Below are positions 1 through 64,000 of a DNA stretch of 64,000 nt, piece by piece (within the stretch, counting starts at the first letter, position 1; each line of letters opens with the position of its first letter). Origin of the DNA: Rubricoccus marinus (lineage in GTDB: Bacteria > Bacteroidota > Rhodothermia > Rhodothermales > Rubricoccaceae); NCBI RefSeq assembly GCF_002257665.1, contig NZ_MQWB01000014.1, positions 1 through 64,000 on the forward strand. The letters are read 5' to 3'. Both the position numbers and the translations under genes were made by a program. The notes beneath the pieces were generated by a model. It was not told where the DNA came from, did no database searches, and saw only the letters and a list, made by a program, of their open reading frames with translations.

Positions 1-177
1 GGAGACCTCGCCGTCGAGCGGCGGCGTCTCGCCGAAGCCGGGGAGGTCCGGGGCGATCACGTCGCGCTCGGCGGCGAGGGCGTCGAGGACCGTCTCCCAG
101 GAGCGCCACGTGCCGCCAAGCCCGTGGACGAGGAGGAGCGGGGGGCCGGTCCCCTTACGGACGTAGTTCATGTTCAT
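1..177 (-). CDS. alpha/beta hydrolase, N-terminal part (cut by window edge)
   Basis: Only the first 59 residues lie in the window; the rest runs off the left edge. The visible part carries the alpha/beta-hydrolase fold start: a short strand, then LLLVHGLGG (the oxyanion-hole HG motif), then RDVIAPDLPGFGET, typical of the second strand and loop. Two start codons two residues apart are possible (177 or 171). The catalytic serine, acid and histidine are outside the window, so the substrate cannot be named. It shares a strand with the downstream-reading DJ-1/PfpI gene but is separated from it by about 150 bases. Confidence 0.75.
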   Translation of the reverse strand, partial: MNMNYVRKGTGPPLLLVHGLGGTWRSWETVLDALAAERDVIAPDLPGFGETPPLDGEVS

Positions 178-331
178 GGGGGTTCCGAGCAGGACCTTGT
201 TAGATCCCGCAGTTGGGGTGGCGCGCTCTCATGTAGAGGCCGTGCGGGCCTTTCCGAGAGAGCATAAAAGACCGTGGGGCATCTCGGGGCGTGTAGGCCC
301 GCTTTTCGAGCAGCGGCGCGGCAGGCGACGA

Positions 332-1021
332 CTACGCCTCGGCGGTCTCGAGCGCGCGCAGGAGCGCCTCGGCGGCCGGGCCGGACGAGGCCGGGTTCTG
401 GCCCGTGATCAGCAGCCCGTCTTGGACCACGTGCACGCCCCAGTCGGAGGTCTTGGAGTAGTCGCCGCCCTTCGCCTGGAGCATGTCCTCGATCAGGAAC
501 GGCACCACGTCGGTCAGGCCGACGGCCGCCTCCTCGGAGTTGGTAAAGCCGGTGACCGTCTTGCCCTTCACGAGCGGCGAGCCGTCGGCGGCCTTCGTGT
601 GGCGGAGCACGGCGGGCGCGTGGCAGACGGCGGCGACGGGCGTGCCGGCCGCGATGGCATCTTCGATAAGCGCGATTGAGGCCTTGTCCTCGGCCAAGTC
701 CCACATGGGGCCGTGGCCGCCGGGGTAAAAGACAGCGTCGAAGTCGCCGACGGCGATCTGGTCGAGTTTGGTCGTGCTGGCGAGCGCGGCCTGGGCGTCG
801 TCGTCGGCCTTGAAGCGGCGCGTGTCGTCGGTCTGGTTGTCCTCGGTGTCGCTGGACGGGTCGAGCGGGGGCTGTCCGCCCTTCGGCGAGGCGAGCGTGA
901 TCGTCGCGTCGGCGTCCTTGAAGACGTAGTAGGGCGCGGCAAACTCTTCGAGCCAGAAGCCGGTCTTGTTGCCAGTGTCGCCGAGCTCGTCGTGGGAGGT
1001 CAGGATCATCAGGACGTTCAT
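332..1021 (-). CDS. DJ-1/PfpI family protein (type 1 glutamine amidotransferase-like)
   Basis: A 229-residue protein of the DJ-1/PfpI superfamily, whose characterised Hsp31-like members are chaperones or glutathione-independent glyoxalases (methylglyoxal to lactate). The nucleophile elbow AVCHAPA places the reactive cysteine at residue 133 with His134 beside it. A conserved acid sits in GFWLEE (residues 21-26) and the oxyanion loop is GGHGPMWDL (101-109). Length is normal for this class. It starts with ATG at 1021 and is divergent from the ATPase gene at 1340. A glyoxalase/deglycase-like role is inferred from family; the exact activity is not decided by sequence alone. Confidence 0.88.
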   Translation of the reverse strand: MNVLMILTSHDELGDTGNKTGFWLEEFAAPYYVFKDADATITLASPKGGQPPLDPSSDTEDNQTDDTRRFKADDDAQAALASTTKLDQIAVGDFDAVFYPGGHGPMWDLAEDKASIALIEDAIAAGTPVAAVCHAPAVLRHTKAADGSPLVKGKTVTGFTNSEEAAVGLTDVVPFLIEDMLQAKGGDYSKTSDWGVHVVQDGLLITGQNPASSGPAAEALLRALETAEA

Positions 1022-1339
1022 ATCAACAGAGAAGGTGGGAAGGCGTACGTCAGGTCGTCGGGATGGAACGAGCCCGCGGCGCCCGACAGTTCCGCGAGCT
1101 TTCCGCGCGCATGTCGCCGCTGAGTCCGGACCGGCACGATGCCAGAGCTCATCGGAGCCTAAAGCAGATGCCCGCGGGAGCCGACGTCCCCCTCGACGCC
1201 GACTCGCACTCTGTCCATGTGCACCGCGCCGGCTTGCTCATCGGTAGTCTAGGACCCTACGTGATGGTAGCTTAGGGCGGCTCGCAACGGTAGCGTAGAT
1301 GCGAGCGATGCGCAGGCCGAGACTCCCTACCCCAACCCC
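1022..1339. promoter_or_regulatory. divergent intergenic region
   Basis: This 318-base gap separates two divergently transcribed genes, the DJ-1/PfpI gene and the AAA_14/DUF4143 gene, so it should hold both promoters. I see no convincing coding frame and no strong repeat or RNA. The stretch around 1240-1290 is less GC-rich than its surroundings, which is the best place for a promoter of the rightward gene. Confidence 0.35.
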
Positions 1340-2611
1340 ATGTCGTACCTCCGCCGCGTCGTTGACCGCGAACTGGACGAGCTCGTGCCTGCTCTCCCGG
1401 CGATCGCGTTGGAGGGGGCGAAGGGGGTGGGGAAGACGGAGACGGCGCTCCAGCGGGCGGCCACGGTCCACCGGCTCGACGACCCCGCGCAGCGGGCGAT
1501 CGCCGAGGCCGCGCCGGAGCGTTTGCTCGAGGGAGACCGCCCCGTCCTCCTCGATGAGTGGCAGCGGGTGCCGCCGCTGTGGGACGGGGTCCGACGCGCC
1601 GTCGACGGTGGGGCCGCGCCGGGAGCGTTCCTCCTTACGGGGTCGGCCAGCCCGGCCCAGCCGCCGCCGCACTCCGGCGCAGCGCGGGTCGTGACCGTCC
1701 GGATGCGACCGCTGTCGCTGGCCGAGCGGGGCCTCGCCGGTCCGACCGTGAGCCTCCGGGCGCTGCTCGCAGGGGGCAGACCAGACGTTCAGGGGAAGAC
1801 CCACGTCGCGCTCGCCGACTACACGCGCGAGATCGTCGGGTCCGGGTTCCCTGGACTCCGTCACCTCTCTGGGCGACCGCTCCGGGCGCAGCTCGACGGG
1901 TACCTCCGCCGGATCGTCGACACCGACTTCGAGGAGATGGGCCGGGAGGTCCGCCGGCCCCAGCTGCTCCGGCGGTGGATGGCGGCCTACGCCGCCGCGA
2001 CGGCGACGAGCGCGAGCTACGAGACGATCCGGGGCGCCGCGACGCCAGGCGAGGCCGACAAGCCCGCCAAGACGACGACCATCCCGTACCGGGACGTGCT
2101 GGAACGGCTATGGATCGTGGACCCGGTGCCCGCCTGGATGCCGACGCGGAACCCGATCACGCGGCTGACGCGCTCGCCGAAGCACCACCTGGTCGACCCC
2201 GCGCTGGCGGCGCGGCTCCTGGGCGCGGGCGAGGAGGCGCTCTTGAGCGGCGACGACGCGGGGCCACCCGTCCCCCGTGACGGGACGCTCCTGGGGCACC
2301 TGTTCGAGTCGCTCGTCACGCTCTCGGTCCGGGTCTACGCCCAGGCGGCTGAGGCGGGCGTCGGCCACCTGCGGACGGCGGGCGGGCAGCAAGAGGTCGA
2401 CCTGATTGTGGAGCGGGACGACCGCAAAGTGGTCGCTGTCGAGGTCAAGCTGAGCGGGTCGATCGCCGACCGCGACGTGAGGCACTTGCTGTGGCTTCGG
2501 GACCGGCTAGGCGAGGATCTGCTCGACGCCATCATCGTGACGACGGGACCCCAGGCGTACCGGCGGCCGGACGGGGTGGCCGTCGTTCCGGCATCTCTTC
2601 TCGGTCCATAG
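1340..2611 (+). CDS. AAA_14 / DUF4143 domain ATPase
   Basis: A 423-residue P-loop ATPase of the AAA_14 + DUF4143 architecture. The Walker A motif GAKGVGKT is at residues 26-33 and Walker B VLLDEWQ at 69-75. The C-terminal DUF4143 part ends with GGQQEVDLIVE followed by AVEVKLS (about residues 345-375), a PD-(D/E)XK-like nuclease fold signature usual in this family. The molecular role of the family is not established; members are often found in accessory and defence-rich regions. The gene stands alone between a divergent and a convergent neighbour. Confidence 0.85.
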   Translation: MSYLRRVVDRELDELVPALPAIALEGAKGVGKTETALQRAATVHRLDDPAQRAIAEAAPERLLEGDRPVLLDEWQRVPPLWDGVRRAVDGGAAPGAFLLTGSASPAQPPPHSGAARVVTVRMRPLSLAERGLAGPTVSLRALLAGGRPDVQGKTHVALADYTREIVGSGFPGLRHLSGRPLRAQLDGYLRRIVDTDFEEMGREVRRPQLLRRWMAAYAAATATSASYETIRGAATPGEADKPAKTTTIPYRDVLERLWIVDPVPAWMPTRNPITRLTRSPKHHLVDPALAARLLGAGEEALLSGDDAGPPVPRDGTLLGHLFESLVTLSVRVYAQAAEAGVGHLRTAGGQQEVDLIVERDDRKVVAVEVKLSGSIADRDVRHLLWLRDRLGEDLLDAIIVTTGPQAYRRPDGVAVVPASLLGP

Positions 2612-2798
2612 CGCAGTCGCGTCTCGGGTGGGCACCGCTGTCGGCCGTAAGAGGTATAGCCATTATTGCAAGTTCACCCGTGCCGACCCGACTCTCGACG
2701 GTCGTCAAATGCGGCCGATTCGTTTCCAAGCGAACGCGACATAACGGGCCTTATGTGATGAAAGAAGATCGGTGTGACGGACGCCGCCTTGTCTGCGA

Positions 2799-4526
2799 CT
2801 AGGTGGAGCTCAAAGCAGAATTTGCGCCGGGTTGAGGTGGGAGGCCGAGATGGTGGTGCCACTGGATGACGGGGAGAGGCCCGGGCTGCTCGAGGGCGAG
2901 GAGAGGCTCAGCGCCCGGGTAGAGCTCAACGGCGCGTTGGATGAGACGTCGCGCGTCGTCCTCAGAGCCCGCTTCGCGGTAAGCCTCGGCGAGTTCGAGC
3001 GCGATGGCGGCGTCGAAGAGGGGCGGGAGGTGGAAGGCGTTTTTCTTCGACCGGCGGTTCAGGTAGGTGTTGAACGCCGCTTCCAAGGGTTCGATTGGAC
3101 CCGCGAGGTTGAGGCCGCCGAGAGTGGCTGCGATGAGGGCCTCGACGGACGGCTCGTCGAAGGCCGCCGTGTACTGGTTGGCCGTCTCCAGCCAGTCGTC
3201 CGGGACCGACTCGGGGTTCACCGCGGAACAGTAGACCACGAACAGCGCGAGCATCGGGCGTTGTTGCGCAGGTGACACGCCCTTGATCTGCTCCCTGATC
3301 TTCTCGAGGACGGGCGCGAGGTTCGTAAGTGTTGCTGATTCGGGGCGGAGGTAGACCGCGGCGAGCTCCTCGAGGAGCCCACTGAGGTAGCGGGTGGCAG
3401 AGGCGTGGTTGTAGCCGTCGGCATAGCCGAGCAGGAACGTCGGAGCGAGGCGAACGGAGACCGTGTTGCCCATCCGCTTGAGGTACTCGATCTCCTCCGT
3501 CTCGACCTTCTCGCTCCGCCGGACGAACTCCCGGATTGCGGCCCGCGCGACGTGGGTGAGCCCCGCGACCGTCAACGCGGGGCGGCCCTCGACCGCGGTG
3601 TAGTCGGCGTGGGACGGGACGGCGCCGATGGGGTCCGGGAGGCCACTCAAGGTGTGGACTGCGGACGACCTCAGATTGTAGGCCTGCCGAACGGCGACCC
3701 CGATAAGGTCGCGTGGGATGGGGCATGGCCGGCCGACCGCGTCGACTCGGAAGAACGAGTCGGGGATGTGGTTGGTGGTGAAGGCCTGGAATCGTCGGCC
3801 GAGAGCGAGGTGCTCGTGTTGGAGGATCGCCTCACGAACTCGGTCGGCTTCTTCGCCTTCAACGCCCTCGAGAGCCTTGTCGATCGGGGCGCGCCGTTGG
3901 TCGGGTAGGTCCGACCAGTTGGTCTCGTGGTCGTCGTACTTCTGCGCGAGCGACTCGACGGCGGCGACGAGCAGCGCATAGGCCATTCCAGGGTCGTCGT
4001 CGAGGCGACGGAGAGCGGTCACGTAGCGCCGGATCGCTCGCATGACCGATTCGAAGCGGTCTCGGCGTAGACCGACGAGGTCCTCGATGAATGTCGCGAG
4101 GCGCGGTCCGTCGGAGGGGTCCCATTTGACCTCGGGATCAAACACGCGAGCGACGAACGAGGCGGGCGCTCCGTTGTGAGGCGGCTTGGTTTTCCGGGTG
4201 AGGCGAGCGACAACGTCGGGAGTTGGGGAGCACGTGACCTGGAGCTCGAACGACAGGATGGCGGCCATGTCCACTAGGATCGAGTCGACCCCGACCCCCA
4301 TGATGAACTCCTTCGTCCCGTCGCGCCGGACCTTCTCGATCCGCTGCTCGAACTCGTAGACGAGGTGGAGCGGCCGCTGGCCGAAGACGTCGTCGACGGG
4401 TTTGAGCACGCCGACCGGTGTCGTGATCGGGCGGTGCAGCGCGTAGTTGGTGTGGAGGACGCCGCGCTGGGAGGTGACGAAGACGTCGTCGGTCGCGAAG
4501 AACTTGCCAGTGAGTACCTGAATCAT
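2799..4526 (-). CDS. ApeA-like HEPN domain protein
   Basis: About 575 residues from the preferred ATG at 4526; an upstream ATG at 4634 would add 36 residues of unlikely sequence. The N-terminus (LTGKFFATDDVFVTSQRGVL) resembles the beta-rich ApeA_N region, and the middle holds a HEPN signature: the helix AYALLVAAVESLAQ, then YNLRSSAVHTL with the R-x4-H pair at about Arg286/His291. HEPN proteins of this type are predicted ribonucleases, and ApeA is an abortive-infection defence protein. The last 60 residues (EAYREAGSEDDARRLIQRAV) look like a TPR helix pair. The HEPN call is from motif; the defence role is inferred from family and neighbourhood. Confidence 0.68.
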   Translation of the reverse strand: MIQVLTGKFFATDDVFVTSQRGVLHTNYALHRPITTPVGVLKPVDDVFGQRPLHLVYEFEQRIEKVRRDGTKEFIMGVGVDSILVDMAAILSFELQVTCSPTPDVVARLTRKTKPPHNGAPASFVARVFDPEVKWDPSDGPRLATFIEDLVGLRRDRFESVMRAIRRYVTALRRLDDDPGMAYALLVAAVESLAQKYDDHETNWSDLPDQRRAPIDKALEGVEGEEADRVREAILQHEHLALGRRFQAFTTNHIPDSFFRVDAVGRPCPIPRDLIGVAVRQAYNLRSSAVHTLSGLPDPIGAVPSHADYTAVEGRPALTVAGLTHVARAAIREFVRRSEKVETEEIEYLKRMGNTVSVRLAPTFLLGYADGYNHASATRYLSGLLEELAAVYLRPESATLTNLAPVLEKIREQIKGVSPAQQRPMLALFVVYCSAVNPESVPDDWLETANQYTAAFDEPSVEALIAATLGGLNLAGPIEPLEAAFNTYLNRRSKKNAFHLPPLFDAAIALELAEAYREAGSEDDARRLIQRAVELYPGAEPLLALEQPGPLPVIQWHHHLGLPPQPGANSALSST

Positions 4527-5050
4527 TGAGGTAGACAGTATTTCACCATCGACAACGCCGGAACCCTCTACGAGGTTGGCCGCGCACCAGACGATCGACG
4601 ACTGCCTGATGAAGCCGCGCAGCGGCAGCGCCACCCATTCCCTTGGTATCCGTCTCCGTGGAGTGGAACCGACGCCTTCGCTCGTGCGATGCTATCGCTT
4701 CGCGAGCGGGACGCGGCTGTCGTCCGAGCCACGGTGGCCATGGACCGGCTTATTCGCTCACGCAGCGAGGTCATACTCCTCGCCTCCCGTCGCAGGCGAC
4801 TCGGAGAGACGGCCTCCAAATCCCGAGCGGTCGCTTTGACAGCAAAGAGGTGTCCGCTTTATGTCCGGTTTGTTGTCTTCCCAGGCCGGGCCACGAGCAA
4901 GAAAGAGCGCGAATAGCGCGAATGGCGCGATCTCGGCCTTTGAGAAAAAACCGGACGTGTCCGCTTCATGTCCCCTTTCCCTCACCGCGCGTTCTCCCGC
5001 GCTTCGGCGGGAAGGACGTGTGAGTGATCTTGGTCGGCGTACCGTCCGGT
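4527..5050. promoter_or_regulatory. intergenic region with repeated words
   Basis: About 500 bases between two minus-strand genes, with no convincing coding frame. It holds two similar 22-23-base stretches at 4849-4871 and 4957-4978 (both begin GTGTCCGCTT and continue ATGTCC). The word AAACCGGAC at 4949-4957 is inverted relative to GTCCGGTTT at 4863-4871, and there are short AGCGCGAAT-type words at 4905-4930. The right part is the downstream flank of the AlbA_2 gene; the left part should contain the promoter of the HEPN gene. Function unknown. Confidence 0.4.
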
Positions 5051-6448
5051 TCAGAAGGGGTCCCGGTTGGTACGGATGTAGCGGCTCCCACGGCCACGTC
5101 CTTCCTGCCGGAGGAGGTCGATGCGCGTGAGCTCTGCGAGGTCCCGCCGGGCGGTCCGCTCGGTGAGGTCGTCGGCGAACTCGGAGTGGTACTCGCCGAG
5201 GGTGACCTGGTCGCCGGTCGTGAGGCGGTCGAGGAGTGCGCGTTGGCGATCGTTGAGGTCAGCTTGGGGAGCGCGCGCCGACGCACGACTGAAGAGGGTG
5301 AGGCGGACGCCGTGAGAGCCGGACTCCCAAAGTGGCACGGGAAGCCCCTCTTCCCGGCAGGTCTGGATCATTTTCAGGGTGCCCCGCCCAATGCGCTCCA
5401 TAAGGTCGCGAAGGTAGAGGACGTGAACGATGTCAGGGTTCGTCGGGAGTGAGGGATGGGGAGTAAAGAGGGTTTTGGGTTTCCATCCCTCCGGGAGCCT
5501 GCCCGCGTTCCAGATTTCGACGCGGGCGGGGTAGACCTCGACGGTGACTCCGCTGGACGAGGCGGCGTAGTCCCGGTGGGCGAGGGCATTGACGAGCCCC
5601 TCGCGGACGACGTAGGTGGGGTAGGACGTGCGGTTGGTCCGGCGGAGGTTATCGGGCTCGAATTCGGCCGAGAGCGGCGCGCGCTCTCGGATGAAGGCGG
5701 CGGCGCGTTCGATGACCTGAACGATGGGACCCGAGAACGTCTGGTGGTCGACGAAGTCGCCGGCCCGGTCGCTCTCATATGCGAAGGCGCGGACACGGAC
5801 TTGGGGGTGGCGGATGGCCGGGTCGCGGCCGAAGCAGACGTCGGCGGCATTGGTGAGAGCGCCGCGGGTGGCCATGCCGAGCGCTGCGAGCGTGCGTTCA
5901 GGGTCTTCGCCGTCGACGGATGGGAGGTTGGCCCGTTGGAGGTCAGCGGCGGACCGAACGGTCCGCCGGATCTCGTCGAGGTCGAGGTCGTCGTCGTTGA
6001 GGGTCGGGGCTGGGCGTCGTTCCCAACGCTCGGTCGCGGCGACGGTACGTTGGAGGAGGGCTTGGAGCTCGTCCCCGGTGGCCGGGCGGGTCTCGGAGCC
6101 GGTACGGATGTAGACGCGCTCGTTGGCGACAAACGGTCCGTCCTTGCCGCCAGGAACGACGATCGTTACGACGTGGAGGCCGTCAGGGGTCTCATCGACG
6201 CCGACGTCAACGAGGGTGGCGGGGGTGATGTGGCGGGCGAGGTAGCTCTGAAGCGTGGTCGCACTCGCCTCCGCATCGACGTCGCCAGAGGGCCGACCGA
6301 GTTCGTCGACGCCGACGAGGATGTACCCGCCGCCGCTGTTGAGGAGGGCAGCGACGTGGGCGGCGACGCGGGCGGGGTCCGCGAACGCATTGACGAACTC
6401 GATTGACGGCCCCTCGCCCTGAGCGATGATCTGGTCGATGTTCGTCAT
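5051..6448 (-). CDS. AlbA_2 (Schlafen-type) ATP-binding protein
   Basis: A 465-residue protein with an N-terminal AlbA_2/Schlafen-like domain: GEGPSIEF followed by ALLNSGGGYILVGVDELG (about residues 11-52), the standard signature. A middle GHKL-type ATPase segment shows EGLVNALAHRDY and VEIWNAGRLPEGW, as in HATPase_c_4 proteins, and the C-terminus is a winged-helix-like tail. Its ATG overlaps the stop of the DUF4062 gene by 4 bases, so the two are translationally coupled. AlbA_2 proteins are predicted nucleic-acid binding proteins or RNases and are frequent in defence islands. The biochemical role here is inferred. Confidence 0.82.
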   Translation of the reverse strand: MTNIDQIIAQGEGPSIEFVNAFADPARVAAHVAALLNSGGGYILVGVDELGRPSGDVDAEASATTLQSYLARHITPATLVDVGVDETPDGLHVVTIVVPGGKDGPFVANERVYIRTGSETRPATGDELQALLQRTVAATERWERRPAPTLNDDDLDLDEIRRTVRSAADLQRANLPSVDGEDPERTLAALGMATRGALTNAADVCFGRDPAIRHPQVRVRAFAYESDRAGDFVDHQTFSGPIVQVIERAAAFIRERAPLSAEFEPDNLRRTNRTSYPTYVVREGLVNALAHRDYAASSSGVTVEVYPARVEIWNAGRLPEGWKPKTLFTPHPSLPTNPDIVHVLYLRDLMERIGRGTLKMIQTCREEGLPVPLWESGSHGVRLTLFSRASARAPQADLNDRQRALLDRLTTGDQVTLGEYHSEFADDLTERTARRDLAELTRIDLLRQEGRGRGSRYIRTNRDPF

Positions 6449-7134
6449 GGGGTCTCGGAGGAGCCCTCCGGGTCGCGTCCTGAGCGGCGGTCGATCTCAT
6501 CGATCAGGGTGTCGGCGTCGCCGATGGTCCCCCGAGCGAAGGCCTCTGCCTCCTGGTACCGTCGGAACTGGCTGGTGGCGAAGAGGAGCGCGTCGCCGTC
6601 CGTGACGAACGTCTGGACCCAGTTGCCGCGGCGGTGTTCGAGCCGGACGTCGTGGCGCGTCGCGAGCTCGTAAAGGTCGATGATGCGGAGGTCATCGAGG
6701 GGGGGCTTCCTCTTAAAGAGGGACTTGCCCTCGTCGTCCGTGCGAGCCATGAGGGCCTGGCGGTCCTCGGGGCTGCCAAACCCGAGGTTGCGGAGGAGGG
6801 CGCGCGCGACGACCACATGCTCGTGGGCGAGGATCCATCGCGGCTTCTCATTAGCAATGGCGTAGCGGATCTCCTCGTGCGTGATGGATTCCCCGCCGTC
6901 CCTCTCGATGCCGGATCCGTAGCGGGGGAGGATGATGCCGAGGAAGAGGTCGCAGGCCTCGACGACCTGTCGGCAGTTCTCGAGCGCTGAGAGGGACGAG
7001 TCGACGGGGACAGTCCCCTTGTGGGACATCCAGACCTCAAAGCCGAGGCTGTCGAGGATAGCGTAGAGGCGGTCGAGGAGCTCTTCGAATCCGAAGACGG
7101 CGGAGGACACCATGAGGATCGGTCGTCGGGCCAT
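6445..7134 (-). CDS. DUF4062 domain protein
   Basis: About 229 residues from the ATG at 7134; an ATG at 7194 exists but adds a tail without family similarity. The N-terminus has the DUF4062 pattern: a beta strand ending in MVSS, a GFEELLDRLYAIL helix, GFEVWMSHKGTVPVD, a helix ending VEACDLFLGIILPRYGSG, then GESITHEEIRYA. The fold is TIR/SEFIR-like and the domain is often an N-terminal module of STAND-type defence proteins. Here it is free-standing and coupled to an AlbA_2 protein by a 4-base overlap, which suggests the two proteins act together. Confidence 0.82.
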   Translation of the reverse strand: MARRPILMVSSAVFGFEELLDRLYAILDSLGFEVWMSHKGTVPVDSSLSALENCRQVVEACDLFLGIILPRYGSGIERDGGESITHEEIRYAIANEKPRWILAHEHVVVARALLRNLGFGSPEDRQALMARTDDEGKSLFKRKPPLDDLRIIDLYELATRHDVRLEHRRGNWVQTFVTDGDALLFATSQFRRYQEAEAFARGTIGDADTLIDEIDRRSGRDPEGSSETP

Positions 7135-7254
7135 CGAACGGGGGCTGGCGGAAGTCGTGAGGAAAACGAAAGCTAGCGGTCCCCAGGGACACATGCGTCG
7201 GATTCCCCGAGGGAGCCTATGTCCGGCAGGGCGTACCTTGGGCTGACGGCAGCG

Positions 7255-8538
7255 TCAGACGTTGAAGAGGCTCGGGTACCGCTTGGCGATGAACGCGGCG
7301 GGGGTTGAACGCTCGGCTTCACGAGGGATGACGCTGTCCATCAAGAAGCCGTCGGCGTAGCTGGCGGCCACGCCGGCCACGGTGCCAACGATGGCGCCAG
7401 CGGTGGGGTCGACGGCAGCCGTGGCAAGACCCGTTCCCGTGGCGGCCACCCACCGAAGCCGTCGGCCGAGGGGCGTCTTGAGGAAGAAGGCGAACCGGCG
7501 CCCGAGGGAGTCGACATGATACGCGAGCTGCTCTTGGACCTCGTCGTCGGTGAGATCGGGAGCCGCCCAGAGCCAGTCGCGGAACGCCTTGCCCTCGGGG
7601 GAGTCGCGTGCGTCAAGGAGAGCGTGTAGGTTGACCTCCTCGGCGACGCCGGGGGCACGGAGATTCGGGAGCCCTTGGAGCGTTACAACACGCGCGAGGG
7701 CGTCGGAGGGCGTGTCGGGGTCGACCTGGCGGACGAGATAGTCGAGGTGGGACACGTAGAGGGAGGCGTCCGTCTCCGAGAACGGGGTGAGGGCGCGGAA
7801 GAGGCGCATCTCGCTCACTCGGTTGACCTCGGAGGCGAGCGCGAGGAGGGCGTCCTGGACGACCTGCCCGGCCGTCTTGGCGTCGAAGCCGAAGACGGAC
7901 TCGATGTCAGTGTCGACGTGAAACACCCGGTCGTCAACACTGACTTCGAACCGGTACGGACTATCGTTGGGGCCGACGCTGTTTCGAGCGAGAGCAGCTT
8001 CCACGAACGGGTCAAACCGCCCTCGGGTCGTCGCGGCGATCGTGAAGTCGTGCGTCCTCTGCCGATCGGACGCGGCAAGGTCGGCGAACGAGGCTGGGCG
8101 CCGCTCGACGGATGCCCGGAGGGCGCTGGTTAGAGACCGCCAGTCTGAGAGGCGAGAGATCTGGTAGGACTCGCGAAAGAGTTGGATGTCCTTGTGGAAG
8201 GACTGGGGCTGCTGGTACCGAAAGGCGTCGACGTGGAGCGCGTAGGGGTTGGCGGGGCCATCCGTCGGACTGAAGACGCCGAACGAGGCCTTGTCGACGG
8301 AGAGCTCGACGGCGTCGGACTTGAAGAGGCGGATGAGGGCCTGGACCCCGAACCGGTCAGCCAGGACCGGGAGTTCGAAGAGGTTCTGGGAGTGGAAGAC
8401 GTAGGTGTCGAACAGGAGAAGCCGCTCGACGAAGGCGCCGATGTCGACGTCGACGTGGGCGGGGTCCTGAATTGGGGCTCGGATGCTAGGGGCGTAGAGC
8501 CGGCGGCGGGGGTCGGTTGCGGGTCGGGGCTCGGGCAT
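7255..8538 (-). CDS. protein of unknown function (427 aa) upstream of DUF4062/AlbA_2
   Basis: I do not recognise this 427-residue protein. It is mostly predicted helical, with a conserved-looking N-terminal core (VERLLLFDTYVFHSQNLFEL, then a run of hydrophobic helices). Near the C-terminus is a glycine/alanine-rich hydrophobic stretch, roughly residues 370-400 (GAIVGTVAGVAASYADG), that could be a hairpin-like membrane segment. It ends with a typical helical tail (RYPSLFNV). The stop is 120 bases upstream of the DUF4062 start on the same strand, so the three genes are probably one unit. The start at 8538 lies next to the divergent regulatory region. A defence role is inferred only from context. 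Confidence 0.7.
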   Translation of the reverse strand: MPEPRPATDPRRRLYAPSIRAPIQDPAHVDVDIGAFVERLLLFDTYVFHSQNLFELPVLADRFGVQALIRLFKSDAVELSVDKASFGVFSPTDGPANPYALHVDAFRYQQPQSFHKDIQLFRESYQISRLSDWRSLTSALRASVERRPASFADLAASDRQRTHDFTIAATTRGRFDPFVEAALARNSVGPNDSPYRFEVSVDDRVFHVDTDIESVFGFDAKTAGQVVQDALLALASEVNRVSEMRLFRALTPFSETDASLYVSHLDYLVRQVDPDTPSDALARVVTLQGLPNLRAPGVAEEVNLHALLDARDSPEGKAFRDWLWAAPDLTDDEVQEQLAYHVDSLGRRFAFFLKTPLGRRLRWVAATGTGLATAAVDPTAGAIVGTVAGVAASYADGFLMDSVIPREAERSTPAAFIAKRYPSLFNV

Positions 8539-8737
8539 TGGGACTGTTATTGCATTATCACCATTCCAATCAACGAGCGTGCCACGAACACGGACTCATG
8601 GCGGTTGATAGACTCGTTCTGATAACAACCGATAAGGGGACGTTATCACGCCTTGACAGAGAAAGAGAGGACCTCAGTGACGGGTGGAGCGATCAGGGCC
8701 TGGGTAGAGCTAGATTGCAATAACAGCAATACACTCC
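8539..8737. promoter_or_regulatory. divergent promoter region with paired inverted repeats
   Basis: An AT-richer 199-base gap between two divergent operons. CTGTTATTGCA at 8544-8554 returns as its exact reverse complement at 8716-8726, so the two 11-base sites bracket the gap and each lies a few bases from one start codon. A second pair, TGATAAC (8620-8626) and GTTATCA (8642-8648), forms a dyad in the centre. Placement of matching sites near both starts suggests a shared regulator that could repress both directions. No regulator protein is identified. Confidence 0.6.
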
Positions 8738-11700
8738 ATGTCCCGCCCATCGGATGAGCAACGTCGGCTGGCCGAGTCGCTCGAGCGACTCGGCCAGGAC
8801 GCCGCGGCTTCGTTCTACCGCGACGGATGCCGCATGATGGTGGAGCCGCAGCGGTTCGAGACTACATCGCACCTCGTCAGCCACGCGCTCCGAGAGACGG
8901 AGTCGGCCATACGAAAGTCGCTGATCGGGTTTCTAGGGGCCCCGCCCCACGACAGCCCCAACGAGGAAGAGGCTGTCCGACTGCTCGCCACAATCGAGAA
9001 GAGTCCTAGGTCAAAGTTCTATCGGCGCGTACTTCAGATGGCACGCACCGCCGACGAGAGGACGAGGAAGGGCACGCACCGGGCCGAGATTGAACGGATT
9101 GTCCAAATTACCGGCGCTAGCGACGACCTTGCCCAAGCGTGGCTTCGGCTCACCGGGTTCACGCGCGATGAGGACGGACGCCCAACCCAGGGCCTCCATG
9201 CGAGAGCCCACAGGAACCAGCTCGGAAGGCCTCGTGCAGTGGGAGACGAGTTCGAGGCCGTGTGGCGCCAGGCCGAAGTATTCCTCCGAAAGGTCGTCGC
9301 TCACCTCGAAGCGCGGTTCGACCTCGTGCTCTTCGAGGTCGAGCGGTTGCTGACCGTCGACGCGCCGACGCGAGAGGACGCCGGTCTCTTGGTCGCTTCG
9401 GCCCTCCGGAGCCCACCCGCATTGACTCAGTTCCTCGACCGCTTGAACGGCCCATTATGGGTGGCCCAGCTTATCAAGGTCGGGCTCTTTGCGCGCCCTA
9501 CCGGTCGGGTCCGCGACGAAGACGAGGGATCGACGTGGTACCCCGTGTGGCCTCCCTCACGGTTCATCCGCCGCGTCGCCGGGGACCAAGTGTGGCCCGA
9601 CGACATTGTGGCGGAGGCACTACTCGCCGTGCCTCCGACGAACAACCAGCGGGTCGTAGGCGATCTAGTCGACGCTGCGAAGCGACTGCCGGGCACGCTC
9701 GTCGCCGAGTGGGCGCGAACGCGGCTCGCGGGCGACGTGCTCGGCGCGCTCGACACGCCGCTCCACTTCAATTCCTTCGCGGACATCAGCGAGCTGGCTG
9801 CGCACCTCGCGCGGGAACGCGAGGCGGGTGCCGCCCTCGACGTGGTCCGTGCCCTGTACCGGCTGACGCCGCCGCCGGAGCCGGACCCCGAGGCGTTCTG
9901 GCCGTCGAAGGACCCGGGCACGCTCGCCAGTTCGTCGTTCTACTACCGCAACGGGCTGCGCGACGACCTGCCGGCGGTCGCGTCGGTCGTCCCGTGGGAG
10001 GTGCTCGAGTTCCTGGCGGACCAGGTCGACGCCTATACCGGGTGGACGACAGACGACGTGGATCCGGACGACGGCTCCGAGCATTGGTTGGACGACGTTG
10101 GGGTGGACGATGACGGATCGTCGATGTACGAGACCGGCGCGTGGCTGGCCCGTGCCCTCTGCAGGACGGCGCTGGGGGTGGCTGCGGGCGAGACCCCACC
10201 GAGTGGGGTCATCACGTGGCTCTTGGCCCGCGAGCGCCACGTGTATATAAGGTGCGCACTGACGGTCGCTCGGGAGCACGGAACGGCGTCCGACGTCGCA
10301 TCTCTCCTCTCCGACCGAGACCGTGTGTTCGACAGGCCACTGTGGGAGGAAACGGCCCGACTTGTCGAGGCTCGGTTCGGAGACCTATCGGAGGCCGACC
10401 GGCAGCTCCTGCTCGATCTGCTAGCGGACGGCCCTCGTACGGGGTGGTTCGTCGAGCGGGCGGAGCGGAACGGGTGGCCGGCGGTCACCCTGGCGCAGGC
10501 CCAGGAGTGGTCAGGTGAGATCCAACGGCACGTCCTCAGCCGCCTACGTACGGTCCTCCCTGAGGCGTGGGTCGCAGAGCACGCGGGGCTCTTTCCGGAA
10601 CAGACAGAACCCGAGCAGGCGGAACCGGACCCGTCACAGGAGACGCTCGTGAGGATCGAGGCTTTGCTGGCATCCGACCCCGAGGCTGGGATGCGAGAGC
10701 TCGCGGAGTGGGAGCTCGTCGAGCATCCGCCGAGCATCGAGGCCGCTGCGTCCTCGCTGGAGCGAGCGGTGCGGGCGGACCGAACGGGGTTCGCACGCGC
10801 TGCCGACTCCCTGATCGGCGCGGACGCGACCATGGTGCGGAGGTTCGTCGACGGGCTCAGTGAGAGGGCGGACGGGGCCGACGAGATGCCGGAGGACATT
10901 GAGTGGGAGCCGGTCCTCCGTCTCGCGGCGTGGTCAGCCCAGCAGCCGTACGAGATCGCTGGCAGAGAGGGTCGTGACCGCGACGGCGACCGGGATTGGC
11001 GGGGAGCGTGGAAGCGGATCGCGCGGATGCTGGACCGGGCGCTGCGCGCCGACGCGATCCCGTGGCGCTTGCGGGACCTCGTCTGGTATACCCTCCGTCC
11101 GCTCACCGACGCCCCCGACCCCGAGCCGGGTGACCCAGACGACACGGCACGGGGCGCGGCGAGCCGTGCGCTGGACCGCACGCGCGGCGACGCGATGAGC
11201 GCGGTGCTGGGGTACGTCGCTTGGGCGCAATGGGCGACGGACGACGCACCGAGTGCGGTCCCAGAGGCCTTCGAAGTGTTGGACGCGCACCTCGACCCGG
11301 AGGTCGACCGGTCTCCAGCGATTCGCGCCGTCTACGGGAAGAACATCCCCCTCCTAATGTGGGCCGCGGGTCCGTGGCTCCGGGAGCGACGCGACCTCCT
11401 CTTCCCCGACGACGAGGCCTTGCGGCTGGGCACGTGGGACGGGTACGGGTACACGCAGCGCCGCGCGACGGAGACGATCGAGTTTTTGCGACCGGCGTAC
11501 CTCGCCGAGCTGGAACGGCTCGGCGACGGGGACCTCGTCGAAATCCTCTACCCCGACGAGCCGTTCCTGCGACAAGAGCGGGTGCGGGACGAGGTCCGAC
11601 GGTGGGCCGCCCAGATCGCCGACGCCTACCTGCTGGGCTCGTCTGGGCTTGGCGACGGAGACCTTGGAGCGGCCCTCTTCGGGCACTCTTCGTCCGAGGT

Positions 11701-12202
11701 TCGCGCGCTCGCCGTCCGCCAGGTGGGCCGACTGCTGCGGGAGTCGTGGGGTGGACACGCTCCTGGGGTTCTCGGTGAACGGGTGGTCCGGGCGTGGGAA
11801 TGGATGCGTGAGCGGTTCGAGCTCACACCCGATGTCGGCGAGGCGTTCGCCGCGTGGCCGCCGATCAACAGGCTCGACTCTGCGTGGTCGCTCCCCCACC
11901 TCGTCGAGGCCCTCGCGGCGAGCCGGGGCGAGACGCGCGAGGGACACCGGCTGATCGAATGGCTGGCGGCGGACGATGGCCACGACCCAGCCCTCGCGGT
12001 CCGCGTGCTCGACCTGCTCGTCCAGGCCGAACGCGGGCACCTCTACGGCCAGGAGGCCGAGATGCGGACGATCCTCCGGAGAGCAGCGGAGGCCGGGGGC
12101 GAGGCCCGAGCCCTTGCGCGCCAGGCCGTCAACCGCATCCTCGTACGGAGCCACGTCGACCTCAGCGATGCGCTCGCAGGCCCCGACACCGATGGCGAAT
12201 GA
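8738..12202 (+). CDS. large helical-repeat protein of unknown function, first gene of putative defence operon
   Basis: A 1154-residue protein that I cannot assign to a named family. It shows no P-loop. Sequence is rich in amphipathic helices throughout (many blocks such as LVEALAASRGE and VRVLDLLVQAERG), consistent with a HEAT/ARM-like solenoid that could act as a sensor or scaffold. The N-terminal 60 residues are helical and charged. It begins the rightward operon 12 bases after an inverted-repeat site, and its last codons overlap the next gene by 11 bases, so the downstream proteins are likely made with it. Function unknown; the island context suggests phage defence. Confidence 0.72.
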   Translation: MSRPSDEQRRLAESLERLGQDAAASFYRDGCRMMVEPQRFETTSHLVSHALRETESAIRKSLIGFLGAPPHDSPNEEEAVRLLATIEKSPRSKFYRRVLQMARTADERTRKGTHRAEIERIVQITGASDDLAQAWLRLTGFTRDEDGRPTQGLHARAHRNQLGRPRAVGDEFEAVWRQAEVFLRKVVAHLEARFDLVLFEVERLLTVDAPTREDAGLLVASALRSPPALTQFLDRLNGPLWVAQLIKVGLFARPTGRVRDEDEGSTWYPVWPPSRFIRRVAGDQVWPDDIVAEALLAVPPTNNQRVVGDLVDAAKRLPGTLVAEWARTRLAGDVLGALDTPLHFNSFADISELAAHLAREREAGAALDVVRALYRLTPPPEPDPEAFWPSKDPGTLASSSFYYRNGLRDDLPAVASVVPWEVLEFLADQVDAYTGWTTDDVDPDDGSEHWLDDVGVDDDGSSMYETGAWLARALCRTALGVAAGETPPSGVITWLLARERHVYIRCALTVAREHGTASDVASLLSDRDRVFDRPLWEETARLVEARFGDLSEADRQLLLDLLADGPRTGWFVERAERNGWPAVTLAQAQEWSGEIQRHVLSRLRTVLPEAWVAEHAGLFPEQTEPEQAEPDPSQETLVRIEALLASDPEAGMRELAEWELVEHPPSIEAAASSLERAVRADRTGFARAADSLIGADATMVRRFVDGLSERADGADEMPEDIEWEPVLRLAAWSAQQPYEIAGREGRDRDGDRDWRGAWKRIARMLDRALRADAIPWRLRDLVWYTLRPLTDAPDPEPGDPDDTARGAASRALDRTRGDAMSAVLGYVAWAQWATDDAPSAVPEAFEVLDAHLDPEVDRSPAIRAVYGKNIPLLMWAAGPWLRERRDLLFPDDEALRLGTWDGYGYTQRRATETIEFLRPAYLAELERLGDGDLVEILYPDEPFLRQERVRDEVRRWAAQIADAYLLGSSGLGDGDLGAALFGHSSSEVRALAVRQVGRLLRESWGGHAPGVLGERVVRAWEWMRERFELTPDVGEAFAAWPPINRLDSAWSLPHLVEALAASRGETREGHRLIEWLAADDGHDPALAVRVLDLLVQAERGHLYGQEAEMRTILRRAAEAGGEARALARQAVNRILVRSHVDLSDALAGPDTDGE

Positions 12203-12881
12203 CGGCCGAGTGAGCGCAAAGGGGATCGGCGGCATCGAGATCTCCGAGCGGGGTTTTACGGTGTGGCTCAGCGACGACCACGGAGGACGGTGGACATTCC
12301 GGATCGGCGTTCGGTCGGGGCTGGCGGACCTCCACCGTTCAGAGGCCGACGACTCGAAAAAGACCTTGTGGGTAGCCCGAACGAGCGAACTGGTCGGGTG
12401 GCTGGAGCGGGCGGCCACAATCGACACCGTGAGTTCCTGGCTGGGGCGCCTCACCGAGACGGTCTCGTGGGAGTGGGTCCGGGAGCGGGGGCTCTGGCTC
12501 GCCCCCATGCCTACTCGGACCGAGGAGGAGACGGAGCGGGTGGCGACCGTGATCGCGGCTCACCCCCTGGAGGAGGCCGTTGCCATCGAACCCACGCTGG
12601 CGCCCGGTCCCCTCCCCCTCGACCTACTTCCCTCTCCCCTCACGCCAGGCGCTTACGTCCTGTACCCCGCCCCCGAGGCGGGCGATGAGGGCATCGGCGT
12701 GCTGTTCTGGACGCCGGACCTACGGGGCCGCGAGTTGCTGTGGCTGGACCCAGACGGTGTGGGCGAGCGTGCGGAGCGGCTGCTCGCACCGTACCGCGCC
12801 GAGCTTCAGGCGATGGACCGCCCCGAAGTGCGCGCCGAGCTCGCCCGGTTCATCGACGAGCTGAGGCATCGGCGCTCGTAG
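12192..12881 (+). CDS. protein of unknown function (229 aa), second gene of operon
   Basis: A 229-residue acidic protein with no family I recognise. The first 60 residues look like a beta-rich domain (FTVWLSDDHGGRWTFRIGV); the middle is helical and proline-rich around APGPLPLDLLPSPLTPG; the C-terminus ends in an arginine-rich helix. The ATG at 12192 overlaps the stop of the 1154-residue protein gene by 11 bases, and 29 bases separate its stop from the recombinase start. Tight coupling suggests a partner or inhibitor of the large protein; that is inference only. Confidence 0.65.
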   Translation: MANDGRVSAKGIGGIEISERGFTVWLSDDHGGRWTFRIGVRSGLADLHRSEADDSKKTLWVARTSELVGWLERAATIDTVSSWLGRLTETVSWEWVRERGLWLAPMPTRTEEETERVATVIAAHPLEEAVAIEPTLAPGPLPLDLLPSPLTPGAYVLYPAPEAGDEGIGVLFWTPDLRGRELLWLDPDGVGERAERLLAPYRAELQAMDRPEVRAELARFIDELRHRRS

Positions 12882-12910
12882 CTTATCGGTCCTTACCGTC
12901 TCCCCTCCCG

Positions 12911-13954
12911 TTGTCCGACGCCCTCCAGCCCCGCACCAATACGGTCGTCTCCGCCCGCATCCAGGAGGACGCCGAGCGGGCACGGGCATTCGCCCGCGTG
13001 GCAACGGCGGCGAACACGAAGCGGGCGTACCGGGCCGACTGGGCCGACTTCTGCGCGTGGTGCGACGACCGAACGCTCCCCGCCCTTCCCGCCTCGCTGG
13101 AGACGGTGGCCCTGTACGTCGCGAGCCGCGCCGAGGTGGGGCCAGACGACGCGGACGGGCGGCCGACGCCGGGGCTCAAGGTGTCGACGTTGGAGCGACG
13201 GCTGAGCGCGATCAACCAGGCCCACCGACAGACGGGGCACGAGGCGCCGGCGAGCCGGCGAGATGAACCGCTCCACAGCGTGTGGGCCGGGATCACGCGG
13301 ACGAAGGGGGTCGCCGTCGAGAAGGTCTCCCCTGCCCTCCCCGACGACCTCCGGCACATGATCGAGGCCCTGCCCCGGGGCGAGGACGGCGAGTGGACGC
13401 TGGCAGCCAAGCGTGACCGAGCAATCCTCTTGGTGGGGTTCGCAGGAGCGCTCCGCCGGAGCGAACTCGTGGCCATCGAGGCCGACCACGTCCAGTTCAC
13501 GGCCGAGGGGATGCGGCTCCGGCTCCCTCGCTCGAAGGCCGATCAGGAGGGGCGCGGCGCGACGCTCGGTATTCACTACGGGCGGGCGCACCTAACGTGC
13601 CCCGTGCGCGCGATGCGGAGCTGGCTGCAGGCTGGGCGCGAAGCGACGGGCGCGCCGCTGGCGGGGCCGGTGTTCCGGAAGGTGGACCGGTGGGGGCGGC
13701 TGTGGGAGACGGGCCTGATGTCGGGGGCCGTGGCGAAGCTCGTGAAACGGGCCGCCAGCCGGGCCGGCCTCGACGCGTCGCTCTACAGCGGGCACTCACT
13801 TCGGGCCGGGTTCGCGACGCAGGCGGCGCGGGCGGGGAAGCACGAGCGGGCGATCATGGCCCACACACGGCACAAGAGCGAGCGGGTGCTCCGGGAGTAC
13901 ATCCGCGAGGGGGCGCTGTTCGAGGAGAACGCCACGGACGGGATCGGCCTGTGA
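12911..13954 (+). CDS. tyrosine recombinase/integrase embedded in the operon
   Basis: A phage-integrase family recombinase of about 347 residues. The N-terminal SAM-like core-binding domain contains TKRAYRADWADFCAWC. The catalytic domain carries the first arginine in GALRRSEL (about residue 179), the H-x-L-R box in SGHSLRAGF (about 293), a later MAHTRHKS, and the nucleophile Tyr in REYIREG (about 329). No ATG precedes the core; TTG at 12911 gives the expected N-terminus. Its stop overlaps the GTG start of the next gene by 4 bases (GTGA), so it is translationally coupled to an OLD-like protein, which is unusual. It may move the island or rearrange DNA as part of the system. Confidence 0.85.
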   Translation: MSDALQPRTNTVVSARIQEDAERARAFARVATAANTKRAYRADWADFCAWCDDRTLPALPASLETVALYVASRAEVGPDDADGRPTPGLKVSTLERRLSAINQAHRQTGHEAPASRRDEPLHSVWAGITRTKGVAVEKVSPALPDDLRHMIEALPRGEDGEWTLAAKRDRAILLVGFAGALRRSELVAIEADHVQFTAEGMRLRLPRSKADQEGRGATLGIHYGRAHLTCPVRAMRSWLQAGREATGAPLAGPVFRKVDRWGRLWETGLMSGAVAKLVKRAASRAGLDASLYSGHSLRAGFATQAARAGKHERAIMAHTRHKSERVLREYIREGALFEENATDGIGL

Positions 13955-16137
13955 GCGAGGAGCCTGAGATCGACGTGGCGGGGGCCGGGCGCCCCCTGAT
14001 CCATCGGATCGTGCTTCGGCAAGGCGCGACTGAGGGGGCCTCGACGCTCCATTTCCAGCCAGGGCCGGTGACGGTCCTAGTGGGACCGAACAACTCGGGG
14101 AAGAGTCTGCTGCTGCGAGAGATCGAGGAGGCTCTCGCTCCAGGGTCGATCGTCGCCGTAGCGCAGACTGCGAGGGCGGGGGGACAGGAAGCGGGTCGTG
14201 CGATCTTCAACGCACGCCAGCAGCTCCAGAAGAAGGCCGAGAGGCCGAAGGTCCTGGAGCAGGTGCGGCTCGATCCCGCATTCGAGACGTTCGCGCAGCT
14301 GGCGGCCGACACCCTGTCCGTGAAGAGTGTCCCCTACCAGTACTCCGAGAAGGTCGGCGTTGGGAATGGGGAGAAGGCTGTGGGGACCGAGTTCGTGCTC
14401 AAGAGCACGGTCTCCAACATATCCGACCGCGTGGCGCACCAGCTCTTGGAGCAGTTCGACCGGGAGGGGTCCGTGCCCGGCATTCTGATGGAGCGGCTGA
14501 TCCGGGTAGACGGGCGCCTACGGTTCGAGCTCGTCGGGGACCGGGAGCGCGGTGACCTTCACGACGCCCCTCCCCTCGACAACGTGCTCCGCCGGCTTCT
14601 CGACGACGGGGAGACGCGGGAGCGGCTCCGGGCCGAGGTCCTCCGCGCATTCCCCGGCGTCCACGTGGTAGTCGACGGGACGCGGGGGGCCGAACTCCGG
14701 TTCGGCGTGAACCCGGAGGCGCCTCCGAGCCCGGCCGTCGAGTTGGGGGCCGACCCGGCTGCGGTGGACTACCACGCGCGGACGACGCCCCTTGCGGAGG
14801 CGAGCGACGGCGTCAACGCCTTCGTGGCCCTGGTGGCCGTATTGTTGAGCGGGCCGTACGACGTGATGCTCGTGGACGAGCCCGAGGCGTACCTCCCTGC
14901 TCCGCGGCAGCGCCAACTCGGCCGACTTCTGACGGACCTCTCGCGGGAACGAGGCGGGCACGTGATCGTGTCGACCCACAGCCCGTCGTTCTTGGAGGGC
15001 TGCATCGAGCGGGACCCCACTGGCCTCCGGGTGGTCCGGCTGACGTACGACGGGGAGCGCGGGACAGCCCGCCTCCTGGCCGACGACGATCTCCGGAGGC
15101 TCGCCCTGGAGCCGCTCCTCCGCAACACGGCTGCGCTCGACGGGCTGTTCCGCGACGCCGTCGTCGTGACAGAAGACCACAACGACCGGGTCGTGTACCA
15201 GGAGGTGTCCCGCCGCCTGAGCGACACGTCGGCCGACGTGCCGGACCCCGACGTCTTGTTCGTCTCGGCCGAGAACAAGAGTACGCTCGCCCACCTGGCG
15301 GGCCCGCTCCGCCGGCTCGGTGTGCCCGCCGTGATCCAGGGGGACCTCGACCTGATCCACGGCCTACCCTCAAACGTTCTCGACTGCGGTGACCCTCGCT
15401 ACTGGACGAAGGAGCTGCCCCGCACGCTGCGGGCGGCAGGCGTCCTCGAGGCGGAGGTGGCGCGGCTCGTGGACGCGGCCCGAGAGATCGTGCAGACGTA
15501 TCGCGACCATGGCATCCAGCGGGGAGCGATCAAAACGAAGGGACGAACGGTCCTGACCGGAGACGACCGGGCGCGGCTGGACGCATGGCTGCTCAAGCTG
15601 GCCGAGTACGGGGTGCTCCTCGTGCCCGTAGGCGAGCTCGAGCGGTGGGGCCTCGCCGGGGCGAATAAGAAAGGACGGGAGTGGGTGGAGGCGGCCTTCG
15701 ACGGGATGGGGAGCGATCCCAACGACGATCGCTACGTGCGTCCGCCCGAGGGGGTCTCAGCGGATCGATCGGCCCCGGCGGAGGACGTGTGGTCGTTCGT
15801 GGCACAGATGAAAGGATGGGGCACTGCACCGGCGCGCGGACTCGGCCCGGTCGGGGAGGTCCCCCCCTTCGCGCCTGCCTACCGTCCCGAGCTCGTTGCC
15901 CACCACGACGAGCAGGTCCATAAGGAGGTCGCGCAGCTCCAGGCGGTCCTGGGTGACTTGAGGAAGCGATTTGCAGACGTCGAGCGAAACCAGACTCCTG
16001 ATCCCCGTCCGGTCCCGAACGCCGTCCCCCAGGTGGGCGATTGGTTCGCGGCGAGCGTGGAGCTGATGGAGAGCCGGGACCGCCTCGCCCTGGCACTCCG
16101 AGACCTCAACCACGTGAATGCACCCACGAGATCGTGA
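13951..16137 (+). CDS. OLD-like ATPase with TOPRIM-like domain
   Basis: A 728-residue AAA ATPase of the ABC/OLD type with a GTG start overlapping the recombinase stop. Walker A is GPNNSGKS (residues 45-52); Walker B is DVMLVDEPEAYLP (about 304-316), followed by VIVSTHSPSFLEG, the usual D-loop and switch histidine. A C-terminal TOPRIM-like domain begins VVVTEDHNDRVVYQEV (about residue 402), with FVSAENKST and the acidic VIQGDLDL further on (about 460). In OLD nucleases, the TOPRIM acids bind metal to cleave DNA. The first motif has TED in place of the usual EG pair, so activity is not certain. Final residues overlap the next gene by 1 base. Confidence 0.82.
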   Translation: MSEEPEIDVAGAGRPLIHRIVLRQGATEGASTLHFQPGPVTVLVGPNNSGKSLLLREIEEALAPGSIVAVAQTARAGGQEAGRAIFNARQQLQKKAERPKVLEQVRLDPAFETFAQLAADTLSVKSVPYQYSEKVGVGNGEKAVGTEFVLKSTVSNISDRVAHQLLEQFDREGSVPGILMERLIRVDGRLRFELVGDRERGDLHDAPPLDNVLRRLLDDGETRERLRAEVLRAFPGVHVVVDGTRGAELRFGVNPEAPPSPAVELGADPAAVDYHARTTPLAEASDGVNAFVALVAVLLSGPYDVMLVDEPEAYLPAPRQRQLGRLLTDLSRERGGHVIVSTHSPSFLEGCIERDPTGLRVVRLTYDGERGTARLLADDDLRRLALEPLLRNTAALDGLFRDAVVVTEDHNDRVVYQEVSRRLSDTSADVPDPDVLFVSAENKSTLAHLAGPLRRLGVPAVIQGDLDLIHGLPSNVLDCGDPRYWTKELPRTLRAAGVLEAEVARLVDAAREIVQTYRDHGIQRGAIKTKGRTVLTGDDRARLDAWLLKLAEYGVLLVPVGELERWGLAGANKKGREWVEAAFDGMGSDPNDDRYVRPPEGVSADRSAPAEDVWSFVAQMKGWGTAPARGLGPVGEVPPFAPAYRPELVAHHDEQVHKEVAQLQAVLGDLRKRFADVERNQTPDPRPVPNAVPQVGDWFAASVELMESRDRLALALRDLNHVNAPTRS

Positions 16138-19100
16138 TGCTGGAGGGTCTTCTCCTAGGAGTCGCGGGGTCAGTCACAGCGGACTGGCTGAGCAAGGGCG
16201 GTGCCTGGGTGCTATCGCGCTCGCCGGTCTCGAAGGCGATCGGCGACACAGTCCGTCGCTACGACTCCATCGAAGGGCGTCGTGTGCGGGAAGCCTTGGA
16301 GCGCTGGGTCAAGGGGGGCGCCTTCGTCGCACTGCTGGCCGCCCTCAAGAGCGGCGAGCGCGACGGCATCGAAGGACGGTTTGTTGACTCCTTCCGGGAG
16401 AAGGGCGGGTATCACGAGATCGACCCGGAGCACGTGCGAGCGACACAGGTGGTGCGACAGTTCGTACAGCACCTCCGGGCGCGGTTGTTAGAGGCCGGTC
16501 GGCTGGACCTGCTTGACGTTCATGTCGCCGAGGTCGGGCGTCGGCTCGAAGCGGGGCAGGCACGGTTGTCCGAGGGGCAGCAAGAGATCCTGGACAATCA
16601 GGAGATCCTGCTCGGCAAGCAGAATGAGATGCTGCACCGCCTCGGGGACGGGCCGTCCGCGTTGACGGACGACGACCTCGACGAGGCGGAGCGCCGCCTC
16701 AGGGCGGCGTCCGAGAGCCTTCTCACATGGCCGACCACGACCCGGGGCGTCTGGCTGGACCGCCCCGAGCTGGAACACCTCCTGGTCCGCGTCGCGACGG
16801 AGGACACGTCGGTGACGCTGATCGAGGGCGACCGGGGGACGGGAAAATCGGCCCTCCTCTCGGTGTTCGCACAGCGGCTGGGAGCGAGCGATGTGACGGT
16901 CGGCGCGGTAAAGGCCGACCGGCTCCCGCTGGGGCTCGTCGACGCGGATGACGTGATCCCGGACGTGCCCGGCGGGTGCGTCCGGGGCATCCGCGAGCTG
17001 GCCGCGCGGCAGCCGGTGGTGGTCGTGCTGGACCAACTCGACGCGCTGAGCGACGTGAGCGACGTGCACCCGGGGCGCCTCAACGCCGTGCTCGACCTGA
17101 TCGACCGGTTGCGCGGCGCGCCGGGGGTGAGCGTGGTTGCGAGCGTCCGGCCGTTCGAGCGTTCGGTGGACACGCGGCTTCAGTCGTCGTTCCGTGAGGT
17201 TGTCGGCTTGGAGTCCCCGTCGTGGGAGGCCATCGAGCCCCTGCTCACCGAGGGCGGACACGACACCTCGTCGATGAGTGTCGCGCTCCGCGAGCTCCTG
17301 CGCGTCCCCGAGTTTTTACGCGTGTACCTCCGCGTGGCCGCCCCCGACAAGGCGTATGCGTCCTGGCATCGGCTCTACGACGACTACTGGCAAACGAGCG
17401 TGTTGCCAGCGCACACCGACGCCGCGGAGCTGGTCCGCGTGCTCGTCGAGCGGATGAGCGAGGAGGAGGCGTTATGGGTCCCCTCCTCGCTCGTGGACGC
17501 CCACGCGAAGGCGTACGACGCCCTGCTGCGTGCGGACGTGCTCGCGCGAGATGGGGACCGCGTTGGGTTCCGGCACCAGGCGCTGTTCGAGTTCGCGCGG
17601 TCGCGGAGGTTCACAGACGGGACGGGCTCCTTGGTGGAGTACGTCCGGAAGCGGGAGGATGGGCTGTTCGTGCGGCCGGTCCTGCTCGCCGGGTTGACCG
17701 CACTCCGGAGCGGGAGCCCGAGGCGGTACCGCGACGCCCTCGCGGCGTTTCTCGGTGGCAGCTTCCGGGCGCACATCGAGCAGTTGGTCGGGGAGTACGT
17801 TGCGGCTCAGGAAGAGCCGACGGCCGAGGAGCTCGCGGCCCTCCTCCCCCGCCTCGACGGGCCGCGCGCGAGGCAGACGTTCGCCGCCATGCGCCAGAGC
17901 GCGGGGTGGTTCCGCGTGCTCGTCGCGAGCGGCACCCTAGCTCGGGAGATGCGCCGACCTCCGGACGAGGCCCTGGCCGTGCTGGGCATCCTCGGGGCTG
18001 CGTCGAAGCGAGGTGACGGGCAGGCCGTGTTCGACTTGGTGCGCGCGCACTGGCTGGGCGCCCCGGCGTACGACGAATACGCGCTGTCGGCGCTGGACGA
18101 GATGCCGTCGTGGGCGCCCGAGGTCACGCGAGCGATGATGGAGGTGGCGTACCGCTTTCCCCGAGCGTTCCGCCACCACATCGTGATGATCGGGCTCAAG
18201 GGCGACGCCGCGGCGGGGTTCGAGGCTCTCCGTGCAGAGCTTGACCGCGAGACCGAGGAGGCGTTTGCGGCCAGCGAGGCGAGCGGGAACGCGACGCGCG
18301 CGGCGGAGCCGAAGGGCGAACTCGCCGCGTCTGCGTACCGTGAGCAGGCGCGCCGGAGCGTGGTGCGCGAGTGGCACCAGTGGCCCGAGATTGCAGGTCG
18401 CGTGGGCGACGCGCCGGATGTGTTCGCGAAGACGGTATGGGCATGGTTCGAGGGCGCCCTCCTGGACGAGCCCGCGTCGCGAGACCGTGCCTTTATGTAT
18501 CGAAGCCCTCTCATCGACAGCGGATGGGACGACGACGAGACGGAGCGGGACCGGACGCTGCTCGGCGTCGCGACCCGATTTCTGACGGCGCTCGGGGAGG
18601 CCGATGAGGGCGCCTACGCGGCGGCCGTCGAGCGGCTATCGAACGACGACCGGATGCGGTCGCACCGCGCCGTCGCGCGGTCGTTTGCTGCCCTCGCGGG
18701 TCGGTACACCGAGCCGGCGGTGGCGTATCTGCTGGGCGACCCTCGCAGGCTCCTGCTCTCCACGATCAGGAGCGAAGTGGGTGAGACCGTCGCGCTGCTA
18801 CGGGCGCTCTCCCCACACCTGACGACCGGTCAGCGGGACGCACTCGAAGCTCAGCTCCGGGCGTTCGCTCCGCCTCGCCCCGACGACGAGGACGAGACGC
18901 GGTGGGCGGACGTGACCGATCGGGCCAGGCTGCGGCTGATGCGGGGGATGGAGGACCCGAGCGATGCTTTCGGAGAGGAGCGCCAGGCGGCCGAGGAGAC
19001 GTATCCCGACCTCCCTGACGAGGCGGTTCGGATGACGGGGTTCGCGGCAGTCCGCCCCCCCGTGCCATCGCCGCGCCTCGCCGAGCTGGGGGCGGAGGAG

Positions 19101-20555
19101 TGGACCGAGACCATGGACCGGGTCCTGGGCGGCGAGGCGGCGGCGTTGGCCGAAGCGCACCACGAGGACGATGTGCCTCCCCCCCATCTTGGGGGGGTGG
19201 AGCAACAGGCAAGTGCGTTCGGGGAAGCCGCGACGGCGGCGCCGGGCGAGGCGTGGGAGGTACTGGACCAGCTGGCTGACGTGCGCTACGAGCCCTTCGT
19301 GACCGAGCTCATCGGTGGGATCGCGTCCTCGAAGGAGGAGGCCGCCGTCGCGCTGCGCCCCCTCTTGCCGGAGCGGGTCGCCCGGTTCGATGCCGCCGGG
19401 TTCGCCAGCCCGTCGTTCCGCTACCGGTCGAGCGACGCGCTGGCCCGCGTCCGTGGCGGCCTCGACGTCGAGACGCTCGCGCGGCTGGAGTCGTGGTTCT
19501 GGGAGGCCGACGTCAGCACGGTCGAGGTCAGCGATCCGACGGGGGACCGAGTGCAGCCCCTCTTGTTCGGGAACGCGCCGCTGATCCTGGGGGGCGGAAA
19601 GGGCCACATGCTGGAGGCGATGGCGGCGGGATGCTTCTACCGGCCGGAGCCGGCCTTTCCCTGGTGGACAGCGTTTATCGGACGGCTCGCCGAGGCAGAG
19701 CCCCACGAGAGGACCGCCGCCACGGCGATCCGTTTGTCAGGCGACCTCTTCCATCGCTCCAACCCCGACCATGCCCGAGCGACGGAGGCATTAGCGGCGT
19801 TGGTCCGAGCGTGTCCCGAGGCGGTGACCCGCCCCGAGGGGCTCATCGGGCTGAGCCAGGTGCTTCGGCACCTCGATCCACCGGAGGCCGCCCTCGACCT
19901 CGCGGACCTCGTTCGTGGGCTGGCGTGGGACGGGGCCGAACAGGCGTACGGCGAGATGATGATCGCCCTCCACGTAGGCACGCACCGCGACGCGAGCGCG
20001 GCCCGGATCCGTGAGGGGACCCAGCAGGGCGACGATACGCTGCTCGGCATGGCCTTCGGCGCCGCGGCCCTCTGGGTCCAGGCGAAGAGCGAGCGGCCCC
20101 TTCTCCTGGAGGTGCTGGAGGCCGCGACCGCGTCCGACGACGAGCACGCGGCGGGCGCGGCGCACCGAGCGGTTCAGTCGTTCGCCCTGGGCTCGCCGCC
20201 CCGTGCCTGGGTGCCCGAAGACGAGGCGTTGATCCGCGCCATCCTGGCGTCGGATCCGGCGTTGCGCACGGCGTTCGAGGGGGTGCTGGCGGCGGCCGCG
20301 GACCGGATCCGCCTGGCTCCCGACCTCGCCCACGAGGCGGCGACGGCGGTCGTGAGCGGTGTGGAGCGGGGCGTGTTCGACCGATGGCAACGCGCCCGAC
20401 TGGCCGAGCCGCTCCTCCAGATCGCGCTGACGCTCCACCGATTTCCAGGGCACCGCGAGCACGGGCTCGCCTTGTTCGAGTCGGTGTATACGCTGGGCCT
20501 GGGGGCGGCGCGCGCTGCGATCCAGACCCTCGACCGGAATCCGTTTCGGTCGTAG
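16137..20555 (+). CDS. 1472-aa STAND-like P-loop NTPase, last gene of operon
   Basis: The N-terminal 130 residues start with a hydrophobic segment (LLLGVAGSVTADWL), then a helical domain; residues 135-170 look like a coiled coil rich in Gln and Glu. The NTPase follows, with Walker A GDRGTGKS (231-238), Walker B VVVVLDQLDAL (294-304) and an SVVASVRPFE sensor-like strand. The remaining 1000 residues are helical repeats, as in STAND sensors, where the C-terminus recognises a trigger and the N-terminus is the effector. I cannot name the N-terminal domain. The ATG at 16137 shares one base with the preceding stop. Paired C7 and G7 tracts lie in the frame at 19179-19197. The gene ends 15 bases before a convergent gene. 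Confidence 0.78.
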   Translation: MLEGLLLGVAGSVTADWLSKGGAWVLSRSPVSKAIGDTVRRYDSIEGRRVREALERWVKGGAFVALLAALKSGERDGIEGRFVDSFREKGGYHEIDPEHVRATQVVRQFVQHLRARLLEAGRLDLLDVHVAEVGRRLEAGQARLSEGQQEILDNQEILLGKQNEMLHRLGDGPSALTDDDLDEAERRLRAASESLLTWPTTTRGVWLDRPELEHLLVRVATEDTSVTLIEGDRGTGKSALLSVFAQRLGASDVTVGAVKADRLPLGLVDADDVIPDVPGGCVRGIRELAARQPVVVVLDQLDALSDVSDVHPGRLNAVLDLIDRLRGAPGVSVVASVRPFERSVDTRLQSSFREVVGLESPSWEAIEPLLTEGGHDTSSMSVALRELLRVPEFLRVYLRVAAPDKAYASWHRLYDDYWQTSVLPAHTDAAELVRVLVERMSEEEALWVPSSLVDAHAKAYDALLRADVLARDGDRVGFRHQALFEFARSRRFTDGTGSLVEYVRKREDGLFVRPVLLAGLTALRSGSPRRYRDALAAFLGGSFRAHIEQLVGEYVAAQEEPTAEELAALLPRLDGPRARQTFAAMRQSAGWFRVLVASGTLAREMRRPPDEALAVLGILGAASKRGDGQAVFDLVRAHWLGAPAYDEYALSALDEMPSWAPEVTRAMMEVAYRFPRAFRHHIVMIGLKGDAAAGFEALRAELDRETEEAFAASEASGNATRAAEPKGELAASAYREQARRSVVREWHQWPEIAGRVGDAPDVFAKTVWAWFEGALLDEPASRDRAFMYRSPLIDSGWDDDETERDRTLLGVATRFLTALGEADEGAYAAAVERLSNDDRMRSHRAVARSFAALAGRYTEPAVAYLLGDPRRLLLSTIRSEVGETVALLRALSPHLTTGQRDALEAQLRAFAPPRPDDEDETRWADVTDRARLRLMRGMEDPSDAFGEERQAAEETYPDLPDEAVRMTGFAAVRPPVPSPRLAELGAEEWTETMDRVLGGEAAALAEAHHEDDVPPPHLGGVEQQASAFGEAATAAPGEAWEVLDQLADVRYEPFVTELIGGIASSKEEAAVALRPLLPERVARFDAAGFASPSFRYRSSDALARVRGGLDVETLARLESWFWEADVSTVEVSDPTGDRVQPLLFGNAPLILGGGKGHMLEAMAAGCFYRPEPAFPWWTAFIGRLAEAEPHERTAATAIRLSGDLFHRSNPDHARATEALAALVRACPEAVTRPEGLIGLSQVLRHLDPPEAALDLADLVRGLAWDGAEQAYGEMMIALHVGTHRDASAARIREGTQQGDDTLLGMAFGAAALWVQAKSERPLLLEVLEAATASDDEHAAGAAHRAVQSFALGSPPRAWVPEDEALIRAILASDPALRTAFEGVLAAAADRIRLAPDLAHEAATAVVSGVERGVFDRWQRARLAEPLLQIALTLHRFPGHREHGLALFESVYTLGLGAARAAIQTLDRNPFRS

Positions 20556-20570
20556 CCCCCTGGGTGGATC

Positions 20571-23500
20571 TCAGGCCCTCGACGAGATGCCAGCGGCGAC
20601 ACGCTCGAAGTAGGGGCGAGCCTCCTCCGAGATCGATATGCGTGAGTCGGTCGCGAGGATGGCTCTCGCAGCGCCGGCGTAGCCCGCACCCGGGTTCCCG
20701 GTCACGAGGCGGGATACGTGGCGTTCGAGGACGTCGGAGAACATGCGTTGCTCCGCGACCTGGAGGACGGTCGCCCGTGCGTAGAACTGCGTGTCGGGGT
20801 CCTCCGCATAGAGCGCCAGCACAGCGGCGGCCGTGGCCCTGACGGACAGACCCTGACCCTCGTCGATGAGCTGCCGATGGAGCGGCGCCGCCGCCCTGCG
20901 CGTGCCGGACTCAAGGGAGACCGCGAGCGTGGCCGTTTCGCGCCACCGCTCCATCTCTGCTCGCGCTTGAGGGTCGTCGTCCAGCATGGCGCACGCGGAC
21001 GCGACCCACGTGTCGATTGGGAGTTCGGAGAGCGCTCCGTCTGCGGCGGCCCGGATCCAGGCCGACGTGAGCGCGCTTTGTGCGAGGTCGAGATCGAACG
21101 GCGTGATGGTGCCTGGGTCCCTCCCGGCTCCCAATGCTGCACAGCGATAGGCGTCGCTGAGAACCTCCATCAGATCCGGGTGCCCATCCAGGATCGCGAG
21201 CGACGCGCGATGCTGGGCTCGATCGTAGACGACGAGACGGTCCGTGACGCCGGTGCTGAGGGCGAGGTACCGTTGGGACACAGAGCGCGACGAGCCCACC
21301 AGGGACTCGATGTGAGCGAGTCGGCCCCAAATCATCGCGGGGCTAGCCGGTGCCTCGAAGTCCTCGAAGTCAGGTTCCGGCTTGCTAAACAACCCGACAA
21401 AGGGGTCCGAAAATCCGTCGGGTGTAGGACGCCCTGTCAGCTCATGCTCAATGATGACGAGGACGTGCCCGACCCGTCCGCGGAGAACCCCGAACCCCTG
21501 CTGCTCCGGGGCGTCGTCGAGTGCGAGGAGGGTCTGCTCGAAGGCGTGAACCGTCTCGGCGAGGCGTCCGGCCCGGTAGAGTGCATAGGCGTGGTCGGCG
21601 CTGTACCCGATCCAAAGCGGGGCCTGAATTCGAGCGAGTTCCTGTGCCGCGACCTCCGTCCCGCGTGCCGCGAGTTCGGCCGCCTCGCCGAACTCACCCA
21701 TTTCACCTGCCGCGCGAATGGCGTCGTGGTAGGCGCGGGCACGTGCCGAGTTCATGCGAGCAGGCTGGGAGGCCCAGGCCGGCAGCAGGCGACGGTACAG
21801 GTCGAGCGCGGCACTGTAGTCCTTGTCCAACGCGTGCATCTTGGCCCGATAGTCGAGCAGCTCGGCGCGGTCTCCACCGGCGGCCAGCACGGCGAGGGCA
21901 GCGGAGCGGTCGTGGACGTGTTCATTGAGGACCGTCGCAAGGGAGCGTCTCGCACTCGTCGCCAGCGCGTCGTAGCCCCGCTCGTCAGCAAACACGATCG
22001 TCCGTTGGAGGACTTGCACCGCCGGGCTGAAGTCGACCTCTTCTCCTGACCGCTCTGCCCGGAATTTGTCGAGCCACGCACCATCGGAGATTGCCGTGGT
22101 GGCGGGACCGTCTTCTCGGAAGAGAGGTGAGAGGGCCTGCTCCAACACAGAGTCTGCCTCGACGGCATCGAGAAACTGTACGAGCAGGGACGCCGAACGG
22201 ACGCGCACGGTGAGCAGGCGAACGAGGGGTCCAATCAGGCCGCCCAGAGACTCCACCCCCAACTCCTCGTCGAACGGAGGAGGTGCCAGCCCCGCATCCG
22301 CCGCGGCTGCTTCCATCTGCCCCAATGCGCCGGATGCAGAGATACGAGCGGCCGTGGCGGCCTGCTCGAGAACGAAGGGAAGGTGTTCGTCGGCGTCGAT
22401 CTTCGTGACGACGAGGCTGGCAAAGGCGTATCGGAGGGTTTCCGGTATCGACGGAGCGCCGTCGACGCTCACATCGTCGATTTCGCGGAGGGCCGCGCGA
22501 GCGACCAGGACCGCTGCGTCCTGCTTCCCCAGAGCCGCAGCGACACGGAGCTGAAGCTGGCGCAGGAGAATGCCCAGGATGGGGTCAGGGCGGTACAGCG
22601 GATTGAACTCATCCGTCGCAGCATGCGCGAACCACGAGACCCACTCTGCGAGGAGGCCGAATTGCTCGTCTTCGAGATCGCTGACACTGTGGAACGCGGC
22701 GACGAGCGCCTTCTCGCACTCTCCGGCCATGCCGTGGAGCAGCAGGCCACTGAACGCTCGCGCGTCGAGGACCGGCTCGAGAAACGAGAGGGCCGCCGCG
22801 TGGTGGAGCCGCTTGACCGTATCGGGGTCGAACTGGGTCTCGTAGCTCTTTGACAGGAGGGGCGAGACGCGGAAGTGCGATTCGTCGACCTGTTCAATCC
22901 AGGGTCCAGTGAGAACGTCGAGGGCGTCGCCCGCACCAGGCAGTGACGGCGGGGCCGCCGCCAGCCGGAGCGCCTGCGCGCGCGTGAACGGCGTGGCATA
23001 CAGGCTGAGGCGGTAGGCCACGTCCGACGCCCCGAGCCCTGCCAGGGTGGTCACCAGCCGTCGCCGAGCGTCCCGCTTGACGCGCTCGATGGTGGGAGGC
23101 GTCCCGAACAGATCGTCGTCGGAGACCGTCCCCCACCCCTTCTCCGCAGCGCTCCGGGCGTGTGCGGCTGCGAGCTGCGGGTGTCCGCTCGTCTGAATTT
23201 CGATGACGCGCGCCCATTGCTCGGCCCGCTCGGGGGGGCAGCCGGCCCCGAGGCATAACGTGCGGAGTTCGTGTGTAGAGAGTGGAGGGACGTCGAGATG
23301 CGCGTCCGCATCGTTCTGCGCCGTCGCCGCCAGAAGCGCGCTGGGGAGGCGGGCGTGCGCAGTGACGAGGGCGCGGCCTCCCCGGTCGACGACAGCGTGG
23401 ACCAGGTGAATGAGGGGGAGTTCGATCCGCCCGTTCATCGCCGCGGGGAGGTCGTCAATCACGACGGACGTCGCGAGGGGCAGGTCCGCGACGGCGAGAG

Positions 23501-24533
23501 CGGCGAGGGCGAGATGATCCGCGGCGTCGTCCTCGCTTTGTCCCCGGAGATCGAGCCGGACCCAGTTCCCTCCCGCGCCTGCGACTAGAGCGGCCAGGGT
23601 TGATTTGCCTAATCCCGACGCCCCTGTGAGAGCCAGGACGCTCACGTCGGGGAGGCGTCGGCGGATGTCGTCCACGACCGCCTCGCGCGGAACGGGCGCC
23701 TGGACGAGCACTCGGACATTGGAATCGAGGACGCGCTCTGCCCGCGCGGCGAGTCCCCCTGTGGTCGCCGTCGTCGCGAGAACCGAGCGAGCGGTCAGGA
23801 CGGACGTCGCCTGCTCGAATGCGTCGAGAAAGTCGACACGATCCAGCCGCCTCGGCCCGTCGGCGACGAGGGTCTCCCAGGCCCTGGCCTGGAGGGAATC
23901 GACGGCGACACGGGACTGGGAGGGGGGGAGTCCGATGCGGTCGCCGTGGAGAACTACACGGCGCTCGACACGGTCTCGAAGCCCATGCCGATCGGGCTCG
24001 CCCGTCGCCCATCGTACTTGGCGGAGGAGCAGGTCTCGGACCTCAGAGTCGCTCGCCGTCGTGAGGAACTCGCCGAGGCTCGCGCCGAGGTCGAGCGTTC
24101 CTAGAAAGACGCGCAAGGCATCGAGATCGGCACCTTCAAATCGGCACTGGTCCCACTTGTCGAGGCCTGGCATTTCCCCGAATGGAGATCCCGCCTCGAC
24201 ACCGCGCTGCGCCGTCGTGAGGAGGACGAAGGAGGCGCGCAGATCCGGGTTGCGTGCTCGGAGATCCCAGAAGTTTCGGAGCGCACTCTGCACCGCCTCG
24301 GAGCGGAGGGTGAGAGGGCGGGCGAGCGTCTTGACCTGTCCCGCCTCGACCCTGTCCTCGGCGCGAAGATCGACATCCTCGGCGGCTTCGAGGAAGAGCG
24401 CCTCGGTCGGACCGAGCGCCGTCCACAGATCGACCGACTGCCAGAGCTGGTAGTCGAAACCACGAACGGCCCCCATCGCCTGGCGGCGCGGGTTTCCTTG
24501 CGGAGCAGAGAGGGGCACCGGGGACTGCGACAA
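20571..24533 (-). CDS. Avs-like STAND NTPase with N-terminal Cap4/DUF4297-type nuclease domain
   Basis: A 1320-residue protein in three parts. The N-terminal domain has a Cap4/DUF4297-like PD-(D/E)XK pattern: AVRGFDYQLWQS, then EAAEDVDL and EAGQVKTL (acids at about 49-55 and Q66-x-K68). The middle is an NB-ARC/STAND-type NTPase with Walker A TGASGLGKST (303-312) and Walker B SVVIDDL (356-362). Residues 600-1320 are helical, TPR-like repeats. This effector-NTPase-sensor order matches Avs-type anti-phage proteins that degrade DNA after recognising a phage protein. The preferred start is TTG at 24533, because the conserved region begins before the ATG at 24476. Membership in a named Avs type is not shown. 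Confidence 0.8.
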   Translation of the reverse strand: MSQSPVPLSAPQGNPRRQAMGAVRGFDYQLWQSVDLWTALGPTEALFLEAAEDVDLRAEDRVEAGQVKTLARPLTLRSEAVQSALRNFWDLRARNPDLRASFVLLTTAQRGVEAGSPFGEMPGLDKWDQCRFEGADLDALRVFLGTLDLGASLGEFLTTASDSEVRDLLLRQVRWATGEPDRHGLRDRVERRVVLHGDRIGLPPSQSRVAVDSLQARAWETLVADGPRRLDRVDFLDAFEQATSVLTARSVLATTATTGGLAARAERVLDSNVRVLVQAPVPREAVVDDIRRRLPDVSVLALTGASGLGKSTLAALVAGAGGNWVRLDLRGQSEDDAADHLALAALAVADLPLATSVVIDDLPAAMNGRIELPLIHLVHAVVDRGGRALVTAHARLPSALLAATAQNDADAHLDVPPLSTHELRTLCLGAGCPPERAEQWARVIEIQTSGHPQLAAAHARSAAEKGWGTVSDDDLFGTPPTIERVKRDARRRLVTTLAGLGASDVAYRLSLYATPFTRAQALRLAAAPPSLPGAGDALDVLTGPWIEQVDESHFRVSPLLSKSYETQFDPDTVKRLHHAAALSFLEPVLDARAFSGLLLHGMAGECEKALVAAFHSVSDLEDEQFGLLAEWVSWFAHAATDEFNPLYRPDPILGILLRQLQLRVAAALGKQDAAVLVARAALREIDDVSVDGAPSIPETLRYAFASLVVTKIDADEHLPFVLEQAATAARISASGALGQMEAAAADAGLAPPPFDEELGVESLGGLIGPLVRLLTVRVRSASLLVQFLDAVEADSVLEQALSPLFREDGPATTAISDGAWLDKFRAERSGEEVDFSPAVQVLQRTIVFADERGYDALATSARRSLATVLNEHVHDRSAALAVLAAGGDRAELLDYRAKMHALDKDYSAALDLYRRLLPAWASQPARMNSARARAYHDAIRAAGEMGEFGEAAELAARGTEVAAQELARIQAPLWIGYSADHAYALYRAGRLAETVHAFEQTLLALDDAPEQQGFGVLRGRVGHVLVIIEHELTGRPTPDGFSDPFVGLFSKPEPDFEDFEAPASPAMIWGRLAHIESLVGSSRSVSQRYLALSTGVTDRLVVYDRAQHRASLAILDGHPDLMEVLSDAYRCAALGAGRDPGTITPFDLDLAQSALTSAWIRAAADGALSELPIDTWVASACAMLDDDPQARAEMERWRETATLAVSLESGTRRAAAPLHRQLIDEGQGLSVRATAAAVLALYAEDPDTQFYARATVLQVAEQRMFSDVLERHVSRLVTGNPGAGYAGAARAILATDSRISISEEARPYFERVAAGISSRA

Positions 24534-24794
24534 CGGCTTCCAGATACGTTTGCGGTTCCCTAACCTATGTGCGGGTGAGGCCTCATCGTGTCACACAGAG
24601 TCTCGCGGCGAGGGTTCTTGAAGTGATCCTCAGCCTTTCCAGTACGCCCCATTTGGAGACATACCGTTAGCCTAGGGTGTTGACCTGCAAGACCTTGCAT
24701 CAGGCGATTGGGCTGACCCGCCGTGGGTCCGGCCCTGACTCAGATTCCTTTGACAGCTTGAATTGATCTCAGATAAGCGGACTCCCAGTGGAGC
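24534..24794. promoter_or_regulatory. intergenic region at the defence-island / element-backbone boundary
   Basis: A 260-base gap, AT-richer than its surroundings, between the STAND nuclease start and the end of the small backbone protein gene. It should hold the promoter of the STAND gene. No coding frame, no obvious long dyad and no tRNA end were found, although the shift from island genes to backbone genes makes it a place where an element boundary could lie. Confidence 0.3.
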
Positions 24795-25106
24795 TCAATA
24801 CTCCGACGGCAGAAGGACTGTCGTCGCCGAACGGTCGGCCTCAGTAATGATCCAGAGCCGGCCGCCAGTCGTCTCGTAGGCCGAGAGGACGCGGGTGCCC
24901 TCCCCGACCGCGCGGTCGTTGGCCCGTGCGTCGTGCTCGGAGACCGATCCCCAGTCGCCAGCCCGGTGGCGGTGGAGGAGCCCCACGACGTCGAGGCTGT
25001 GACTGCGGACGACCTCGAGGGCGCCCGGCGTGGCGACCACGTGCCCGAGCGGAAAGCGGACGGGGCGGGTCTGGGGACGTTCGTTCTTGGCAGCGGTCGT
25101 GCTCAT
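24795..25106 (-). CDS. conserved small protein of integrative/plasmid elements
   Basis: A 103-residue protein starting at the ATG at 25106 (MSTTAAKNE). It has the pattern of a small conserved protein often encoded beside RadC on plasmids and ICEs: FPLGHVVATPGALEVV, HRHRAGDWGSVSEHD, RANDRAVGEGTRVLSAY and a final WIITEADRSATTVLLPSEY. No catalytic motif is known to me and its function is not established. A strong hairpin (25128-25184) lies 22 bases upstream of the start, between this gene and the RadC gene on the same strand. Confidence 0.8.
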   Translation of the reverse strand: MSTTAAKNERPQTRPVRFPLGHVVATPGALEVVRSHSLDVVGLLHRHRAGDWGSVSEHDARANDRAVGEGTRVLSAYETTGGRLWIITEADRSATTVLLPSEY

Positions 25107-25127
25107 GGCAGCGGTGGTTGAAGCGGA

Positions 25128-25184
25128 GGGCTCTCCCGGCGTGGGGGGCGTTCGCCATTCGGCGCCTCCTCGCCGGGAGAGCCC
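25128..25184 (-). promoter_or_regulatory. leader hairpin upstream of small backbone gene
   Basis: A perfect 14-base inverted repeat: GGGCTCTCCCGGCG at 25128-25141 and its complement at 25171-25184, with a 29-base loop. Flanking GGTGGTTG and CCACCACC can extend the stem imperfectly. It ends 21 bases upstream of the start at 25106 and has no T-tract, so it looks more like a leader structure or protein-binding dyad than a terminator. Confidence 0.7.
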
Positions 25185-25216
25185 AGCCACCACCTGCTGG
25201 GGGCAGAACCTCTCAG

Positions 25217-25996
25217 CTACATCAGCCCTCGCCCCGCCAGGCTCGTGTGCCCGTGGTCGGTCAGGATCAGGTGGTCGTGGACCGGAATGCCCATCACCTT
25301 GCCCGCCTCGACAAGCTGGCGCGTGACGGCCACGTCCTCCCGGCTCGGCTCGGGGTTGCCGCTCGGGTGGTTGTGCGCCAAGAGCACGGCGGCGGCGTTC
25401 GCCAGCACGGCCGCCTTGAACACCTGGCGCGGCTCGACGATGGACGCCGCCAGCCCACCGACTGACGCCACGTGGAGCCCGGTCAGCGTGTTCGCCGTGT
25501 CGAGGAAGGCGACCACGAACTCCTCGCGGTCGCGGTCGGAGAAATACTCGGCCAGCACGGCCGCCGCGTCGGCGGGTGAGCGGACCTGGTCGCGCGTCGG
25601 GAACGTGAACGTCCGCTCACGGACGAGCCGGGTCGTGTAGAGCGGGACGCCGGAGAACAGGGCGTCCCGGTAGGCCACGTGCGTGTCGGGCTGGCGGAGC
25701 ATGCCGACGGGCTCCCGAACGACGGATTGAGGGCCGACCTCTGAGGTCTCGGCCACCGTGCCGTACAGCACGGTCCGCCGCGCGAACCACGGCGCGTCGG
25801 ACTCCAGCCGACGGAGCCGCCCACGCACGGCCAGTCGCCGGGCGTGGTAGCGCTCGCGGCGGTCGAGCTTGGGCTGAAGGATTACAGGAGCGCCGTCGTA
25901 GCGGTCACAGCCCTCGGGCATCCTGGCCTCGATGTCGCGGAGCACGCGGAGGTTGAGCGCTGTGAGGGGCGAGGCCCCGGATTTCTGGGTTGCCAT
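25217..25996 (-). CDS. radC: RadC-like JAB-domain protein
   Basis: A 259-residue protein whose C-terminal half is a RadC/MPN (JAB) domain: EEFVVAFLDTANTL, then the metal motif HNHPSGNPEPSREDVAVT, with the two histidines and the downstream aspartate expected of a JAMM zinc site. It ends DHLILTDHGHTSLAGRGLM, a RadC hallmark. The N-terminal half differs from chromosomal RadC and lacks an evident helix-hairpin-helix, as usual for plasmid and ICE versions. Despite the name, a repair role is not supported for the family; function remains unclear. It is followed by the small backbone gene and preceded by a long hairpin. Confidence 0.88.
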   Translation of the reverse strand: MATQKSGASPLTALNLRVLRDIEARMPEGCDRYDGAPVILQPKLDRRERYHARRLAVRGRLRRLESDAPWFARRTVLYGTVAETSEVGPQSVVREPVGMLRQPDTHVAYRDALFSGVPLYTTRLVRERTFTFPTRDQVRSPADAAAVLAEYFSDRDREEFVVAFLDTANTLTGLHVASVGGLAASIVEPRQVFKAAVLANAAAVLLAHNHPSGNPEPSREDVAVTRQLVEAGKVMGIPVHDHLILTDHGHTSLAGRGLM

Positions 25997-26044
25997 GAGT
26001 TTTCAGGCGTCGCTCCGCACAGTCAGACATCGACCGTGGTGGGA

Positions 26045-26087
26045 GCGCCCCCGTCGGCCGACGCGCCCTCGCGGCCGACGGGGGCGC
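26045..26087 (-). promoter_or_regulatory. leader hairpin upstream of radC-like gene
   Basis: A perfect 16-base inverted repeat (GCGCCCCCGTCGGCCG at 26045-26060; complement at 26072-26087) with an 11-base loop, 48 bases upstream of the RadC-like start. There is no T-run after either arm. It lies between the terminator of the preceding gene and the radC start, hence in the radC promoter/leader. Confidence 0.7.
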
Positions 26088-26123
26088 CTCGCTCGCCTCC
26101 GTCGAGCGCCTGCCCCGTTGCGG

Positions 26124-26160
26124 CAAAAAAGAAGCCCGGCGACCGCCTGGGTCGCCGGGC
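26124..26160 (-). terminator. intrinsic terminator after the 233-aa gene
   Basis: Read on the minus strand, a GC-rich stem GCCCGGCGACC / GGTCGCCGGGC (26150-26160 and 26134-26144; 5-base loop) is followed at once by TTCTTTTTTG. This is a textbook rho-independent terminator, 21 bases after the stop at 26181. Confidence 0.88.
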
Positions 26161-26180
26161 TGAGGGCCTCAGGCTCTGGG

Positions 26181-26882
26181 CTACTCGTCGTCCCAGTCGG
26201 TCTCGCTGGCGGCGCTGCCGCCGTAGGCGTCGGCGCCGTAGAGGAAGTCTCCGTAGCTCGCCCCCGGTGCCACCGTGTCGAGATAGTTCGCCCGGTATGC
26301 GTACGGGCTCTCCTCGGCCACCGCGTGGGCCTCGGCCCAGGCCTTGCGGTCGTCGGCCCAGTCGAGCCACGCCGACGCGGCCTCGTGCGCCCGGCTGATC
26401 GCGACGTGTACCTCGTCGTTCTGGCCTCCGGTCACGTGGTACCGCAAGACGGTGCCTGTGCCGTAGGCGTCGGACTCCAGCCGGATCAGAGGGGCCACCC
26501 ACAGGGCGTCCACCGGCGGGAGCTTGCCGAGCAGGTGCTTCTCCGCGTGCGTGCCCGTCCGGTCGGCCACTTCGAGGAACAGGTGGACCTCGTCGGCCGA
26601 TGCGTCGTCTGGATCGACCACGGCGATCCGGGCCACCAGCTCCGGGTACTTATCGCCAGAGGTGGCCCGAGCGGCGAGCCGTGCGAGCCCGGCGGCCTCG
26701 CAGTCCTGAAGACGCGACGGGAGGATGATCGACCGGCTGCCGAGCCGGAAGCTCTCGCGCAGGGCGTCCTCCTTCATGAGGTGCGGGTGGAACTGGGGGC
26801 ACGACGTGCGCCGGAGCCAGCAGGCGAAGCGGTACCAGGTCCGGGCCTGAGCGTAGTGCGGACGGGAGTAAGTGCGGGGCAT
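26181..26882 (-). CDS. element backbone protein of unknown function (233 aa)
   Basis: From the ATG at 26882 this encodes 233 residues. The N-terminus has an aromatic, basic segment with Cys and His residues (YAQARTWYRFACWLRRTSCP), then KEDALRESFRLGSRS. The middle is acidic and beta-rich (LVARIAVVDPDDASADEVHLF; VHVAISRAHEAASAWLDWAD), and the C-terminus ends in an acidic DDE tail after a small-residue stretch. I do not recognise a family. It has its own terminator downstream and a hairpin-bearing leader, in the same style as its neighbours RadC and DUF6166, so it is likely a regular part of the element backbone. Confidence 0.72.
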   Translation of the reverse strand: MPRTYSRPHYAQARTWYRFACWLRRTSCPQFHPHLMKEDALRESFRLGSRSIILPSRLQDCEAAGLARLAARATSGDKYPELVARIAVVDPDDASADEVHLFLEVADRTGTHAEKHLLGKLPPVDALWVAPLIRLESDAYGTGTVLRYHVTGGQNDEVHVAISRAHEAASAWLDWADDRKAWAEAHAVAEESPYAYRANYLDTVAPGASYGDFLYGADAYGGSAASETDWDDE

Positions 26883-26923
26883 GACAAGACCTCGGAAGAG
26901 GGGCTCGTGACGACCGCCATGCC

Positions 26924-26944
26924 CGGGGACCCGAGTGGTCCCCG
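26924..26944 (-). promoter_or_regulatory. leader hairpin upstream of the 233-aa gene
   Basis: An 8-base perfect stem (CGGGGACC at 26924-26931, complement at 26937-26944) with a 5-base loop, 41 bases upstream of the start at 26882. Smaller than the neighbouring leader hairpins but in the same position. Confidence 0.5.
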
Positions 26945-27045
26945 CTAGCCAGCGGCCACACCGCCAGCAGGCGTAAGGCCGGACTACAGGGTCAACAGGG
27001 CTGCTTGCAGCCCGGGTGGAGCGCCCCCGCGCGGAGGGACCGTCG

Positions 27046-27085
27046 GAAAACCCTGGGCGGCGAAGACGCCCGCATCTGGGTTTTC
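27046..27085. terminator. long hairpin, probable bidirectional terminator
   Basis: GAAAACCC at 27046-27053 pairs with GGGTTTTC at 27078-27085, enclosing a second stem GGGCG/CGCCC (27055-27059 and 27067-27071). A-rich and T-rich arms would give a short U-run in either direction. It lies in the 428-base gap 26883-27310 between two minus-strand genes. The rest of that gap shows no convincing coding frame; two CTAG words occur at 27135-27147. Confidence 0.6.
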
Positions 27086-27310
27086 TGTCGCAGCGCGAGC
27101 ACGGGGCGAACGACCTTGACGCTGTCCGGCCGTCGCCTAGATTGCTAGAAACCGCTGCCAACACCCCGCCCCCCTCCTGCCGGTGTGCCGGGTGCGGACC
27201 GGCAGGGAGACCGTCCAGGGCCGCCAGGTCCTGACCGTCCTCCCCTCTGATGGCGCCTCTGGCGACCCGCCTGCCCAGGTACCCGTTCGACCTGAGCAAA
27301 CGGTGACCCG

Positions 27311-28303
27311 TCACGCAGCCTGCCTCTCCACCCACGCCCGGACGTCGGCCGCTCGCAAGACCCCGCCCGTCTCCGGGACGCGTGCGACGACCTCGTGCTT
27401 GAACCGCTGGTAGAGTGCGTTCGCTGCCCGCTCGCCCACGAGCGCGAGGAGCACGCTCAGCGCGAGGTCGGCCGGACCCGACCCGCCGTATCCCCATTCG
27501 ATGCCCGTCGGTGAGTGCCGCGCCGCGTGGGGCACGGAGGCGCGCGCCACACCCTCGGCCGTGCGCCACAAGACGACGTCCTCGGCGTCGCCCGTGATGG
27601 CCTCGTACTCGGGCCGGACAAGAATGCCGATCCTGTCCCGGGTCGTCTCGGTGACGCCGTTTGAGACCACGAGCCGGAGGGCACCGCTGCCCGCGCCGTC
27701 TCCGCCGGGGCCGGTCATCGTCTCATCCAGCCGGCCCAGCGCTTTCCCCACGTGGCCGAAGGCGACGTTGCACCCGAGTCGGTAGCCCCTCCCCTGGCCG
27801 GACGCGTCGGTCCCCGTCACACGCGCCAAGTGGACGGTGAGCCCGAACGGGACGAGCGGGCGGACCCATCCGAGGTGCTTCGGCTGAACGCGCCCCAGCA
27901 CGCGCCCGCCGCGCGAGACGACGAGGTGGTCGCCTCGGGCGCCCAGATCCAGCGCCAGCCAGGAGGTGTCTGGGTCGAGGGCGAGCGACCGAAGAAGAGG
28001 CTGGTGCCGCGAGGTGCCGACGAGCTTCGAGGGGACGGCAAACGACGAGGCGCCGTGGTGGACGCTGAACGCGCAGGCGTCCAGGGCCTTCGCGTCCAGC
28101 GTGCCCGGCCGCATCCGCGTGCGCTCGGCTGCGAACGTGCGCCAGCGGCCCGCTTCACGAGCGACGCGCCGGGCGCGGAGTTCGGCGGCCGGGATGCGCG
28201 TCCCAGCTGACGTTAGGGCGTCCTCCGACGTGCACACGTCCGTGGTGGTGTGGTCCCCGCGCAGGGGAGCGGGCAGGGTCGAACGGGCAGACGAACGTGT
28301 CAT
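27311..28303 (-). CDS. DUF6166-type element protein
   Basis: A 330-residue protein whose C-terminal 70 residues match the DUF6166 pattern: HSPTGIEWGYGGSGPADLAL, then a helix, LYQRFKHEVVARVPE and a final DVRAWVERQAA. This module is common on plasmids and ICEs of diverse bacteria; its function is unknown. The N-terminal 200 residues form a separate part with regions such as ALDLGARGDHLVVSRGGRVLG that look like compact beta structure. A perfect 12-base hairpin lies 32 bases upstream of the start. Confidence 0.75.
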   Translation of the reverse strand: MTRSSARSTLPAPLRGDHTTTDVCTSEDALTSAGTRIPAAELRARRVAREAGRWRTFAAERTRMRPGTLDAKALDACAFSVHHGASSFAVPSKLVGTSRHQPLLRSLALDPDTSWLALDLGARGDHLVVSRGGRVLGRVQPKHLGWVRPLVPFGLTVHLARVTGTDASGQGRGYRLGCNVAFGHVGKALGRLDETMTGPGGDGAGSGALRLVVSNGVTETTRDRIGILVRPEYEAITGDAEDVVLWRTAEGVARASVPHAARHSPTGIEWGYGGSGPADLALSVLLALVGERAANALYQRFKHEVVARVPETGGVLRAADVRAWVERQAA

Positions 28304-28334
28304 CGGGATCGGGGCCTCCCCCGGTCTTGGTGCA

Positions 28335-28364
28335 GGCGCCAGAGGCGCGTTAGCCTCTGGCGCC
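28335..28364 (-). promoter_or_regulatory. leader hairpin made of two CGCCAGAGGC motifs
   Basis: A perfect 12-base stem (GGCGCCAGAGGC at 28335-28346; complement at 28353-28364) with a 6-base loop, 31 bases upstream of the DUF6166 gene. Each arm contains GCCAGAGGC, the 9-mer that recurs throughout the element backbone, so here it is arranged as a head-to-head pair. Confidence 0.7.
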
Positions 28365-28454
28365 AGGAGAGAGGCCCGGCGGACATCACCGAGCCTCGTG
28401 TCGGATGTGGCGCTGCTGGCCTCGTAGGCCGCGGCGCCGGGTTAGCGAGAGCGA

Positions 28455-28970
28455 CTAGAAGGGCATCCAGTCGTCGACCTCGACCACCTGGGGCGAGGAC
28501 TGGATGGGCTCGGGCTCCTCATCGAGGTCCGGCATGGGCTCGTAGGCGTCCAGCGCCGTCTCGGCCCGGGCGTGGGCTAGCGCGTCGCAGACGGCCGACG
28601 GCAAGCCTGCGCCTGCGTCGTCGTAGCCCGCGAGGTAGCCCTCCAGGTGGAACCCGTAGAGCCGCTCGAACCACCGGCCATAGGCCCAGACGCTCGCGTG
28701 GCGATGCCGCCAGGTGAGCTCGGCGAATCGGAGCGGCGTCATGAAGTAGCGCAGGCACTTCGCATCGGCGTCCCACACGGCCCGCGAGCCCGTCCGGTAA
28801 ACCCACTCGGTCATCGGGCGCTCGGAGTAGCCGTCGGCGAGGCACGCCTCGTAGCCGACCTGGTAGGACGCCTCATGATGAGCGTCGACATCAGGCTCGG
28901 GCTGACATCGGCAGAGCAAGCGGTTGCAGCCGTGGCAAAAGTCACCAGGGCCGGGCATGGATCTGGACAT
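28455..28970 (-). CDS. element backbone protein of unknown function (171 aa), Cys-rich N-terminus
   Basis: From the ATG at 28970 this gives 171 residues; an ATG four codons later is also possible. Near the N-terminus, DFCHGCNRLLCRC holds four cysteines and one histidine within 13 residues, which could bind a metal. Then follow EASYQVGYEACLADGY and an aromatic-rich segment (HASVWAYGRWFERLYGFHLEGYLAGYDD), and an acidic tail. I do not recognise the family. The gene starts 56 bases after the helicase stop, and two short hairpins (29001-29019 and 29019-29044) occupy that gap. It is probably co-transcribed with the helicase. Confidence 0.68.
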   Translation of the reverse strand: MSRSMPGPGDFCHGCNRLLCRCQPEPDVDAHHEASYQVGYEACLADGYSERPMTEWVYRTGSRAVWDADAKCLRYFMTPLRFAELTWRHRHASVWAYGRWFERLYGFHLEGYLAGYDDAGAGLPSAVCDALAHARAETALDAYEPMPDLDEEPEPIQSSPQVVEVDDWMPF

Positions 28971-29026
28971 GGATCTCAGAGCAAAGGATTCCTGAGCGAC
29001 CTCCGGCCGAGTGCCGGAGCCGCTCC

Positions 29027-32000
29027 TCACCGAGGGGGAGCGGCCTCGGCATAGGCCTCTGGCGCATCGCAGGCGCCACTCAGGCGGCCCGGCGGTAGCC
29101 TGTCCCCTCCTCGGATCTCGACCACGGGGCGATGTTCGGTCACTGCGCGCAGAACGGCCGCCGCCCGTTCGCCCGTCGGGACGAAGAACCGTGTGCGGAA
29201 GGCGTGGACCTCGGCGAAGACCCCGTCGACCTCCAGCTCGCGCATGGCGGCCAAGTCCGGCCCCACGAGTTCGATCCGGGGCTCGTTCGCCACGCGGCGC
29301 ACTCGGAGCTGCCAGCCGTTGGCGAGGTCGGCCTCGGCGCCGGCCAGCAGCCGCTCCGCCAGCGCGTCGGGCGTGATGTCCACGCGGTCGCCCGTGGCTC
29401 CCAGCGCCTTGAGCGTCGCGCTCAGGTGCTCCGGCATGACGGCCCGGCCGATCATGCGCTCGCCGCTGTCGGTTTGCGCTCGGTAGATGCGAGGGTGCCC
29501 GGCGATCCGGTCCCAGATGGGAAGGATCGTCCCGGTCACGAGGTGGATGGGCTCGGTGGTGAACTCGGGCGCGGCGTCGACGCCCGCGGCCCAGAGCGCT
29601 TTGGCTTCGTCGGTCGGAACGGGCTGGTGGCCTCCGGACGGACCGCTCGCGGTCCGCTCCCCTGGCTTGTTGAGTTCGGTCTCGTCCATGAGCCGGTTGG
29701 ACCGCACCCCGACACGGTGGAGCCTGCCGACGACGCGCCCGGTCTCCGTGGTCCGGCTCCCGGCCCGGAAGAGCGCGTAGGGCTGCCCGCTTCGCCGGTT
29801 GACCACGAACCCCACCCACGAGCCCAGCGCCTGGGCGTCCTTGGCCCAGCGCCAGATCTCGTCCCAGTCCACGATCTCTGTCCGCCGCGTGAGCTCCAGC
29901 GTCACGACCTGCGTCGTGGCCCCGGACCGCTCGTGCGTGTAGACGAGCCGCTCGTCGGTCTTGACCACGCGCTCGGCTCGGATCGTCTCCACGCCCACGT
30001 CGAGCGTGCCTGCCTCTCGCGCTGCTTCGGTGGCTTCTTCGAGGTAGGCGTACCACGAGTCGAAGACGGCGTCCATGGCGCCGGTCTGGAGCGACAAGAG
30101 CCGGTTCAAGAACTTCGGCACCTCGGGCACGGCGCTCACGTTGAGCTGCCCGTCCTGGTCCAGGACTTTGATGCCCATCTGCTCCTCCACGAGCGCTGGC
30201 GTGACGCCAGAGGCCACCGCCCTGCCCTCGCCCCGGTAGAGGTCCACGAACCAGTTGTGTAAGGAAGCCCTGGACAGAGGAGTCTCCAGGTTGAACTCAC
30301 TCGACAAGAGCCCCTGGCTCGCCGTCTGCCGCTGGCCCTTGGTGAGCGCGCCGAGCTGGTCGAGCCGCCGCGCGATGGTCGACAAGAAGCGGCGCTGGGC
30401 CTTGAGATTCGTAGTCACAAGCACCAGCTCGGGCGGACACGCCTGGTTAGCCCGGTGGACCCGGCCCATCCCCTGCACGCACCGCGCGCTGCTCCAGCCC
30501 GGCTCGACGCAGTACAGGACTCTCCTCTGCTGGTTGGCCGCCGCGAGATCCGAGTGGTAGCTCCGGCCGGTCCCCCCGGCCTGGCTGAAAACGAGCACCC
30601 GGCGCTTTCCCGCCATGAACTCGTCGGCCTCGGCGTTGCACGTCCGCCTCGTGCGGCGCTCTTCCACGACCTGCTCGATGCCATCGACGGTCTTGGTCAC
30701 GAACCGGCGTCCACGGCCGGTCACCTCGGCTACGGCCTCGGGTCCGAAGTGGGCCACGACCTGGTCGAGCACGCCGTGCGGCACACTCACCGCCCCCACC
30801 TCCAGCATCAGCCGGTCCCGCGCGGCCACGGCCTCTGGCGATTGGACGAAGTCGCCCGCTGCGTTCTTGACGGGCCGCGATCTCACACGCCCGTCGTCGT
30901 CCTCGTACTCCTCGTAGAGAGTCGTTGGGAAGCTGGCCTCGACGAACTGCAGGAGTTGGTCGCGCGGCGTCACGTCGAGGTCCCGTAGATCCTCACCATT
31001 CGCGACCGCCTTCGCGTAGGCCCGCTCGGTCGCCGCCTCCATCGTGGACACGAGTTGCACGACGCAGCTCTCGCCCTCGGCCAGGCGCGCCTCCATGTCC
31101 CGGATCAGGCTCGGCGCGCTCATCGCCACCAGCACGTGCAGGAAGAACCGCTGGTGCGCCCCCCAGAACTGGCTGTACGCCGCCGCGCGGGCGCGGCCGC
31201 ACTTGTCCGCCTTCGTGACTTCAAGCGCGTCTTGGATGTTGCGGAGCACGACCTGCCAGGCCTCGGCGCAGCGGTCATAGGTCTGAGCCTGGTGGGATTC
31301 GAGGTCGTGGACGAGCGTGCGGTAGTCGACGCCGTCGTAGGAGACGGACCGGGCGAGGTAGAGCCCCATCGACTTCAGGTCTTTCGCCACGAGCTCCATC
31401 GCCGCGATGCCTCCTGCGGACACCTTCTCGACGAACGCCTCGACGGTCGGGAACGGGGTGCCCCGACCCCAGAGCCCCAGGCGAGCCGCGTAGGCGAGGT
31501 TCGCGACCTCTGTGGCGCCGGTCGCGCTGGCGTAGACGATGCGGGCGTTCGGAAGCCGATCCTGGAGATCGACGACCGCCAGCGCTCGCTGCGAGGCTTT
31601 TCTGACTCCACGTGAGCCCTGGGTGTCTAGGGCGGCACTGGCGTTGTGGCTCTCATCATAGATGATCACACCCTCGAACTCGGACTCCTCTCCCCCACTC
31701 GAGAGCCAGGCGACGACCTGCTCCAGCCGGTGGATGCCGGTTTCGACGCCGTCCCGCTCGCGCGGCTTGCCCTTGAGGGTGTCGTAGCTCGCGAAGCAGA
31801 TGCCATCGGCGTGCTGGATGGGTCCTTTGCATGCACCCAGGTCGAAGACGAAGTCCGCCGGGCCGCCGAGCGCCGTCCAGTCGCGGACGGCGTCGCGCAT
31901 GAGGTTGCGGTTCTCGGACACCCAGAGCGCCCGGCGGCGGCCCTGAAGCACGTTGTCGAGGATGATCGCCGCAGATTGGCGCCCTTTCCCCACTCCGGTT

Positions 32001-32599
32001 CCGTCACCGAGGAAGAACCCTTGCCTCGGTCCGGCCTCCTCCCCGCTGCCCGGGAGGTGCCCGGCGTGCGCCGCGCCCGCGCGCGAGACGGTTTCGAGCT
32101 GCGCGTCCGAGAGGATGCCCTGAGCCACGAGGTGCTCGGGCAACGTCGGGCGGTAGTCGCTCTGCGGCGCGCTGGCCGCCGCCATCGCAGCCGACTCGAC
32201 GAGGCGCGTCGGGTGCGGGCACGCGCCCGGGACCCGGACGCTCGGGCGGTAGGCGTCGAACACCGAGGCCGTGAGCGCACCGGTCTGGGCGGTGACCTCG
32301 GCGGTAGAGACCACCAGCGGGAGGGCGTCCGCGAAGGGCCACTCCATCGCAGAGTCCGGATGGGTTGCCACCTGCGCTCTCGAGCGCGATGGCACGGCGC
32401 TCAGACGGGCAATGCGCGGTGCGAGGAGGGCGAAGAGGTCGAGTTGCTCGACCGGTGATGTCGTCGCGCTCGTTGCGACATGGGAAGCGAAGGGGGCCAC
32501 GGGATTTCTGGCTGGCACGGAGTGCGGAGCCACGACCCGAGACACTCCCCGGTGGGCTCCGGCCCGCCGCGTTGACGGGCTCGCCCACCGGCCCGGCAC
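29027..32599 (-). CDS. strawberry-notch family helicase/NTPase
   Basis: A 1190-residue SF2-type NTPase of the strawberry-notch (SNO) family found on many plasmids and ICEs. Walker [12 protein letters not shown] is at residues 198-208, Walker B is [10 protein letters not shown] (about 312), and motif III-like YASATGATE follows. The C-terminal helicase lobe contains [20 protein letters not shown] and the arginine-finger region [11 protein letters not shown]. The start is GTG at 32599 (reading [11 protein letters not shown]). The partner methyltransferase is normally adjacent in such elements but here is 17 kb away at 50163-51212. A role in conjugal DNA processing or anti-restriction is inferred from distribution. 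Confidence 0.88.
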
Positions 32600-32653
32600 C
32601 GCGACGGGCTGTCGACCGTGCTACTTCTCCCTCCTCCCGCTCTCCTAGACCAC

Positions 32654-32675
32654 CGGCTTTGCGTCCGCAAAGCCG
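32654..32675 (-). promoter_or_regulatory. hairpin upstream of the strawberry-notch gene
   Basis: A perfect 10-base inverted repeat (CGGCTTTGCG at 32654-32663; complement at 32666-32675) with a 2-base loop, 55 bases upstream of the GTG start. Similarity with the truncated helicase copy continues past it to about 32722, so this lies inside the element sequence. It could be a leader element like those of the neighbouring genes. Confidence 0.55.
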
Positions 32676-32784
32676 CAGGAAGGGGAGTTGCTGGACGCAG
32701 ATTCCCGGACGGGTTTCCGATCGCGAGGCGCGACGGATGACCCCGATCTGCCTCGTCCACCTGGCTCGAACAGGAATCGGCCGT

Positions 32785-33117
32785 TTGTGAGAGGTCGATG
32801 AGGCACCGCGCCGTCCCGAGGAACGCGCCGAGCTCTCCCCGCTCGTAGAGAACGGCGAGGCCCTCGCCCCGCAGACGCAACGACCCCTCGGCCACGAAGA
32901 AGACCATGGCCGTGGCGATCGCGGCGTAGGCCCCCGTCCGGAGCGCGAGCGTCTGCCCGAACGTGAGGCGGCGGGCCAGAGCGAGCAGCCACTCGCCCTC
33001 GATCTCGCGGCGCAGCCGGACGGCCAGCACCACCTCGAGCGCGCCGGTCACGATGGACCACGCGGCCACGAGCGCAAGCAGCACGAGGGCCGTGATCTCG
33101 GGCCGTTCGTCAGTCCA
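32785..33117 (-). pseudogene. membrane protein remnant (HdeD/DUF308-like)
   Basis: No intact gene fills 32723-33109. In one minus-strand frame, a fragment begins about 33117 with [20 protein letters not shown] and [21 protein letters not shown], which resembles part of an HdeD/DUF308 membrane protein. It runs on as another hydrophobic segment ([20 protein letters not shown]) that looks like a different membrane protein. No start codon belongs to it, because the frame simply enters from inside the dioxygenase gene. This is read as fused gene fragments left by rearrangement at the edge of the cargo. Confidence 0.5.
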
Positions 33118-34075
33118 GAGGTTTGAGGCCCGCGACGATCTGCGCCCGGCGCTGCTCCAGGAACGGCGGCAGCACGACCGTCTCTCCCAACGTCGCCGCG
33201 TCCTCGTCGACGGCGAAGCCGGGGCCGTCCGTCGCCAGCTCGAACAGCACGCCGCCGGGCTCGCGGAAGTACAGGCTCCGGAAGTAGTACCGGTCGACCG
33301 GGCCGCTCGACGGGACGCCGAACCGCTGGAGCCGCTCGGCCCAGTCCTCGTAGGCGTCGTCGGGCACGCGGAAAGCGACATGGTGGACGGCGCCGGCGCC
33401 TTGCCGCGCCACCGGCAGGCCGGGTTGGACGGCGACGTGGAGCTCGGCGTGGGGGCCGCCGCCGCCCGCGTCATCGGGCGCGCCCATCTCGTAGACGTGG
33501 ACCGTGTCGGACGGCCGGTCCGGCAGCGGGTACGTCCGGACGGGACGCATTCCGAGGACCGTTCGCAGCGCGAGGTCGGTGTTCTCCAGGTCCGGCACGC
33601 TCATCGTGATCGGTCCGAGGCCGCGGATCTGGTGCTCGTCCGGAACGGGGCTCCGGTCCCACGGGGTCGGCGGGTCGCCCGCGCCACCGTCGGCGATGAG
33701 GGCGAGGCGCTGGCCCTCGGCGTCCTCGAAGCGGAGCGTCGGCCGGCCGTCGATCTCGCGCACCGGCTCGGCCTCGATGCCGGCCTCGGAGAGTCGGCCG
33801 GCCCAGTAGTCCAGGCTGGCGGCCGGGACGCGGAGTCCGGACCGGATGACCGACCGCGTGCCGCGCTGCTCGGGCGGGACGGGCCAGTCGAAGAAGGTCA
33901 GGTCGTGGCCCGGCGTCCCGACGGCGTCGGAGTAGAAGAGGTGGTAGGCCGAGACGTCGTCCTGGTTCACGCTCCGCTTGACGAGGCGCATGCCCATCGT
34001 CTCGGTGTAGAACCGGTAGTTGTCGCGGATGGCGGCCGAGACGGCCGTGAGGTGGTGGATCCCGTGGGGAGACAT
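33110..34075 (-). CDS. ring-cleaving dioxygenase of the glyoxalase fold (MhqO-like)
   Basis: A 321-residue vicinal-oxygen-chelate protein with two paired modules. The N-terminus [20 protein letters not shown] and DLTFFDWP are typical of MhqA/MhqO-type hydroquinone-specific dioxygenases; the second half has [15 protein letters not shown] and [12 protein letters not shown]. Metal ligands are expected at the His of GIHHLT, the His of AVHHVAF and a Glu in GGVLFELAT, all present. The start is ATG at 34075. It lies 17 bases downstream of the dehydrogenase gene on the same strand, so the two probably form a quinone/electrophile detoxification operon. Confidence 0.88.
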
Positions 34076-34091
34076 GGCAGTGAGGGAGGAG

Positions 34092-35105
34092 CTAGATGGA
34101 GACGACGACCTTGCCGGTGTGGTCGGCCTCGGCGAGATAGCGGTAGGCGGCGGAGGCCTCCTCAAACGGGAAGACGCGGTCGATGACGGGTTTGATCTGG
34201 TTGGCTTCGATGGCGCGGTTCATCGCCTGGAACATGGGCCGGTCGCCGACGAAGATGCCGTGCAACGCGGCACCCTTGCCCATCAGCGGGTACGGCGCGG
34301 GGCTGTCGTCCGCGTCGGCCAACACGCCGATGAGGCCGATCTTGCCGCCCTTCGCGACGGCCTTGAACGACTTGCCGAGCGTCCCTACGCCGCCCACCTC
34401 GATGATCGCGTCGGCGCCGTGGCCGTCGGTCAGGTCGAGCACGGCCTCGGCCCAGTCCGGCGTCTCCTTGTAGTTGACGGTGAGGTCGGCCCCGAGGCCA
34501 CGGACGGTCTCCAGCTTCGCGTCGCTCGACGAGGTCACGATGACGCGGGCGCCCGCCGCCGCGGCGAACTGGAGCGCGAACGTCGACACGCCGCCGGTCC
34601 CGAGGGCGAGGACGGTCTGCCCGGGGCGGACCGGCGCTCCGGCCTCCATCAGCGCGTGCCACGCCGTGACGGCCGCGCACGGCAACGTCGCGGCCTCCTC
34701 GAACGAGTAGCCCGCGGGGGCGTGGACGAGCCCGGCCTCGTAAAACAGCCGCGACTCCTGAAGCACGCCGTCGAGCGGCGCGCCGAGCGGCTTCTCCTCC
34801 GCCGACGGAACGCCCGAGGTGGGCTGGAAGAACGTCCCGGCCACGCGGTCGCCGACGGCGAACTCCGTCACGCCGTCGCCCACGGCGACGACCTCGCCGG
34901 CCCCGTCGGAGAGCGGGACCGTGTCGCGAGCGAGGCCCGCGCGCCCATACGTGCCCTTCGCGATCATCAGGTCGCGGTAGTTGAGCGAGGCGGCGCGGAG
35001 CCGAACGAGGACCTGTCCCGGCGCCGGGTCGCCCGGGTCAGGGCGCTCGGACTGGCGGAGGTCGCCGATGGAGGAGGTGTCCTGGGGGACTTCGTAGACG
35101 GTCAT
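34092..35105 (-). CDS. NAD(P)-dependent medium-chain dehydrogenase (quinone oxidoreductase type)
   Basis: A 337-residue MDR-family enzyme without the structural zinc cysteines. The N-terminal GroES-like fold has [15 protein letters not shown] and [14 protein letters not shown]; the cofactor fold has [20 protein letters not shown]. Members reduce quinones or oxidise alcohols using NAD(P)H. It is first in a two-gene unit with the ring-cleaving dioxygenase and is divergent from the DUF488 gene, with a palindrome in the shared promoter. That gene pair is typical of quinone or electrophile stress regulons. Confidence 0.86.
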
Positions 35106-35171
35106 CAGAGGGGAAGAGTGGAGACGAAAGGGGGAGGCTCACCAAGGCGTCCGTGGGCAGTTCCGTGATAT

Positions 35172-35183
35172 CTGTTTAAACAG
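35172..35183. promoter_or_regulatory. palindromic operator candidate CTGTTTAAACAG
   Basis: A perfect 12-base palindrome in the 140-base divergent promoter between the dehydrogenase gene (start 35105) and the DUF488 gene (start 35246). GATA at 35167-35170 and TATC at 35187-35190 extend the symmetry. Position and AT content suit a repressor site, for example of a MarR- or HxlR-type redox sensor, but no such regulator is encoded nearby. Confidence 0.55.
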
Positions 35184-35245
35184 GAGTATCCCGGGATCGC
35201 CCCGTGCCGACGCGGGGTACCCGCTCTTCCCTACTCCCCTCCACG

Positions 35246-35716
35246 ATGCCTGACGCTCTTCCCCTCGCGACCATCGGGTACGAAGGCGCCACGCTCGACG
35301 GCGTCGTCCGCGCGCTCCAAGACGCAGGCGTCGAGACGCTCGTCGACGTCCGGGCCGTGGCGCGGTCGCGACGGCCGGGATTCGCCAAGACGCGGCTCGC
35401 GGCGGGCCTCGCCGAGGGCGGCATCGGCTACCTCCACCTTCGGGGGCTGGGCACGCCGGCCGACGGCCGCGCCGCCGCCAAGGCCGGTCGGCACGACGAG
35501 ATGCGACGCGTTTTCGGCGAGCACCTCGCCACGCCCGAGGCTCAGACGGACCTCCACCACCTCGCCGAGCGGATCGAGGCCGGCGAGCGCGTCGCCCTCC
35601 TCTGCTACGAGGCGGCTCCCGAGCACTGCCACCGCCGCCAGGTGACCGAGGCGCTCGCTCGGATGCTGCCCGTCGAGATCACCGACCTCTCTCCCCTTCC
35701 CCCAACGGACTCATGA
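35246..35716 (+). CDS. DUF488 family protein
   Basis: A 156-residue protein with the DUF488 pattern: LATIGYEGATLDGVVRAL, VDVRAVARSRRPGFAKTRLA, YLHLRGLGTP, and the C-terminal VALLCYEAAPEHCHRRQV with the conserved CxE and CHR motifs. The family is uncharacterised but frequent in stress-gene clusters. Its stop codon overlaps the ATG of the downstream SDR gene (ATGA, 35713-35716), so the two are translationally coupled. Confidence 0.88.
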   Translation: MPDALPLATIGYEGATLDGVVRALQDAGVETLVDVRAVARSRRPGFAKTRLAAGLAEGGIGYLHLRGLGTPADGRAAAKAGRHDEMRRVFGEHLATPEAQTDLHHLAERIEAGERVALLCYEAAPEHCHRRQVTEALARMLPVEITDLSPLPPTDS

Positions 35717-36567
35717 TCGCCATCACTGGATCGACCGGCCACCTCGGCCGCCTCGTCATCGCCAAGCTCATCGACCGGGGCGTCCCCGCCGCCGACATCG
35801 TCGCCCTCGCGCGCGACACGGACAAGGCGTCCGACCTCGCCGACCAGGGCGTCGTCGTCCGCGAGGGGAACTACGACAAGCCCGAGACGCTCGGCCCCGC
35901 CCTCGACGGCGTCGACACGCTCCTGCTTATCTCGTCCAGCGAGGTCGGGCAGCGAGCGCGCCAGCACCGGGCCGTGATCGGCGCGGCGAAGGCGGCCGGC
36001 GTCGGCCTCATCGCTTACACGAGCGTCTTGCACGCCGACACGTCGGAGCTCGGGCTCGCGGAGGAGCACCGGCAGACCGAGGCGGCGCTCGCCGAGAGCG
36101 GCGTTCCGACCGTCCTCTTGCGCAACGGGTGGTACACCGAGAACTACACCGGGTCGATCGCGCCGGCCCTGGAGCACGGCGTCGTGCTCGGGAGCGCCGG
36201 CGACGCCCAGATCGCGGCAGCCACGCGCGAGGACTTCGCCGAGGCCGCCGCCGCCGTCCTCACCTCCGATGAGGACCAGACGGGCCAGACCTACGAGCTG
36301 GCCGGCGAGCCGTTCACGATGTCCGAGTACGCCGCCGAGCTGTCCCGCCAGTCGGGCACGTCGGTCACCTACCAGAACCTCCCCGAGGACGACTACCAGA
36401 ACGCGCTCGTCGGTGCCGGCCTGCCGGAGCCCGTCGCCGCCATGCTCGCGCAGTCGGACGTGGCCGCTCGCGGCGGCGCCCTCGACGACGACAGCGGCGA
36501 CCTGGAGCGCCTCCTCGGCCGCCCGCCGACGCCGCTCGCCGACGCCATTCGCAACGCGCTGTCCTGA
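35713..36567 (+). CDS. NmrA-like SDR family NAD(P)-dependent oxidoreductase (QOR2 type)
   Basis: A 284-residue atypical short-chain dehydrogenase. The Rossmann motif TGSTGHLG is at residues 5-12, then ISSSEVGQRARQHRAVIGAA and VLLRNGWYTENY, as in NAD(P)H:quinone oxidoreductase QOR2 and related NmrA-like proteins. The catalytic Tyr-x3-Lys of classical SDRs is absent, as expected for this subgroup. It is coupled to DUF488. It fits with the divergent quinone/aldehyde detoxification genes. Confidence 0.87.
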   Translation: MIAITGSTGHLGRLVIAKLIDRGVPAADIVALARDTDKASDLADQGVVVREGNYDKPETLGPALDGVDTLLLISSSEVGQRARQHRAVIGAAKAAGVGLIAYTSVLHADTSELGLAEEHRQTEAALAESGVPTVLLRNGWYTENYTGSIAPALEHGVVLGSAGDAQIAAATREDFAEAAAAVLTSDEDQTGQTYELAGEPFTMSEYAAELSRQSGTSVTYQNLPEDDYQNALVGAGLPEPVAAMLAQSDVAARGGALDDDSGDLERLLGRPPTPLADAIRNALS

Positions 36568-36577
36568 TCCGCCCGGG

Positions 36578-36838
36578 CTAGGCCGCGACCGCCTCGGTGA
36601 ACGGGGCGGTCGTCGCGGCCCGGACCCCCTCGACGGTCACGTCCGGCATCGTCTCCGTGAGCACCATCCGGCCGCCCCCGAACGCGAACACGGCGAGGTC
36701 AGTGACGAGCAGGTCCACGACTCCCGAGGCGGTGAGCGGGAGCGTGCACGCGGGGACCACCTTCGGTATCCCGTCGCGGCTCGTGTGCGTCATCGTGACG
36801 ATGAGGCGCTTGGCGCCGGTCGCGAGGTCCATCGCCCC
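36578..36838 (-). pseudogene. 3-oxoacid CoA-transferase subunit B, C-terminal remnant
   Basis: The last 86 residues of a CoA-transferase B subunit remain ([55 protein letters not shown]), where a whole subunit is about 210-230 residues. The frame has no natural start and changes abruptly at about 36840 into sequence homologous to the kinase tail of the element. The remnant ends 11 bases from the convergent SDR gene. Confidence 0.8.
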
Positions 36839-36844
36839 GCAACG

Positions 36845-37021
36845 GCGAGCGACGTCCTGGCCCAAATCCGCGCGCTCCCATGGGACACGGCTCGGGCGCT
36901 CCAACTGCCTTCGCGACCGCTGGCGCCGAGAGCCGAACCGTGGGTTCTGGGTGCGACGCTTGGCGCCCTTGCGGCGCTCACGGGGGCCGTCGTCTTTGCC
37001 CGGCTCTCCGGCCGCGGGTAG
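36845..37021 (+). pseudogene. Ser/Thr kinase C-terminal tail remnant (second element copy)
   Basis: 58 codons encoding a tail similar to the end of the kinase at 52765-53985: IRALPW, then [20 protein letters not shown] and a final RLSGRG, against WAFGAALGTLAALAGAAVFA and RLRGRG. The catalytic domain is absent. The sequence is clearly diverged from the intact gene, so this is an old or foreign copy and not a recent duplication. The convergent RHH remnant follows at once, as in the intact locus. Confidence 0.78.
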
Positions 37022-37025
37022 CGGC

Positions 37026-37283
37026 CTACCGCCCGCCGCGCCGAATCCCGAAGTGGCGGGCCTCCAGAGCGAAGCCCCCTCCCCTGCCCCGCTCGGTCTC
37101 TTCCAGGTGGCGCCGGAGCGCCTCCTGGACGACGTCGTTCTGGCTCACGCCACTCTCCTCGGCCGCCGCCCGCACTCTGGCGCGCATCCACGCCGGGACG
37201 TTCCAGTTTCCCTGGACGATCCGCTCGTAGCCCTCCTCGCCCGGCGCGGGCGCCTCGGGTCGCTGGACGGGCTTCGCCGGTCC
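37026..37283 (-). pseudogene. ribbon-helix-helix protein C-terminal remnant (second element copy)
   Basis: 85 residues closely matching the C-terminus of the RHH partition protein at 53982-54425 ([48 protein letters not shown]). By eye the DNA is about 85 percent identical. The lysine-rich N-terminal arm is missing; in its place the frame continues into a UBP zinc-finger fragment. The RHH fold itself is intact, so a chimeric protein of 131 residues could in principle be made from an ATG at 37421. Confidence 0.8.
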
Positions 37284-37440
37284 GACGACGGGGTGGCTCG
37301 TGTGGTAGAAATGCTTCGTCGTGTGCCGTCCCGGCGAGCTGTCGCAGCAGCTGACGTGGTCGCAGCGCAGGCAGAGCCGGAGGTGGACCCAGCGCAGTCT
37401 CGACTTCAGGTCTTCAGGCACTCCTTGTAGCCCCGGGTCC
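37284..37440 (-). pseudogene. UBP-type zinc-finger protein remnant, frameshifted
   Basis: The segment WVHLRLCLRCDHVSCCDSSP followed by GRHTTKHFYHTSHPVV is the core of a bacterial UBP zinc finger. The N-terminal KECLKT lies one frame away just upstream (about 37410-37440), so the gene carries an indel, and its C-terminus is replaced by the RHH tail at about 37283. The metal-binding Cys and His residues of the visible core are present. Confidence 0.72.
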
Positions 37441-37454
37441 GCGCGGGGAGTGGG

Positions 37455-38219
37455 TTATGTCGCGCCCTCTCGTTCTAGCTGCTCCCGCTGCTCGCCACGA
37501 TCATGCGCGTGCTCGGCTCTCGCTTCGCGGTGGGCCGCGTGATCCCCCGATGCCCGCGTGGAGAGCTCGTGCAGGCGGTGCCTCCGGCCGTAGAGGACGA
37601 CGAGGTCCTCGGGGCGGAGGCGGAGGTCCGCCGGGGGGGCCCCGACGTAGTCCCCGCCCGACCGCTTGACCCCGAGGACGAGGACGCCCTCGCCCGCGAG
37701 GTCGAGCTCGCCGATGGCCCGGTCGCCCAGCCACGTTTGCTCCCGGACGTCCACCTCTACGATGCGGTAGTCCTCGCGGAGATGGAGCAGGTCCGCGTAG
37801 TCCCTCAACTCCAGCGTGGTGTAGCGGGCGAGCACGCGCTCGATGAGCGGCGTGAGCACGCGGCTGAAGGCCCGGCTCCGAGCCAGCGTGAGGAGGGCGA
37901 GCACCCCCAGCCCCAGCACCAGCAGCCGCTCCGGGGTAGCCCCCCCGGCTCCGACGAACGAGAGCAGCAGCGTCGCGATCGACGAGACCACGCCGATGGC
38001 GCCGAGCCGGATGAGCACCGTGGCGATCCGGCGCCGCGCGGGGTCCTTCACGACGGTCTCCGCCTCGTCCGTCGTGAACCCGGTGCCGGAGAAGGCCGAG
38101 AGCGATTGGAACTTCGCCACCTCCTCCGACAAGCCCGTCATCGAGAGGGCGACGGTGCCGATGCGGATCACCAACATCGAGAGGGCGACGACGACGAGGA
38201 GGGAAACGACGGAGACCAT
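37455..38219 (-). CDS. membrane protein with TrkA-C domain
   Basis: A 254-residue protein. The N-terminal half has hydrophobic segments at about residues 1-28 and 65-110, with the linker FQSLSAFSGTGFTTDEAE between them. The C-terminal half is a TrkA-C (RCK-C) ligand-binding domain: VDVREQTWLGDRAIGELDL, GVLVLGVKRSGGDYVGAPP and LRPEDLVVLYGR. Such proteins are thought to gate or sense ions at the inner membrane, but no transport activity is proven for this architecture. The tail is unusually rich in His, Glu and Arg. It stands in the cargo next to the UBP/RHH remnants. Confidence 0.82.
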   Translation of the reverse strand: MVSVVSLLVVVALSMLVIRIGTVALSMTGLSEEVAKFQSLSAFSGTGFTTDEAETVVKDPARRRIATVLIRLGAIGVVSSIATLLLSFVGAGGATPERLLVLGLGVLALLTLARSRAFSRVLTPLIERVLARYTTLELRDYADLLHLREDYRIVEVDVREQTWLGDRAIGELDLAGEGVLVLGVKRSGGDYVGAPPADLRLRPEDLVVLYGRRHRLHELSTRASGDHAAHREARAEHAHDRGEQREQLEREGAT

Positions 38220-38582
38220 CGGGGCTACCTCCTGGGTGACGACGCCTCAGCGGCAGAACGACTGGCCGTTCACCCGCGAAGGGCGGCGCGGCGGTTGGAC
38301 GAGGCAACGTAGGCGCCGGACGTCGTGCGAGGCAAGGCCGTAGCGCCCTGCGTCGGGTGCGACGGCGGGTTCTACCGCGACCCCGCCGTCGAGCGCGGAC
38401 GATCCGAGGAAACCGACGCTGGAGCCGAAGCCGCCGCGTGAGGCATTTCGAGCCCGTCCATCCGCCGGAGCCCAAACGGCACGGAGCTGTTCGGCATGCC
38501 AACGACGAGGCCCAGTTGAGACCGCCCGCTCCGCCCGCCCGGGGGCGACCGGAGCGGGCGGCGTGGACCAGGAGATGGCAGG
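38220..38582. other. non-coding stretch between TrkA-C and ABM genes
   Basis: About 360 bases without a complete gene. A short open stretch near 38340-38440 (PCVGCDGGFYRDPAVERG) looks protein-like and may be a gene fragment, but has no start. The right end contains the hairpin at 38522-38561. Confidence 0.3.
38522..38561 (-). terminator. possible terminator hairpin after the ABM monooxygenase gene
   Basis: A perfect 11-base inverted repeat (CCGCCCGCTCC at 38522-38532; complement at 38551-38561) lies 21 bases past the stop of the minus-strand gene. The following sequence on that strand begins TCTCAACT, so the U-tract is poor and the terminator call is tentative. Confidence 0.45.
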
Positions 38583-38882
38583 CTACTTGGCTGCGAGCAC
38601 GTCCACCTGCTCGATCTGGGGCGGCTGGGCGAGCAGGTCGTCAGCGTGCTCCATGAGCGCCGCCGCGATGTCGCCGTCGAGGTGCGCCTGGCGGCCGTCG
38701 TCGTCGGCGAAGGTGTCGAAGATGCCGAAGGTGGTGTCGTCGAGTTGGAGCGCGTACCACTTAATGGTGCCGTCCTCGGCCTGCGCCATTGGGAGGGCGC
38801 TCTTGAGGAATGCGGCGACCTCGTCCTCTTTGCCGGGCTTGGCGTGGAGACGGGCGAGAAGGGCTTTCTGTTCGGTGGCCAT
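38583..38882 (-). CDS. antibiotic biosynthesis monooxygenase (ABM) family protein
   Basis: A 99-residue ABM-domain protein from the ATG at 38882. The pattern KALLARLHAKPGKEDEVAAF, then DGTIKWYALQLDDTTFGIFD and HLDGDIAAALMEHADDL, is that of small YgiN-like ferredoxin-fold proteins. Family members act on quinones or are cofactor-free monooxygenases. The length is complete. Its presence fits the quinone-stress theme of the cargo. Confidence 0.87.
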   Translation of the reverse strand: MATEQKALLARLHAKPGKEDEVAAFLKSALPMAQAEDGTIKWYALQLDDTTFGIFDTFADDDGRQAHLDGDIAAALMEHADDLLAQPPQIEQVDVLAAK

Positions 38883-39549
38883 GATGGGGAGAGGGAATGG
38901 AGGGGCCGTACTTGCACGGGCCGTCGGTCGTTCCGCGCGCGGCGCCGGATGCGCCCCTGTCCGACAGGCCCCGCGCTGGCGGAGGGCCGCCGCCAGCGGA
39001 GAGTTGAGGCGGGGCGCGGCGCTCGCAACCGACGTTTCCAGATCGATGCGTCGCGGTAGAACCATGAGTTATGCCGCCGCAAAGCCGATGGCGTCCGCAT
39101 AGTACTCACCGACAATTACGCGGCGGGCGAATGCGGACGTTGGCGGCGTAGTACGCAGGCCGTGGACGACCCCAAGCCCACGCGCGCACGATGCAGATCT
39201 CGTCCCCCCGCGTCGTGTATCGCGTGCTCATCCGCTGGCACCGCCGCGTCCACCTCGGCGCCCCCTCCGACCCGTCCCGAGCAGGCGGTCATCGGACCCC
39301 GAGCGGCCGAGGCGTACTCCTGGGGGCGCCACCGCGAGGCTCACGCTAGATGCGGCCTTGGCCGGGCTGGCAGAGCGGGGGCTCGTCGCCCAGCCGGCCG
39401 AGGCGGCCCGGGTCCGCGCGGCGCTCGCGGAGTACCAAGACCGGCTGGGCGAGGGTGACCGTGTCGAGCGGCAGCCGCCGCGAGACGGAGAGTGAGACGC
39501 GCGGTGTCGAGGGAAGATCTACCCCTCCTCCACGATGTGGATAGCCCGC
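38883..39549. other. long gap with possible gene fragments
   Basis: About 670 bases without a confident gene. A plus-strand stretch at 39343-39497 reads TLDAALAGLAERGLVAQPAE and ends EAARVRAALAEYQDRLGEG; it has coding character but no start or known family and may be the end of a lost gene. Promoter sequences for the ABM gene should lie near 38890-39150, where the base composition drops (39060-39130). Confidence 0.3.
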
Positions 39550-40797
39550 TCACGCAGCGGACGGGGAGGCTGAGGCTCGCCGCTCATCGAGCCGGCGCAT
39601 GACCGGTCCCGCCGTCGCCCCGTGGAGGACGGCCGAGAACGCGACGGCTAGAAGTGCCACGGCCCACACGTCGCCGAGCCCCTCGAATGCCCCGCGCGTC
39701 TGCGCGAACGCGAGGTAGTACAGCGACCCGATGCCCCGGACGCCGAAGAACGCCACGGCCTTCGCCTCCGTCGGCGAGAGCCGACCGCAGCCCCGGAGCG
39801 AGAGCCACCTCGCCAGGGGCCGGACGACCAGCACGAGCAGGGCGGCGACGAGCGCGGCCTCCCATGAGAGGTAGGCCCATTCGCCGACCAGGATCCCCCC
39901 GAGGACGACGAGCGCGAGCGCCGTCAGGGCCTGCTCGATCTGCTCGTTGAACTGAAACACCGACCGGTGATACGAGCTCTCGGTGGCGGCCCCACGGCCC
40001 GCCACGCCGGCCGCAAACACGGCCAGGAACCCGTAGCCATGGACGAGCTCGGCGAGCCCGTACGCGAGCGCGATCACCGTCAGCGCGATGAGGCCTGGGG
40101 CCTCGGTCTGCTCGCTCTCGTCGCTCCGCTCGAACACGTACCACGCGAGAGCCCGCGCGACGCCCGCGCCGACCGCCAGCCCGGCAACGATCCGGTAAAT
40201 GATGTCGACGGCGATCCACTCGGCCCACCCGCCCGCGCCGAGGCCGCCCAAGAGCGCGAGCGCGAGGTAGGTGAACGGGAACGCGAGCCCGTCGTTGAGC
40301 CCGGCCTCGGTCGTGAGCGACCCGCGGACCTCGTCCTCCTCGCCCTCGTCCGGCCCTCCGACCTGGACGGCCCCGGCCAAGACAGGATCGGTCGGGGCCA
40401 CGACGGCGCCCAGGAGGACGGCCGAGGCGAGCGGCAGGCTCAGCACGGCGGCTCCGAGTCCGGCCACGGCCGCGATCGTGAGCGGCATCGCGACACCCAG
40501 GAGCTGCCACACGACGCGCCACGCGCGCCACCCCGGGCGCCGGTCGAGCCGGACCCCGACGCCCACCAGCGAGACGATCACGACGACCTCGGTGGCGTAC
40601 TCAAGGACGTGGGCGAGCGCGTCGTCGGCCGTCGGGCGCAGCAACGGGAGGGCCGGCACGAGCGCGAACGCGGCGGCGCCGAGCGCGATGTAGAGCACGG
40701 GCAACGAGAGCGGCCCCCGGCCGAACAGCCGGGGGAGCGTCGCCATGCCCAGCAAGGCAGCCCCGACGACGAGGTAGGTGAGAACGTGGAGGTCCAG
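39550..40797 (-). CDS. cation:proton antiporter (CPA1/NhaP-like)
   Basis: About 415 residues with 11-12 predicted hydrophobic segments across the inner membrane. The exchanger core shows VVAPTDPVLAGAVQVGG and TTEAGLNDGLAFPFTYLALA, the TDP and ND motifs of CPA1 Na+(K+)/H+ antiporters. A further conserved stretch is KAVAFFGVRGIGSLYYLAFA. No ATG, GTG or TTG precedes the first helix, so the start is uncertain. The CTG at 40797 (LDLHVLTYLVVGAALLG) fits the family; the first ATG would lie inside helix 1. It may have lost its original 5' end. It is divergent from yeiH. Confidence 0.82.
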   Translation of the reverse strand: MDLHVLTYLVVGAALLGMATLPRLFGRGPLSLPVLYIALGAAAFALVPALPLLRPTADDALAHVLEYATEVVVIVSLVGVGVRLDRRPGWRAWRVVWQLLGVAMPLTIAAVAGLGAAVLSLPLASAVLLGAVVAPTDPVLAGAVQVGGPDEGEEDEVRGSLTTEAGLNDGLAFPFTYLALALLGGLGAGGWAEWIAVDIIYRIVAGLAVGAGVARALAWYVFERSDESEQTEAPGLIALTVIALAYGLAELVHGYGFLAVFAAGVAGRGAATESSYHRSVFQFNEQIEQALTALALVVLGGILVGEWAYLSWEAALVAALLVLVVRPLARWLSLRGCGRLSPTEAKAVAFFGVRGIGSLYYLAFAQTRGAFEGLGDVWAVALLAVAFSAVLHGATAGPVMRRLDERRASASPSAA

Positions 40798-41020
40798 GGT
40801 CTGCGGGGGCGGCCGACGGCGCCGGTCGGGAACGAGCGGAGGATACCGAGAGGTCGAGCGACCGCCCGCGCCGGGTCGCCCGGACGTGCCAGGGCCATGC
40901 CCCCGGAGCTCTCGACCCAACGACCGTATCGGTCGAACCGTTCGGGCCGAGCGAGCCGCCGGAGCCCGTCGGGAACTAAACCGCCCGGAACTCGCGGAGG
41001 CAGACCCTGTTCGTCGACGG

Positions 41021-41077
41021 CGGCGTGCAGACGCTTGGAGTGGCGTGCAGGCGCTCGGAGTGCAGACGCTGGACCAG
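41021..41077 (+). repeat. 20-bp tandem repeat between antiporter and YeiH genes
   Basis: Two adjacent 20-base units (41021-41040 and 41041-41060; both contain GGCGTGCAG, then CGCT, GGAG) and a partial third (41061-41077). They sit in the 312-base divergent gap 40798-41109. Apart from this repeat I see no other structure in the gap. It could be a regulatory array or a replication-slippage scar. Confidence 0.6.
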
Positions 41078-41109
41078 AACGCCCGATCATCCGACCGGCC
41101 CCGGACATT

Positions 41110-42066
41110 CTGACCCACTCTTCTGCGATCGCCCCGCTCTGGCGCCGCGCGCTGTTCCTGGCGCTCGCGGCCCTCTCCCTCCTCCCCGTCGTCTCGCCCG
41201 CCGTCGCGCTCGGCGTCGGGGCCGTGCTCGGGCTGACGCTCGGGAACCCCTACGAGGGGCCGAGCGCCCGGGCGTCGAAGTGGCTCCTCAAGGCGTGCGT
41301 GGTCGGGCTCGGGTTCGGGATGTCGCTCCCAGCCGTCCTCGACGTGGGCCGCTCGGGCATCGTCGTGACCGCGCTCGGGATCGCGTTCGCGCTCGCGGTC
41401 GGGCTGGCGCTGGGGCGCCTGCTCCGCGTCGAGCCGACGACGGGCGCGCTCGTCTCGGGCGGGACGGCCGTCTGCGGCGGCTCGGCCATCGCCGCGCTCG
41501 GCCCAGCGCTGGGCGCGGGCGCCGAGGTGATGGGTGTGGCGCTCGCGACCGTGTTCCTCCTCAACGGCGTGGCCCTCTACGTCTTTCCGGCCGTCGGCCA
41601 CCTCCTCGACCTCTCGCAGCACCAGTTCGCCGTGTGGGCGGCCGTCGCGATCCACGACACGTCGTCGGTGGTCGGCGCGGCGGCCTCGTACGGGGCCGAG
41701 GCGCTGGCCGAGGCGACGGTCCTCAAGCTCACGCGGGCGCTCTGGATCGTCCCGCTCGCGCTCGGCGCGGCGTGGTGGCGTCGCCGGTCGACGGGCGGCG
41801 AGGTGAGGGTGGCGGTCCCGTGGTTTATCGGCCTCTTTGCGCTGGCCTCGGCCGTCGTCGCGGTCTTCCCGGGCGGAGCGCCGGTGTACGACGCGCTCGT
41901 GGCCGCCGCAAAACAGGGGCTCGTGCTGACGCTGTTCCTGATCGGCGCCGGGCTGAGCCGGACCACGCTCCGCGCCGTCGGGGTGCGGCCGCTCGTGCAG
42001 GGCGTGCTCCTGTGGCTGGCCGTCGCTGGGGCCTCGCTCGCCGCCGTCCTAGCCTGGACCTCGTGA
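41110..42066 (+). CDS. YeiH/UPF0324 family membrane protein (putative sulfate exporter)
   Basis: About 318 residues with 9-10 hydrophobic segments. The family signature GALVSGGTAVCGGSAIAALG and VWAAVAIHDTSSVVGAAASY are present, as is TLFLIGAGLSRTTLRAVG near the end. YeiH-type proteins are predicted inner-membrane exporters of sulfate or related anions. As in the divergent antiporter, no normal start codon stands before the first helix; CTG at 41110 or ATT at 41107 gives a plausible N-terminus, and TTG at 41035 lies in a tandem repeat. The start is therefore uncertain. Confidence 0.85.
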   Translation: MTHSSAIAPLWRRALFLALAALSLLPVVSPAVALGVGAVLGLTLGNPYEGPSARASKWLLKACVVGLGFGMSLPAVLDVGRSGIVVTALGIAFALAVGLALGRLLRVEPTTGALVSGGTAVCGGSAIAALGPALGAGAEVMGVALATVFLLNGVALYVFPAVGHLLDLSQHQFAVWAAVAIHDTSSVVGAAASYGAEALAEATVLKLTRALWIVPLALGAAWWRRRSTGGEVRVAVPWFIGLFALASAVVAVFPGGAPVYDALVAAAKQGLVLTLFLIGAGLSRTTLRAVGVRPLVQGVLLWLAVAGASLAAVLAWTS

Positions 42067-42240
42067 TGCCCCCTCCCACGTCCGCCCCGACGTCTCCGCT
42101 GTCCGCCCGGACCGCTCCGCCGAGGCGAGAGGTGCTGATCGCGGGGATCGTTGAGGTCTGACAAGTCATGGATACGGCTGGCGAATCCTGGTGGGACCGC
42201 CGGGAGGCTCTGAGGTAGGGGGCTCACCGCCTCCGCCGCC

Positions 42241-42820
42241 ATGTCGCTCCAGCCTCCAACGGTCCCGCCCGTCTCTGAGCAGACTGCCCGCGTCGCTCGC
42301 ACGGCGTTCCCAAAGGACCCCCCTTCGTCCAGATGCGCGACACGCTCGGCGCACTCTACGACGACGCCCTCTTCGCCCCGCTCTACTCCGAGCGCGGCCG
42401 ACCAGCCGGCCCCGTGGCGACTGGCGCTCGTCTCGGTCATGCCGTTCGCCGACGGGCTCGCCGACCGCCAGGCCGTCGAGGCCGCCCGCTCGAGGATCGA
42501 CTGGAAATACGCGCTGAGCCTGGAGCTCAACGCCCCCGGCTTCGACTTTGCGGGCGCCACATCCGCGATCCGTGCTCTCGGAGTTCGGGACCCGGCTCGC
42601 CGAGGGCGGTCTGGAGCGGAGGCGTCCTCGACGCAATGCTCGCCCGCTTCCAGGGGGACGAACTCCCGAGGGCGCGGAGGAAGCCGCGGACCGACTCGAC
42701 ACATATCCTGTCGACCGCACGAAAGCTGAACCGTCTCGAAACGCTCGCCGAGACGGTCCGCGCCGCCCTCAACGCCGTGGCGCCGGTCGCGCCCGAGGGG
42801 CTCCGCCGGGCGACCCACGT
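42241..42820 (+). pseudogene. IS1182-family transposase remnant, multiply frameshifted
   Basis: Translation across three frames recovers the N-terminal part of an IS1182-type transposase: [19 protein letters not shown], then [20 protein letters not shown], then [20 protein letters not shown] and [20 protein letters not shown], then [14 protein letters not shown], then [20 protein letters not shown]. At least four frameshifts separate these pieces, and the C-terminal catalytic half is missing. Inverted ends were not found. The remnant marks past transposition in the cargo. Confidence 0.82.
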
Positions 42821-42962
42821 AGCGCGGCGGTGTCGGCGGATTCTGCCAGGGAGGAGGTCTGACGGCCCCATAGGGCACCCGAGGAACTGCGGAGCTGACG
42901 GACCAGTAGCCGAAGCCTCCCGTACCCACACCGTCCTCTCCTACCGATCCGCCCTCCTCTCC

Positions 42963-44138
42963 ATGAAAGCACTCACCTGGCACGGCCAAGGCGACGTCCG
43001 CGTCGACACGCACCCCGACCCCGAGATCCAAGAGCCCACCGACGTCGTCATCCGGGTCACGTCGACGGCCATCTGCGGCTCCGACCTCCACCTCTTCGAC
43101 GGCTTCATGCCGTCGATGGAGCCGGGCGACATCATCGGCCACGAGCCGATGGGCGTCGTCGAGGAGGTCGGGAGCGGGGTCACGAACCTGAAGAAGGGCG
43201 ACCGCGTCGTCGTCCCGTTCACGATCTCGTGCGGGCACTGCTGGTTCTGCGAGCAGACGATGTACTCGCTCTGCGACACCTCGAACCCCAACGCCGAGAT
43301 GGCACGGGAGGCGATGGGCCACTCCCCGGCCGGCCTTTTCGGGTTCAGCCACATGCTCGGCGGCTTCGCGGGTGGCCAGGCTGAGTACCTCCGCGTCCCT
43401 CACGCCGACGTCGGCCCGATCGTCGTGCCGGACGGCATGACCGACGAGCAGGTCCTCTTCCTCTCCGACATCTTCCCCACGGGGTATCAGGCCGCCGAGA
43501 ACGCCGAGATCGAGGGCGGCGACACCGTCGCCGTCTGGGGCTGCGGGCCCGTCGGCCAGTTCGCGATCCAGAGTGCCTGGATGATGGGTGCCGGCCGTGT
43601 GATCGCGATCGACCGAGAGCCGGAGCGGCTGCGCATGGCGAAGGAGAACTCGAAGGCGGAGGTCGTCAACTTCGAGGAGATCGACGGCCCCGTCCACAAG
43701 CACCTGATCGATATGACCGACGGGCGCGGCCCGGACCGGTGCATCGACGCGGTCGGCGCGGAGGCCCACGCGGCCAACGACGCCAAGGCGCTCGTGGACC
43801 AGGCCGCGCAGGCGGTCCACCTCCAGAGCGACCGCGGCTACGCGCTCCAGCAGGCCATCATGGCGTGCCGCAAGGGCGGGACGATCTCCGTCCCCGGCGT
43901 CTACGCCAAGACGCTCACGCTGCCCTTCGGCGCGGCGATGAACAAGGGGGTCACGTTCAAGATGGGCCAAACGCATGTCCAGCGCTACCTCGAGCCGCTG
44001 ATGAAGAAGATCCAGGACGGGGACATCGACCCGTCGTTCATCATCACGCACACGGCGCCGCTCGACGACGCGCCCGAGATGTACGAGACGTTCCGTGACA
44101 AGAAGGACGACTGCATCAAGGTCGTCCTCAAGCCCTAG
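42963..44138 (+). CDS. zinc-dependent alcohol/formaldehyde dehydrogenase
   Basis: A 391-residue zinc-containing MDR enzyme. Catalytic zinc ligands are in [14 protein letters not shown] and [14 protein letters not shown]; the structural zinc loop is [17 protein letters not shown], and the NAD-binding motif is [11 protein letters not shown]. The long insertion around residues 95-120 and the C-terminal [20 protein letters not shown] are typical of the subgroup annotated as glutathione-independent formaldehyde dehydrogenase-like. The substrate is inferred as an alcohol or aldehyde. It is followed 37 bases later by a GlcG/HbpS gene, probably in one operon. Confidence 0.88.
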
Positions 44139-44175
44139 CCGACGCCCGCCACAGCACAACCCCTCCCCCCACCGC

Positions 44176-44580
44176 ATGAAGACCCTTACCACCGCCCAGG
44201 CCACCGCCATCCTCGACGCCGCCCAGAAGAAGGCCGAAGACATGGGCATCAAGCAAAACATCGCCGTCGTCGACGCCGGGGCTAACCTGCTCGCCTTTCG
44301 CCGGATGGACGGTGCCTGGCTGGGCTCCATCGACATCGCCATCACCAAGGCCAGGACGGCCCGCTACTTCGACATGCCGACGGGCGACCTCGGTAGGATG
44401 AGCCAGCCAGGCGAGAGCCTCTACGGCATCGAACACTCGAACGGCGGACTCATCTCGTTCCCCGGCGGGCTTCCGCTCGAAGACGGCGACGACGTGATCG
44501 GCGCCATCGGCGTCTCCGGCAGCACGGTCGACGACGACCACGCCGTCGCGCAGGCTGGCGCCGATGCCCTCTCCTCCTAA
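44176..44580 (+). CDS. GlcG/HbpS family heme-binding-like protein
   Basis: A 134-residue protein of the GlcG/HbpS (DUF336) family: [40 protein letters not shown], then [15 protein letters not shown] and the glycine-rich [20 protein letters not shown]. HbpS binds heme and senses redox stress; other members accompany glycolate or aldehyde enzymes. The protein is full length and lacks a signal peptide, so it should be cytoplasmic. It follows the Zn-dehydrogenase gene closely. Confidence 0.88.
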
Positions 44581-44592
44581 CCTTCCGAACAC

Positions 44593-44688
44593 GTGAACGA
44601 CCGACAGAAAAACATCGACGCCCAGAAGCGCTGGGGCGTGACGGACCAGTCCGCGATCCTGGAGCAGCTCGGCCTCCTCGACGCCTAG
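44593..44688 (+). other. 31-codon open frame after GlcG/HbpS gene
   Basis: A GTG-initiated frame encoding NDRQKNIDAQKRWGVTDQSA and ending LEQLGLLDA. It begins 13 bases after the GlcG/HbpS stop and looks protein-like, but it is too short to assign. It may be a small peptide gene or the tail of a lost gene; an SDR stub follows at once. Confidence 0.35.
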
Positions 44689-44727
44689 CTCCTCGTCCCC
44701 TTGTCGGTCTCTCCCAAACCGCTCGAC

Positions 44728-44790
44728 CATCGGACGACCGTCGCCACCGGCGCGTCGTCGGGGATCGGCCTCACGACCTGCGTGCGCTGA
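44728..44790 (+). pseudogene. SDR dehydrogenase N-terminal stub
   Basis: One frame reads DHRTTVATGASSGIGLTTCV and then stops at 44788-44790. TGASSGIG is the cofactor motif at the start of short-chain dehydrogenases. All that follows in an SDR is missing; the next sequence belongs to a PD40 protein in another frame. Confidence 0.6.
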
Positions 44791-44857
44791 CCGTGTCTAC
44801 CCGCGTCACCATCGCGGCCCGGCGCTCTGGCGGTTCCGGGACGGTGCGGTCGAGCGG

Positions 44858-45385
44858 GTGACCGACCCCGAGGGCGCGTCGGACTACGGCCCTGCCCCAC
44901 TCGCGAACGGGGGCGTCGTCTTGTTCCGGATGGCTCCGGAGGAGGAGCCCCACCTGCTCCGCCTCGGTCCAGACGGCGGTCTCCATGCGCTCGGCGAGGA
45001 AGGCGACCAGCCGTGGCCGGTGGGCGGCGGCCTCGTGTTCCACTCCGACCGCGACGGGACGGACGCCGTCTGGCGGCTCGACGTCGACGGTGTCGGGGCG
45101 GTCCGCGTCACCCCGGCCGGGCTCGACGAGGGCACCCCGACCGTCACGCCCATGCCGTCGCCGGACGGCGGCTGGATCGCGTTCACGCAAGGCGACGACC
45201 GCGAGTCCCAGGTGTGGCTCATGCGCCTCGACGGCCGCGACCGCCAGCGCCTCACCGACGGCGAGCCGCACAGCTTCCCCGCGTGGAGCCCCGACGGCCG
45301 CGCCCTCGTCGTCACGCGCGGGCGGCCCACCGCCGAGGCCGACCCCTCAGGCGACCTCTGGCGCCTCAACCTCTCCTACTCCTGA
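44858..45385 (+). CDS. TolB/PD40-type beta-propeller protein, probably 5'-truncated
   Basis: About 175 residues from the GTG at 44858. Repeating PD40 blades are visible: LVFHSDRDGTDAVWRLDVDG, SPDGGWIAFTQGDDRESQVW and FPAWSPDGRALVVTRGRP. The open frame continues upstream (RGPALWRFRDGAVERV) without a normal start until it meets the SDR stub, so the 5' end is probably lost and the protein has about three and a half blades. It stops 4 bases before the royal jelly-type gene. Confidence 0.65.
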   Translation: MTDPEGASDYGPAPLANGGVVLFRMAPEEEPHLLRLGPDGGLHALGEEGDQPWPVGGGLVFHSDRDGTDAVWRLDVDGVGAVRVTPAGLDEGTPTVTPMPSPDGGWIAFTQGDDRESQVWLMRLDGRDRQRLTDGEPHSFPAWSPDGRALVVTRGRPTAEADPSGDLWRLNLSYS

Positions 45386-45389
45386 CTGT

Positions 45390-46409
45390 ATGCCCTCCCT
45401 CTCCCTCGTCGCCGCGTTCGACCACCAGGTAACCGGCGTCACCGTCACCGACGACGGCCGCACGTTCGTCAACTTCCCCCGCTGGACCGAGGACACGGCC
45501 GTCTCCGTCGCCGAGATTCTGGACGACGGTTCGCTCCGCCCCTACCCAGACGATGCGTGGAACGGCTGGCGGAACGCGAACGACGCCTCGCCCGGCGACC
45601 ACTGGGTCTGCGTCCAGGCCGTCGTCGCCGACGGCGACAGCGTCTGGGTCCTCGACCCGGCCGCGCCGGCCACCGCCCACCTCGTCCCCGGCGGCCCGAA
45701 GCTGGTCCAGATCGCGCTCGACGGTGACCGCGTCGCGCGCACGGTCGCGTTCGGCGAGGACGTCGCCCCCGAGGGCAGCTACCTCAACGACGTCCGGTTC
45801 AGCCCGGACGGCACCCACGCCTACATCACCGACTCCGGCTGGCGCGGCGCGCTCGTCGTCGTCGACCTGGAGACCGGGACCGCGCGGCGCGTGCTCGACG
45901 GCCACCCCTCGACCCAGCCCGAGGACGACGTGACGGTCGAGATCGACGGTGGGCCCTTGCGCCGCCCCGACGGTCGCGGCGCCGTGTTCGCGGCCGACAG
46001 CCTCGCGCTCTCGAACGACGGCGAGACGCTCTACTGGAAGGCGCTCACCGGCCGGACGCTCTACCGCATCGCCACGAGCGCCCTGCGCGACGAGAGCCTG
46101 GACGCCGACGCGCTGGCGGAGGCCGTCGAGAAGGTCGGCCAGACCGAGATTACCGACGGGCTGTGGATCCACTCGTCGGGCCGGTTTTTCCTCACGGCCG
46201 TCGAGACGTACGCCGTGATCGAGCGCGACGGCGACGCCGAGACGGTGGTGGTCCAGGACGACCGGCTCCGCTGGCCCGACACGATGTCGGAGGGGCCGGA
46301 CGGGACGATGTACGTCACGGCCTCCCACATTCAGGACTCGCCCTGGTTCAAGCCGGACGCTGACCACGCGGTGCCGTCGGCGCTCTACCGCTTCGACCCC
46401 GCTGACTGA
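45390..46409 (+). CDS. major royal jelly / L-dopachrome tautomerase-related protein (SMP-30-like propeller)
   Basis: A 339-residue beta-propeller protein. The N-terminus QVTGVTVTDDGRTFVNFPRW is a hallmark of the bacterial MRJP/yellow-related family, followed by VWVLDPAAPATAH, NDVRFSPDGTHAYITDSGWR, GALVVVDLETGTARRVLDGH and AADSLALSNDGETLYWKALT. No signal peptide is visible. The catalytic role is unknown; relatives are called gluconolactonase-like or dopachrome tautomerase-related. It is complete. Confidence 0.87.
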   Translation: MPSLSLVAAFDHQVTGVTVTDDGRTFVNFPRWTEDTAVSVAEILDDGSLRPYPDDAWNGWRNANDASPGDHWVCVQAVVADGDSVWVLDPAAPATAHLVPGGPKLVQIALDGDRVARTVAFGEDVAPEGSYLNDVRFSPDGTHAYITDSGWRGALVVVDLETGTARRVLDGHPSTQPEDDVTVEIDGGPLRRPDGRGAVFAADSLALSNDGETLYWKALTGRTLYRIATSALRDESLDADALAEAVEKVGQTEITDGLWIHSSGRFFLTAVETYAVIERDGDAETVVVQDDRLRWPDTMSEGPDGTMYVTASHIQDSPWFKPDADHAVPSALYRFDPAD

Positions 46410-46482
46410 GCCGCGCGAGTTCCGTCCTCCGATCCGGTCTCGCTTCCGTCCCTGATAAGCGCCGTTATCGAGCGTCTACCGC

Positions 46483-47118
46483 TCATGCTTTCCCCATTCC
46501 GGTCCCGTCACCGACGAAGAACCCCTGCCTCCGTCCGGCCTCCTCCCCCGTACCGGGCAAACGCTCCGTGTGAGCGGCGCCCGCGCGGCAGACGGTCTCG
46601 AGCTGCGCGTCCGAGAGGAGGCCCCGGCTCACGAGGTGCTCGGGCAGCGTCGGGCGGTATGCGCAGGGTGGGGCGGTGGCCGCTGCCATCGCGGCCGACT
46701 CGACGAGCCGCGTCGGGTGGGGGCAGGCGCCGGGGACCTTAACACTCGCGCGGTAGGCGTCGAACACGCTCGCCGTGAGCGCACCGGTCTGGGCGACCTC
46801 ACTGGCCGTCTCGACCGCCAGAGGCCGGGTGTCCGCGAAGGGCCACACCGGCGCGACGGCGCGCCGAGGGACGGATCCGCTCCGGGACTCCACCGTCGCC
46901 TTGGGGCGCGGTGTCGAGGCGCCCCCCGCGATGCGTGGTGCGAGGAGGGCGAAGAGGTCGAGTTGTTCGACCTGGGGCTGAGTCGCTGAGGATGCGACGT
47001 GAGATGGAGAAGGGGCCACGGGATTTCCGGCTGGCTGGGCGTGCGGAGACACGACCCGAGACGCTCTCCGGTCGGCTCCGGCCCGCCGCGTTGACGGGCT
47101 CGCCCATCGGCCCGGCAT
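46483..47118 (-). pseudogene. strawberry-notch helicase, N-terminal 211 residues only (second copy)
   Basis: From ATG 47118 the product follows the full helicase at 29027-32599 ([59 protein letters not shown]). It stops inside the Walker A motif: GDGTGMGKA then TGA, where the intact protein has GDGTGVGKG. By eye the DNA is about 85-88 percent identical, too diverged for a recent duplication. Similarity continues upstream of the start to about 47257. A run of 11 G (47122-47132) lies just before the start codon. Confidence 0.85.
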
Positions 47119-47368
47119 CGCGGGGGGGGGGGCATGACCCGCTCCCTCGCGCCCTAGCAGCTCAGGCCACTCACCGGTGCCACACCCCCATCGCCACGTC
47201 CGGGAAAGCGTCGCGGGCGGAGGCCGGACGTTGATTCCTGGACGGGTTACCAGCGCGCCGGAAAGCCTTCTACATCGGTGCGTGTCTGCCCTCCTTTCGC
47301 ATCTCCGAACCGCATCCCACGCCAGAGAGTATGCCCACCACCTCTCTCTGCCCCCTTCCCATCTTCCC

Positions 47369-49501
47369 ATGTCCGACCCGAAGCGCCTCACCGACGACCA
47401 GGGCCACGACGAGGCCGCCAAGGACCGCCACCTCGAACCGTACCGCGAGGACGCCGACGGCGAGTACCTCACGACGAACACCGGTCTCCGCGTCAACCAC
47501 ACCGACGACTCGCTCAAGGCTGGCACCCGCGGACCGACGCTCCTGGAGGACTTCCACCTCCGGGAGAAGATGACCCACTTCGACCACGAGCGCGTCCCCG
47601 AGCGCGTGGTCCACGCCCGGGGCTCGGCGGCCCACGGCTTCTTCCAGGTCTACGAACCCCTCACGGACCTCACGAAGGCCAAGGTCTTCCAGGACCCGTC
47701 GCAGAAGACCCCCGTCTTCGTCCGGTTCTCGACCGTCGTCGGCTTCCGCGGCTCGGCCGACACCGTCCGCGACGTGCGCGGGTGGGCCACGAAGTTCTAC
47801 ACCGAGGACGGCAACTGGGACCTCGTCGGCAACAACATGCCGGTGTTCTTTATCCAGGACGCGATCAAGTTCCCCGACCTCGTCCACGCCATCAAGCCCG
47901 AGCCGGACTCCCAGACGCCGCAGGCCTCGGCCGCCCACGACAACTTCTGGGACTTCATCTCGCTCATGCCCGAGAGCGCGCACACGATCATGTGGGTGCT
48001 CTCCGACCGAGGCCTTCCGCGCTCCTACGCCATGATGGAGGGGTTCGGCGTTCACACCTTCCGCCTGGTCAACGCCGAGGGCAAGGCTCGCTTCGTCAAG
48101 TTCCACTGGCGGCCCGTCCTGGGCACCCACTCGCTCGTGTGGGACGAGACGCAGAAGATCGCCGGCAAGAACCCGGACTTCAACCGGCAGGACCTCTGGG
48201 ACCGAATCGAGGACGGGGATTACCCCGAGTACGAGCTCGGCCTCCAGGTCGTCGAGGAAGAGGACGAGCACGCCTTCGACTTCGACCTCCTCGACCCGAC
48301 CAAGATCATCCCCGAGTCCGAGGTGCCCGTCCGCATCGTGGGCAAGATGACGCTCAACCGCAACCCGGACAACTTCTTCGCCGAGACCGAGCAGGTCGCC
48401 TTCCACCCCGGCCACGTCGTCCCCGGCATCGACTTCACGAACGACCCGCTCCTCCAGGGGCGCCTGTTTTCGTACATCGACACCCAGATCAACCGGTTCT
48501 CGAGCGCCAACTTCAACGAGCTCCCGATCAACCGGCCCGTCGCCGCCGTCCACAACAACCAGCGCGATGGGTTCATGCGGCAGACGATCAACCGCGGCCC
48601 CGTCAACTACTCCCCGAACTCGCGCGGCGGCGGCTGCCCGATGACGGCGCCGGAGTCCGAGGGCGGCTACGTCCACTACGCCGAGCGCGTCGAGGGCCAC
48701 AAGGTCCGCGAGCGGAGCGACAGCTTCAAGGACTTCTTCAGCCAGCCCACCATGTTCTGGCACAGCCTGACCGAGGGCGAACAGGACCGTCTGGTGTCCG
48801 CCGCGCACTTCGAACTCGGGAAAGTCACGATCATGGAGGTCCGCGAGCGGATGGTGACCGACTTCTTCAACCACATCAACCACGACCTCGCTGTGCGTGT
48901 GGCAAAGGGCATCGGGGTCGAGCCGCCGACCGCGTTCGCGGGGACGGAGACGGACAAGCGGATCCCCGAGGTGAGCACCATCAAGCGGGGCCGCTACGAC
49001 ACGATCCAGACCCGCAAGGTGGCCATCCTCCTCGCCGAGGGCTTCGACCACGAGCAACTCATGGCCGTCAAGGAGATGCTCATGGACGGCGGCGCCATGC
49101 CGACGGTGGTCGCTGAAACGCTGGGAATGCTCACGAGCGCGTCCGGCGAGACGGTCGAGGTGGACGAGAGCTACCTCACGACGGCCTCCGTCCTCTTCGA
49201 CGCCTTCTTCGTGCCGGGCGGCGCCGAGAGCGTCGAGGCGCTCAAGGCGCACGGCGACGCGCTCCACTTCGTCCACGAAGGGTACCGACACGCCAAGCCC
49301 ATCGGCGCGACGGGCGAGGGTGTCGAGTTGCTGAGTGCGGCGCGCCTGCCCGACCTCGACGTCTCGGACGGCCCGACGACCTCGGACCGGGGCGTCGTCA
49401 CCGCCCACGACGACCTCGACGGGTTCCCCGGGGCGTTCCGCGAGGCCATCGCGCAGTACCGCCACTTCGACCGGAACAAGAAGGACCAGGTGCCCGCGTA
49501 G
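47369..49501 (+). CDS. katE: clade II large-subunit catalase (HPII type)
   Basis: A 710-residue heme catalase that converts hydrogen peroxide to water and oxygen. The active-site His is in ERVVHARGSAAHGFF, the distal Asn in GNNMPVFFIQD, and the proximal heme-ligand Tyr in RLFSYIDTQINR. The last 150 residues (TRKVAILLAEGFDHEQLMAV; DAFFVPGGAESV) form the DJ-1/GATase-like domain that marks large-subunit catalases. It is complete, starts at ATG 47369, and lies between a helicase remnant and an erythromycin esterase remnant. The DNA-protection theme matches the rest of the cargo. Confidence 0.95.
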   Translation: MSDPKRLTDDQGHDEAAKDRHLEPYREDADGEYLTTNTGLRVNHTDDSLKAGTRGPTLLEDFHLREKMTHFDHERVPERVVHARGSAAHGFFQVYEPLTDLTKAKVFQDPSQKTPVFVRFSTVVGFRGSADTVRDVRGWATKFYTEDGNWDLVGNNMPVFFIQDAIKFPDLVHAIKPEPDSQTPQASAAHDNFWDFISLMPESAHTIMWVLSDRGLPRSYAMMEGFGVHTFRLVNAEGKARFVKFHWRPVLGTHSLVWDETQKIAGKNPDFNRQDLWDRIEDGDYPEYELGLQVVEEEDEHAFDFDLLDPTKIIPESEVPVRIVGKMTLNRNPDNFFAETEQVAFHPGHVVPGIDFTNDPLLQGRLFSYIDTQINRFSSANFNELPINRPVAAVHNNQRDGFMRQTINRGPVNYSPNSRGGGCPMTAPESEGGYVHYAERVEGHKVRERSDSFKDFFSQPTMFWHSLTEGEQDRLVSAAHFELGKVTIMEVRERMVTDFFNHINHDLAVRVAKGIGVEPPTAFAGTETDKRIPEVSTIKRGRYDTIQTRKVAILLAEGFDHEQLMAVKEMLMDGGAMPTVVAETLGMLTSASGETVEVDESYLTTASVLFDAFFVPGGAESVEALKAHGDALHFVHEGYRHAKPIGATGEGVELLSAARLPDLDVSDGPTTSDRGVVTAHDDLDGFPGAFREAIAQYRHFDRNKKDQVPA

Positions 49502-49555
49502 GGCGCCTGCAAGGCGCGTGGCCTCCCGCGTCGCATCCTCGAACCGTCAGAGGGT

Positions 49556-49960
49556 ATGCCCGCCTCGTCTCTCCCCGATCGTCCCCTCCCCGTCTCTGGC
49601 GACCCCGCCAGAGGCGAGGTCTACCGCGCGCCTCAAGACGTCGGCGCGCTCGTCGCCGATCACGCCGAAGGGTTCGACCGCGTCGACGACGCCGACCCCG
49701 GATCGGGTCCGGGGCAGGCTCTCGGGCCGATCCTGGACCGCATCGGCGACGCCCACGTCGTCTGCATCGGCGAGGCCAGCCACGGCACCCACGAGTTCTA
49801 CCGCCTGCGTGCGCGCATCACGCAGGCCCTCATTGAGGAGAAAGCCTTTTCGGTCGTCGGCGCCGAGGCCGACTGGCCCGACATGGAGCGCATCGACGCC
49901 TACGTCCGCTGGCGCCAGCCGGACGATAGCGAGTGGGAGGCCTTTGCACTCCTCTCGCGC
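49556..49960 (+). pseudogene. erythromycin esterase family protein, N-terminal remnant
   Basis: The first 135 residues match the family start: VVCIGEASHGTHEFYRLRAR, ITQALIEEKAFSVVGAEADW and PDMERIDAYVRWR, including the GEASHGT motif with its conserved Glu and His. A full protein is about 400-450 residues. At about 49960 the frame loses similarity and runs as unrelated sequence to 50215. The gene sits 54 bases after the catalase and is cut at the junction with the element backbone. Confidence 0.8.
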
Positions 49961-50162
49961 AGCGGCCTGCGAGTCGCGGAGAGGCCCGGGCTCGGCGCCC
50001 GCCGGGCTGGCGGCGCCGTTCACCGCGCGCCGCGCTCGCTCGCAGAGACCGCCAGCGCGGCGCCCCCTGACCAGGGTCGGCTGGGTAGGACGGCCCCGCC
50101 GCGCGCGTTCCCGACGCGGCGGTCGTACACATGCGCGCACCACACCTCGACATCAACTTCTG
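49961..50162. other. cargo/backbone junction
   Basis: Two hundred bases between the broken esterase and the methyltransferase stop, with no assignable gene. A short plus-strand stretch reads RAFPTRRSYTCA in one frame and AVVHMRAPHLDINFC in another, possibly a second small fragment. It marks the right boundary of the cargo mosaic. Confidence 0.4.
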
Positions 50163-51212
50163 TCAGGGCCACCGACGTCCGCCTCGCGTGGATCGGCCCG
50201 CCCGCGTTGGCATGAGCAGATCGACGACGTCAGGCACCGCCTCCACGACGCCTTCCACGCGCGCCCTGGCTGCGCCGGATGAGTGCTCTGGCATCCGCTC
50301 CACGACGAGGAGGCGTGTGCGTACAGAGGTCCCATACGGGCGATAGACCGCGCCGCCCACCTCGACATCGGCGCAGAGGATGAACGGGTCGGCGTCAATG
50401 GTCTGGAAGAACGCCCCGTGCGTCGGCTTGCCGCGTTGGACGGCGGCGCTGAGGACGGCGACGAGCCGTCCGCCCGGCTCCAAGCGACGGAGAGCCTGGA
50501 GTACGTGATCGGTCCCGACCGTCGGGACGCGGCGGGTCCCGAGGCGCCCGGCAGTCTGCGAGAATGGGGGGTTCATCAAGACCACGTCGGCGCGGACGGA
50601 CGGCGGCAGGATGGCGTCGAGGTGGTCGGCGTTTTCGCGTGTGAGCGTCTCGCCCGGGTCCTGGTCTGCCGCCTCCAGTAGGACCGCCAGCAGGTCGGCC
50701 CGTCGGTCAGAGAGTTCATTGGCGTGGACCGAGGCGCCAGAGGCGAGCGCGAAGGTGCAGAGTGCGCCCGTCCCAGCGGATGGCTCCAGGACGCGGTGCC
50801 CCTCCCCTACCCCACTCACCCAGGCGCAGAGCCCGGCGTAGGCGGCGGGCGTCGAGAACTGCTGGTAGTCGTTCTGCTCCGCGGTTCGGCGCGTCTGGCT
50901 GGGTAGGAGCGCCGAGAGCCGCTCGACCTCGGCGAGCGCGTCGCGGGCGCCAGAGGAGCACTCCATCGAGGCCCCTGGCGGGAGGCGCCCGACAGCGCGG
51001 AGCAGGTGGAGGTGGAGCCCGAGTTCAGCGGCGTCGTAGGCGTCGCGGGGCGTGAAGGCGCCCTCGGCGAGCGAGCCGCCATAGGCGCTGGAGGCGAGAG
51101 CGAAGAGGTCGGCGGATGAGAGCGGTTTCGAGGCCGCGACGTACGCTTCGACCTCTCGGGCGAGACGGACGTGGGCGTCTAGAGCCAGTGGAGATGTAGC
51201 CGGATGTGGCAT
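50163..51212 (-). CDS. class I SAM-dependent DNA methyltransferase (element backbone)
   Basis: A 349-residue N6-adenine type methyltransferase. The SAM-binding motif I is RVLEPSAGTGALCTFAL and the catalytic motif IV is VVLMNPPFSQT (the NPPF box); QQFSTPAAYAGL precedes them, as in other phage and plasmid MTases. The N-terminal 90 residues are helical. In related elements this gene stands directly upstream of the strawberry-notch helicase; here the cargo separates them. It starts at ATG 51212, 27 bases after a 17-base inverted repeat. The C-terminus (MPTRAGRSTR) lies at the cargo junction and may be altered. Confidence 0.87.
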   Translation of the reverse strand: MPHPATSPLALDAHVRLAREVEAYVAASKPLSSADLFALASSAYGGSLAEGAFTPRDAYDAAELGLHLHLLRAVGRLPPGASMECSSGARDALAEVERLSALLPSQTRRTAEQNDYQQFSTPAAYAGLCAWVSGVGEGHRVLEPSAGTGALCTFALASGASVHANELSDRRADLLAVLLEAADQDPGETLTRENADHLDAILPPSVRADVVLMNPPFSQTAGRLGTRRVPTVGTDHVLQALRRLEPGGRLVAVLSAAVQRGKPTHGAFFQTIDADPFILCADVEVGGAVYRPYGTSVRTRLLVVERMPEHSSGAARARVEGVVEAVPDVVDLLMPTRAGRSTRGGRRWP

Positions 51213-51239
51213 GGCGCTTTGCGAGATCGGGGCTCGTGA

Positions 51240-51283
51240 GGGGTGGCGACGGCGTGTCACGGGGGTCACGCCGTCGCCACCCC
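51240..51283. promoter_or_regulatory. 17-base perfect inverted repeat upstream of methyltransferase
   Basis: GGGGTGGCGACGGCGTG at 51240-51256 is complementary to 51267-51283, with a 10-base loop. It is the strongest dyad in the window, lies 28 bases upstream of the methyltransferase start, and has no T-tract. It resembles the leader hairpins of the other backbone genes and sits in the 292-base divergent gap shared with the LexA-like gene. Confidence 0.75.
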
Positions 51284-51443
51284 GGTCCCGCATCGACCCA
51301 CCGTTTTCTCAAATGCTGAGACCCGGATCCCCACCGACTATCCATATCTGTAATTCACGGACTTGCGTACCCACGCAGGAACCGTTGGAATCCCTCCATA
51401 AGCGATCCGGCCGGTGCTTTCAGGGCACACGGGACCCAACTTG

Positions 51444-51457
51444 ACACTTCGAGGTGT
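51444..51457 (+). promoter_or_regulatory. candidate operator/promoter of the LexA-like gene
   Basis: ACACTTCGAGGTGT is a 14-base near-palindrome (12 of 14 symmetric) starting within a TTGACA sequence at 51441-51446, about 50 bases before the GTG start at 51505. A repressor of this family would be expected to bind a palindrome over its own promoter. Confidence 0.5.
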
Positions 51458-51504
51458 AAACTGACAACCCCGCCGTCACACTGCGCCCGCCGCGCACCCC
51501 AACC

Positions 51505-52134
51505 GTGCTCTACCCCCGCCAGACCGAGCTCCTTGCGCTCCTCCGCGACGCCGTCCGCCGCGGCGGGGCGGCCCCGAACGGGAGCGAGCTCGCTCGGCGG
51601 ATGGGGCTCGCCAACGTGTCCGCGGTCTACGCCCATCTCCGCAAGCTGGAGGCGGCCGGGTTCGTCGCGCTCACGTCCGGGGGCCGGGGCGTCCCGCTCC
51701 AGATCGAACTCACCGAGTCCGGCGAGCGCCACGGTCGCGCGCGCCCCTGGCCGCGGCTCGGGAAGATCCCCGCCGGGCCGATCACCGACGTGGCGGCCCA
51801 GGCCGACGACTTCGTCGCGACGCTCCCAGACCTCGTGCCCGCGATGCGGCCCGGCGACTACCTCCTGGTCGTCGACGGGGAGTCGATGACGGGCGCAGGG
51901 CTCCTCCCCGGGATGACGCTCGTCATGCGGCCCGACGTGACCCCGACCGACCGCGACGTGTGCTCGGTCTACGTCGAGGGCGAGGGGAATACGCTCAAGC
52001 ACGTCGTCGAGGACGGCTCGTACGTCGTGCTCGTCGCGCGCAACCCCGAGTACCCCGACCAGCGCGTGCCTAAGAGCATGGCCTGCGTCCAGGGCGTCGT
52101 CGTCGCCGCGCTCGCCGTCCAAACCTTCCGCTAA
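51505..52134 (+). CDS. LexA-like S24 family transcriptional repressor
   Basis: A 209-residue protein from GTG 51505. Residues 1-65 form a winged helix (GSELARRMGLANVSAVYAHL, RKLEAAGFVAL). The C-terminal S24 peptidase has the self-cleavage pair Ala90-Gly91 (GKIPAGPITD), the nucleophile in DGESMTGAG (Ser127) and the general base in GNTLKHVV (Lys165). Such proteins repress genes until RecA filaments trigger self-cleavage, so this element is probably induced by DNA damage. It is followed 19 bases later by the sigma factor and kinase genes on the same strand. It could instead be the host lexA, but the location argues for an element regulator. Confidence 0.85.
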   Translation: MLYPRQTELLALLRDAVRRGGAAPNGSELARRMGLANVSAVYAHLRKLEAAGFVALTSGGRGVPLQIELTESGERHGRARPWPRLGKIPAGPITDVAAQADDFVATLPDLVPAMRPGDYLLVVDGESMTGAGLLPGMTLVMRPDVTPTDRDVCSVYVEGEGNTLKHVVEDGSYVVLVARNPEYPDQRVPKSMACVQGVVVAALAVQTFR

Positions 52135-52153
52135 GCCGCCCCCACCACGACCC

Positions 52154-52768
52154 ATGACCTCGACGACCCTCCCGCCCCGCCGCCGAACGATCCGCACGAA
52201 GGCCGACGCCGAACGGGCGGTCTACGCCGACCTCCGGCAGATCGCCCGGAGGCTCCGCTCGCGGGAGAGCCCCGGGATCACGCTCGCGACGACGGGCCTG
52301 GTCCACGAGGCGTACCTCTCGCTCCAGCGGAGCCACGGGGCCGGATACGAGATCGGCTGGAACGCCGAGGTGTCCTTCGGGCTCTACGCCACGGCCATGC
52401 GGAACGTGCTCGTGAGCGCGGCCCGCCGGAGGCGCGCCGACAAGCGAGGCGGCGGGGCGGCCACCGTTCCGATCTCCGAGCACGACGTCCGCGCGGGCGC
52501 CGACCCGACGGGCGTTGAGGGCTGGGCGCACCTCACGGTCGATCTCGACGCGGCGATGGAGCGGGTCCGCCGCGCGAGCGAACGGCTTCACCGGGTCGTC
52601 GAGCTCAAGTTCTTCGCCGGCCTCGAGATCGCCGAGATCGCGGGGGTGACGGGGACGAGCCCGGCCACCGTGAAGCGGGATTGGGAGAAGGCCCGCGCGC
52701 TGCTCTACGCCTACGTCTCCGAGGACTCCACGTCGCAGGAGACCATCGACGCGCCACAAGCCGGATGA
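52154..52768 (+). CDS. ECF-type RNA polymerase sigma factor
   Basis: A 204-residue ECF sigma factor of the subgroup seen in Rhodothermota and Planctomycetota. Region 2 has VYADLRQIARRLRSRES and LVHEAYLSL; region 4 has RLHRVVELKFFAGLEIAEIA followed by a helix-turn-helix (GTSPATVKRDWEKARALL). It lacks a clear anti-sigma partner but its stop overlaps the ATG of a Ser/Thr kinase gene (ATGA), the usual arrangement for this subgroup. It may activate the element's transfer genes; that is inference. Confidence 0.88.
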   Translation: MTSTTLPPRRRTIRTKADAERAVYADLRQIARRLRSRESPGITLATTGLVHEAYLSLQRSHGAGYEIGWNAEVSFGLYATAMRNVLVSAARRRRADKRGGGAATVPISEHDVRAGADPTGVEGWAHLTVDLDAAMERVRRASERLHRVVELKFFAGLEIAEIAGVTGTSPATVKRDWEKARALLYAYVSEDSTSQETIDAPQAG

Positions 52769-53985
52769 CGCAGCCCCCCGCCCCACTCTCGAACGGCGGG
52801 GACGCCGCCGGACCGACCTCTCTCGACACGCTCCGCCTCCTGGTAGAGCAGGCGGCCGAGGGGCACCCCGTCGGCGAGCACGTCCGGGTCGACGGGGTCC
52901 TCCTCGACCTCCTCATGGACGCTGACTCCGCCACCCGGGCGTCGGTGATCGAGACGGCACGAGCGCTCTCGCCCGACCTGGGCGAACGGGCCATGCGTCT
53001 CGCGTGGGCGTTTTCCGCCGCGCCAGAGGCCGACTTCCTCTCGCGCCCGGCGGCAGAATCGTTCGCGGCCTGCGTCGCCGATCCCGCCCTCGCTCCGGGC
53101 GACACGGTGGGCGACTACCGCGTCGTTCGAGAGATCGGGCGCGGCGGCATGGGCGTCGTGTACCTCGCCGAGCGGTCGGACGTAGGGCTCCGGGCCGCGG
53201 TCAAGGTGCTGTCCGGCCCCGTCGTCGCCAGCGGGGTCGAAGACCCCGACGCCCAGCGGTTCTTGGACGAGAGGCGCCATCTCGCGACGCTCTCCCACCC
53301 CAATGTCGCCCGGCTCTACGACGCCGGCCACACGGCAGACGGGCGTCCTTACTTCGCGATGGAGCACGTCGACGGCGAGCCCTTCCCGGCCTACGCCGAC
53401 CGCCGAGGGCTCAGCCTCCGCGACCGGCTCGCGCTCTTCGAGCAGGTCTGCGCGGCCGTCCGGCACGTCCACGGGCGCGGCCTGGTCCACGGCGACGTGA
53501 AGCCCGAGAACGTGCTCGTGGCCGACGACGACGAAGGCCGCCCGGTCGCCAAGCTCCTCGACTTCGGCGTCGCGACCCGCTGGAGATCTTGGGGTGACGG
53601 CGCCAGCGGCGCCCAGTCTTCGACGTGCCAGCCGTTCACGTACGGGTCCGCGGCGCCCGAGATCGTCGCCGGTGGAGAACCGACGCCCGCGTCTGACCTG
53701 TACTCGCTGGGCGTGCTGCTCCGCGAACTGGTCCGGCCACCCGCGAGCCGCAGCGCGCCCCGAGCGGTGGTCGACGCTCTCGAGTCGCTCGTCGAGCGGG
53801 CGACGAGCGCGGAGGTCGGACGCCGCCCCCCGACGGTGGCAGACCTCTCGGCGGAGCTCCGAGCGCTTACGTGGAGACCCCGGCCAGCGCAGCAGGCCGA
53901 ATCGTGGGCCTTCGGAGCCGCGCTCGGGACCCTCGCCGCGCTCGCCGGAGCGGCGGTCTTCGCGCGGCTGCGGGGTCGAGGCTAG
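52765..53985 (+). CDS. Ser/Thr protein kinase with C-terminal membrane anchor
   Basis: A 406-residue Hanks-type kinase. The glycine loop is IGRGGMGVVYLAE, the catalytic lysine AAVKVL, the catalytic loop LVHGDVKPENVLV (about residue 241) and the DFG motif LLDFGVATR, then YGSAAPEIVAGG. A single hydrophobic helix (FGAALGTLAALAGAAVFA) ends the protein, with RLRGRG after it, so the kinase is likely tethered to the inner membrane with the catalytic domain in the cytoplasm. The start overlaps the sigma factor stop. It may phosphorylate the sigma factor or a partner. Its stop is 4 bases inside the convergent RHH gene. Confidence 0.9.
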   Translation: MTQPPAPLSNGGDAAGPTSLDTLRLLVEQAAEGHPVGEHVRVDGVLLDLLMDADSATRASVIETARALSPDLGERAMRLAWAFSAAPEADFLSRPAAESFAACVADPALAPGDTVGDYRVVREIGRGGMGVVYLAERSDVGLRAAVKVLSGPVVASGVEDPDAQRFLDERRHLATLSHPNVARLYDAGHTADGRPYFAMEHVDGEPFPAYADRRGLSLRDRLALFEQVCAAVRHVHGRGLVHGDVKPENVLVADDDEGRPVAKLLDFGVATRWRSWGDGASGAQSSTCQPFTYGSAAPEIVAGGEPTPASDLYSLGVLLRELVRPPASRSAPRAVVDALESLVERATSAEVGRRPPTVADLSAELRALTWRPRPAQQAESWAFGAALGTLAALAGAAVFARLRGRG

Positions 53986-54425
53986 CGCCCCCCGCGGCGT
54001 GTGCCGAAGTGACGGGCCTCCAGCGCGAAGCCCCCTCCCCTGCCCTTCTCGGTCTGCTCCATGTGCCGCCGGAGCGCCTCTTGGACGACGTCGTTCTGGC
54101 TCACGCCGCCCTCCTCGGCCGCCGCCCGGACCTTGGCGCGCATCCACGCCGGGACGTTCCAGTTGCCCTGGACGATCCGCTCGTAGCCCTCCTCGCCCGG
54201 CGCTGGCGCTTCGGGTCGCTGGACGGGCTTGGCCGGCCCGATGGCGTTGCCGGAGGCTGCCTTGCCCGGTGCCGCCTTGCCCGAGGCCGGCTTTCGGGTG
54301 GCCTTCTTCGCCTTCTGCTTTGGGCCAGCCGGTTCAGCTGGGGCCGGGGTGAAGGCGCCCTCGAACGCGGTCCCCTCGGTCGTGGCCGGTTCGATGTTGA
54401 GACGGGGCTTGCGGGATGATGCCAT
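53982..54425 (-). CDS. ribbon-helix-helix-type partner of ParA
   Basis: A 147-residue basic protein. The C-terminal half has a ribbon-helix-helix-like motif (NWNVPAWMRAKVRAAAEEGG, then [16 protein letters not shown]). The N-terminal half is a disordered arm rich in Lys, Ala and Pro (KQKAKKATRKPASGK). It is encoded directly after ParA on the same strand, as ParG-like DNA-binding partners are. CTAG-rich clusters lie just before it and before parA and would be its likely binding sites. A diverged copy of its C-terminus occurs at 37026-37283. Confidence 0.75.
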   Translation of the reverse strand: MASSRKPRLNIEPATTEGTAFEGAFTPAPAEPAGPKQKAKKATRKPASGKAAPGKAASGNAIGPAKPVQRPEAPAPGEEGYERIVQGNWNVPAWMRAKVRAAAEEGGVSQNDVVQEALRRHMEQTEKGRGGGFALEARHFGTRRGGR

Positions 54426-54434
54426 GGATCTAAG

Positions 54435-54475
54435 GTCTAGACGCTAGATGCTAGGGTGTAGAGTCTACGTCCTAG
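54435..54475. promoter_or_regulatory. CTAG-rich site between parA and RHH gene
   Basis: Four CTAG words in 39 bases (54437, 54444, 54451, 54472) including the palindrome GTCTAGAC at 54435-54442. The cluster sits in the 46-base gap before the RHH gene. The same palindrome occurs once in each of two other clusters nearby. Confidence 0.6.
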
Positions 54476-55257
54476 ATGATTCGGGGCGACGGGCGCGCTT
54501 CGATCTCGTCGGCCAGCGCGGCGTAGTCCTGGGCGGCCGTCGAGGCGCGGTCGTAGAACGGGAGCGGGACGCGCGCCATCTCGGACTCGCGCACGCGGAC
54601 GGTCTCCCGGATGTAGGTCTTGAGCCCCCCCTCCCCGTCCGGGCCTGCCACCTGCTGCGCGACGTACTCGGCGAGGTCGAGGTCGTGGTGGCTCGACACG
54701 TTTACGCGCGTGGCGAAGGCGCCCGAGACGGGCGTCGTCCCGAACCGCTTCGAGAGCTCGACGACGTCGACGAGCCCGTCGAGCGCGCCGCGGCCCGACG
54801 CGACGGGCACGTAGACCTCGTCGGCGGACGCGAGCGTGGCCGTGACGAGCGCCGACGCCTGGGGCGGCGAGTCGATGACGACGAAGTCGTAGTCCGCCTC
54901 GACGGCGTCGAGCAGCGCGACGAGCCGGTTGGCGAGCCGGGCGACGGCCTGGCCCTCGAACTGGACGAGTTGGCGGCTGGCCGGGACGAGGTGGAGCGCG
55001 CCGCCGTTCTCGGCGAGCGGCTTGTCCCAGAGCCCCTCGGGCCGGAGCACGGCGGCGGCGGCTTCGATCTCGCCCTTGAGGTACTGCGCCGCGGCGTGGG
55101 ACGGGTCGAGCCCGGCCGATTTGGTCAGCGTCGCCTGCGGGTCGAGGTCGACCAGCAAGACGCGGCGGCCACGGCGGGCCAGTTCGGCCGCGACGGCGAG
55201 CGAGGAAGTCGTCTTGGACGAGCCGCCCTTGAGGTTGCTGAAGGCGATGACGCGCAC
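54472..55257 (-). CDS. parA: ParA family partition ATPase
   Basis: A 261-residue ParA/MinD-type ATPase. The deviant Walker A motif KGGSSKTT is at residues 10-17, followed by VLLVDLDPQATLTKSAG (Walker A') and FVVIDSPPQA (Walker B). There is no N-terminal HTH, so it is a type Ib-like ParA whose partner would be a small RHH protein, as found next to it. It would bind DNA non-specifically and position the element in the cell. It is likely autoregulated from the CTAG-rich region upstream. Confidence 0.93.
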   Translation of the reverse strand: MRVIAFSNLKGGSSKTTSSLAVAAELARRGRRVLLVDLDPQATLTKSAGLDPSHAAAQYLKGEIEAAAAVLRPEGLWDKPLAENGGALHLVPASRQLVQFEGQAVARLANRLVALLDAVEADYDFVVIDSPPQASALVTATLASADEVYVPVASGRGALDGLVDVVELSKRFGTTPVSGAFATRVNVSSHHDLDLAEYVAQQVAGPDGEGGLKTYIRETVRVRESEMARVPLPFYDRASTAAQDYAALADEIEARPSPRII

Positions 55258-55274
55258 GGGGGAGGGGGGATGGC

Positions 55275-55411
55275 CTAGCCCCTAGATACTACCGGCTAGG
55301 GTCTATTGTCGAGAGTCTAGACACTAGTCGTGATACATAGGACTCTCGTGAGCCGTCGCGGCGCAGCGAGGCGCTGAACGGAGCGAACAGAGCCTAGGGT
55401 CTAGATGCTAG
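55275..55411. promoter_or_regulatory. CTAG-rich array upstream of parA and traF-like gene
   Basis: Eight CTAG words in 137 bases (55275, 55282, 55296, 55317, 55324, 55394, 55401, 55408), including GTCTAGAC at 55315-55322. It is the divergent region between parA and the signal peptidase gene. Density and shared palindrome suggest a centromere (parS-like) or operator array for the ParA/RHH pair. Confidence 0.62.
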
Positions 55412-55983
55412 AACGACATGAAGCACAGCGTTGCGAGGACGCCCGTTGGGCGCGCCGCCTGCGTCTATGGTTCGTCGCGGTCGGAGGGGCGGTCCTTGCC
55501 GTGGCTGTGGGGGCGCTGCTCGGCGTCCGCGTCAACACCACGCCCAGCCTCCCGAGAGGGCTCTACGTCGCCTCGGCACTGGGAGAGCAGCCGGTCGCGC
55601 GGGGCGACTTGGTGGCCGCGTGCCCGGACACGGCAGCGGTCCAACGTCTCGGCCGGTACTGGACGAACGGGCGGTGTCCCGGCGGCACCGGTCGCCCCAA
55701 CGGCGTCCGGCCGCTCGCGAAGCCGGTCGCGGGCCTCCCAGGCGACACCGTCCGCGTCGACCGCGGCGGCGTTTGGGTAGGGGGTAGGCTCCTGCCGTCG
55801 AGCGCGCCGCTCGTCCGCGACCGTGCGGGACGACCCGTCCGGCCCGCACTCGGGGTGCGCGTCCTCGGACCTGGCGAGTACTGGCTCCACTCGGGGCGGG
55901 TGCCCACGTCGATCGACTCCCGCTACGCCGGACCCGTCCGCGTCGTCCTCGAACGGCTCCGGCCGCTCTGGACGGAGGACTGA
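55405..55983 (+). CDS. traF: TraF-like S26 signal peptidase (conjugation)
   Basis: A 192-residue S26-type peptidase with one N-terminal membrane segment (about residues 20-42). The serine nucleophile lies in NTTPSLPRGLY and the general-base lysine in KPVAGLPGDTVRV, then GGVWVGG and the C-terminal box SIDSRYAGPV. RP4 TraF matures and cyclises the TrbC pilin, and here trbB and trbC follow, so pilin processing is the likely role. The ATG at 55405 lies within the CTAG array; a later ATG at 55418 is out of frame. Confidence 0.85.
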   Translation: MLERHEAQRCEDARWARRLRLWFVAVGGAVLAVAVGALLGVRVNTTPSLPRGLYVASALGEQPVARGDLVAACPDTAAVQRLGRYWTNGRCPGGTGRPNGVRPLAKPVAGLPGDTVRVDRGGVWVGGRLLPSSAPLVRDRAGRPVRPALGVRVLGPGEYWLHSGRVPTSIDSRYAGPVRVVLERLRPLWTED

Positions 55984-56100
55984 GCCTCGGCGCGGCCGGG
56001 GCGCGCTCTACCCGTCGGACCCGCCCGGCCACCTCTCCGAACGAGGTGACAGCCCGGTGAGCGTAGCCCGAGGCGGGTCCCGACTTCCCCAACCCCGTCC

Positions 56101-57099
56101 GTGCCCACGTCCTCCCGCCCTCAACAGACCCGGACTGGCGCCGACGGGAGCGCCGAAGCGGGGCGCGAGGGCCGCTACCGCGAGCTCATGGAGCGGTACC
56201 TCGGCCCGCGCGTCGTCGAGGCCTTCGCGGACGACGACGTAACCGAGGTCTACGTCAACGGCGACGGCCGGCTGCGGCTCGACACCCACTCACGGGGCAA
56301 GGTGCTCGCGGGCGTCCAGCTCCGCGCCGCCCGCGTCGAGCAGTTCCTGCACGCCGTGGCCGCCTTCCACGGCGACGCGCTCCACGGCGGCACGCCGACC
56401 GTCCAGGCCGAGCTCCCCGACGCCACGTTCGGGGGCGCCCGCCTCCAGGGCTTCCTGTCGCCACTGGCGGAGGCCTCGTGCTTCGTGATCCGCAAGCGGG
56501 CCTCGCGCGTGTTCGACCTCGACAGCTACGTCCCCACCGTGATGACGGCGAAACAGCGGACCGCGCTCCGCGACGCCGTACACGCCCACGAGAACATCCT
56601 GGTCTGCGGAGGCACCGGCTCGGGCAAGACGACGCTCTGCAACGCGCTCTTGAAGGAGATGACCGACCTATTCCCAGAGGAGCGGATCGTGGTCCTGGAG
56701 GACACGGGCGAGCTCCAGTGCGCGGCCGACGACCACCTCCAACTGAGGACCTCCGACGACGTATCGCTCGCCGACCTCGTCCGGCACACGCTCCGCTGCA
56801 CCCCCGACCGGATCGTCGTGGGAGAGGTCCGCGACGAAGCCGCGCTCCACCTCTTGGACGCTTGGGCGACGGGCCACCCCGGAGGCTGCGCGACGCTCCA
56901 CGCGACCACGGCGCTCGGGGCGCTCCACCGGCTCGGGCGGCTCGCGCAGCGGGCCAACGTGCCGCCCCAGCACGAGTTGGTGGCCGAGGCCGTCGGTGTC
57001 GTCCTCGTGATCCAGGGCGGCAACCAGGGGCGGCGCGTGACGGAGCTCGTCCGCGTCGACGGACAGACGGAAGGGACCTACGAGCTCTCGCCCGTCTAA
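56101..57099 (+). CDS. trbB: TrbB conjugative transfer ATPase (VirB11 family)
   Basis: A 332-residue secretion ATPase from GTG 56101. Walker A GGTGSGKTTL is near residue 170; the Asp box EERIVVLEDTGELQ, the Walker B region DRIVVGEVRDEAALHLL and the His box HPGGCATLHATTALGAL are all present. It would form a hexameric ring at the inner face of the type IV secretion channel and power pilus assembly and DNA transfer. It is followed by trbC, trbD and trbE in the standard P-type order. Confidence 0.95.
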   Translation: MPTSSRPQQTRTGADGSAEAGREGRYRELMERYLGPRVVEAFADDDVTEVYVNGDGRLRLDTHSRGKVLAGVQLRAARVEQFLHAVAAFHGDALHGGTPTVQAELPDATFGGARLQGFLSPLAEASCFVIRKRASRVFDLDSYVPTVMTAKQRTALRDAVHAHENILVCGGTGSGKTTLCNALLKEMTDLFPEERIVVLEDTGELQCAADDHLQLRTSDDVSLADLVRHTLRCTPDRIVVGEVRDEAALHLLDAWATGHPGGCATLHATTALGALHRLGRLAQRANVPPQHELVAEAVGVVLVIQGGNQGRRVTELVRVDGQTEGTYELSPV

Positions 57100-57223
57100 G
57101 CGCCGCTGTGAGCGCGACGTCGCCCGGGTGAGCCTCGGACGCGGCCCGCCGCGCTCTCGCGCAGTAGGCGGCCCTCCAGGGCCTCTGGCGAGCCGCCGCG
57201 ACCTCTCACTCCACCCCGCGCCC

Positions 57224-57562
57224 ATGCCCCGCTCGCTCCAGCCCGACCCCAGCCGCTGCGTCCTCGTCGGACGCGCCCTCACGCTCCTCGCCCTCGCGGC
57301 CGTCCTCGCCGACCCCGCCGCGGCCTCTGGCGGCGCGGCCATGCCGTGGGACGGCCCGCTCCAGACCATCGCCGACGCGCTCACCGGCAACACCATCCGC
57401 CTCGTCGCCGTGATCGCGCTCGCCGCCGGCGGCATCGTGTGGGCATTCACCAAGAACGAGGAGGGCGTCAAGCGGATCGGCCAGGCCGTGCTCGGCCTCG
57501 GCGTCGCCATCGGCGCGGCCTCGTTCGCCGCCACGCTCGGCATCTCAGGCTCGACGTTTTGA
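57224..57562 (+). CDS. trbC: TrbC pilin (VirB2 family)
   Basis: A 112-residue pilin precursor. A signal-peptide-like segment (residues 12-35, ending AAAS) is followed by two hydrophobic helices: NTIRLVAVIALAAGGIVWAF and RIGQAVLGLGVAIGAASFAA. Its start at ATG 57224 is 124 bases after the trbB stop, and the stop overlaps the TTG start of trbD by 4 bases (TTGA). It is likely processed by the TraF-like peptidase encoded upstream. Confidence 0.88.
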   Translation: MPRSLQPDPSRCVLVGRALTLLALAAVLADPAAASGGAAMPWDGPLQTIADALTGNTIRLVAVIALAAGGIVWAFTKNEEGVKRIGQAVLGLGVAIGAASFAATLGISGSTF

Positions 57563-57903
57563 GCGCGGTCCGCAGCGGGGGAGGGGGGACGCTCCCCGAG
57601 CGGCCCGTCCACCAGTCGCTCGTCCGGACGCCCCGCTACGCCGGGGTCGACCGGACCTTCCTCGTCTTGGAGGTCACGCTCGTCGTTTGCCTGGGCTACC
57701 TCATGGGCGTCTCGTGGGCGACGGCGGGCGTCGTGCTCCTCACCGTCGGCGTGGTCCACCCGCTCATGGTCCGGCTCTCGGCCGACGACGAGCTCCTGCC
57801 GCACCTCGTCGTGCGGACGCTCACGCAGGCCGACGCCTACGACGCGCTCCCGCACGCCTCTGGCTCGGGCCGCAAGCCGAGCCCGGCCGTTCCCACGCCC
57901 TAG
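57559..57903 (+). CDS. trbD: TrbD (VirB3 family)
   Basis: A 114-residue inner-membrane component of the mating channel. PVHQSLVRTPRYAGVDRTF is followed by two close membrane helices (VLEVTLVVCLGYLMGVSW, GVVLLTVGVVHPLMVRL) and a polar tail. The start codon is TTG at 57559, overlapping the trbC stop. VirB3 proteins bind the VirB4 ATPase, which is encoded next. Confidence 0.87.
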   Translation: MSAVRSGGGGTLPERPVHQSLVRTPRYAGVDRTFLVLEVTLVVCLGYLMGVSWATAGVVLLTVGVVHPLMVRLSADDELLPHLVVRTLTQADAYDALPHASGSGRKPSPAVPTP

Positions 57904-57937
57904 CCGAAACGGCTAGAACCTAGCGTCTAGACCCTAG
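57900..57937. promoter_or_regulatory. CTAG-rich site before trbE
   Basis: Five CTAG words in 38 bases (57900, 57913, 57920, 57927, 57934), with GTCTAGAC at 57925-57932, immediately upstream of the trbE ATG at 57941 and overlapping the trbD stop. It is the third cluster of this kind and lies inside the trb operon. Confidence 0.6.
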
Positions 57938-57940
57938 ATC

Positions 57941-60571
57941 ATGAGTTTGATTTCTGCCGCCGCCGGCTTGGCCGCCGGGTCGCTGGGTGCCACCGCGCTC
58001 GGGAAGCTCCGCGAGCACCGGAAGGCGCCGCGTGCGCTCTCGGACCTGCTCGGCTGGGGCTTCCTGGTGGGGGAGGGGGTCGTGCTCACGAAGGACGGAT
58101 CGTTCCTGGCCGCCTGGCGCGTCCGGGGCCGGGACCTCGCGTCCTCGACGGTGGGCGAGGTCGCCGCGCTCGCCACGCACGTCGGCGCCGCGCTCTCGGC
58201 CTACGGCGACGGCTGGATGATCCACGCCGATGCCGTCCGCCGAGAGGCCGTCGGCTACGCGCTGCCCGAGCGGTGCCACTTCCCCGACCCCGTGAGCGCG
58301 CTCGTCGACGAGACGCGCCGCGCCCGCTACACGGCGACCGCCGAGCACTACGAGACCGAGTCGGTCTTCTCGCTCACCTACACGCCGCCCCCGGGGCTGG
58401 TCGGCCGTCTGCAAAAGGCCGTCGTCGCCGGACGAGACGGGGCGCGCGATGGTTCGCGCGGCGGCGTCGACTGGGACCGGCTCCTCGGCCAGTTCGAGCG
58501 CGAGGCGCGCGGGCTCCGCGACCGCCTCTCGTCGGCCGTCCGGATCGAGCGGCTCGGGAGCGCGGACCTGCTCCGGCACCTCCACGAGTGCCTGACAGGG
58601 CTGCCCCACGCCGTCGGCGTGCCGGGGCGTGGGGCGTACCTCGACTACGCGCTCGCCGACCAGCCCTTCGTCGGCGGCTTCGAGCCGCGCGTGGGCGGCA
58701 AGCACGTCCGCGTCGTCGCCGTGCAGGGCTACCCGAACACCACGACGCCCGGCCTCGCCGACCCGCTGCTCCGGCTGCCGTTCCCGTACCGGTGGAGCCT
58801 GCGGTTCCTGCCGTTCTCGCCAGCGACGGCGACCAAGGTGATCGGCAAGGCCCAGCTCGGGTGGTTCCAGAAGCGGCGCGGCGCGGGCGACTGGGTGAAG
58901 GACATGGCCTCGAAGGAGAAGCGCCAGGACACCGAGATGGACCTCGCCTTCCAGGACGCGAACGCGAGCCAGATGGTGCTCGACGCCGGCGCCGCTCGGG
59001 CCTCGAACACGGGCGGCGAGCTCCGCTTCGGCTACCTCACGGCCTGCGCCGTCGTGATGGCGGAGAGCGGGCGCGCGGCGGACGACCGGGCGGCCGGGCT
59101 CCTCAAGGCCGTCCGCGACCTCGGGTTCACGGGCCGCGTCGAGGACGTGAACGCCGTCGACGCCCTCATTGGCTCCCTGCCGGGCCACGGCCACGCCAAC
59201 CTCCGCCGCCCGGTCTTGTCGACCGACAACCTGGTCGACTTGCTCCCGCTCACGGCCCCGTGGGGCGGGCACCGCGAGGTCCCGAGCGGGCTCTTCCCCC
59301 CGGGCTCGCCGCCGCTTCTGTGGGCGAGGACGGACGGCTCGACGCCGTTCCGCCTCTGCCTCCACGAGGGCGACGTGGGCCACACGCTCGTCGTCGGCGC
59401 GACGGGCGCGGGCAAGTCCGTGCTCGTGGGCCTGATTCTAGCACAGTGGCGCCGCTACGCCGGAGCGCGGACGGTCACGTTCGACGTCGGCTACAGCCAC
59501 TACGTCTCGGGCCGCGCGATGGGCGCGGCGCACTACGACCTTGCCGGGCCTCTGGCAGCAGGCCGCCCGGTCGAGATGCAGCCGCTCCGCGACGTGGACC
59601 GGCCCGAGGTGCGGACGTGGGCCGTCGACTGGGTCGAGTCCCTCGTCGAGCTCCAGGGCGAGCGGCTCTCGCCCGACGAGCGGGGGCGCCTGGCCCACGC
59701 CGTCGGCCTGCTGGCGGAGAGCCCGCCCGAGGACCGGACGCTGACGGCGCTCCTGGTCGGGCTCGGCGACGAGCGGCTCCGGGCGCTCGTCCGGCCCTAC
59801 ACGCTCGAAGGCCCGTACGGCCAGCTCTTCGACGCCGACCGCGACTCCTTCGGGGCCGGTAACAGCCCCAGCAGTGGAGAGGAAGCCGTCCGGCACCAGG
59901 TCGTCGAGCTCTCGCACTTGGTCGGGATGTCGGACCGCGTGCTCGTGCCGGCGCTGACGTACCTCTTCCGCCGCGTCGAGGAGGGCCTGGACGGCTCGCC
60001 GACGCTCATCGTGATCGAGGAGGCCTGGGCGGCGCTCATGCACGGCCGCTTCGCCGACCGCCTGAGGCAGTGGCTCCTGACCCTCCGCAAGCGGAACGCG
60101 GCCGTCGTGGTCGTGGCCCACAGCCCGGCCCAGTTCCGCGACCCCGGCGTCAAGGGCGCGCAGCTCCTCGTCGAGAGCTGCCCGACGCGGATCTTCCTGC
60201 CCAACCCCGACGCCGCCGAGCCCGACACGGCGGCGCTCTACCGCTGGCTGGGTCTCAACGAGGCCGAGGTGTCTCGGCTCGCGCGGGCACGGAAGAAGCA
60301 GGACTACTACGTCCGCTCGCCGTCGGGCGCCCGGACGTTCGACCTCGCGCTGGGGCCGCTGGAGATGGCGTTTCTGGGCACGCTCCCCGGCCGCTCAGCC
60401 GACGAGACCGTCCGCGAAGCCGCGCGGCTGGCGGACGCCGACCCTGAGAAATGGCTGACCGAGTGGCTCCGTCTCTGCGGCCTCGATGCCGAAGCCGACG
60501 CGCTGGAGCGTTCGTATCCGGTTCGTCTTGGCCCATGCGCGAGCGACGCTACCGCGCCGACGCGGCGCTGA
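57941..60571 (+). CDS. trbE: TrbE conjugative transfer ATPase (VirB4 family)
   Basis: An 876-residue VirB4-type ATPase. The N-terminus has a short hydrophobic segment; the N-terminal VirB4 domain covers residues 1-400. The ATPase has Walker A VVGATGAGKSVLVGLIL (about residue 486) and Walker B PTLIVIEEAWAAL (about 688), followed by the conserved LRKRNAAVVVVAHSPAQFRD. It energises pilus assembly and DNA transport. Its last 23 bases overlap the convergent winged-helix gene of the toxin-antitoxin-like pair. Confidence 0.95.
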   Translation: MSLISAAAGLAAGSLGATALGKLREHRKAPRALSDLLGWGFLVGEGVVLTKDGSFLAAWRVRGRDLASSTVGEVAALATHVGAALSAYGDGWMIHADAVRREAVGYALPERCHFPDPVSALVDETRRARYTATAEHYETESVFSLTYTPPPGLVGRLQKAVVAGRDGARDGSRGGVDWDRLLGQFEREARGLRDRLSSAVRIERLGSADLLRHLHECLTGLPHAVGVPGRGAYLDYALADQPFVGGFEPRVGGKHVRVVAVQGYPNTTTPGLADPLLRLPFPYRWSLRFLPFSPATATKVIGKAQLGWFQKRRGAGDWVKDMASKEKRQDTEMDLAFQDANASQMVLDAGAARASNTGGELRFGYLTACAVVMAESGRAADDRAAGLLKAVRDLGFTGRVEDVNAVDALIGSLPGHGHANLRRPVLSTDNLVDLLPLTAPWGGHREVPSGLFPPGSPPLLWARTDGSTPFRLCLHEGDVGHTLVVGATGAGKSVLVGLILAQWRRYAGARTVTFDVGYSHYVSGRAMGAAHYDLAGPLAAGRPVEMQPLRDVDRPEVRTWAVDWVESLVELQGERLSPDERGRLAHAVGLLAESPPEDRTLTALLVGLGDERLRALVRPYTLEGPYGQLFDADRDSFGAGNSPSSGEEAVRHQVVELSHLVGMSDRVLVPALTYLFRRVEEGLDGSPTLIVIEEAWAALMHGRFADRLRQWLLTLRKRNAAVVVVAHSPAQFRDPGVKGAQLLVESCPTRIFLPNPDAAEPDTAALYRWLGLNEAEVSRLARARKKQDYYVRSPSGARTFDLALGPLEMAFLGTLPGRSADETVREAARLADADPEKWLTEWLRLCGLDAEADALERSYPVRLGPCASDATAPTRR

Positions 60572-61466
60572 CCAGCTCGCGGACGGTCGCGGCGAACGGG
60601 ACGAGGGCGGCCTCTCCGCGGTGGCCGTCGAGACTCGGCGCCTCCGGGACCACGAGGCGGAGCGGGCGGGCGTGGCGCTCCAAGAGGTCGCGCGCCTTCG
60701 ACGAGGCCACGTAGGGCGTCCACCCTGCCGCGCCCTCGCCCCAGTCGGCTATAGCGAGGAGCAGGGGGAACGTCTCCGCCCAGTCGCCCCAGCGAGGCCG
60801 CGGGCCACCCGCGAGGAGGGCCGACCACTCCGCGACGTCGGCCGCTCGGTACGCGGCCGGGGACGCGCCCGTCGGCACGACGACGCGCGCCAGCGTCATC
60901 TCGCCCAGCGCGACGCGGACGGCGACCGTCGAGTACCCCAGCGACTCCGCCAGCTCGCGGACCGTCGAGGGCCGCTCTCGCCCGAGGAGCGCGGCAAAGA
61001 GGTCCGCCTTCGCGCTCACGCCGAACGCGGCCCGGAGCCGGAGCACCACGGCCGACGGGTCCGAGAGGTCCGGCGTGTCCGCCCCCTTCCCGGGACGCGC
61101 GTCGAGGCCGCGCGGTCCTGCGAGCCGCTTCCACCGGCGGTCCCCGGCCTCGACGGCCGAGGCCGCGAACGCCCCCAGTGAGCTCTTGGCGTCCCCCGTC
61201 GCGAAGCGGTCCGACAAGGACCGGATCCGCTGAACGCTCAGGAGCCTTGACCCGGCGGACGCCCACCACAGCAGGACGTCGCCCAGGCGGCGCTCGTGCG
61301 GGACGAGCGCGAGCGAGGCGAGCACGAGCGCCTCGGGATCGAGGACCGTCCGGGACCGGGGGCCGCTGGCGAGCGCCCCGAGGGCGCCCCACTGGCGCCA
61401 CGCCGCGTCGAGGGCGGCCTCGCGCGCCTGCCGTCCGAGGTCTGAAGAGGCGTCCGTGCTAGTCAT
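60549..61466 (-). CDS. winged-helix protein, probable partner/antitoxin of nucleotidyltransferase
   Basis: A 305-residue protein with a winged-helix motif in its middle (STVRELAESLGYSTVAVRVA, LGEMTLARVVV). The N-terminal 150 residues are helical; the C-terminal part has WAETFPLLLAIADWGEGAAG. Its ATG overlaps the stop region of the nucleotidyltransferase gene by 8 bases. This resembles AbiE-like modules, where a winged-helix protein controls a nucleotidyltransferase toxin, although the order of domains is not that of AbiEi. It lies backwards in the trb cluster and overlaps the trbE end by 23 bases. Confidence 0.7.
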   Translation of the reverse strand: MTSTDASSDLGRQAREAALDAAWRQWGALGALASGPRSRTVLDPEALVLASLALVPHERRLGDVLLWWASAGSRLLSVQRIRSLSDRFATGDAKSSLGAFAASAVEAGDRRWKRLAGPRGLDARPGKGADTPDLSDPSAVVLRLRAAFGVSAKADLFAALLGRERPSTVRELAESLGYSTVAVRVALGEMTLARVVVPTGASPAAYRAADVAEWSALLAGGPRPRWGDWAETFPLLLAIADWGEGAAGWTPYVASSKARDLLERHARPLRLVVPEAPSLDGHRGEAALVPFAATVRELVSAASAR

Positions 61467-62046
61467 CGCTCTCGAGGGTGCGGTCGACGACCTGGTCTAC
61501 CATGTCGCCGAAAACGGGGCTCTCGTCCTGCGTCCGCACCCAGGCCGCCGCGTCCGCCAGCTCGGACCGCGTCGGGGCGAGCGCCCGGAGGTCCTGGAAG
61601 TGGACGCTCCTCGGCCCCCGGTCCACGGCCGCGAAGAGCTTGAGCGCAACGAGCGTCCGCCGCCCGACGAGGCCGAGTTCCAGGCCGCCCGGGGGACCGC
61701 CGAACCGGAGCCACGTGAGGTCGTCGCCCAGGCCGGGCGGGAGGCCCGTCCGCCACTGCGCAGCGATCTCGGTGTTGAGCCAGTCCGACGGGAGCCCGAG
61801 GTCGCGGGCCACCGCGGCGGCGGCGCGCACGACCGGCTCCGGGAGCGGCTCCGGGTGCTCGACCCCGCGGCCGGACGATGCCGACACGCGCGCGATCACG
61901 TCCACGTCGGTCGTGGTCCGGTCGACGAGCCCGAGGAGGCGGAGCGCGGCGCCCCCCACGGCCACCAAGCGCGCGGCTTCCCCGTCGGCCGCGAGGAGCT
62001 CGCCGAGAGCCGTGAGGGCTCGTTCGAGAGGGATAGCACCAACCAT
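61459..62046 (-). CDS. nucleotidyltransferase of AbiEii/MenT-like type (DUF6036-like)
   Basis: A 195-residue protein with the nucleotidyltransferase core: ARLVAVGGAALRLLGLVDRT followed by TTDVDVIAR, giving the GG and D-x-D metal-binding pair. C-terminal helices include LELGLVGRRTLVALKLFAAV. Such proteins modify tRNA ends or other nucleotides and act as toxins or defence proteins when paired with a winged-helix partner. It is the first gene of a two-gene unit on the minus strand, with a near-perfect inverted repeat just before its start. Confidence 0.78.
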   Translation of the reverse strand: MVGAIPLERALTALGELLAADGEAARLVAVGGAALRLLGLVDRTTTDVDVIARVSASSGRGVEHPEPLPEPVVRAAAAVARDLGLPSDWLNTEIAAQWRTGLPPGLGDDLTWLRFGGPPGGLELGLVGRRTLVALKLFAAVDRGPRSVHFQDLRALAPTRSELADAAAWVRTQDESPVFGDMVDQVVDRTLESDD

Positions 62047-62052
62047 GGGACC

Positions 62053-62081
62053 GATTGTCTTTCGTATCGCGAAAGATAATC
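62053..62081 (-). promoter_or_regulatory. inverted-repeat operator candidate at the nucleotidyltransferase start
   Basis: GATTGTCTTTCG at 62053-62064 and CGAAAGATAATC at 62070-62081 form a 12-base dyad with one mismatch and a 5-base spacer, beginning 7 bases upstream of the start codon. The AT-rich island is unique in this part of the window. An autoregulating winged-helix partner would be expected to bind here. Confidence 0.6.
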
Positions 62082-62298
62082 AATCGAACCCGGTGCACCT
62101 CGTCTCTCGACTCGCTCTCCCCACCCCGATGGGGTCGGCCTCAGTGGGCGGCCTCGAGTCCTACGCCCTGGTCGGCTGGCGCAGCACGTCCAGGGGTGAG
62201 CGCATCGACCACGCGCAAGGCCTCGGAGTCCCGCGTGAGCCGCCAGAGGCCCGGACCGCGCTCTCGGGGTGACGCCACTCCCACGAGCCCCCAGAACC

Positions 62299-63060
62299 AT
62301 GCTCCGTCCCAGCCTGTCCCTGCGCCTCGCGCGCATCCTCCGCCTCCGGCGCTCCGTCGGCCTCGCGGCGATGCTCGGCCTCGTCGCGCTCGCGCCCGCC
62401 CAGGAGGCGAAGGCGCAGTGGGCCGTCGTCGACCCGGCCCACATCGCGAAGTCGGTCATGAACGGCCGCCAGATCGTCCAGCAGCTCGCCGCCCAGCGCG
62501 ACCAGCTCCGGGCCTTCCGCGACAACGTCCGCAAGCTCCGGTCCTACAACGTCCGCGACGTGACGGGCTTCATGTCGCACCTCGACCGGACGATCGCCTC
62601 CGGCGGCCAGCTCGCCTACTCGTCGGCCAACCTCGGGCGCGAGTTCGACCAGGCGTACCGCTCGTTCGACCTCGCCGACCCGACGGCCGAGATCGGGCGC
62701 GTGCTCGAGAACCAGCTCTCGGGCTCGCTCAACACGCTCCGAGCGCTCCGCGAGCACGCGACGCAGCTCCAGGCGTCGCGCCGCGACCTCCAGGGGTTCC
62801 AGAGCCAGGTCCGCTCGGCGACGAGCGCCCAGCAGGTCGCCGAGCTCCAGGGGACCATCCAGGCCTACCAGGCGCAGGAGACCCAGATGCTCCGGCAGGT
62901 CATGATGCTCCAGGTCGACCAGGCGGCGCGCGCCGAGGCGAGCGAGGCGGCCGTGCAGGCCTACGCCCGCGAGGTCGGCAAGGCGCAGACGGCGCGGAGC
63001 CGCGACTACGCCCGCCGGATGGGCGGTCGGGACTACGGCCGCGGCCCGGTCATCGAGTAG
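62299..63060 (+). CDS. trbJ: TrbJ-like conjugal transfer protein
   Basis: A 253-residue periplasmic protein. A signal peptide with a basic start and hydrophobic core (SVGLAAMLGLVALAPAQEAKAQ) ends near residue 40. The mature part is nearly all alpha-helical and coiled-coil-like, with many Gln and Arg residues (RQIVQQLAAQRDQLRAFRDN; ALREHATQLQASRRDLQGFQ), as in VirB5/TrbJ proteins. VirB5-type proteins are minor pilus-tip components. It stands after trbE as in P-type systems, but is separated from it by the inserted pair at 60549-62046. Confidence 0.82.
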   Translation: MLRPSLSLRLARILRLRRSVGLAAMLGLVALAPAQEAKAQWAVVDPAHIAKSVMNGRQIVQQLAAQRDQLRAFRDNVRKLRSYNVRDVTGFMSHLDRTIASGGQLAYSSANLGREFDQAYRSFDLADPTAEIGRVLENQLSGSLNTLRALREHATQLQASRRDLQGFQSQVRSATSAQQVAELQGTIQAYQAQETQMLRQVMMLQVDQAARAEASEAAVQAYAREVGKAQTARSRDYARRMGGRDYGRGPVIE

Positions 63061-63146
63061 CGCCCGGCACTGCCGGATGACGGGAGGGCCGTCACCGCCG
63101 TCGCCTAGCGTCGGTGGCGATGGCCCTCTCACTCATTTCCAGACCC

Positions 63147-63623
63147 ATGCCCCGCTCCGTTCCTTCCGTGCTCCTCGCCGCTCTCGTCATCCTCGCTGCC
63201 GGTTGCGGTCCTGGCGATGCGCCAGAGGCTACGCCGAGCGAGGCCGCGCCGGGCGTCGCCCACCTCCAGGCGTGTCTCAACGACGCGCCGACCGAGCCGT
63301 GCCCCGCCAACCCCGATGTGGACGGGGCCTACTGGACGGCCCAGCAGGAGGCGCAGAGCGTGGCCTACCTCGACGCCGCCGAGCTCTGCCTCCGCGCCGC
63401 CATCGACGGGCACAGGGCAGCCCGCGAGGGCGCCTGCGTCGACGTCTACCAGGCCTACGTCGCCGAGGGCGTCCGCTCCGACCTGGGCGGGCGCCTGGAC
63501 GAGACCGAGGCGCGGCGCGGGTACGCCAAGGCTCGGATCGCGCTCCAACGCCAGCGCTCCCAGACGTTCATCGACGGGATGCGGGCCAACCCCGGCCCGG
63601 ACGTCCCTCAGACCATCGACTAG
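63147..63623 (+). CDS. trbK: TrbK-like lipoprotein
   Basis: From the ATG at 63147 a 158-residue lipoprotein: basic start, hydrophobic core and lipobox LAAGC at about residues 17-21, after which the Cys would be lipidated. The mature part has conserved-looking cysteines (HLQACLNDAPTEPCPANP; ELCLRAAIDG; GACVDVYQAY) and a helical C-terminus. In P-type systems TrbK, encoded between trbJ and trbL, is the entry-exclusion lipoprotein. The position is correct but sequence similarity is not evident, so the name is by position. It is larger than RP4 TrbK. Confidence 0.62.
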   Translation: MPRSVPSVLLAALVILAAGCGPGDAPEATPSEAAPGVAHLQACLNDAPTEPCPANPDVDGAYWTAQQEAQSVAYLDAAELCLRAAIDGHRAAREGACVDVYQAYVAEGVRSDLGGRLDETEARRGYAKARIALQRQRSQTFIDGMRANPGPDVPQTID

Positions 63624-63626
63624 CCC

Positions 63627-64000
63627 GTGACGAGCCTGCCCCTCCGACCTCTCCACGCCGACCGCCAGCAGCCTCGCGCGCGCCGCGTGCTCGGTGGAGC
63701 GGGTCTCGCGGCCCTCGCCCTCGCGCTCGCCCCAGAGGCCGCGGCGCAGCTCCCGCCCCCGGAGGTGCTCGACACGATCGTCGAGGACTTCCGCACGGCG
63801 GCCGACTCGGCCCGGCCCGCGCTCCTCGCCATCGCGCGCGGGACGTTCGGCGTGCTGGCGATCATCGAGATCGCGCTCAGCGGGCTCTTCTGGACGCTCC
63901 GCGCCGAGGGTCCGTACAAGGTGCTCACCGGGCTCGTCGTCAAGCTGGGGTGGCTCGCGTTCGCCTTCGGGCTCATCGCGACGTTCGACCAGTGGTTTCC
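63627..64000 (+). CDS. trbL: TrbL conjugal transfer membrane protein, N-terminal part
   Basis: From GTG 63627, three bases after the TrbK-like stop. The visible 124 residues comprise a signal-like segment (AGLAALALALAPEAAAQ), then VLDTIVEDFRTAADSARP and the first hydrophobic helix (GTFGVLAIIEIALSGLFWTL), then KVLTGLVVKLGWLAFAFGLI. This matches the start of TrbL/VirB6 channel proteins. The gene continues beyond the window. Confidence 0.85.
   Translation, partial: MTSLPLRPLHADRQQPRARRVLGGAGLAALALALAPEAAAQLPPPEVLDTIVEDFRTAADSARPALLAIARGTFGVLAIIEIALSGLFWTLRAEGPYKVLTGLVVKLGWLAFAFGLIATFDQWF

Follow-up and report, generated by a model that had tools for sequence, protein, structure and literature searches.

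Two groups of described systems are among those closest to the locus analysed here. In SXT/R391, a repressor related to lambda cI (SetR), thought to be inactivated by the SOS response, controls SetCD, which activates several transfer promoters, according to the available text of PMC4344509. The ECF43 sigma factors EcfK of Xanthomonas citri and EcfP of Vibrio are paired with the Hanks-type kinases PknS and PknT, and a phosphorylated threonine replaces the acidic motif; EcfK drives a type VI secretion machine (available portions of PMC13147305 and PMC8999054). The same portions describe ECF43 sigmas as typically lacking the acidic region 2.2 motif, the threonine at this place being phosphorylated by a neighbouring kinase (PMC13147305, PMC8999054). 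The locus described here, from Rubricoccus marinus, sets a LexA-like repressor gene before an ECF sigma gene and a kinase gene, in the neighbourhood of conjugation genes. The balance of evidence moderately favours the view that this module acts as a switch for transfer in a family of conjugative plasmids, released by DNA damage or by entry into a new cell.

The window analysed is a stretch of 64,000 nucleotides, bases 1–64000 of the 90,452-base contig C14. The R. marinus genome comprises 4.43 Mb in 15 contigs, a second of which, C15 (65,283 bases), also carries the module. C14 represents either an entire conjugative plasmid or a large portion of it; it contains the trb, coupling protein, relaxase, replication and partition genes that mark P-type (trb) conjugative plasmids, and a search for a terminal overlap between its ends found none. 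Profile searches identified Rep_3, ParA, TraF, T2SSE-type (TrbB-like), TrbC, VirB3-like, TrbE and TrbJ families, together with VirB8/TrbF, CagX/TrbG, TrbI, a coupling protein and a NikA-like protein followed by a relaxase-like gene, several of the transfer-gene matches scoring below NCBIfam cut-offs. The relaxase domain was scored on the C15 homologue. The features of the locus are collected in Table 1.

Table 1. The lexA-like–sigma–kinase module of C14, its neighbours and the associated sequence elements
Feature	Position	Strand	Remarks
Methyltransferase-like gene	50163..51212 (frame may start 51293)	-	Module neighbour, divergent from lexA-like gene
Candidate conserved operator/promoter block, 42 bases	51440..51481	+	Alignable in 5/5 copies; flanks align poorly
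First dyad of block, TTNNCAC-N6-GTGNNAA	51441..51460
Second dyad of block, TGACR-N7-YGTCA	51462..51478
LexA-like, probably self-cleaving repressor, 209 aa	51505..52134	+	GTG start
ECF sigma factor, TIGR02999/PF07638 kind, 204 aa	52154..52768	+	ECF43-type TT motif; predicted phospho-acceptor position T47
Hanks-type Ser/Thr kinase, 406 aa	52765..53985	+	Tail-anchored, no ectodomain; Pkinase 117.2 bits
Small ribbon-helix-helix-like protein	53982..54425	-	Module neighbour; label by eye, no family match
CTAG cluster	54437..54472
parA	54472..55257	-	Module neighbour; profile match
CTAG cluster	55275..55408
Motif before traF, TGAGCC-N15-GGCGCT	55349..55375	+	One mismatch
traF-like conjugal signal peptidase	55405..55983	+	TIGR02771 89.8 bits (cut-off 100.25); putative regulon member
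Motif before trbB, TGAGCC-N15-CGCGCT	55981..56007	+	Exact
trbB-like ATPase	56101..57099	+	PF00437, name from position in trb run; putative regulon member
Motif before trbC-trbD-trbE, TGAGCC-N15-CGCGCT	57129..57155	+	Exact
trbC pilin	57224..57562	+	PF04956; putative regulon member
trbD/VirB3-like	57559..57903	+	PF05101; putative regulon member
CTAG cluster	57900..57934
trbE-like ATPase	57941..60571	+	PRK13873 734.3 bits (cut-off 1020); putative regulon member
Motif before trbJ, TGAGCC-N15-CGCGCT	62236..62262	+	Exact
trbJ-like	62299..63060 (frame may start 62269)	+	TIGR02780 46.5 bits (cut-off 100.55); putative regulon member
Motif before trbF	C14:65923		Exact
CTAG cluster	C14:66860..66882
Motif before M23 peptidase-NikA-relaxase-like run	C14:86188	opposite	Exact
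Motif before rep	C14:86815		One mismatch

The sequence-only reading had described three adjacent genes on one strand, the sigma gene overlapping the kinase gene, and both the coordinates and the family matches confirm this arrangement. Among 114 genomes of the order, three carry the module (E up to 1e-60), in five copies: C14 and C15 of R. marinus, C7 of genome G006, and C44 and C26 of genome G039. As far as each contig extends, all five share one layout, with a leftward methyltransferase gene, rightward lexA-like, sigma and kinase genes, parA with the small protein gene, and traF with the trb genes; the parA pair is leftward in four copies and inverted (rightward) in C15. Five copies with this shared neighbourhood in three genomes mark the association as more than chance. 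Over matched parts, the C15 and C14 proteins are 78% (repressor), 48% (sigma) and 53% (kinase) identical. The lexA-like and sigma genes are separated by 19, 43, 55, 24 and 49 nt in the five copies. The sigma–kinase junction is a 4-base overlap in four of them (in C14, between the sigma stop and the likely kinase ATG at 52765) and a 1-nt gap in C15, with the first ATG taken as the start. Neither a terminator-like site nor a sigma-70 promoter consensus was found in 51213–54100. We hold with high confidence that the three genes form one operon under the repressor.

The repressor is composed of a LexA_DNA_bind domain (39 bits) and a Peptidase_S24 domain (56.1 bits). It is named ‘LexA-like’ because its score against the NCBIfam LexA equivalog (79.1 bits) lies under the curated cut-off of 110.95. 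Ala90–Gly91, Ser127 and Lys165 align with the cleavage site, serine and lysine of E. coli LexA, and all five module repressors retain the Ala–Gly site together with the Ser/Lys pair, as had been noted earlier for the C14 copy; self-cleavage is predicted from these residues. A wider residue check drew on 30 loci, a subset of the matches, of which G023 was left out, having no usable protein; 25 of the remaining 29 are intact, the exceptions being G000, G001, G005 and G013. The chromosomal LexA family member of R. marinus has lost the serine, the lysine and the alanine of the site, which suggests that the C14 and C15 repressors may be the sole intact LexA-like repressors in this genome. A recA gene is present. 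UmuD-like S24 proteins are encoded on C10 and C11, and further S24-type matches lie on the chromosome. The LexA-like genes of C10 and C11 were considered as instances of the same system and rejected, being UmuD-like and placed beside UmuC-like genes (labels by eye). No relative of the repressor was confirmed in the GTDB r220 contigs scanned. Against 72,556 plasmid records, the repressor gave 67 matches, all below 60% identity (33–37% for the best 20 of the 67), and the sigma gave six, also all below 60% (33–42%).

The candidate operator block occurs once per plasmid stretch and contains two dyads. The innermost half-site pair of the second dyad is A–T in C15, G–C in G006 and unpaired in the other three copies. 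A 25-base core, searched with up to three mismatches in the 4.43-Mb genome, is found at two sites, on C14 and C15 (reversed control, 0), and these cores agree at 23 of 25 bases. This restricted distribution makes the operon of the repressor itself its most likely target, and probably the only one. A wide SOS regulon was considered and rejected on the same evidence, at a search stringency that leaves room for weaker sites. Since the block stands before its own operon only, the sigma and kinase are placed downstream of the repressor, in keeping with the control module proposed in the sequence-only reading. The divergent methyltransferase gene is a possible second target.

The C14 sigma matches PF07638 and scores 131.9 bits against TIGR02999, above the cut-off of 126.15; the C15 sigma, the other copy scored, reaches 108.9 bits and falls under it. 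Region 2.2 of the five module sigmas contains ATTG, RTTG or GTTG and none of the DxxD acids, and T47 is invariant in nine aligned sigmas, four of them chromosomal. By this threonine in place of the acidic motif, the module sigma is, on sequence grounds, of the ECF43 type. An alignment of four plasmid kinases shows the glycine loop, lysine, HGD catalytic motif and DFG to be retained. The C14 kinase has one hydrophobic stretch (residues 382–400) followed by six residues, and in all five module kinases the best hydrophobic stretch lies at the extreme C-terminus, with 3–10 residues beyond. The kinase had been taken for a membrane protein; its predicted anchor is a tail anchor only and leaves no space for a sensor domain outside the membrane, so that the natural input would be the repressor. 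Among the chromosomal kinase matches, 18 have a locus, and 15 of these are in open frames of 832–1011 codons. We consider it likely that the kinase activates the sigma through Thr47.

A bipartite motif, TGAGCC-N15-CGCGCT, was suggested by aligning the regions upstream of trbB, trbC and trbJ, and was then scanned for. A shared sigma-dependent promoter upstream of the trb genes had been envisaged beforehand, and the motif, with its fixed spacer, stands before trbB, trbC, trbJ, trbF and the mobilization genes. The four plasmids scanned (C14, 40 kb of G006, 20 kb of G039 C44 and 40 kb of G039 C26) contain 17 exact matches at a spacer of 15, two at 19 and none at any of the remaining 14 spacers in the 8–23 range; first-order Markov simulations gave a mean of 0.18 and a largest count of 1 in 60 runs. 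Fifteen of the 17 lie outside predicted genes, and the other two are the G039 trbJ site, across which a predicted frame extends, and a match within a coding frame at 109237 of G006 C7 that looks like chance. Several G039 trb proteins are 96–98% identical to those of C14. The count of 17 thus partly reflects shared ancestry, and recurrence before unrelated C14 genes is the stronger fact. The window alone, a weaker test, has three matches against a shuffle mean of 0.73, a number reached in 1 of 100 shuffles. A de novo search on C14 recovered the pattern in 7 of 7 units, with a p-value that is optimistic because the regions were drawn after the motif was known, two of them (M23 and rep) because of it.

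With one mismatch allowed, the R. marinus genome contains 25 matches, of which C14 has six, the chromosome 19 and C15 none (reversed control, 14). Exact matches fall on module contigs in 8 of 10 cases in G039, on two contigs (control, 4), and in 6 of 11 cases in G006 (control, 5); those off the module contigs (two and five, respectively) are at about control level. In the trb-bearing genomes G004 and G007 the exact matches number two and three (controls, 9 and 5), and their trb contigs carry none of these. The lexA-like and sigma genes are not preceded by any copy with up to two mismatches. The motif was also considered as a dimer site, a reading rejected for a sequence that is non-palindromic and directed into the gene. 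It is likely to be a promoter of the module sigma. Its position before transfer genes and its tie to the sigma type suggest that this sigma probably drives plasmid transfer.

The C15 plasmid has no exact copy of TGAGCC-N15-CGCGCT. A variant chosen from the upstream regions of C15 itself, TGTCCG-N15-CGCGCC, occurs there exactly twice, before trbB and trbJ, where the matching bases extend to TGTCCGGTGG-N10-TCGCGCCTCTG. Allowing one mismatch adds one site on the nikA–relaxase (mobilization) side and a fourth match within a gene; these four matches at spacer 15 compare with 1–5 at other spacers. A de novo search of C15 recovered a related pattern upstream of four of its seven units, with an uncorrected p of only about 1e-5, and no clear variant site was seen upstream of traF, trbC or trbF. 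The region 4 helix of the sigma reads TSPATVKRDWEKAR in all four plasmids that bear the motif; its C15 counterpart reads TTRTVRRDWVKAQ. The C14 and C15 repressors have the same residues across the recognition-helix stretch compared, which, taken with the agreement of their operator cores, implies that each repressor should be able to silence the operon of the other plasmid as well as its own, and that one damage event should free both. The DNA-reading helices of the sigmas have diverged together with the putative transfer promoters, implying that each sigma should fire its own transfer genes only. We tentatively suggest that the two plasmids in one cell may share a common alarm and have private sigma–promoter responses. 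If so, they would represent a naturally evolved orthogonal sigma–promoter pair, controlled by phosphorylation and serving conjugation.

In the mechanism we propose, the LexA-like protein would repress its own lexA–sigma–kinase operon through the upstream block. RecA filaments, arising from DNA damage or on the single-stranded DNA that enters a new host, would lead the repressor to cut itself at Ala90–Gly91, and the operon would be expressed. Without acidic residues in region 2.2, the newly made sigma would be inactive, and the tail-anchored kinase, produced from the same message, would phosphorylate its Thr47. Active sigma with RNA polymerase would then use the promoters before trbB, trbC–trbD–trbE and trbJ, those before trbF–trbG–trbI–coupling protein and M23–nikA–relaxase, and the one-mismatch sites of traF and rep. 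The transfer machinery would be made at once after sigma activation.

Related trb plasmids without the module provide a comparison. TrbE relatives occur in 22 of the 114 genomes of the order, 19 of which lack the module, and the five of these with the highest TrbE scores were compared (G004, G007, G008, with a contig of only 7.4 kb, G029 and G052). The repressor is absent from the five trb neighbourhoods taken, and no motif within one mismatch precedes their trb genes. The stretches from G007, G029 and G052 show no sigma–kinase relatives, so such transfer genes can manage without the pair. Like the module, G004 has a PF07638-type sigma and an adjacent Ser/Thr kinase at homologous trb genes, here between traF and trbB. 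Its sigma is a different one (34% identical to the module sigma and under the TIGR02999 cut-off), its kinase has 934 aa with a TPR stretch just under the family cut-off, no LexA-like gene was found near the pair, and its upstream sequences are different. A block is common to two G004 upstream regions, two places being little proof. The G008 contig begins within a similar kinase before trbB, and any sigma gene ahead of it would fall outside the contig. The motif tracks the sigma type, as the related plasmids examined with another sigma, or with none found, are without it. A kinase-linked ECF sigma had been thought unusual for conjugation control; the G004 trb cluster has another such pair, and the feature is not restricted to the module. 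Kinase-linked ECF sigmas thus stand beside conjugation genes in two arrangements, one of which includes a LexA-like gene.

Other readings of the locus concern what reads the motif and what controls transfer. The chromosome encodes eight further relatives of the module sigma (E <1e-20), several beside large kinases, and a host sigma of this kind could read the motif as a real promoter while the plasmid sigma and kinase serve another role. We regard this as quite improbable, given that C14 and C15 share a genome yet of the two only C14 bears the motif, that it follows the helix of the plasmid sigma, and that the 19 chromosomal matches differ little from the whole-genome control of 14. Transfer could instead be ruled mainly by ParA and the small ribbon-helix-helix-like protein acting through CTAG repeats, a KorB-like control by the partition pair, with the lexA operon as a side branch. 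CTAG clusters do lie between or near the partition and trb genes, and those near parA, traF and trbE suggest a second control layer. However, they flank few trb units and leave the directional bipartite motif unexplained, and we consider such a scheme distinctly unlikely as the main control; it may operate jointly with the sigma switch.

The operator block lies in an intergenic region shared with the methyltransferase gene, which could itself be the main target of the repressor, the sigma and kinase being bystanders. This is highly improbable: the block ends 23 bases 5′ of the lexA-like gene, against some 150–230 bases to the methyltransferase gene, a distance that varies with the start chosen for it, and the comparable methyltransferase genes of C10 and C11 stand next to UmuD/UmuC-like genes and lack such an operator block. 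With the sigma switch itself retained, its trigger could be entry into a naive cell, which has not yet made any repressor, instead of damage to the DNA of the donor. Such a trigger would fit an element-specific repressor, and for SXT the available text of PMC4344509 discusses an effect of entry that is similar. For entry alone, the cleavage site and catalytic pair would be unneeded, but all five copies keep them; naive entry is thus an unlikely sole trigger, and DNA damage is fairly likely to be the one used.

If the proposed switch is correct, the module unites an SOS-type repressor guarding transfer genes with a kinase-activated sigma factor. C14 and C15 would offer two matched sigma–promoter pairs of different specificity, and the motif provides a direct handle on recognition by ECF43-type kinase-linked sigmas. 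Because it gives a concrete promoter sequence, the claim is testable with a reporter. A search of the open-access literature, outside which most subscription journals lie, returned no paper on LexA with an ECF sigma and a conjugative plasmid, on a plasmid sigma with a Hanks-type kinase in conjugation, or on Rhodothermales conjugative plasmids.

The repressor resembles LexA in its LexA DNA-binding and S24 domains, A–G site, Ser/Lys pair and dyad before its own gene, but differs in falling under the equivalog cut-off and in having its operator core before its own operon only. EcfK–PknS and EcfP–PknT are chromosomal systems. The module, in contrast, is plasmid-borne, with the LexA-like gene first, a kinase without an ectodomain and conjugation genes as apparent targets. 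In common with them, it has a sigma without the acidic motif, a threonine in that place and a Hanks-type kinase, as described in the available portions of PMC13147305 and PMC8999054, which mention no LexA-like partner. The likeness to SetR–SetCD, in the available text of PMC4344509, lies in a repressor set over a dedicated activator of several transfer promoters. SetCD is an FlhDC-like activator of host-polymerase promoters, whereas the module activator is a sigma with its own kinase; no FlhDC-like activator pair follows the module repressor, the sigma and kinase standing there instead. Unlike SetR, the module repressor is LexA-like and is encoded in the same operon as its activator. In the account proposed here the module would work like SetR–SetCD, yet it falls outside the SetR–SetCD family.

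In the chromosomal LexA of the same genome, the Ser, the Lys and the cleavage-site Ala are all replaced, and LexA is also degenerate at the examined loci of three other genomes of the order (G001, G005 and G013). The chromosomal protein may be incapable of self-cleavage. Each of the two contigs bearing UmuD-like genes (C10 and C11) has, in addition, a very similar methyltransferase gene.

The slot between trbE and trbJ is occupied by different genes on C15, the plasmid-like contig with the second module copy, and in G006 and G039, the other genomes carrying the module; it is perhaps a cargo hot spot. The CTAG repeat clusters, found on both plasmid-like contigs, may serve the partition system as centromeres or operators.

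Features of the window and of other contigs of the R. marinus genome
Feature	Position	Remarks
Chromosomal LexA (L069)	C1:3430684-3431313	Scores over the family cut-off
UmuD-like gene	C10:25962-26318	Adjoins UmuC-like gene (by eye)
UmuD-like gene	C11:131558-131920	Adjoins UmuC-like gene (by eye)
Two genes between trbE and trbJ	window 60549-62046	Leftward; without Pfam hits
CTAG-containing repeat clusters	window 54437-54472, 55275-55408, 57900-57934	Around parA, traF, trbE
CTAG-containing repeat cluster	C15 39079-39172	
Long helicase gene	window 29027-32500	Resembles strawberry-notch-type helicase of C15 (by eye)
Second helicase piece	window 46483-47526	N-terminal, truncated; ~14 kb from long helicase gene
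Erythromycin esterase-like fragment	window 49556-50215	Resembles start of erythromycin esterase; score just under family cut-off

Window positions 36830-37430 hold a leftover copy of the kinase C-terminus (65% identity across 54 residues), adjoined, by eye, by a leftover of the small protein gene. These remnants may have been left behind by recombination with some other member of the plasmid family. The match of the esterase-like fragment to the erythromycin esterase profile is confined to roughly the first tenth of that profile. Glyoxalase-, quinone oxidoreductase- and catalase-like cargo (labels by eye) separates helicase from methyltransferase in the window; on C15 these two genes are adjacent.

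In G004 (L130), whose trb cluster contains another sigma–kinase pair, a block of ~40 bases upstream of trbB is found again upstream of another trb-region gene. The same block precedes trbB in G008 (L129), and is possibly a promoter for those plasmids' own sigma factor.

Follow-up and report, generated by a model that had tools for sequence, protein, structure and literature searches.

Why does the tetranucleotide CTAG recur in tight clusters around a parA gene and at the starts of mating-channel genes on a contig of Rubricoccus marinus? The initial annotation described three such clusters, preceding a gene for a ribbon-helix-helix (RHH) protein, parA and traF, and trbE, and proposed that they are centromere and operator sites of the ParA-RHH pair, linking partition with expression of the mating channel. 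Here we analyse the spacing, conservation and gene neighbourhood of these clusters and consider it likely that the ParA-RHH pair encoded on the plasmid uses the CTAG arrays as its centromere and operators, a reading for which the support is comparative in kind. If correct, it would bring RHH-heptad centromeres to Rhodothermales plasmids, would tie T4SS control to partition control via the centromere-binding protein itself, and would make natural sister plasmids that lie one base of step apart a direct test of how incompatibility specificity evolves. In the open-access literature we found no paper that joins RHH proteins, CTAG, direct repeats and partition.

Replicon context and gene order

The stretch analysed, hereafter the window, comprises bases 1-64000 of contig C14, which measures 90,452 bp and belongs to a draft genome of 4.43 Mb in 15 contigs. 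C14 carries the T4SS genes traF, trbB, trbC, trbE, a T4SS-family gene, virB8, virB9, trbI and T4CP and, besides parA-RHH, a Rep3 initiator, a relaxase and a NikA-like protein, and is therefore probably a conjugative plasmid. At each end it shares a stretch of 117 identical bases with contig C15 (65,283 bp), which suggests an assembly overlap through a common repeat and fits, without proving, two co-resident circular plasmids. A window segment of about 2.4 kb (24785-27182) has similar stretches at 86-90% identity on C15 and on contig C26 of genome G039. The features relevant here are listed in Table 1.

Table 1. CTAG arrays and genes around parA on C14, in window positions unless stated otherwise.
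Feature	Position	Strand	Remarks
LexA/S24-like gene	51505-52134		beside RHH gene
ECF sigma gene	52154-52768		beside RHH gene
RHH gene, 147 aa	53982-54425	-	proposed centromere-binding protein and repressor; weak RHH-family matches
Array 1, 7 contiguous heptads	54430-54478		candidate operator/parS between RHH and parA
parA, 261 aa	54472-55257	-	PF13614, E 2e-33
Array 2a, 8 contiguous heptads	55275-55330		upstream of parA
Array 2b, 3 heptads	55394-55414		over traF start; candidate operator
traF-like S26 signal peptidase	55405-55983	+	PF10502, E 3.6e-15
trbB-like ATPase	56101-57099	+	PF00437, E 2.9e-36
trbC/virB2-like pilin	57224-57562	+	PF04956, E 7.1e-18
trbD	~57560-57903		named from position; no profile match
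Array 3, 4 contiguous heptads	57913-57940		abuts trbE ATG; candidate operator
trbE/virB4-like ATPase	57941-60571	+	PF03135 and PF19044
Fifth array, 3 slots	contig 66868-66888, just past window		before virB9; with fourth GTCTAGAC

Seven-base register of the CTAG arrays

All 17 CTAG copies reported for the three clusters were recovered (4 in 54435-54475, 8 in 55275-55411 and 5 in 57900-57937), as was the palindrome GTCTAGAC, present once in each at 54435, 55315 and 57925. The division into three needs amendment, since the middle cluster consists of two arrays, 2a and 2b, placed 70 bp (10 x 7) apart. The gaps between successive copies, cluster by cluster, are 7, 7 and 21; 7, 14, 21, 7, 70, 7 and 7; and 13, 7, 7 and 7 bp, so that 13 of the 14 are multiples of 7, for which an arithmetic estimate of chance gives about 1e-10. 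The 13-bp gap is due to a lone off-register CTAG at 57900, located at the trbD stop codon; because genomes G004 and G008, which have no array here, keep the same CTAG at the trbD stop position, it was not counted in array 3.

Read slot by slot, array 1 is CTAA CTAG CTAG CTAG GTAG CTAC CTAG and array 2a is CTAG CTAG CTAC CTAG CTAT CGAG CTAG CTAG. The in-register slots between CTAG copies that are not CTAG themselves (GTAG, CTAC, CTAC, CTAT and CGAG) each differ from it by one letter, and of the 21 such slots in the heptad loci taken together, 19 match CTAG at three of four positions, against a background of 5%. The palindrome GTCTAGAC is missing from some homologous arrays in the comparison of heptad loci and is not itself their essential unit.

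Elsewhere the motif is dispersed: the remaining ~63.8 kb of the window holds the other 41 CTAGs, spread out. Markov shuffles lead one to expect 60-93 CTAGs in the window, and more than four within 60 bp were found in no shuffled window. Across the contig as a whole, 11 pairs of CTAGs have a distance of exactly 7 bp, compared to 0.16 (maximum 2) in 200 shuffles, and CTAG-N3-CTAG-N3-CTAG occurs five times in the 4.43-Mb genome, all on C14. A CTAG pair at 27137 with a step of 8 bp was set aside as chance.

Array 1 extends from 5 bp upstream of the RHH start codon to the parA stop codon, which it overlaps. Array 2a, the strongest parS candidate, overlaps the element TCGACA-15-TAGTAT, which as TCG(A/G)CA-15-TAGTAT is conserved in the parA upstream region of five loci and can be read as a putative promoter; the CTAC slot of the array falls within it. 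Upstream of trbB no recognisable array was found on C14, and in-register arrays are present there in G039 and G006 (L016:6142 and L018:13597).

Conservation among relatives

The initial annotation had suggested looking for the same clusters at homologous positions in related elements, and every further relative found keeps arrays next to its parA-RHH genes. RHH relatives with 69-78% identity are encoded at four loci, two on separate contigs of G039 and one each in G006 and G007, and in all four heptad arrays adjoin parA; arrays also precede trbE and virB9 wherever the relatives retain those genes. In each of the four intergenic regions that were compared the cores are better conserved than the spacers, with core and spacer identities to C14 of 0.70 and 0.39 between the RHH gene and parA, 0.95 and 0.55 between parA and traF (five loci), 0.87 and 0.54 between trbD and trbE, and 0.97 and 0.80 between virB8 and virB9.

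Among 114 genomes of the order, heptad triples occur in the four that bear the RHH gene and in 3 of the 110 others, mostly as minisatellite-like repeats. In G004 and G008, where TrbE is 82% identical and the RHH gene is absent, trbE has no upstream array. The Bacteroidota plasmid ParA matches in Adhaeribacter, Persicobacter and Tunicatimonas revealed no arrays of this kind in a simple scan. Singleton CTAG triples in G043, G009, G461, G046 and G057 were set aside as satellites or chance, and one on G052:C10 precedes a gene other than parA.

On contig C13 of G007 a heptad array (L019:9460-9520) lies beside a short ORF similar to the trbD end. The 20-kb stretch yielded no trbE homologue and resembles a decayed transfer region.

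The ParA and RHH proteins

ParA is a Walker ATPase without an N-terminal HTH, the PF13614 alignment starting at residue 1, and its closest solved relative is 1wcv, a 'segregation protein' (E 8e-22). The 147-aa protein is tentatively assigned to the RHH class on profile matches that are all weak and mostly of RHH type (PF07704, HicB, RHH_1, RelB-like); PF07704 is matched by all seven RHH homologues, with a best E-value of 0.004. We propose that residues ~83-130 form the ribbon-helix-helix, and the motif VQ(G/A)NWNVPAW...SQN is conserved in the homologues. AlphaFold models of the full protein and of the domain (mean pLDDT 56 and 59) place the two helices rightly, at low confidence. Profile searches gave no PF07764 (omega) match for the protein or its relatives, a Pfam search of the same proteins gave no ParB or KorB match, and the RHH profile matched none of the PDB sequences. 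Searches of plasmids, viruses and the phylum gave no match outside the order, and a profile of the RHH domain, run against the class, contributed nothing beyond weak partial matches.

The two genes travel together: parA adjoins the RHH gene in seven of seven loci, and also in G441 and pSR84, which are more distant. Since ParA and the RHH protein always occur together, their co-occurrence is compatible with DNA contact by ParA as well. At 37029-37319 (-) the window contains a second copy of the RHH C-terminus, 89% identical over residues 59-147 and without a CTAG array; this truncated copy probably remains from a segment that was duplicated or recombined.

A variant with an 8-bp step

The parA-RHH pair of C15 has diverged from that of C14 (66 and 45% identity, respectively), and the RHH proteins of C15 and of contig C2 of G007 are ~45% identical to the C14 protein over the whole length. 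Both contigs carry CTAG arrays at an 8-bp step. On C15, 15 CTAG pairs lie exactly 8 bp apart versus 0.17 in shuffles, all seven octad triples of the host genome are found there, and the arrays precede parA, RHH, trbB, trbE, virB8 and the ECF sigma gene. The register is imperfect, with one 6-bp step (8-6-8) in some arrays of C15 and G007:C2. The array at the sigma gene (L021:7155-7174) lies directly before it; the C14 homologue has no array upstream.

Residues Q86, N88 and N90, which lie in the proposed DNA-reading strand and by analogy with other RHH proteins may contact bases, are identical in the 7-bp and 8-bp groups. The sample consists of five heptad and two octad RHH proteins and thus of a single evolutionary transition between 7 and 8 bp, because of which co-variation of step and RHH protein is inseparable from shared ancestry of ParA or the T4SS genes.

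More distant pairs show further variants. G441:C326 encodes a ParA at 37% identity and a homologous RHH protein (hhalign E 1e-6), with two CATG arrays spaced 8-7-8. The Salinibacter ruber plasmids pSR84 and pSR66 encode a ParA at 40% and an RHH protein (hhalign E 3e-12 for pSR84), and their parA genes are preceded by TCACG-type repeats with an 8-bp step. In S. ruber pSR35, contig G020:C2 of the same order, CTAG octads precede parA and are accompanied by a different RHH protein, the only one to match PF07764, weakly and below the cut-off (E 0.0028).

Comparison with known systems

The RHH protein omega of pSM19035 binds 7-bp repeats that overlap promoters, with 7-10 repeats per site at the parA, parB and copS promoters, and activation of ParA needs at least four contiguous repeats (PMC9499535). 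The locus described here resembles the delta-omega system in its small ParA with a putative centromere-binding protein of the RHH class, here assigned by weak profile matches, in contiguous 7-bp repeats at par promoters, which are here deduced from conservation, and in one protein that would also control gene expression. It differs in that the core is CTAG rather than WATCACW, the RHH protein lacks a PF07764 match or any detectable sequence match to omega, the array-bearing genes include T4SS genes, and a sister plasmid has an 8-bp step.

In the KorB-IncC system of the IncP-1 plasmids RP4/RK2, KorB is an interaction partner of the partition ATPase and a repressor at many operators, the trb promoter being repressed only weakly (PMC7314908). 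A ParA partner doubling as multi-operator repressor is what we propose here too. KorB is an HTH ParB acting on discrete palindromes, unlike the RHH protein and tandem repeats of C14. ArtA of pSK41 is an RHH master regulator repressing conjugation and segregation genes, with six sites on the plasmid (PMC6540685), and in R388 a single protein, StbA, influences plasmid stability as well as conjugation by way of direct repeats (PMC3098194). The C14 protein would share with ArtA the repression of both gene classes by an RHH protein, and with StbA the influence of one protein on both processes through direct repeats. ArtA is not known as the centromere-binding partner of any ParA, nor is StbA known to belong to the RHH class or to work with a ParA. 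MetJ, a chromosomal methionine regulator with no ParA, places RHH dimers on tandem 8-bp met boxes, which resemble the C15 octad arrays in their step.

Proposed mechanism and alternatives

We propose that each (pseudo)palindromic CTAG is occupied by one dimer of the RHH protein, and that the fixed 7-bp step would put adjacent dimers in contact, leading to cooperative binding. The long arrays (7-8 slots, in the RHH-parA gap and upstream of parA) would form the partition complex on which ParA acts and by which it may be stimulated, and would also give autorepression of parA and RHH, while the same RHH protein would repress the mating channel from the short arrays of 3-4 slots where traF, trbE and virB9 begin. 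The 3-slot arrays may be operators only, because they fall below the known 4-repeat minimum of omega; at least four contiguous repeats are present in arrays 1, 2a and 3 if one-letter variants count, and in array 3 alone with strict CTAG.

Step (7 versus 8 bp) and core (CTAG, CATG, TCACG) diverge with the RHH clade, and such divergence could prevent cross-recognition between co-resident plasmids. More tentatively, at somewhat short of an even chance, there may be a modular centromere code, in which a shared 4-bp core is read by the identical Q86, N88 and N90, the 7- versus 8-bp spacing sets which RHH protein assembles, and a one-base change of step keeps two sister conjugative plasmids in one cell compatible, with separate control of their mating channels.

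The arrays might instead be operators only, the RHH protein repressing par and tra genes as ArtA does while the centromere lies elsewhere, or ParA might serve conjugation in the manner of VirC1/VirC2. We think this rather unlikely. ArtA is a precedent for such a repressor (PMC6540685), the arrays adjoin or overlap start codons and the conserved promoter-like element, and ParA has a weak VirC1 match; against this, parA is flanked by the longest contiguous arrays, as in pSM19035, and in Salinibacter plasmids typed as non-mobilizable related ParA-RHH pairs and repeats adjoin the replication initiator. It is quite improbable that the arrays are operators of an adjacent regulator (a LexA/S24-like, ECF sigma or Ser/Thr kinase circuit) with the RHH protein as a bystander. 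The three regulator genes do adjoin RHH and are conserved in C14, C15, G039 and G006, but all are absent from two loci, the ~20-kb G007:C13 and ~16-kb G007:C2 stretches, where parA-RHH and its arrays are still present, and C14 and C15 differ in array step although their LexA-like proteins share 78% identity. An origin of the arrays as a satellite made by tandem duplication, or as chance AT-rich promoter sequence, with no dedicated protein, is hardly credible, for although CTAGNNN-type minisatellites in G043 of the same order give an identical pattern, trbE has no upstream array where the genome lacks the RHH gene, the same genes are preceded by arrays in several plasmids, and the cores are kept while the spacers vary.
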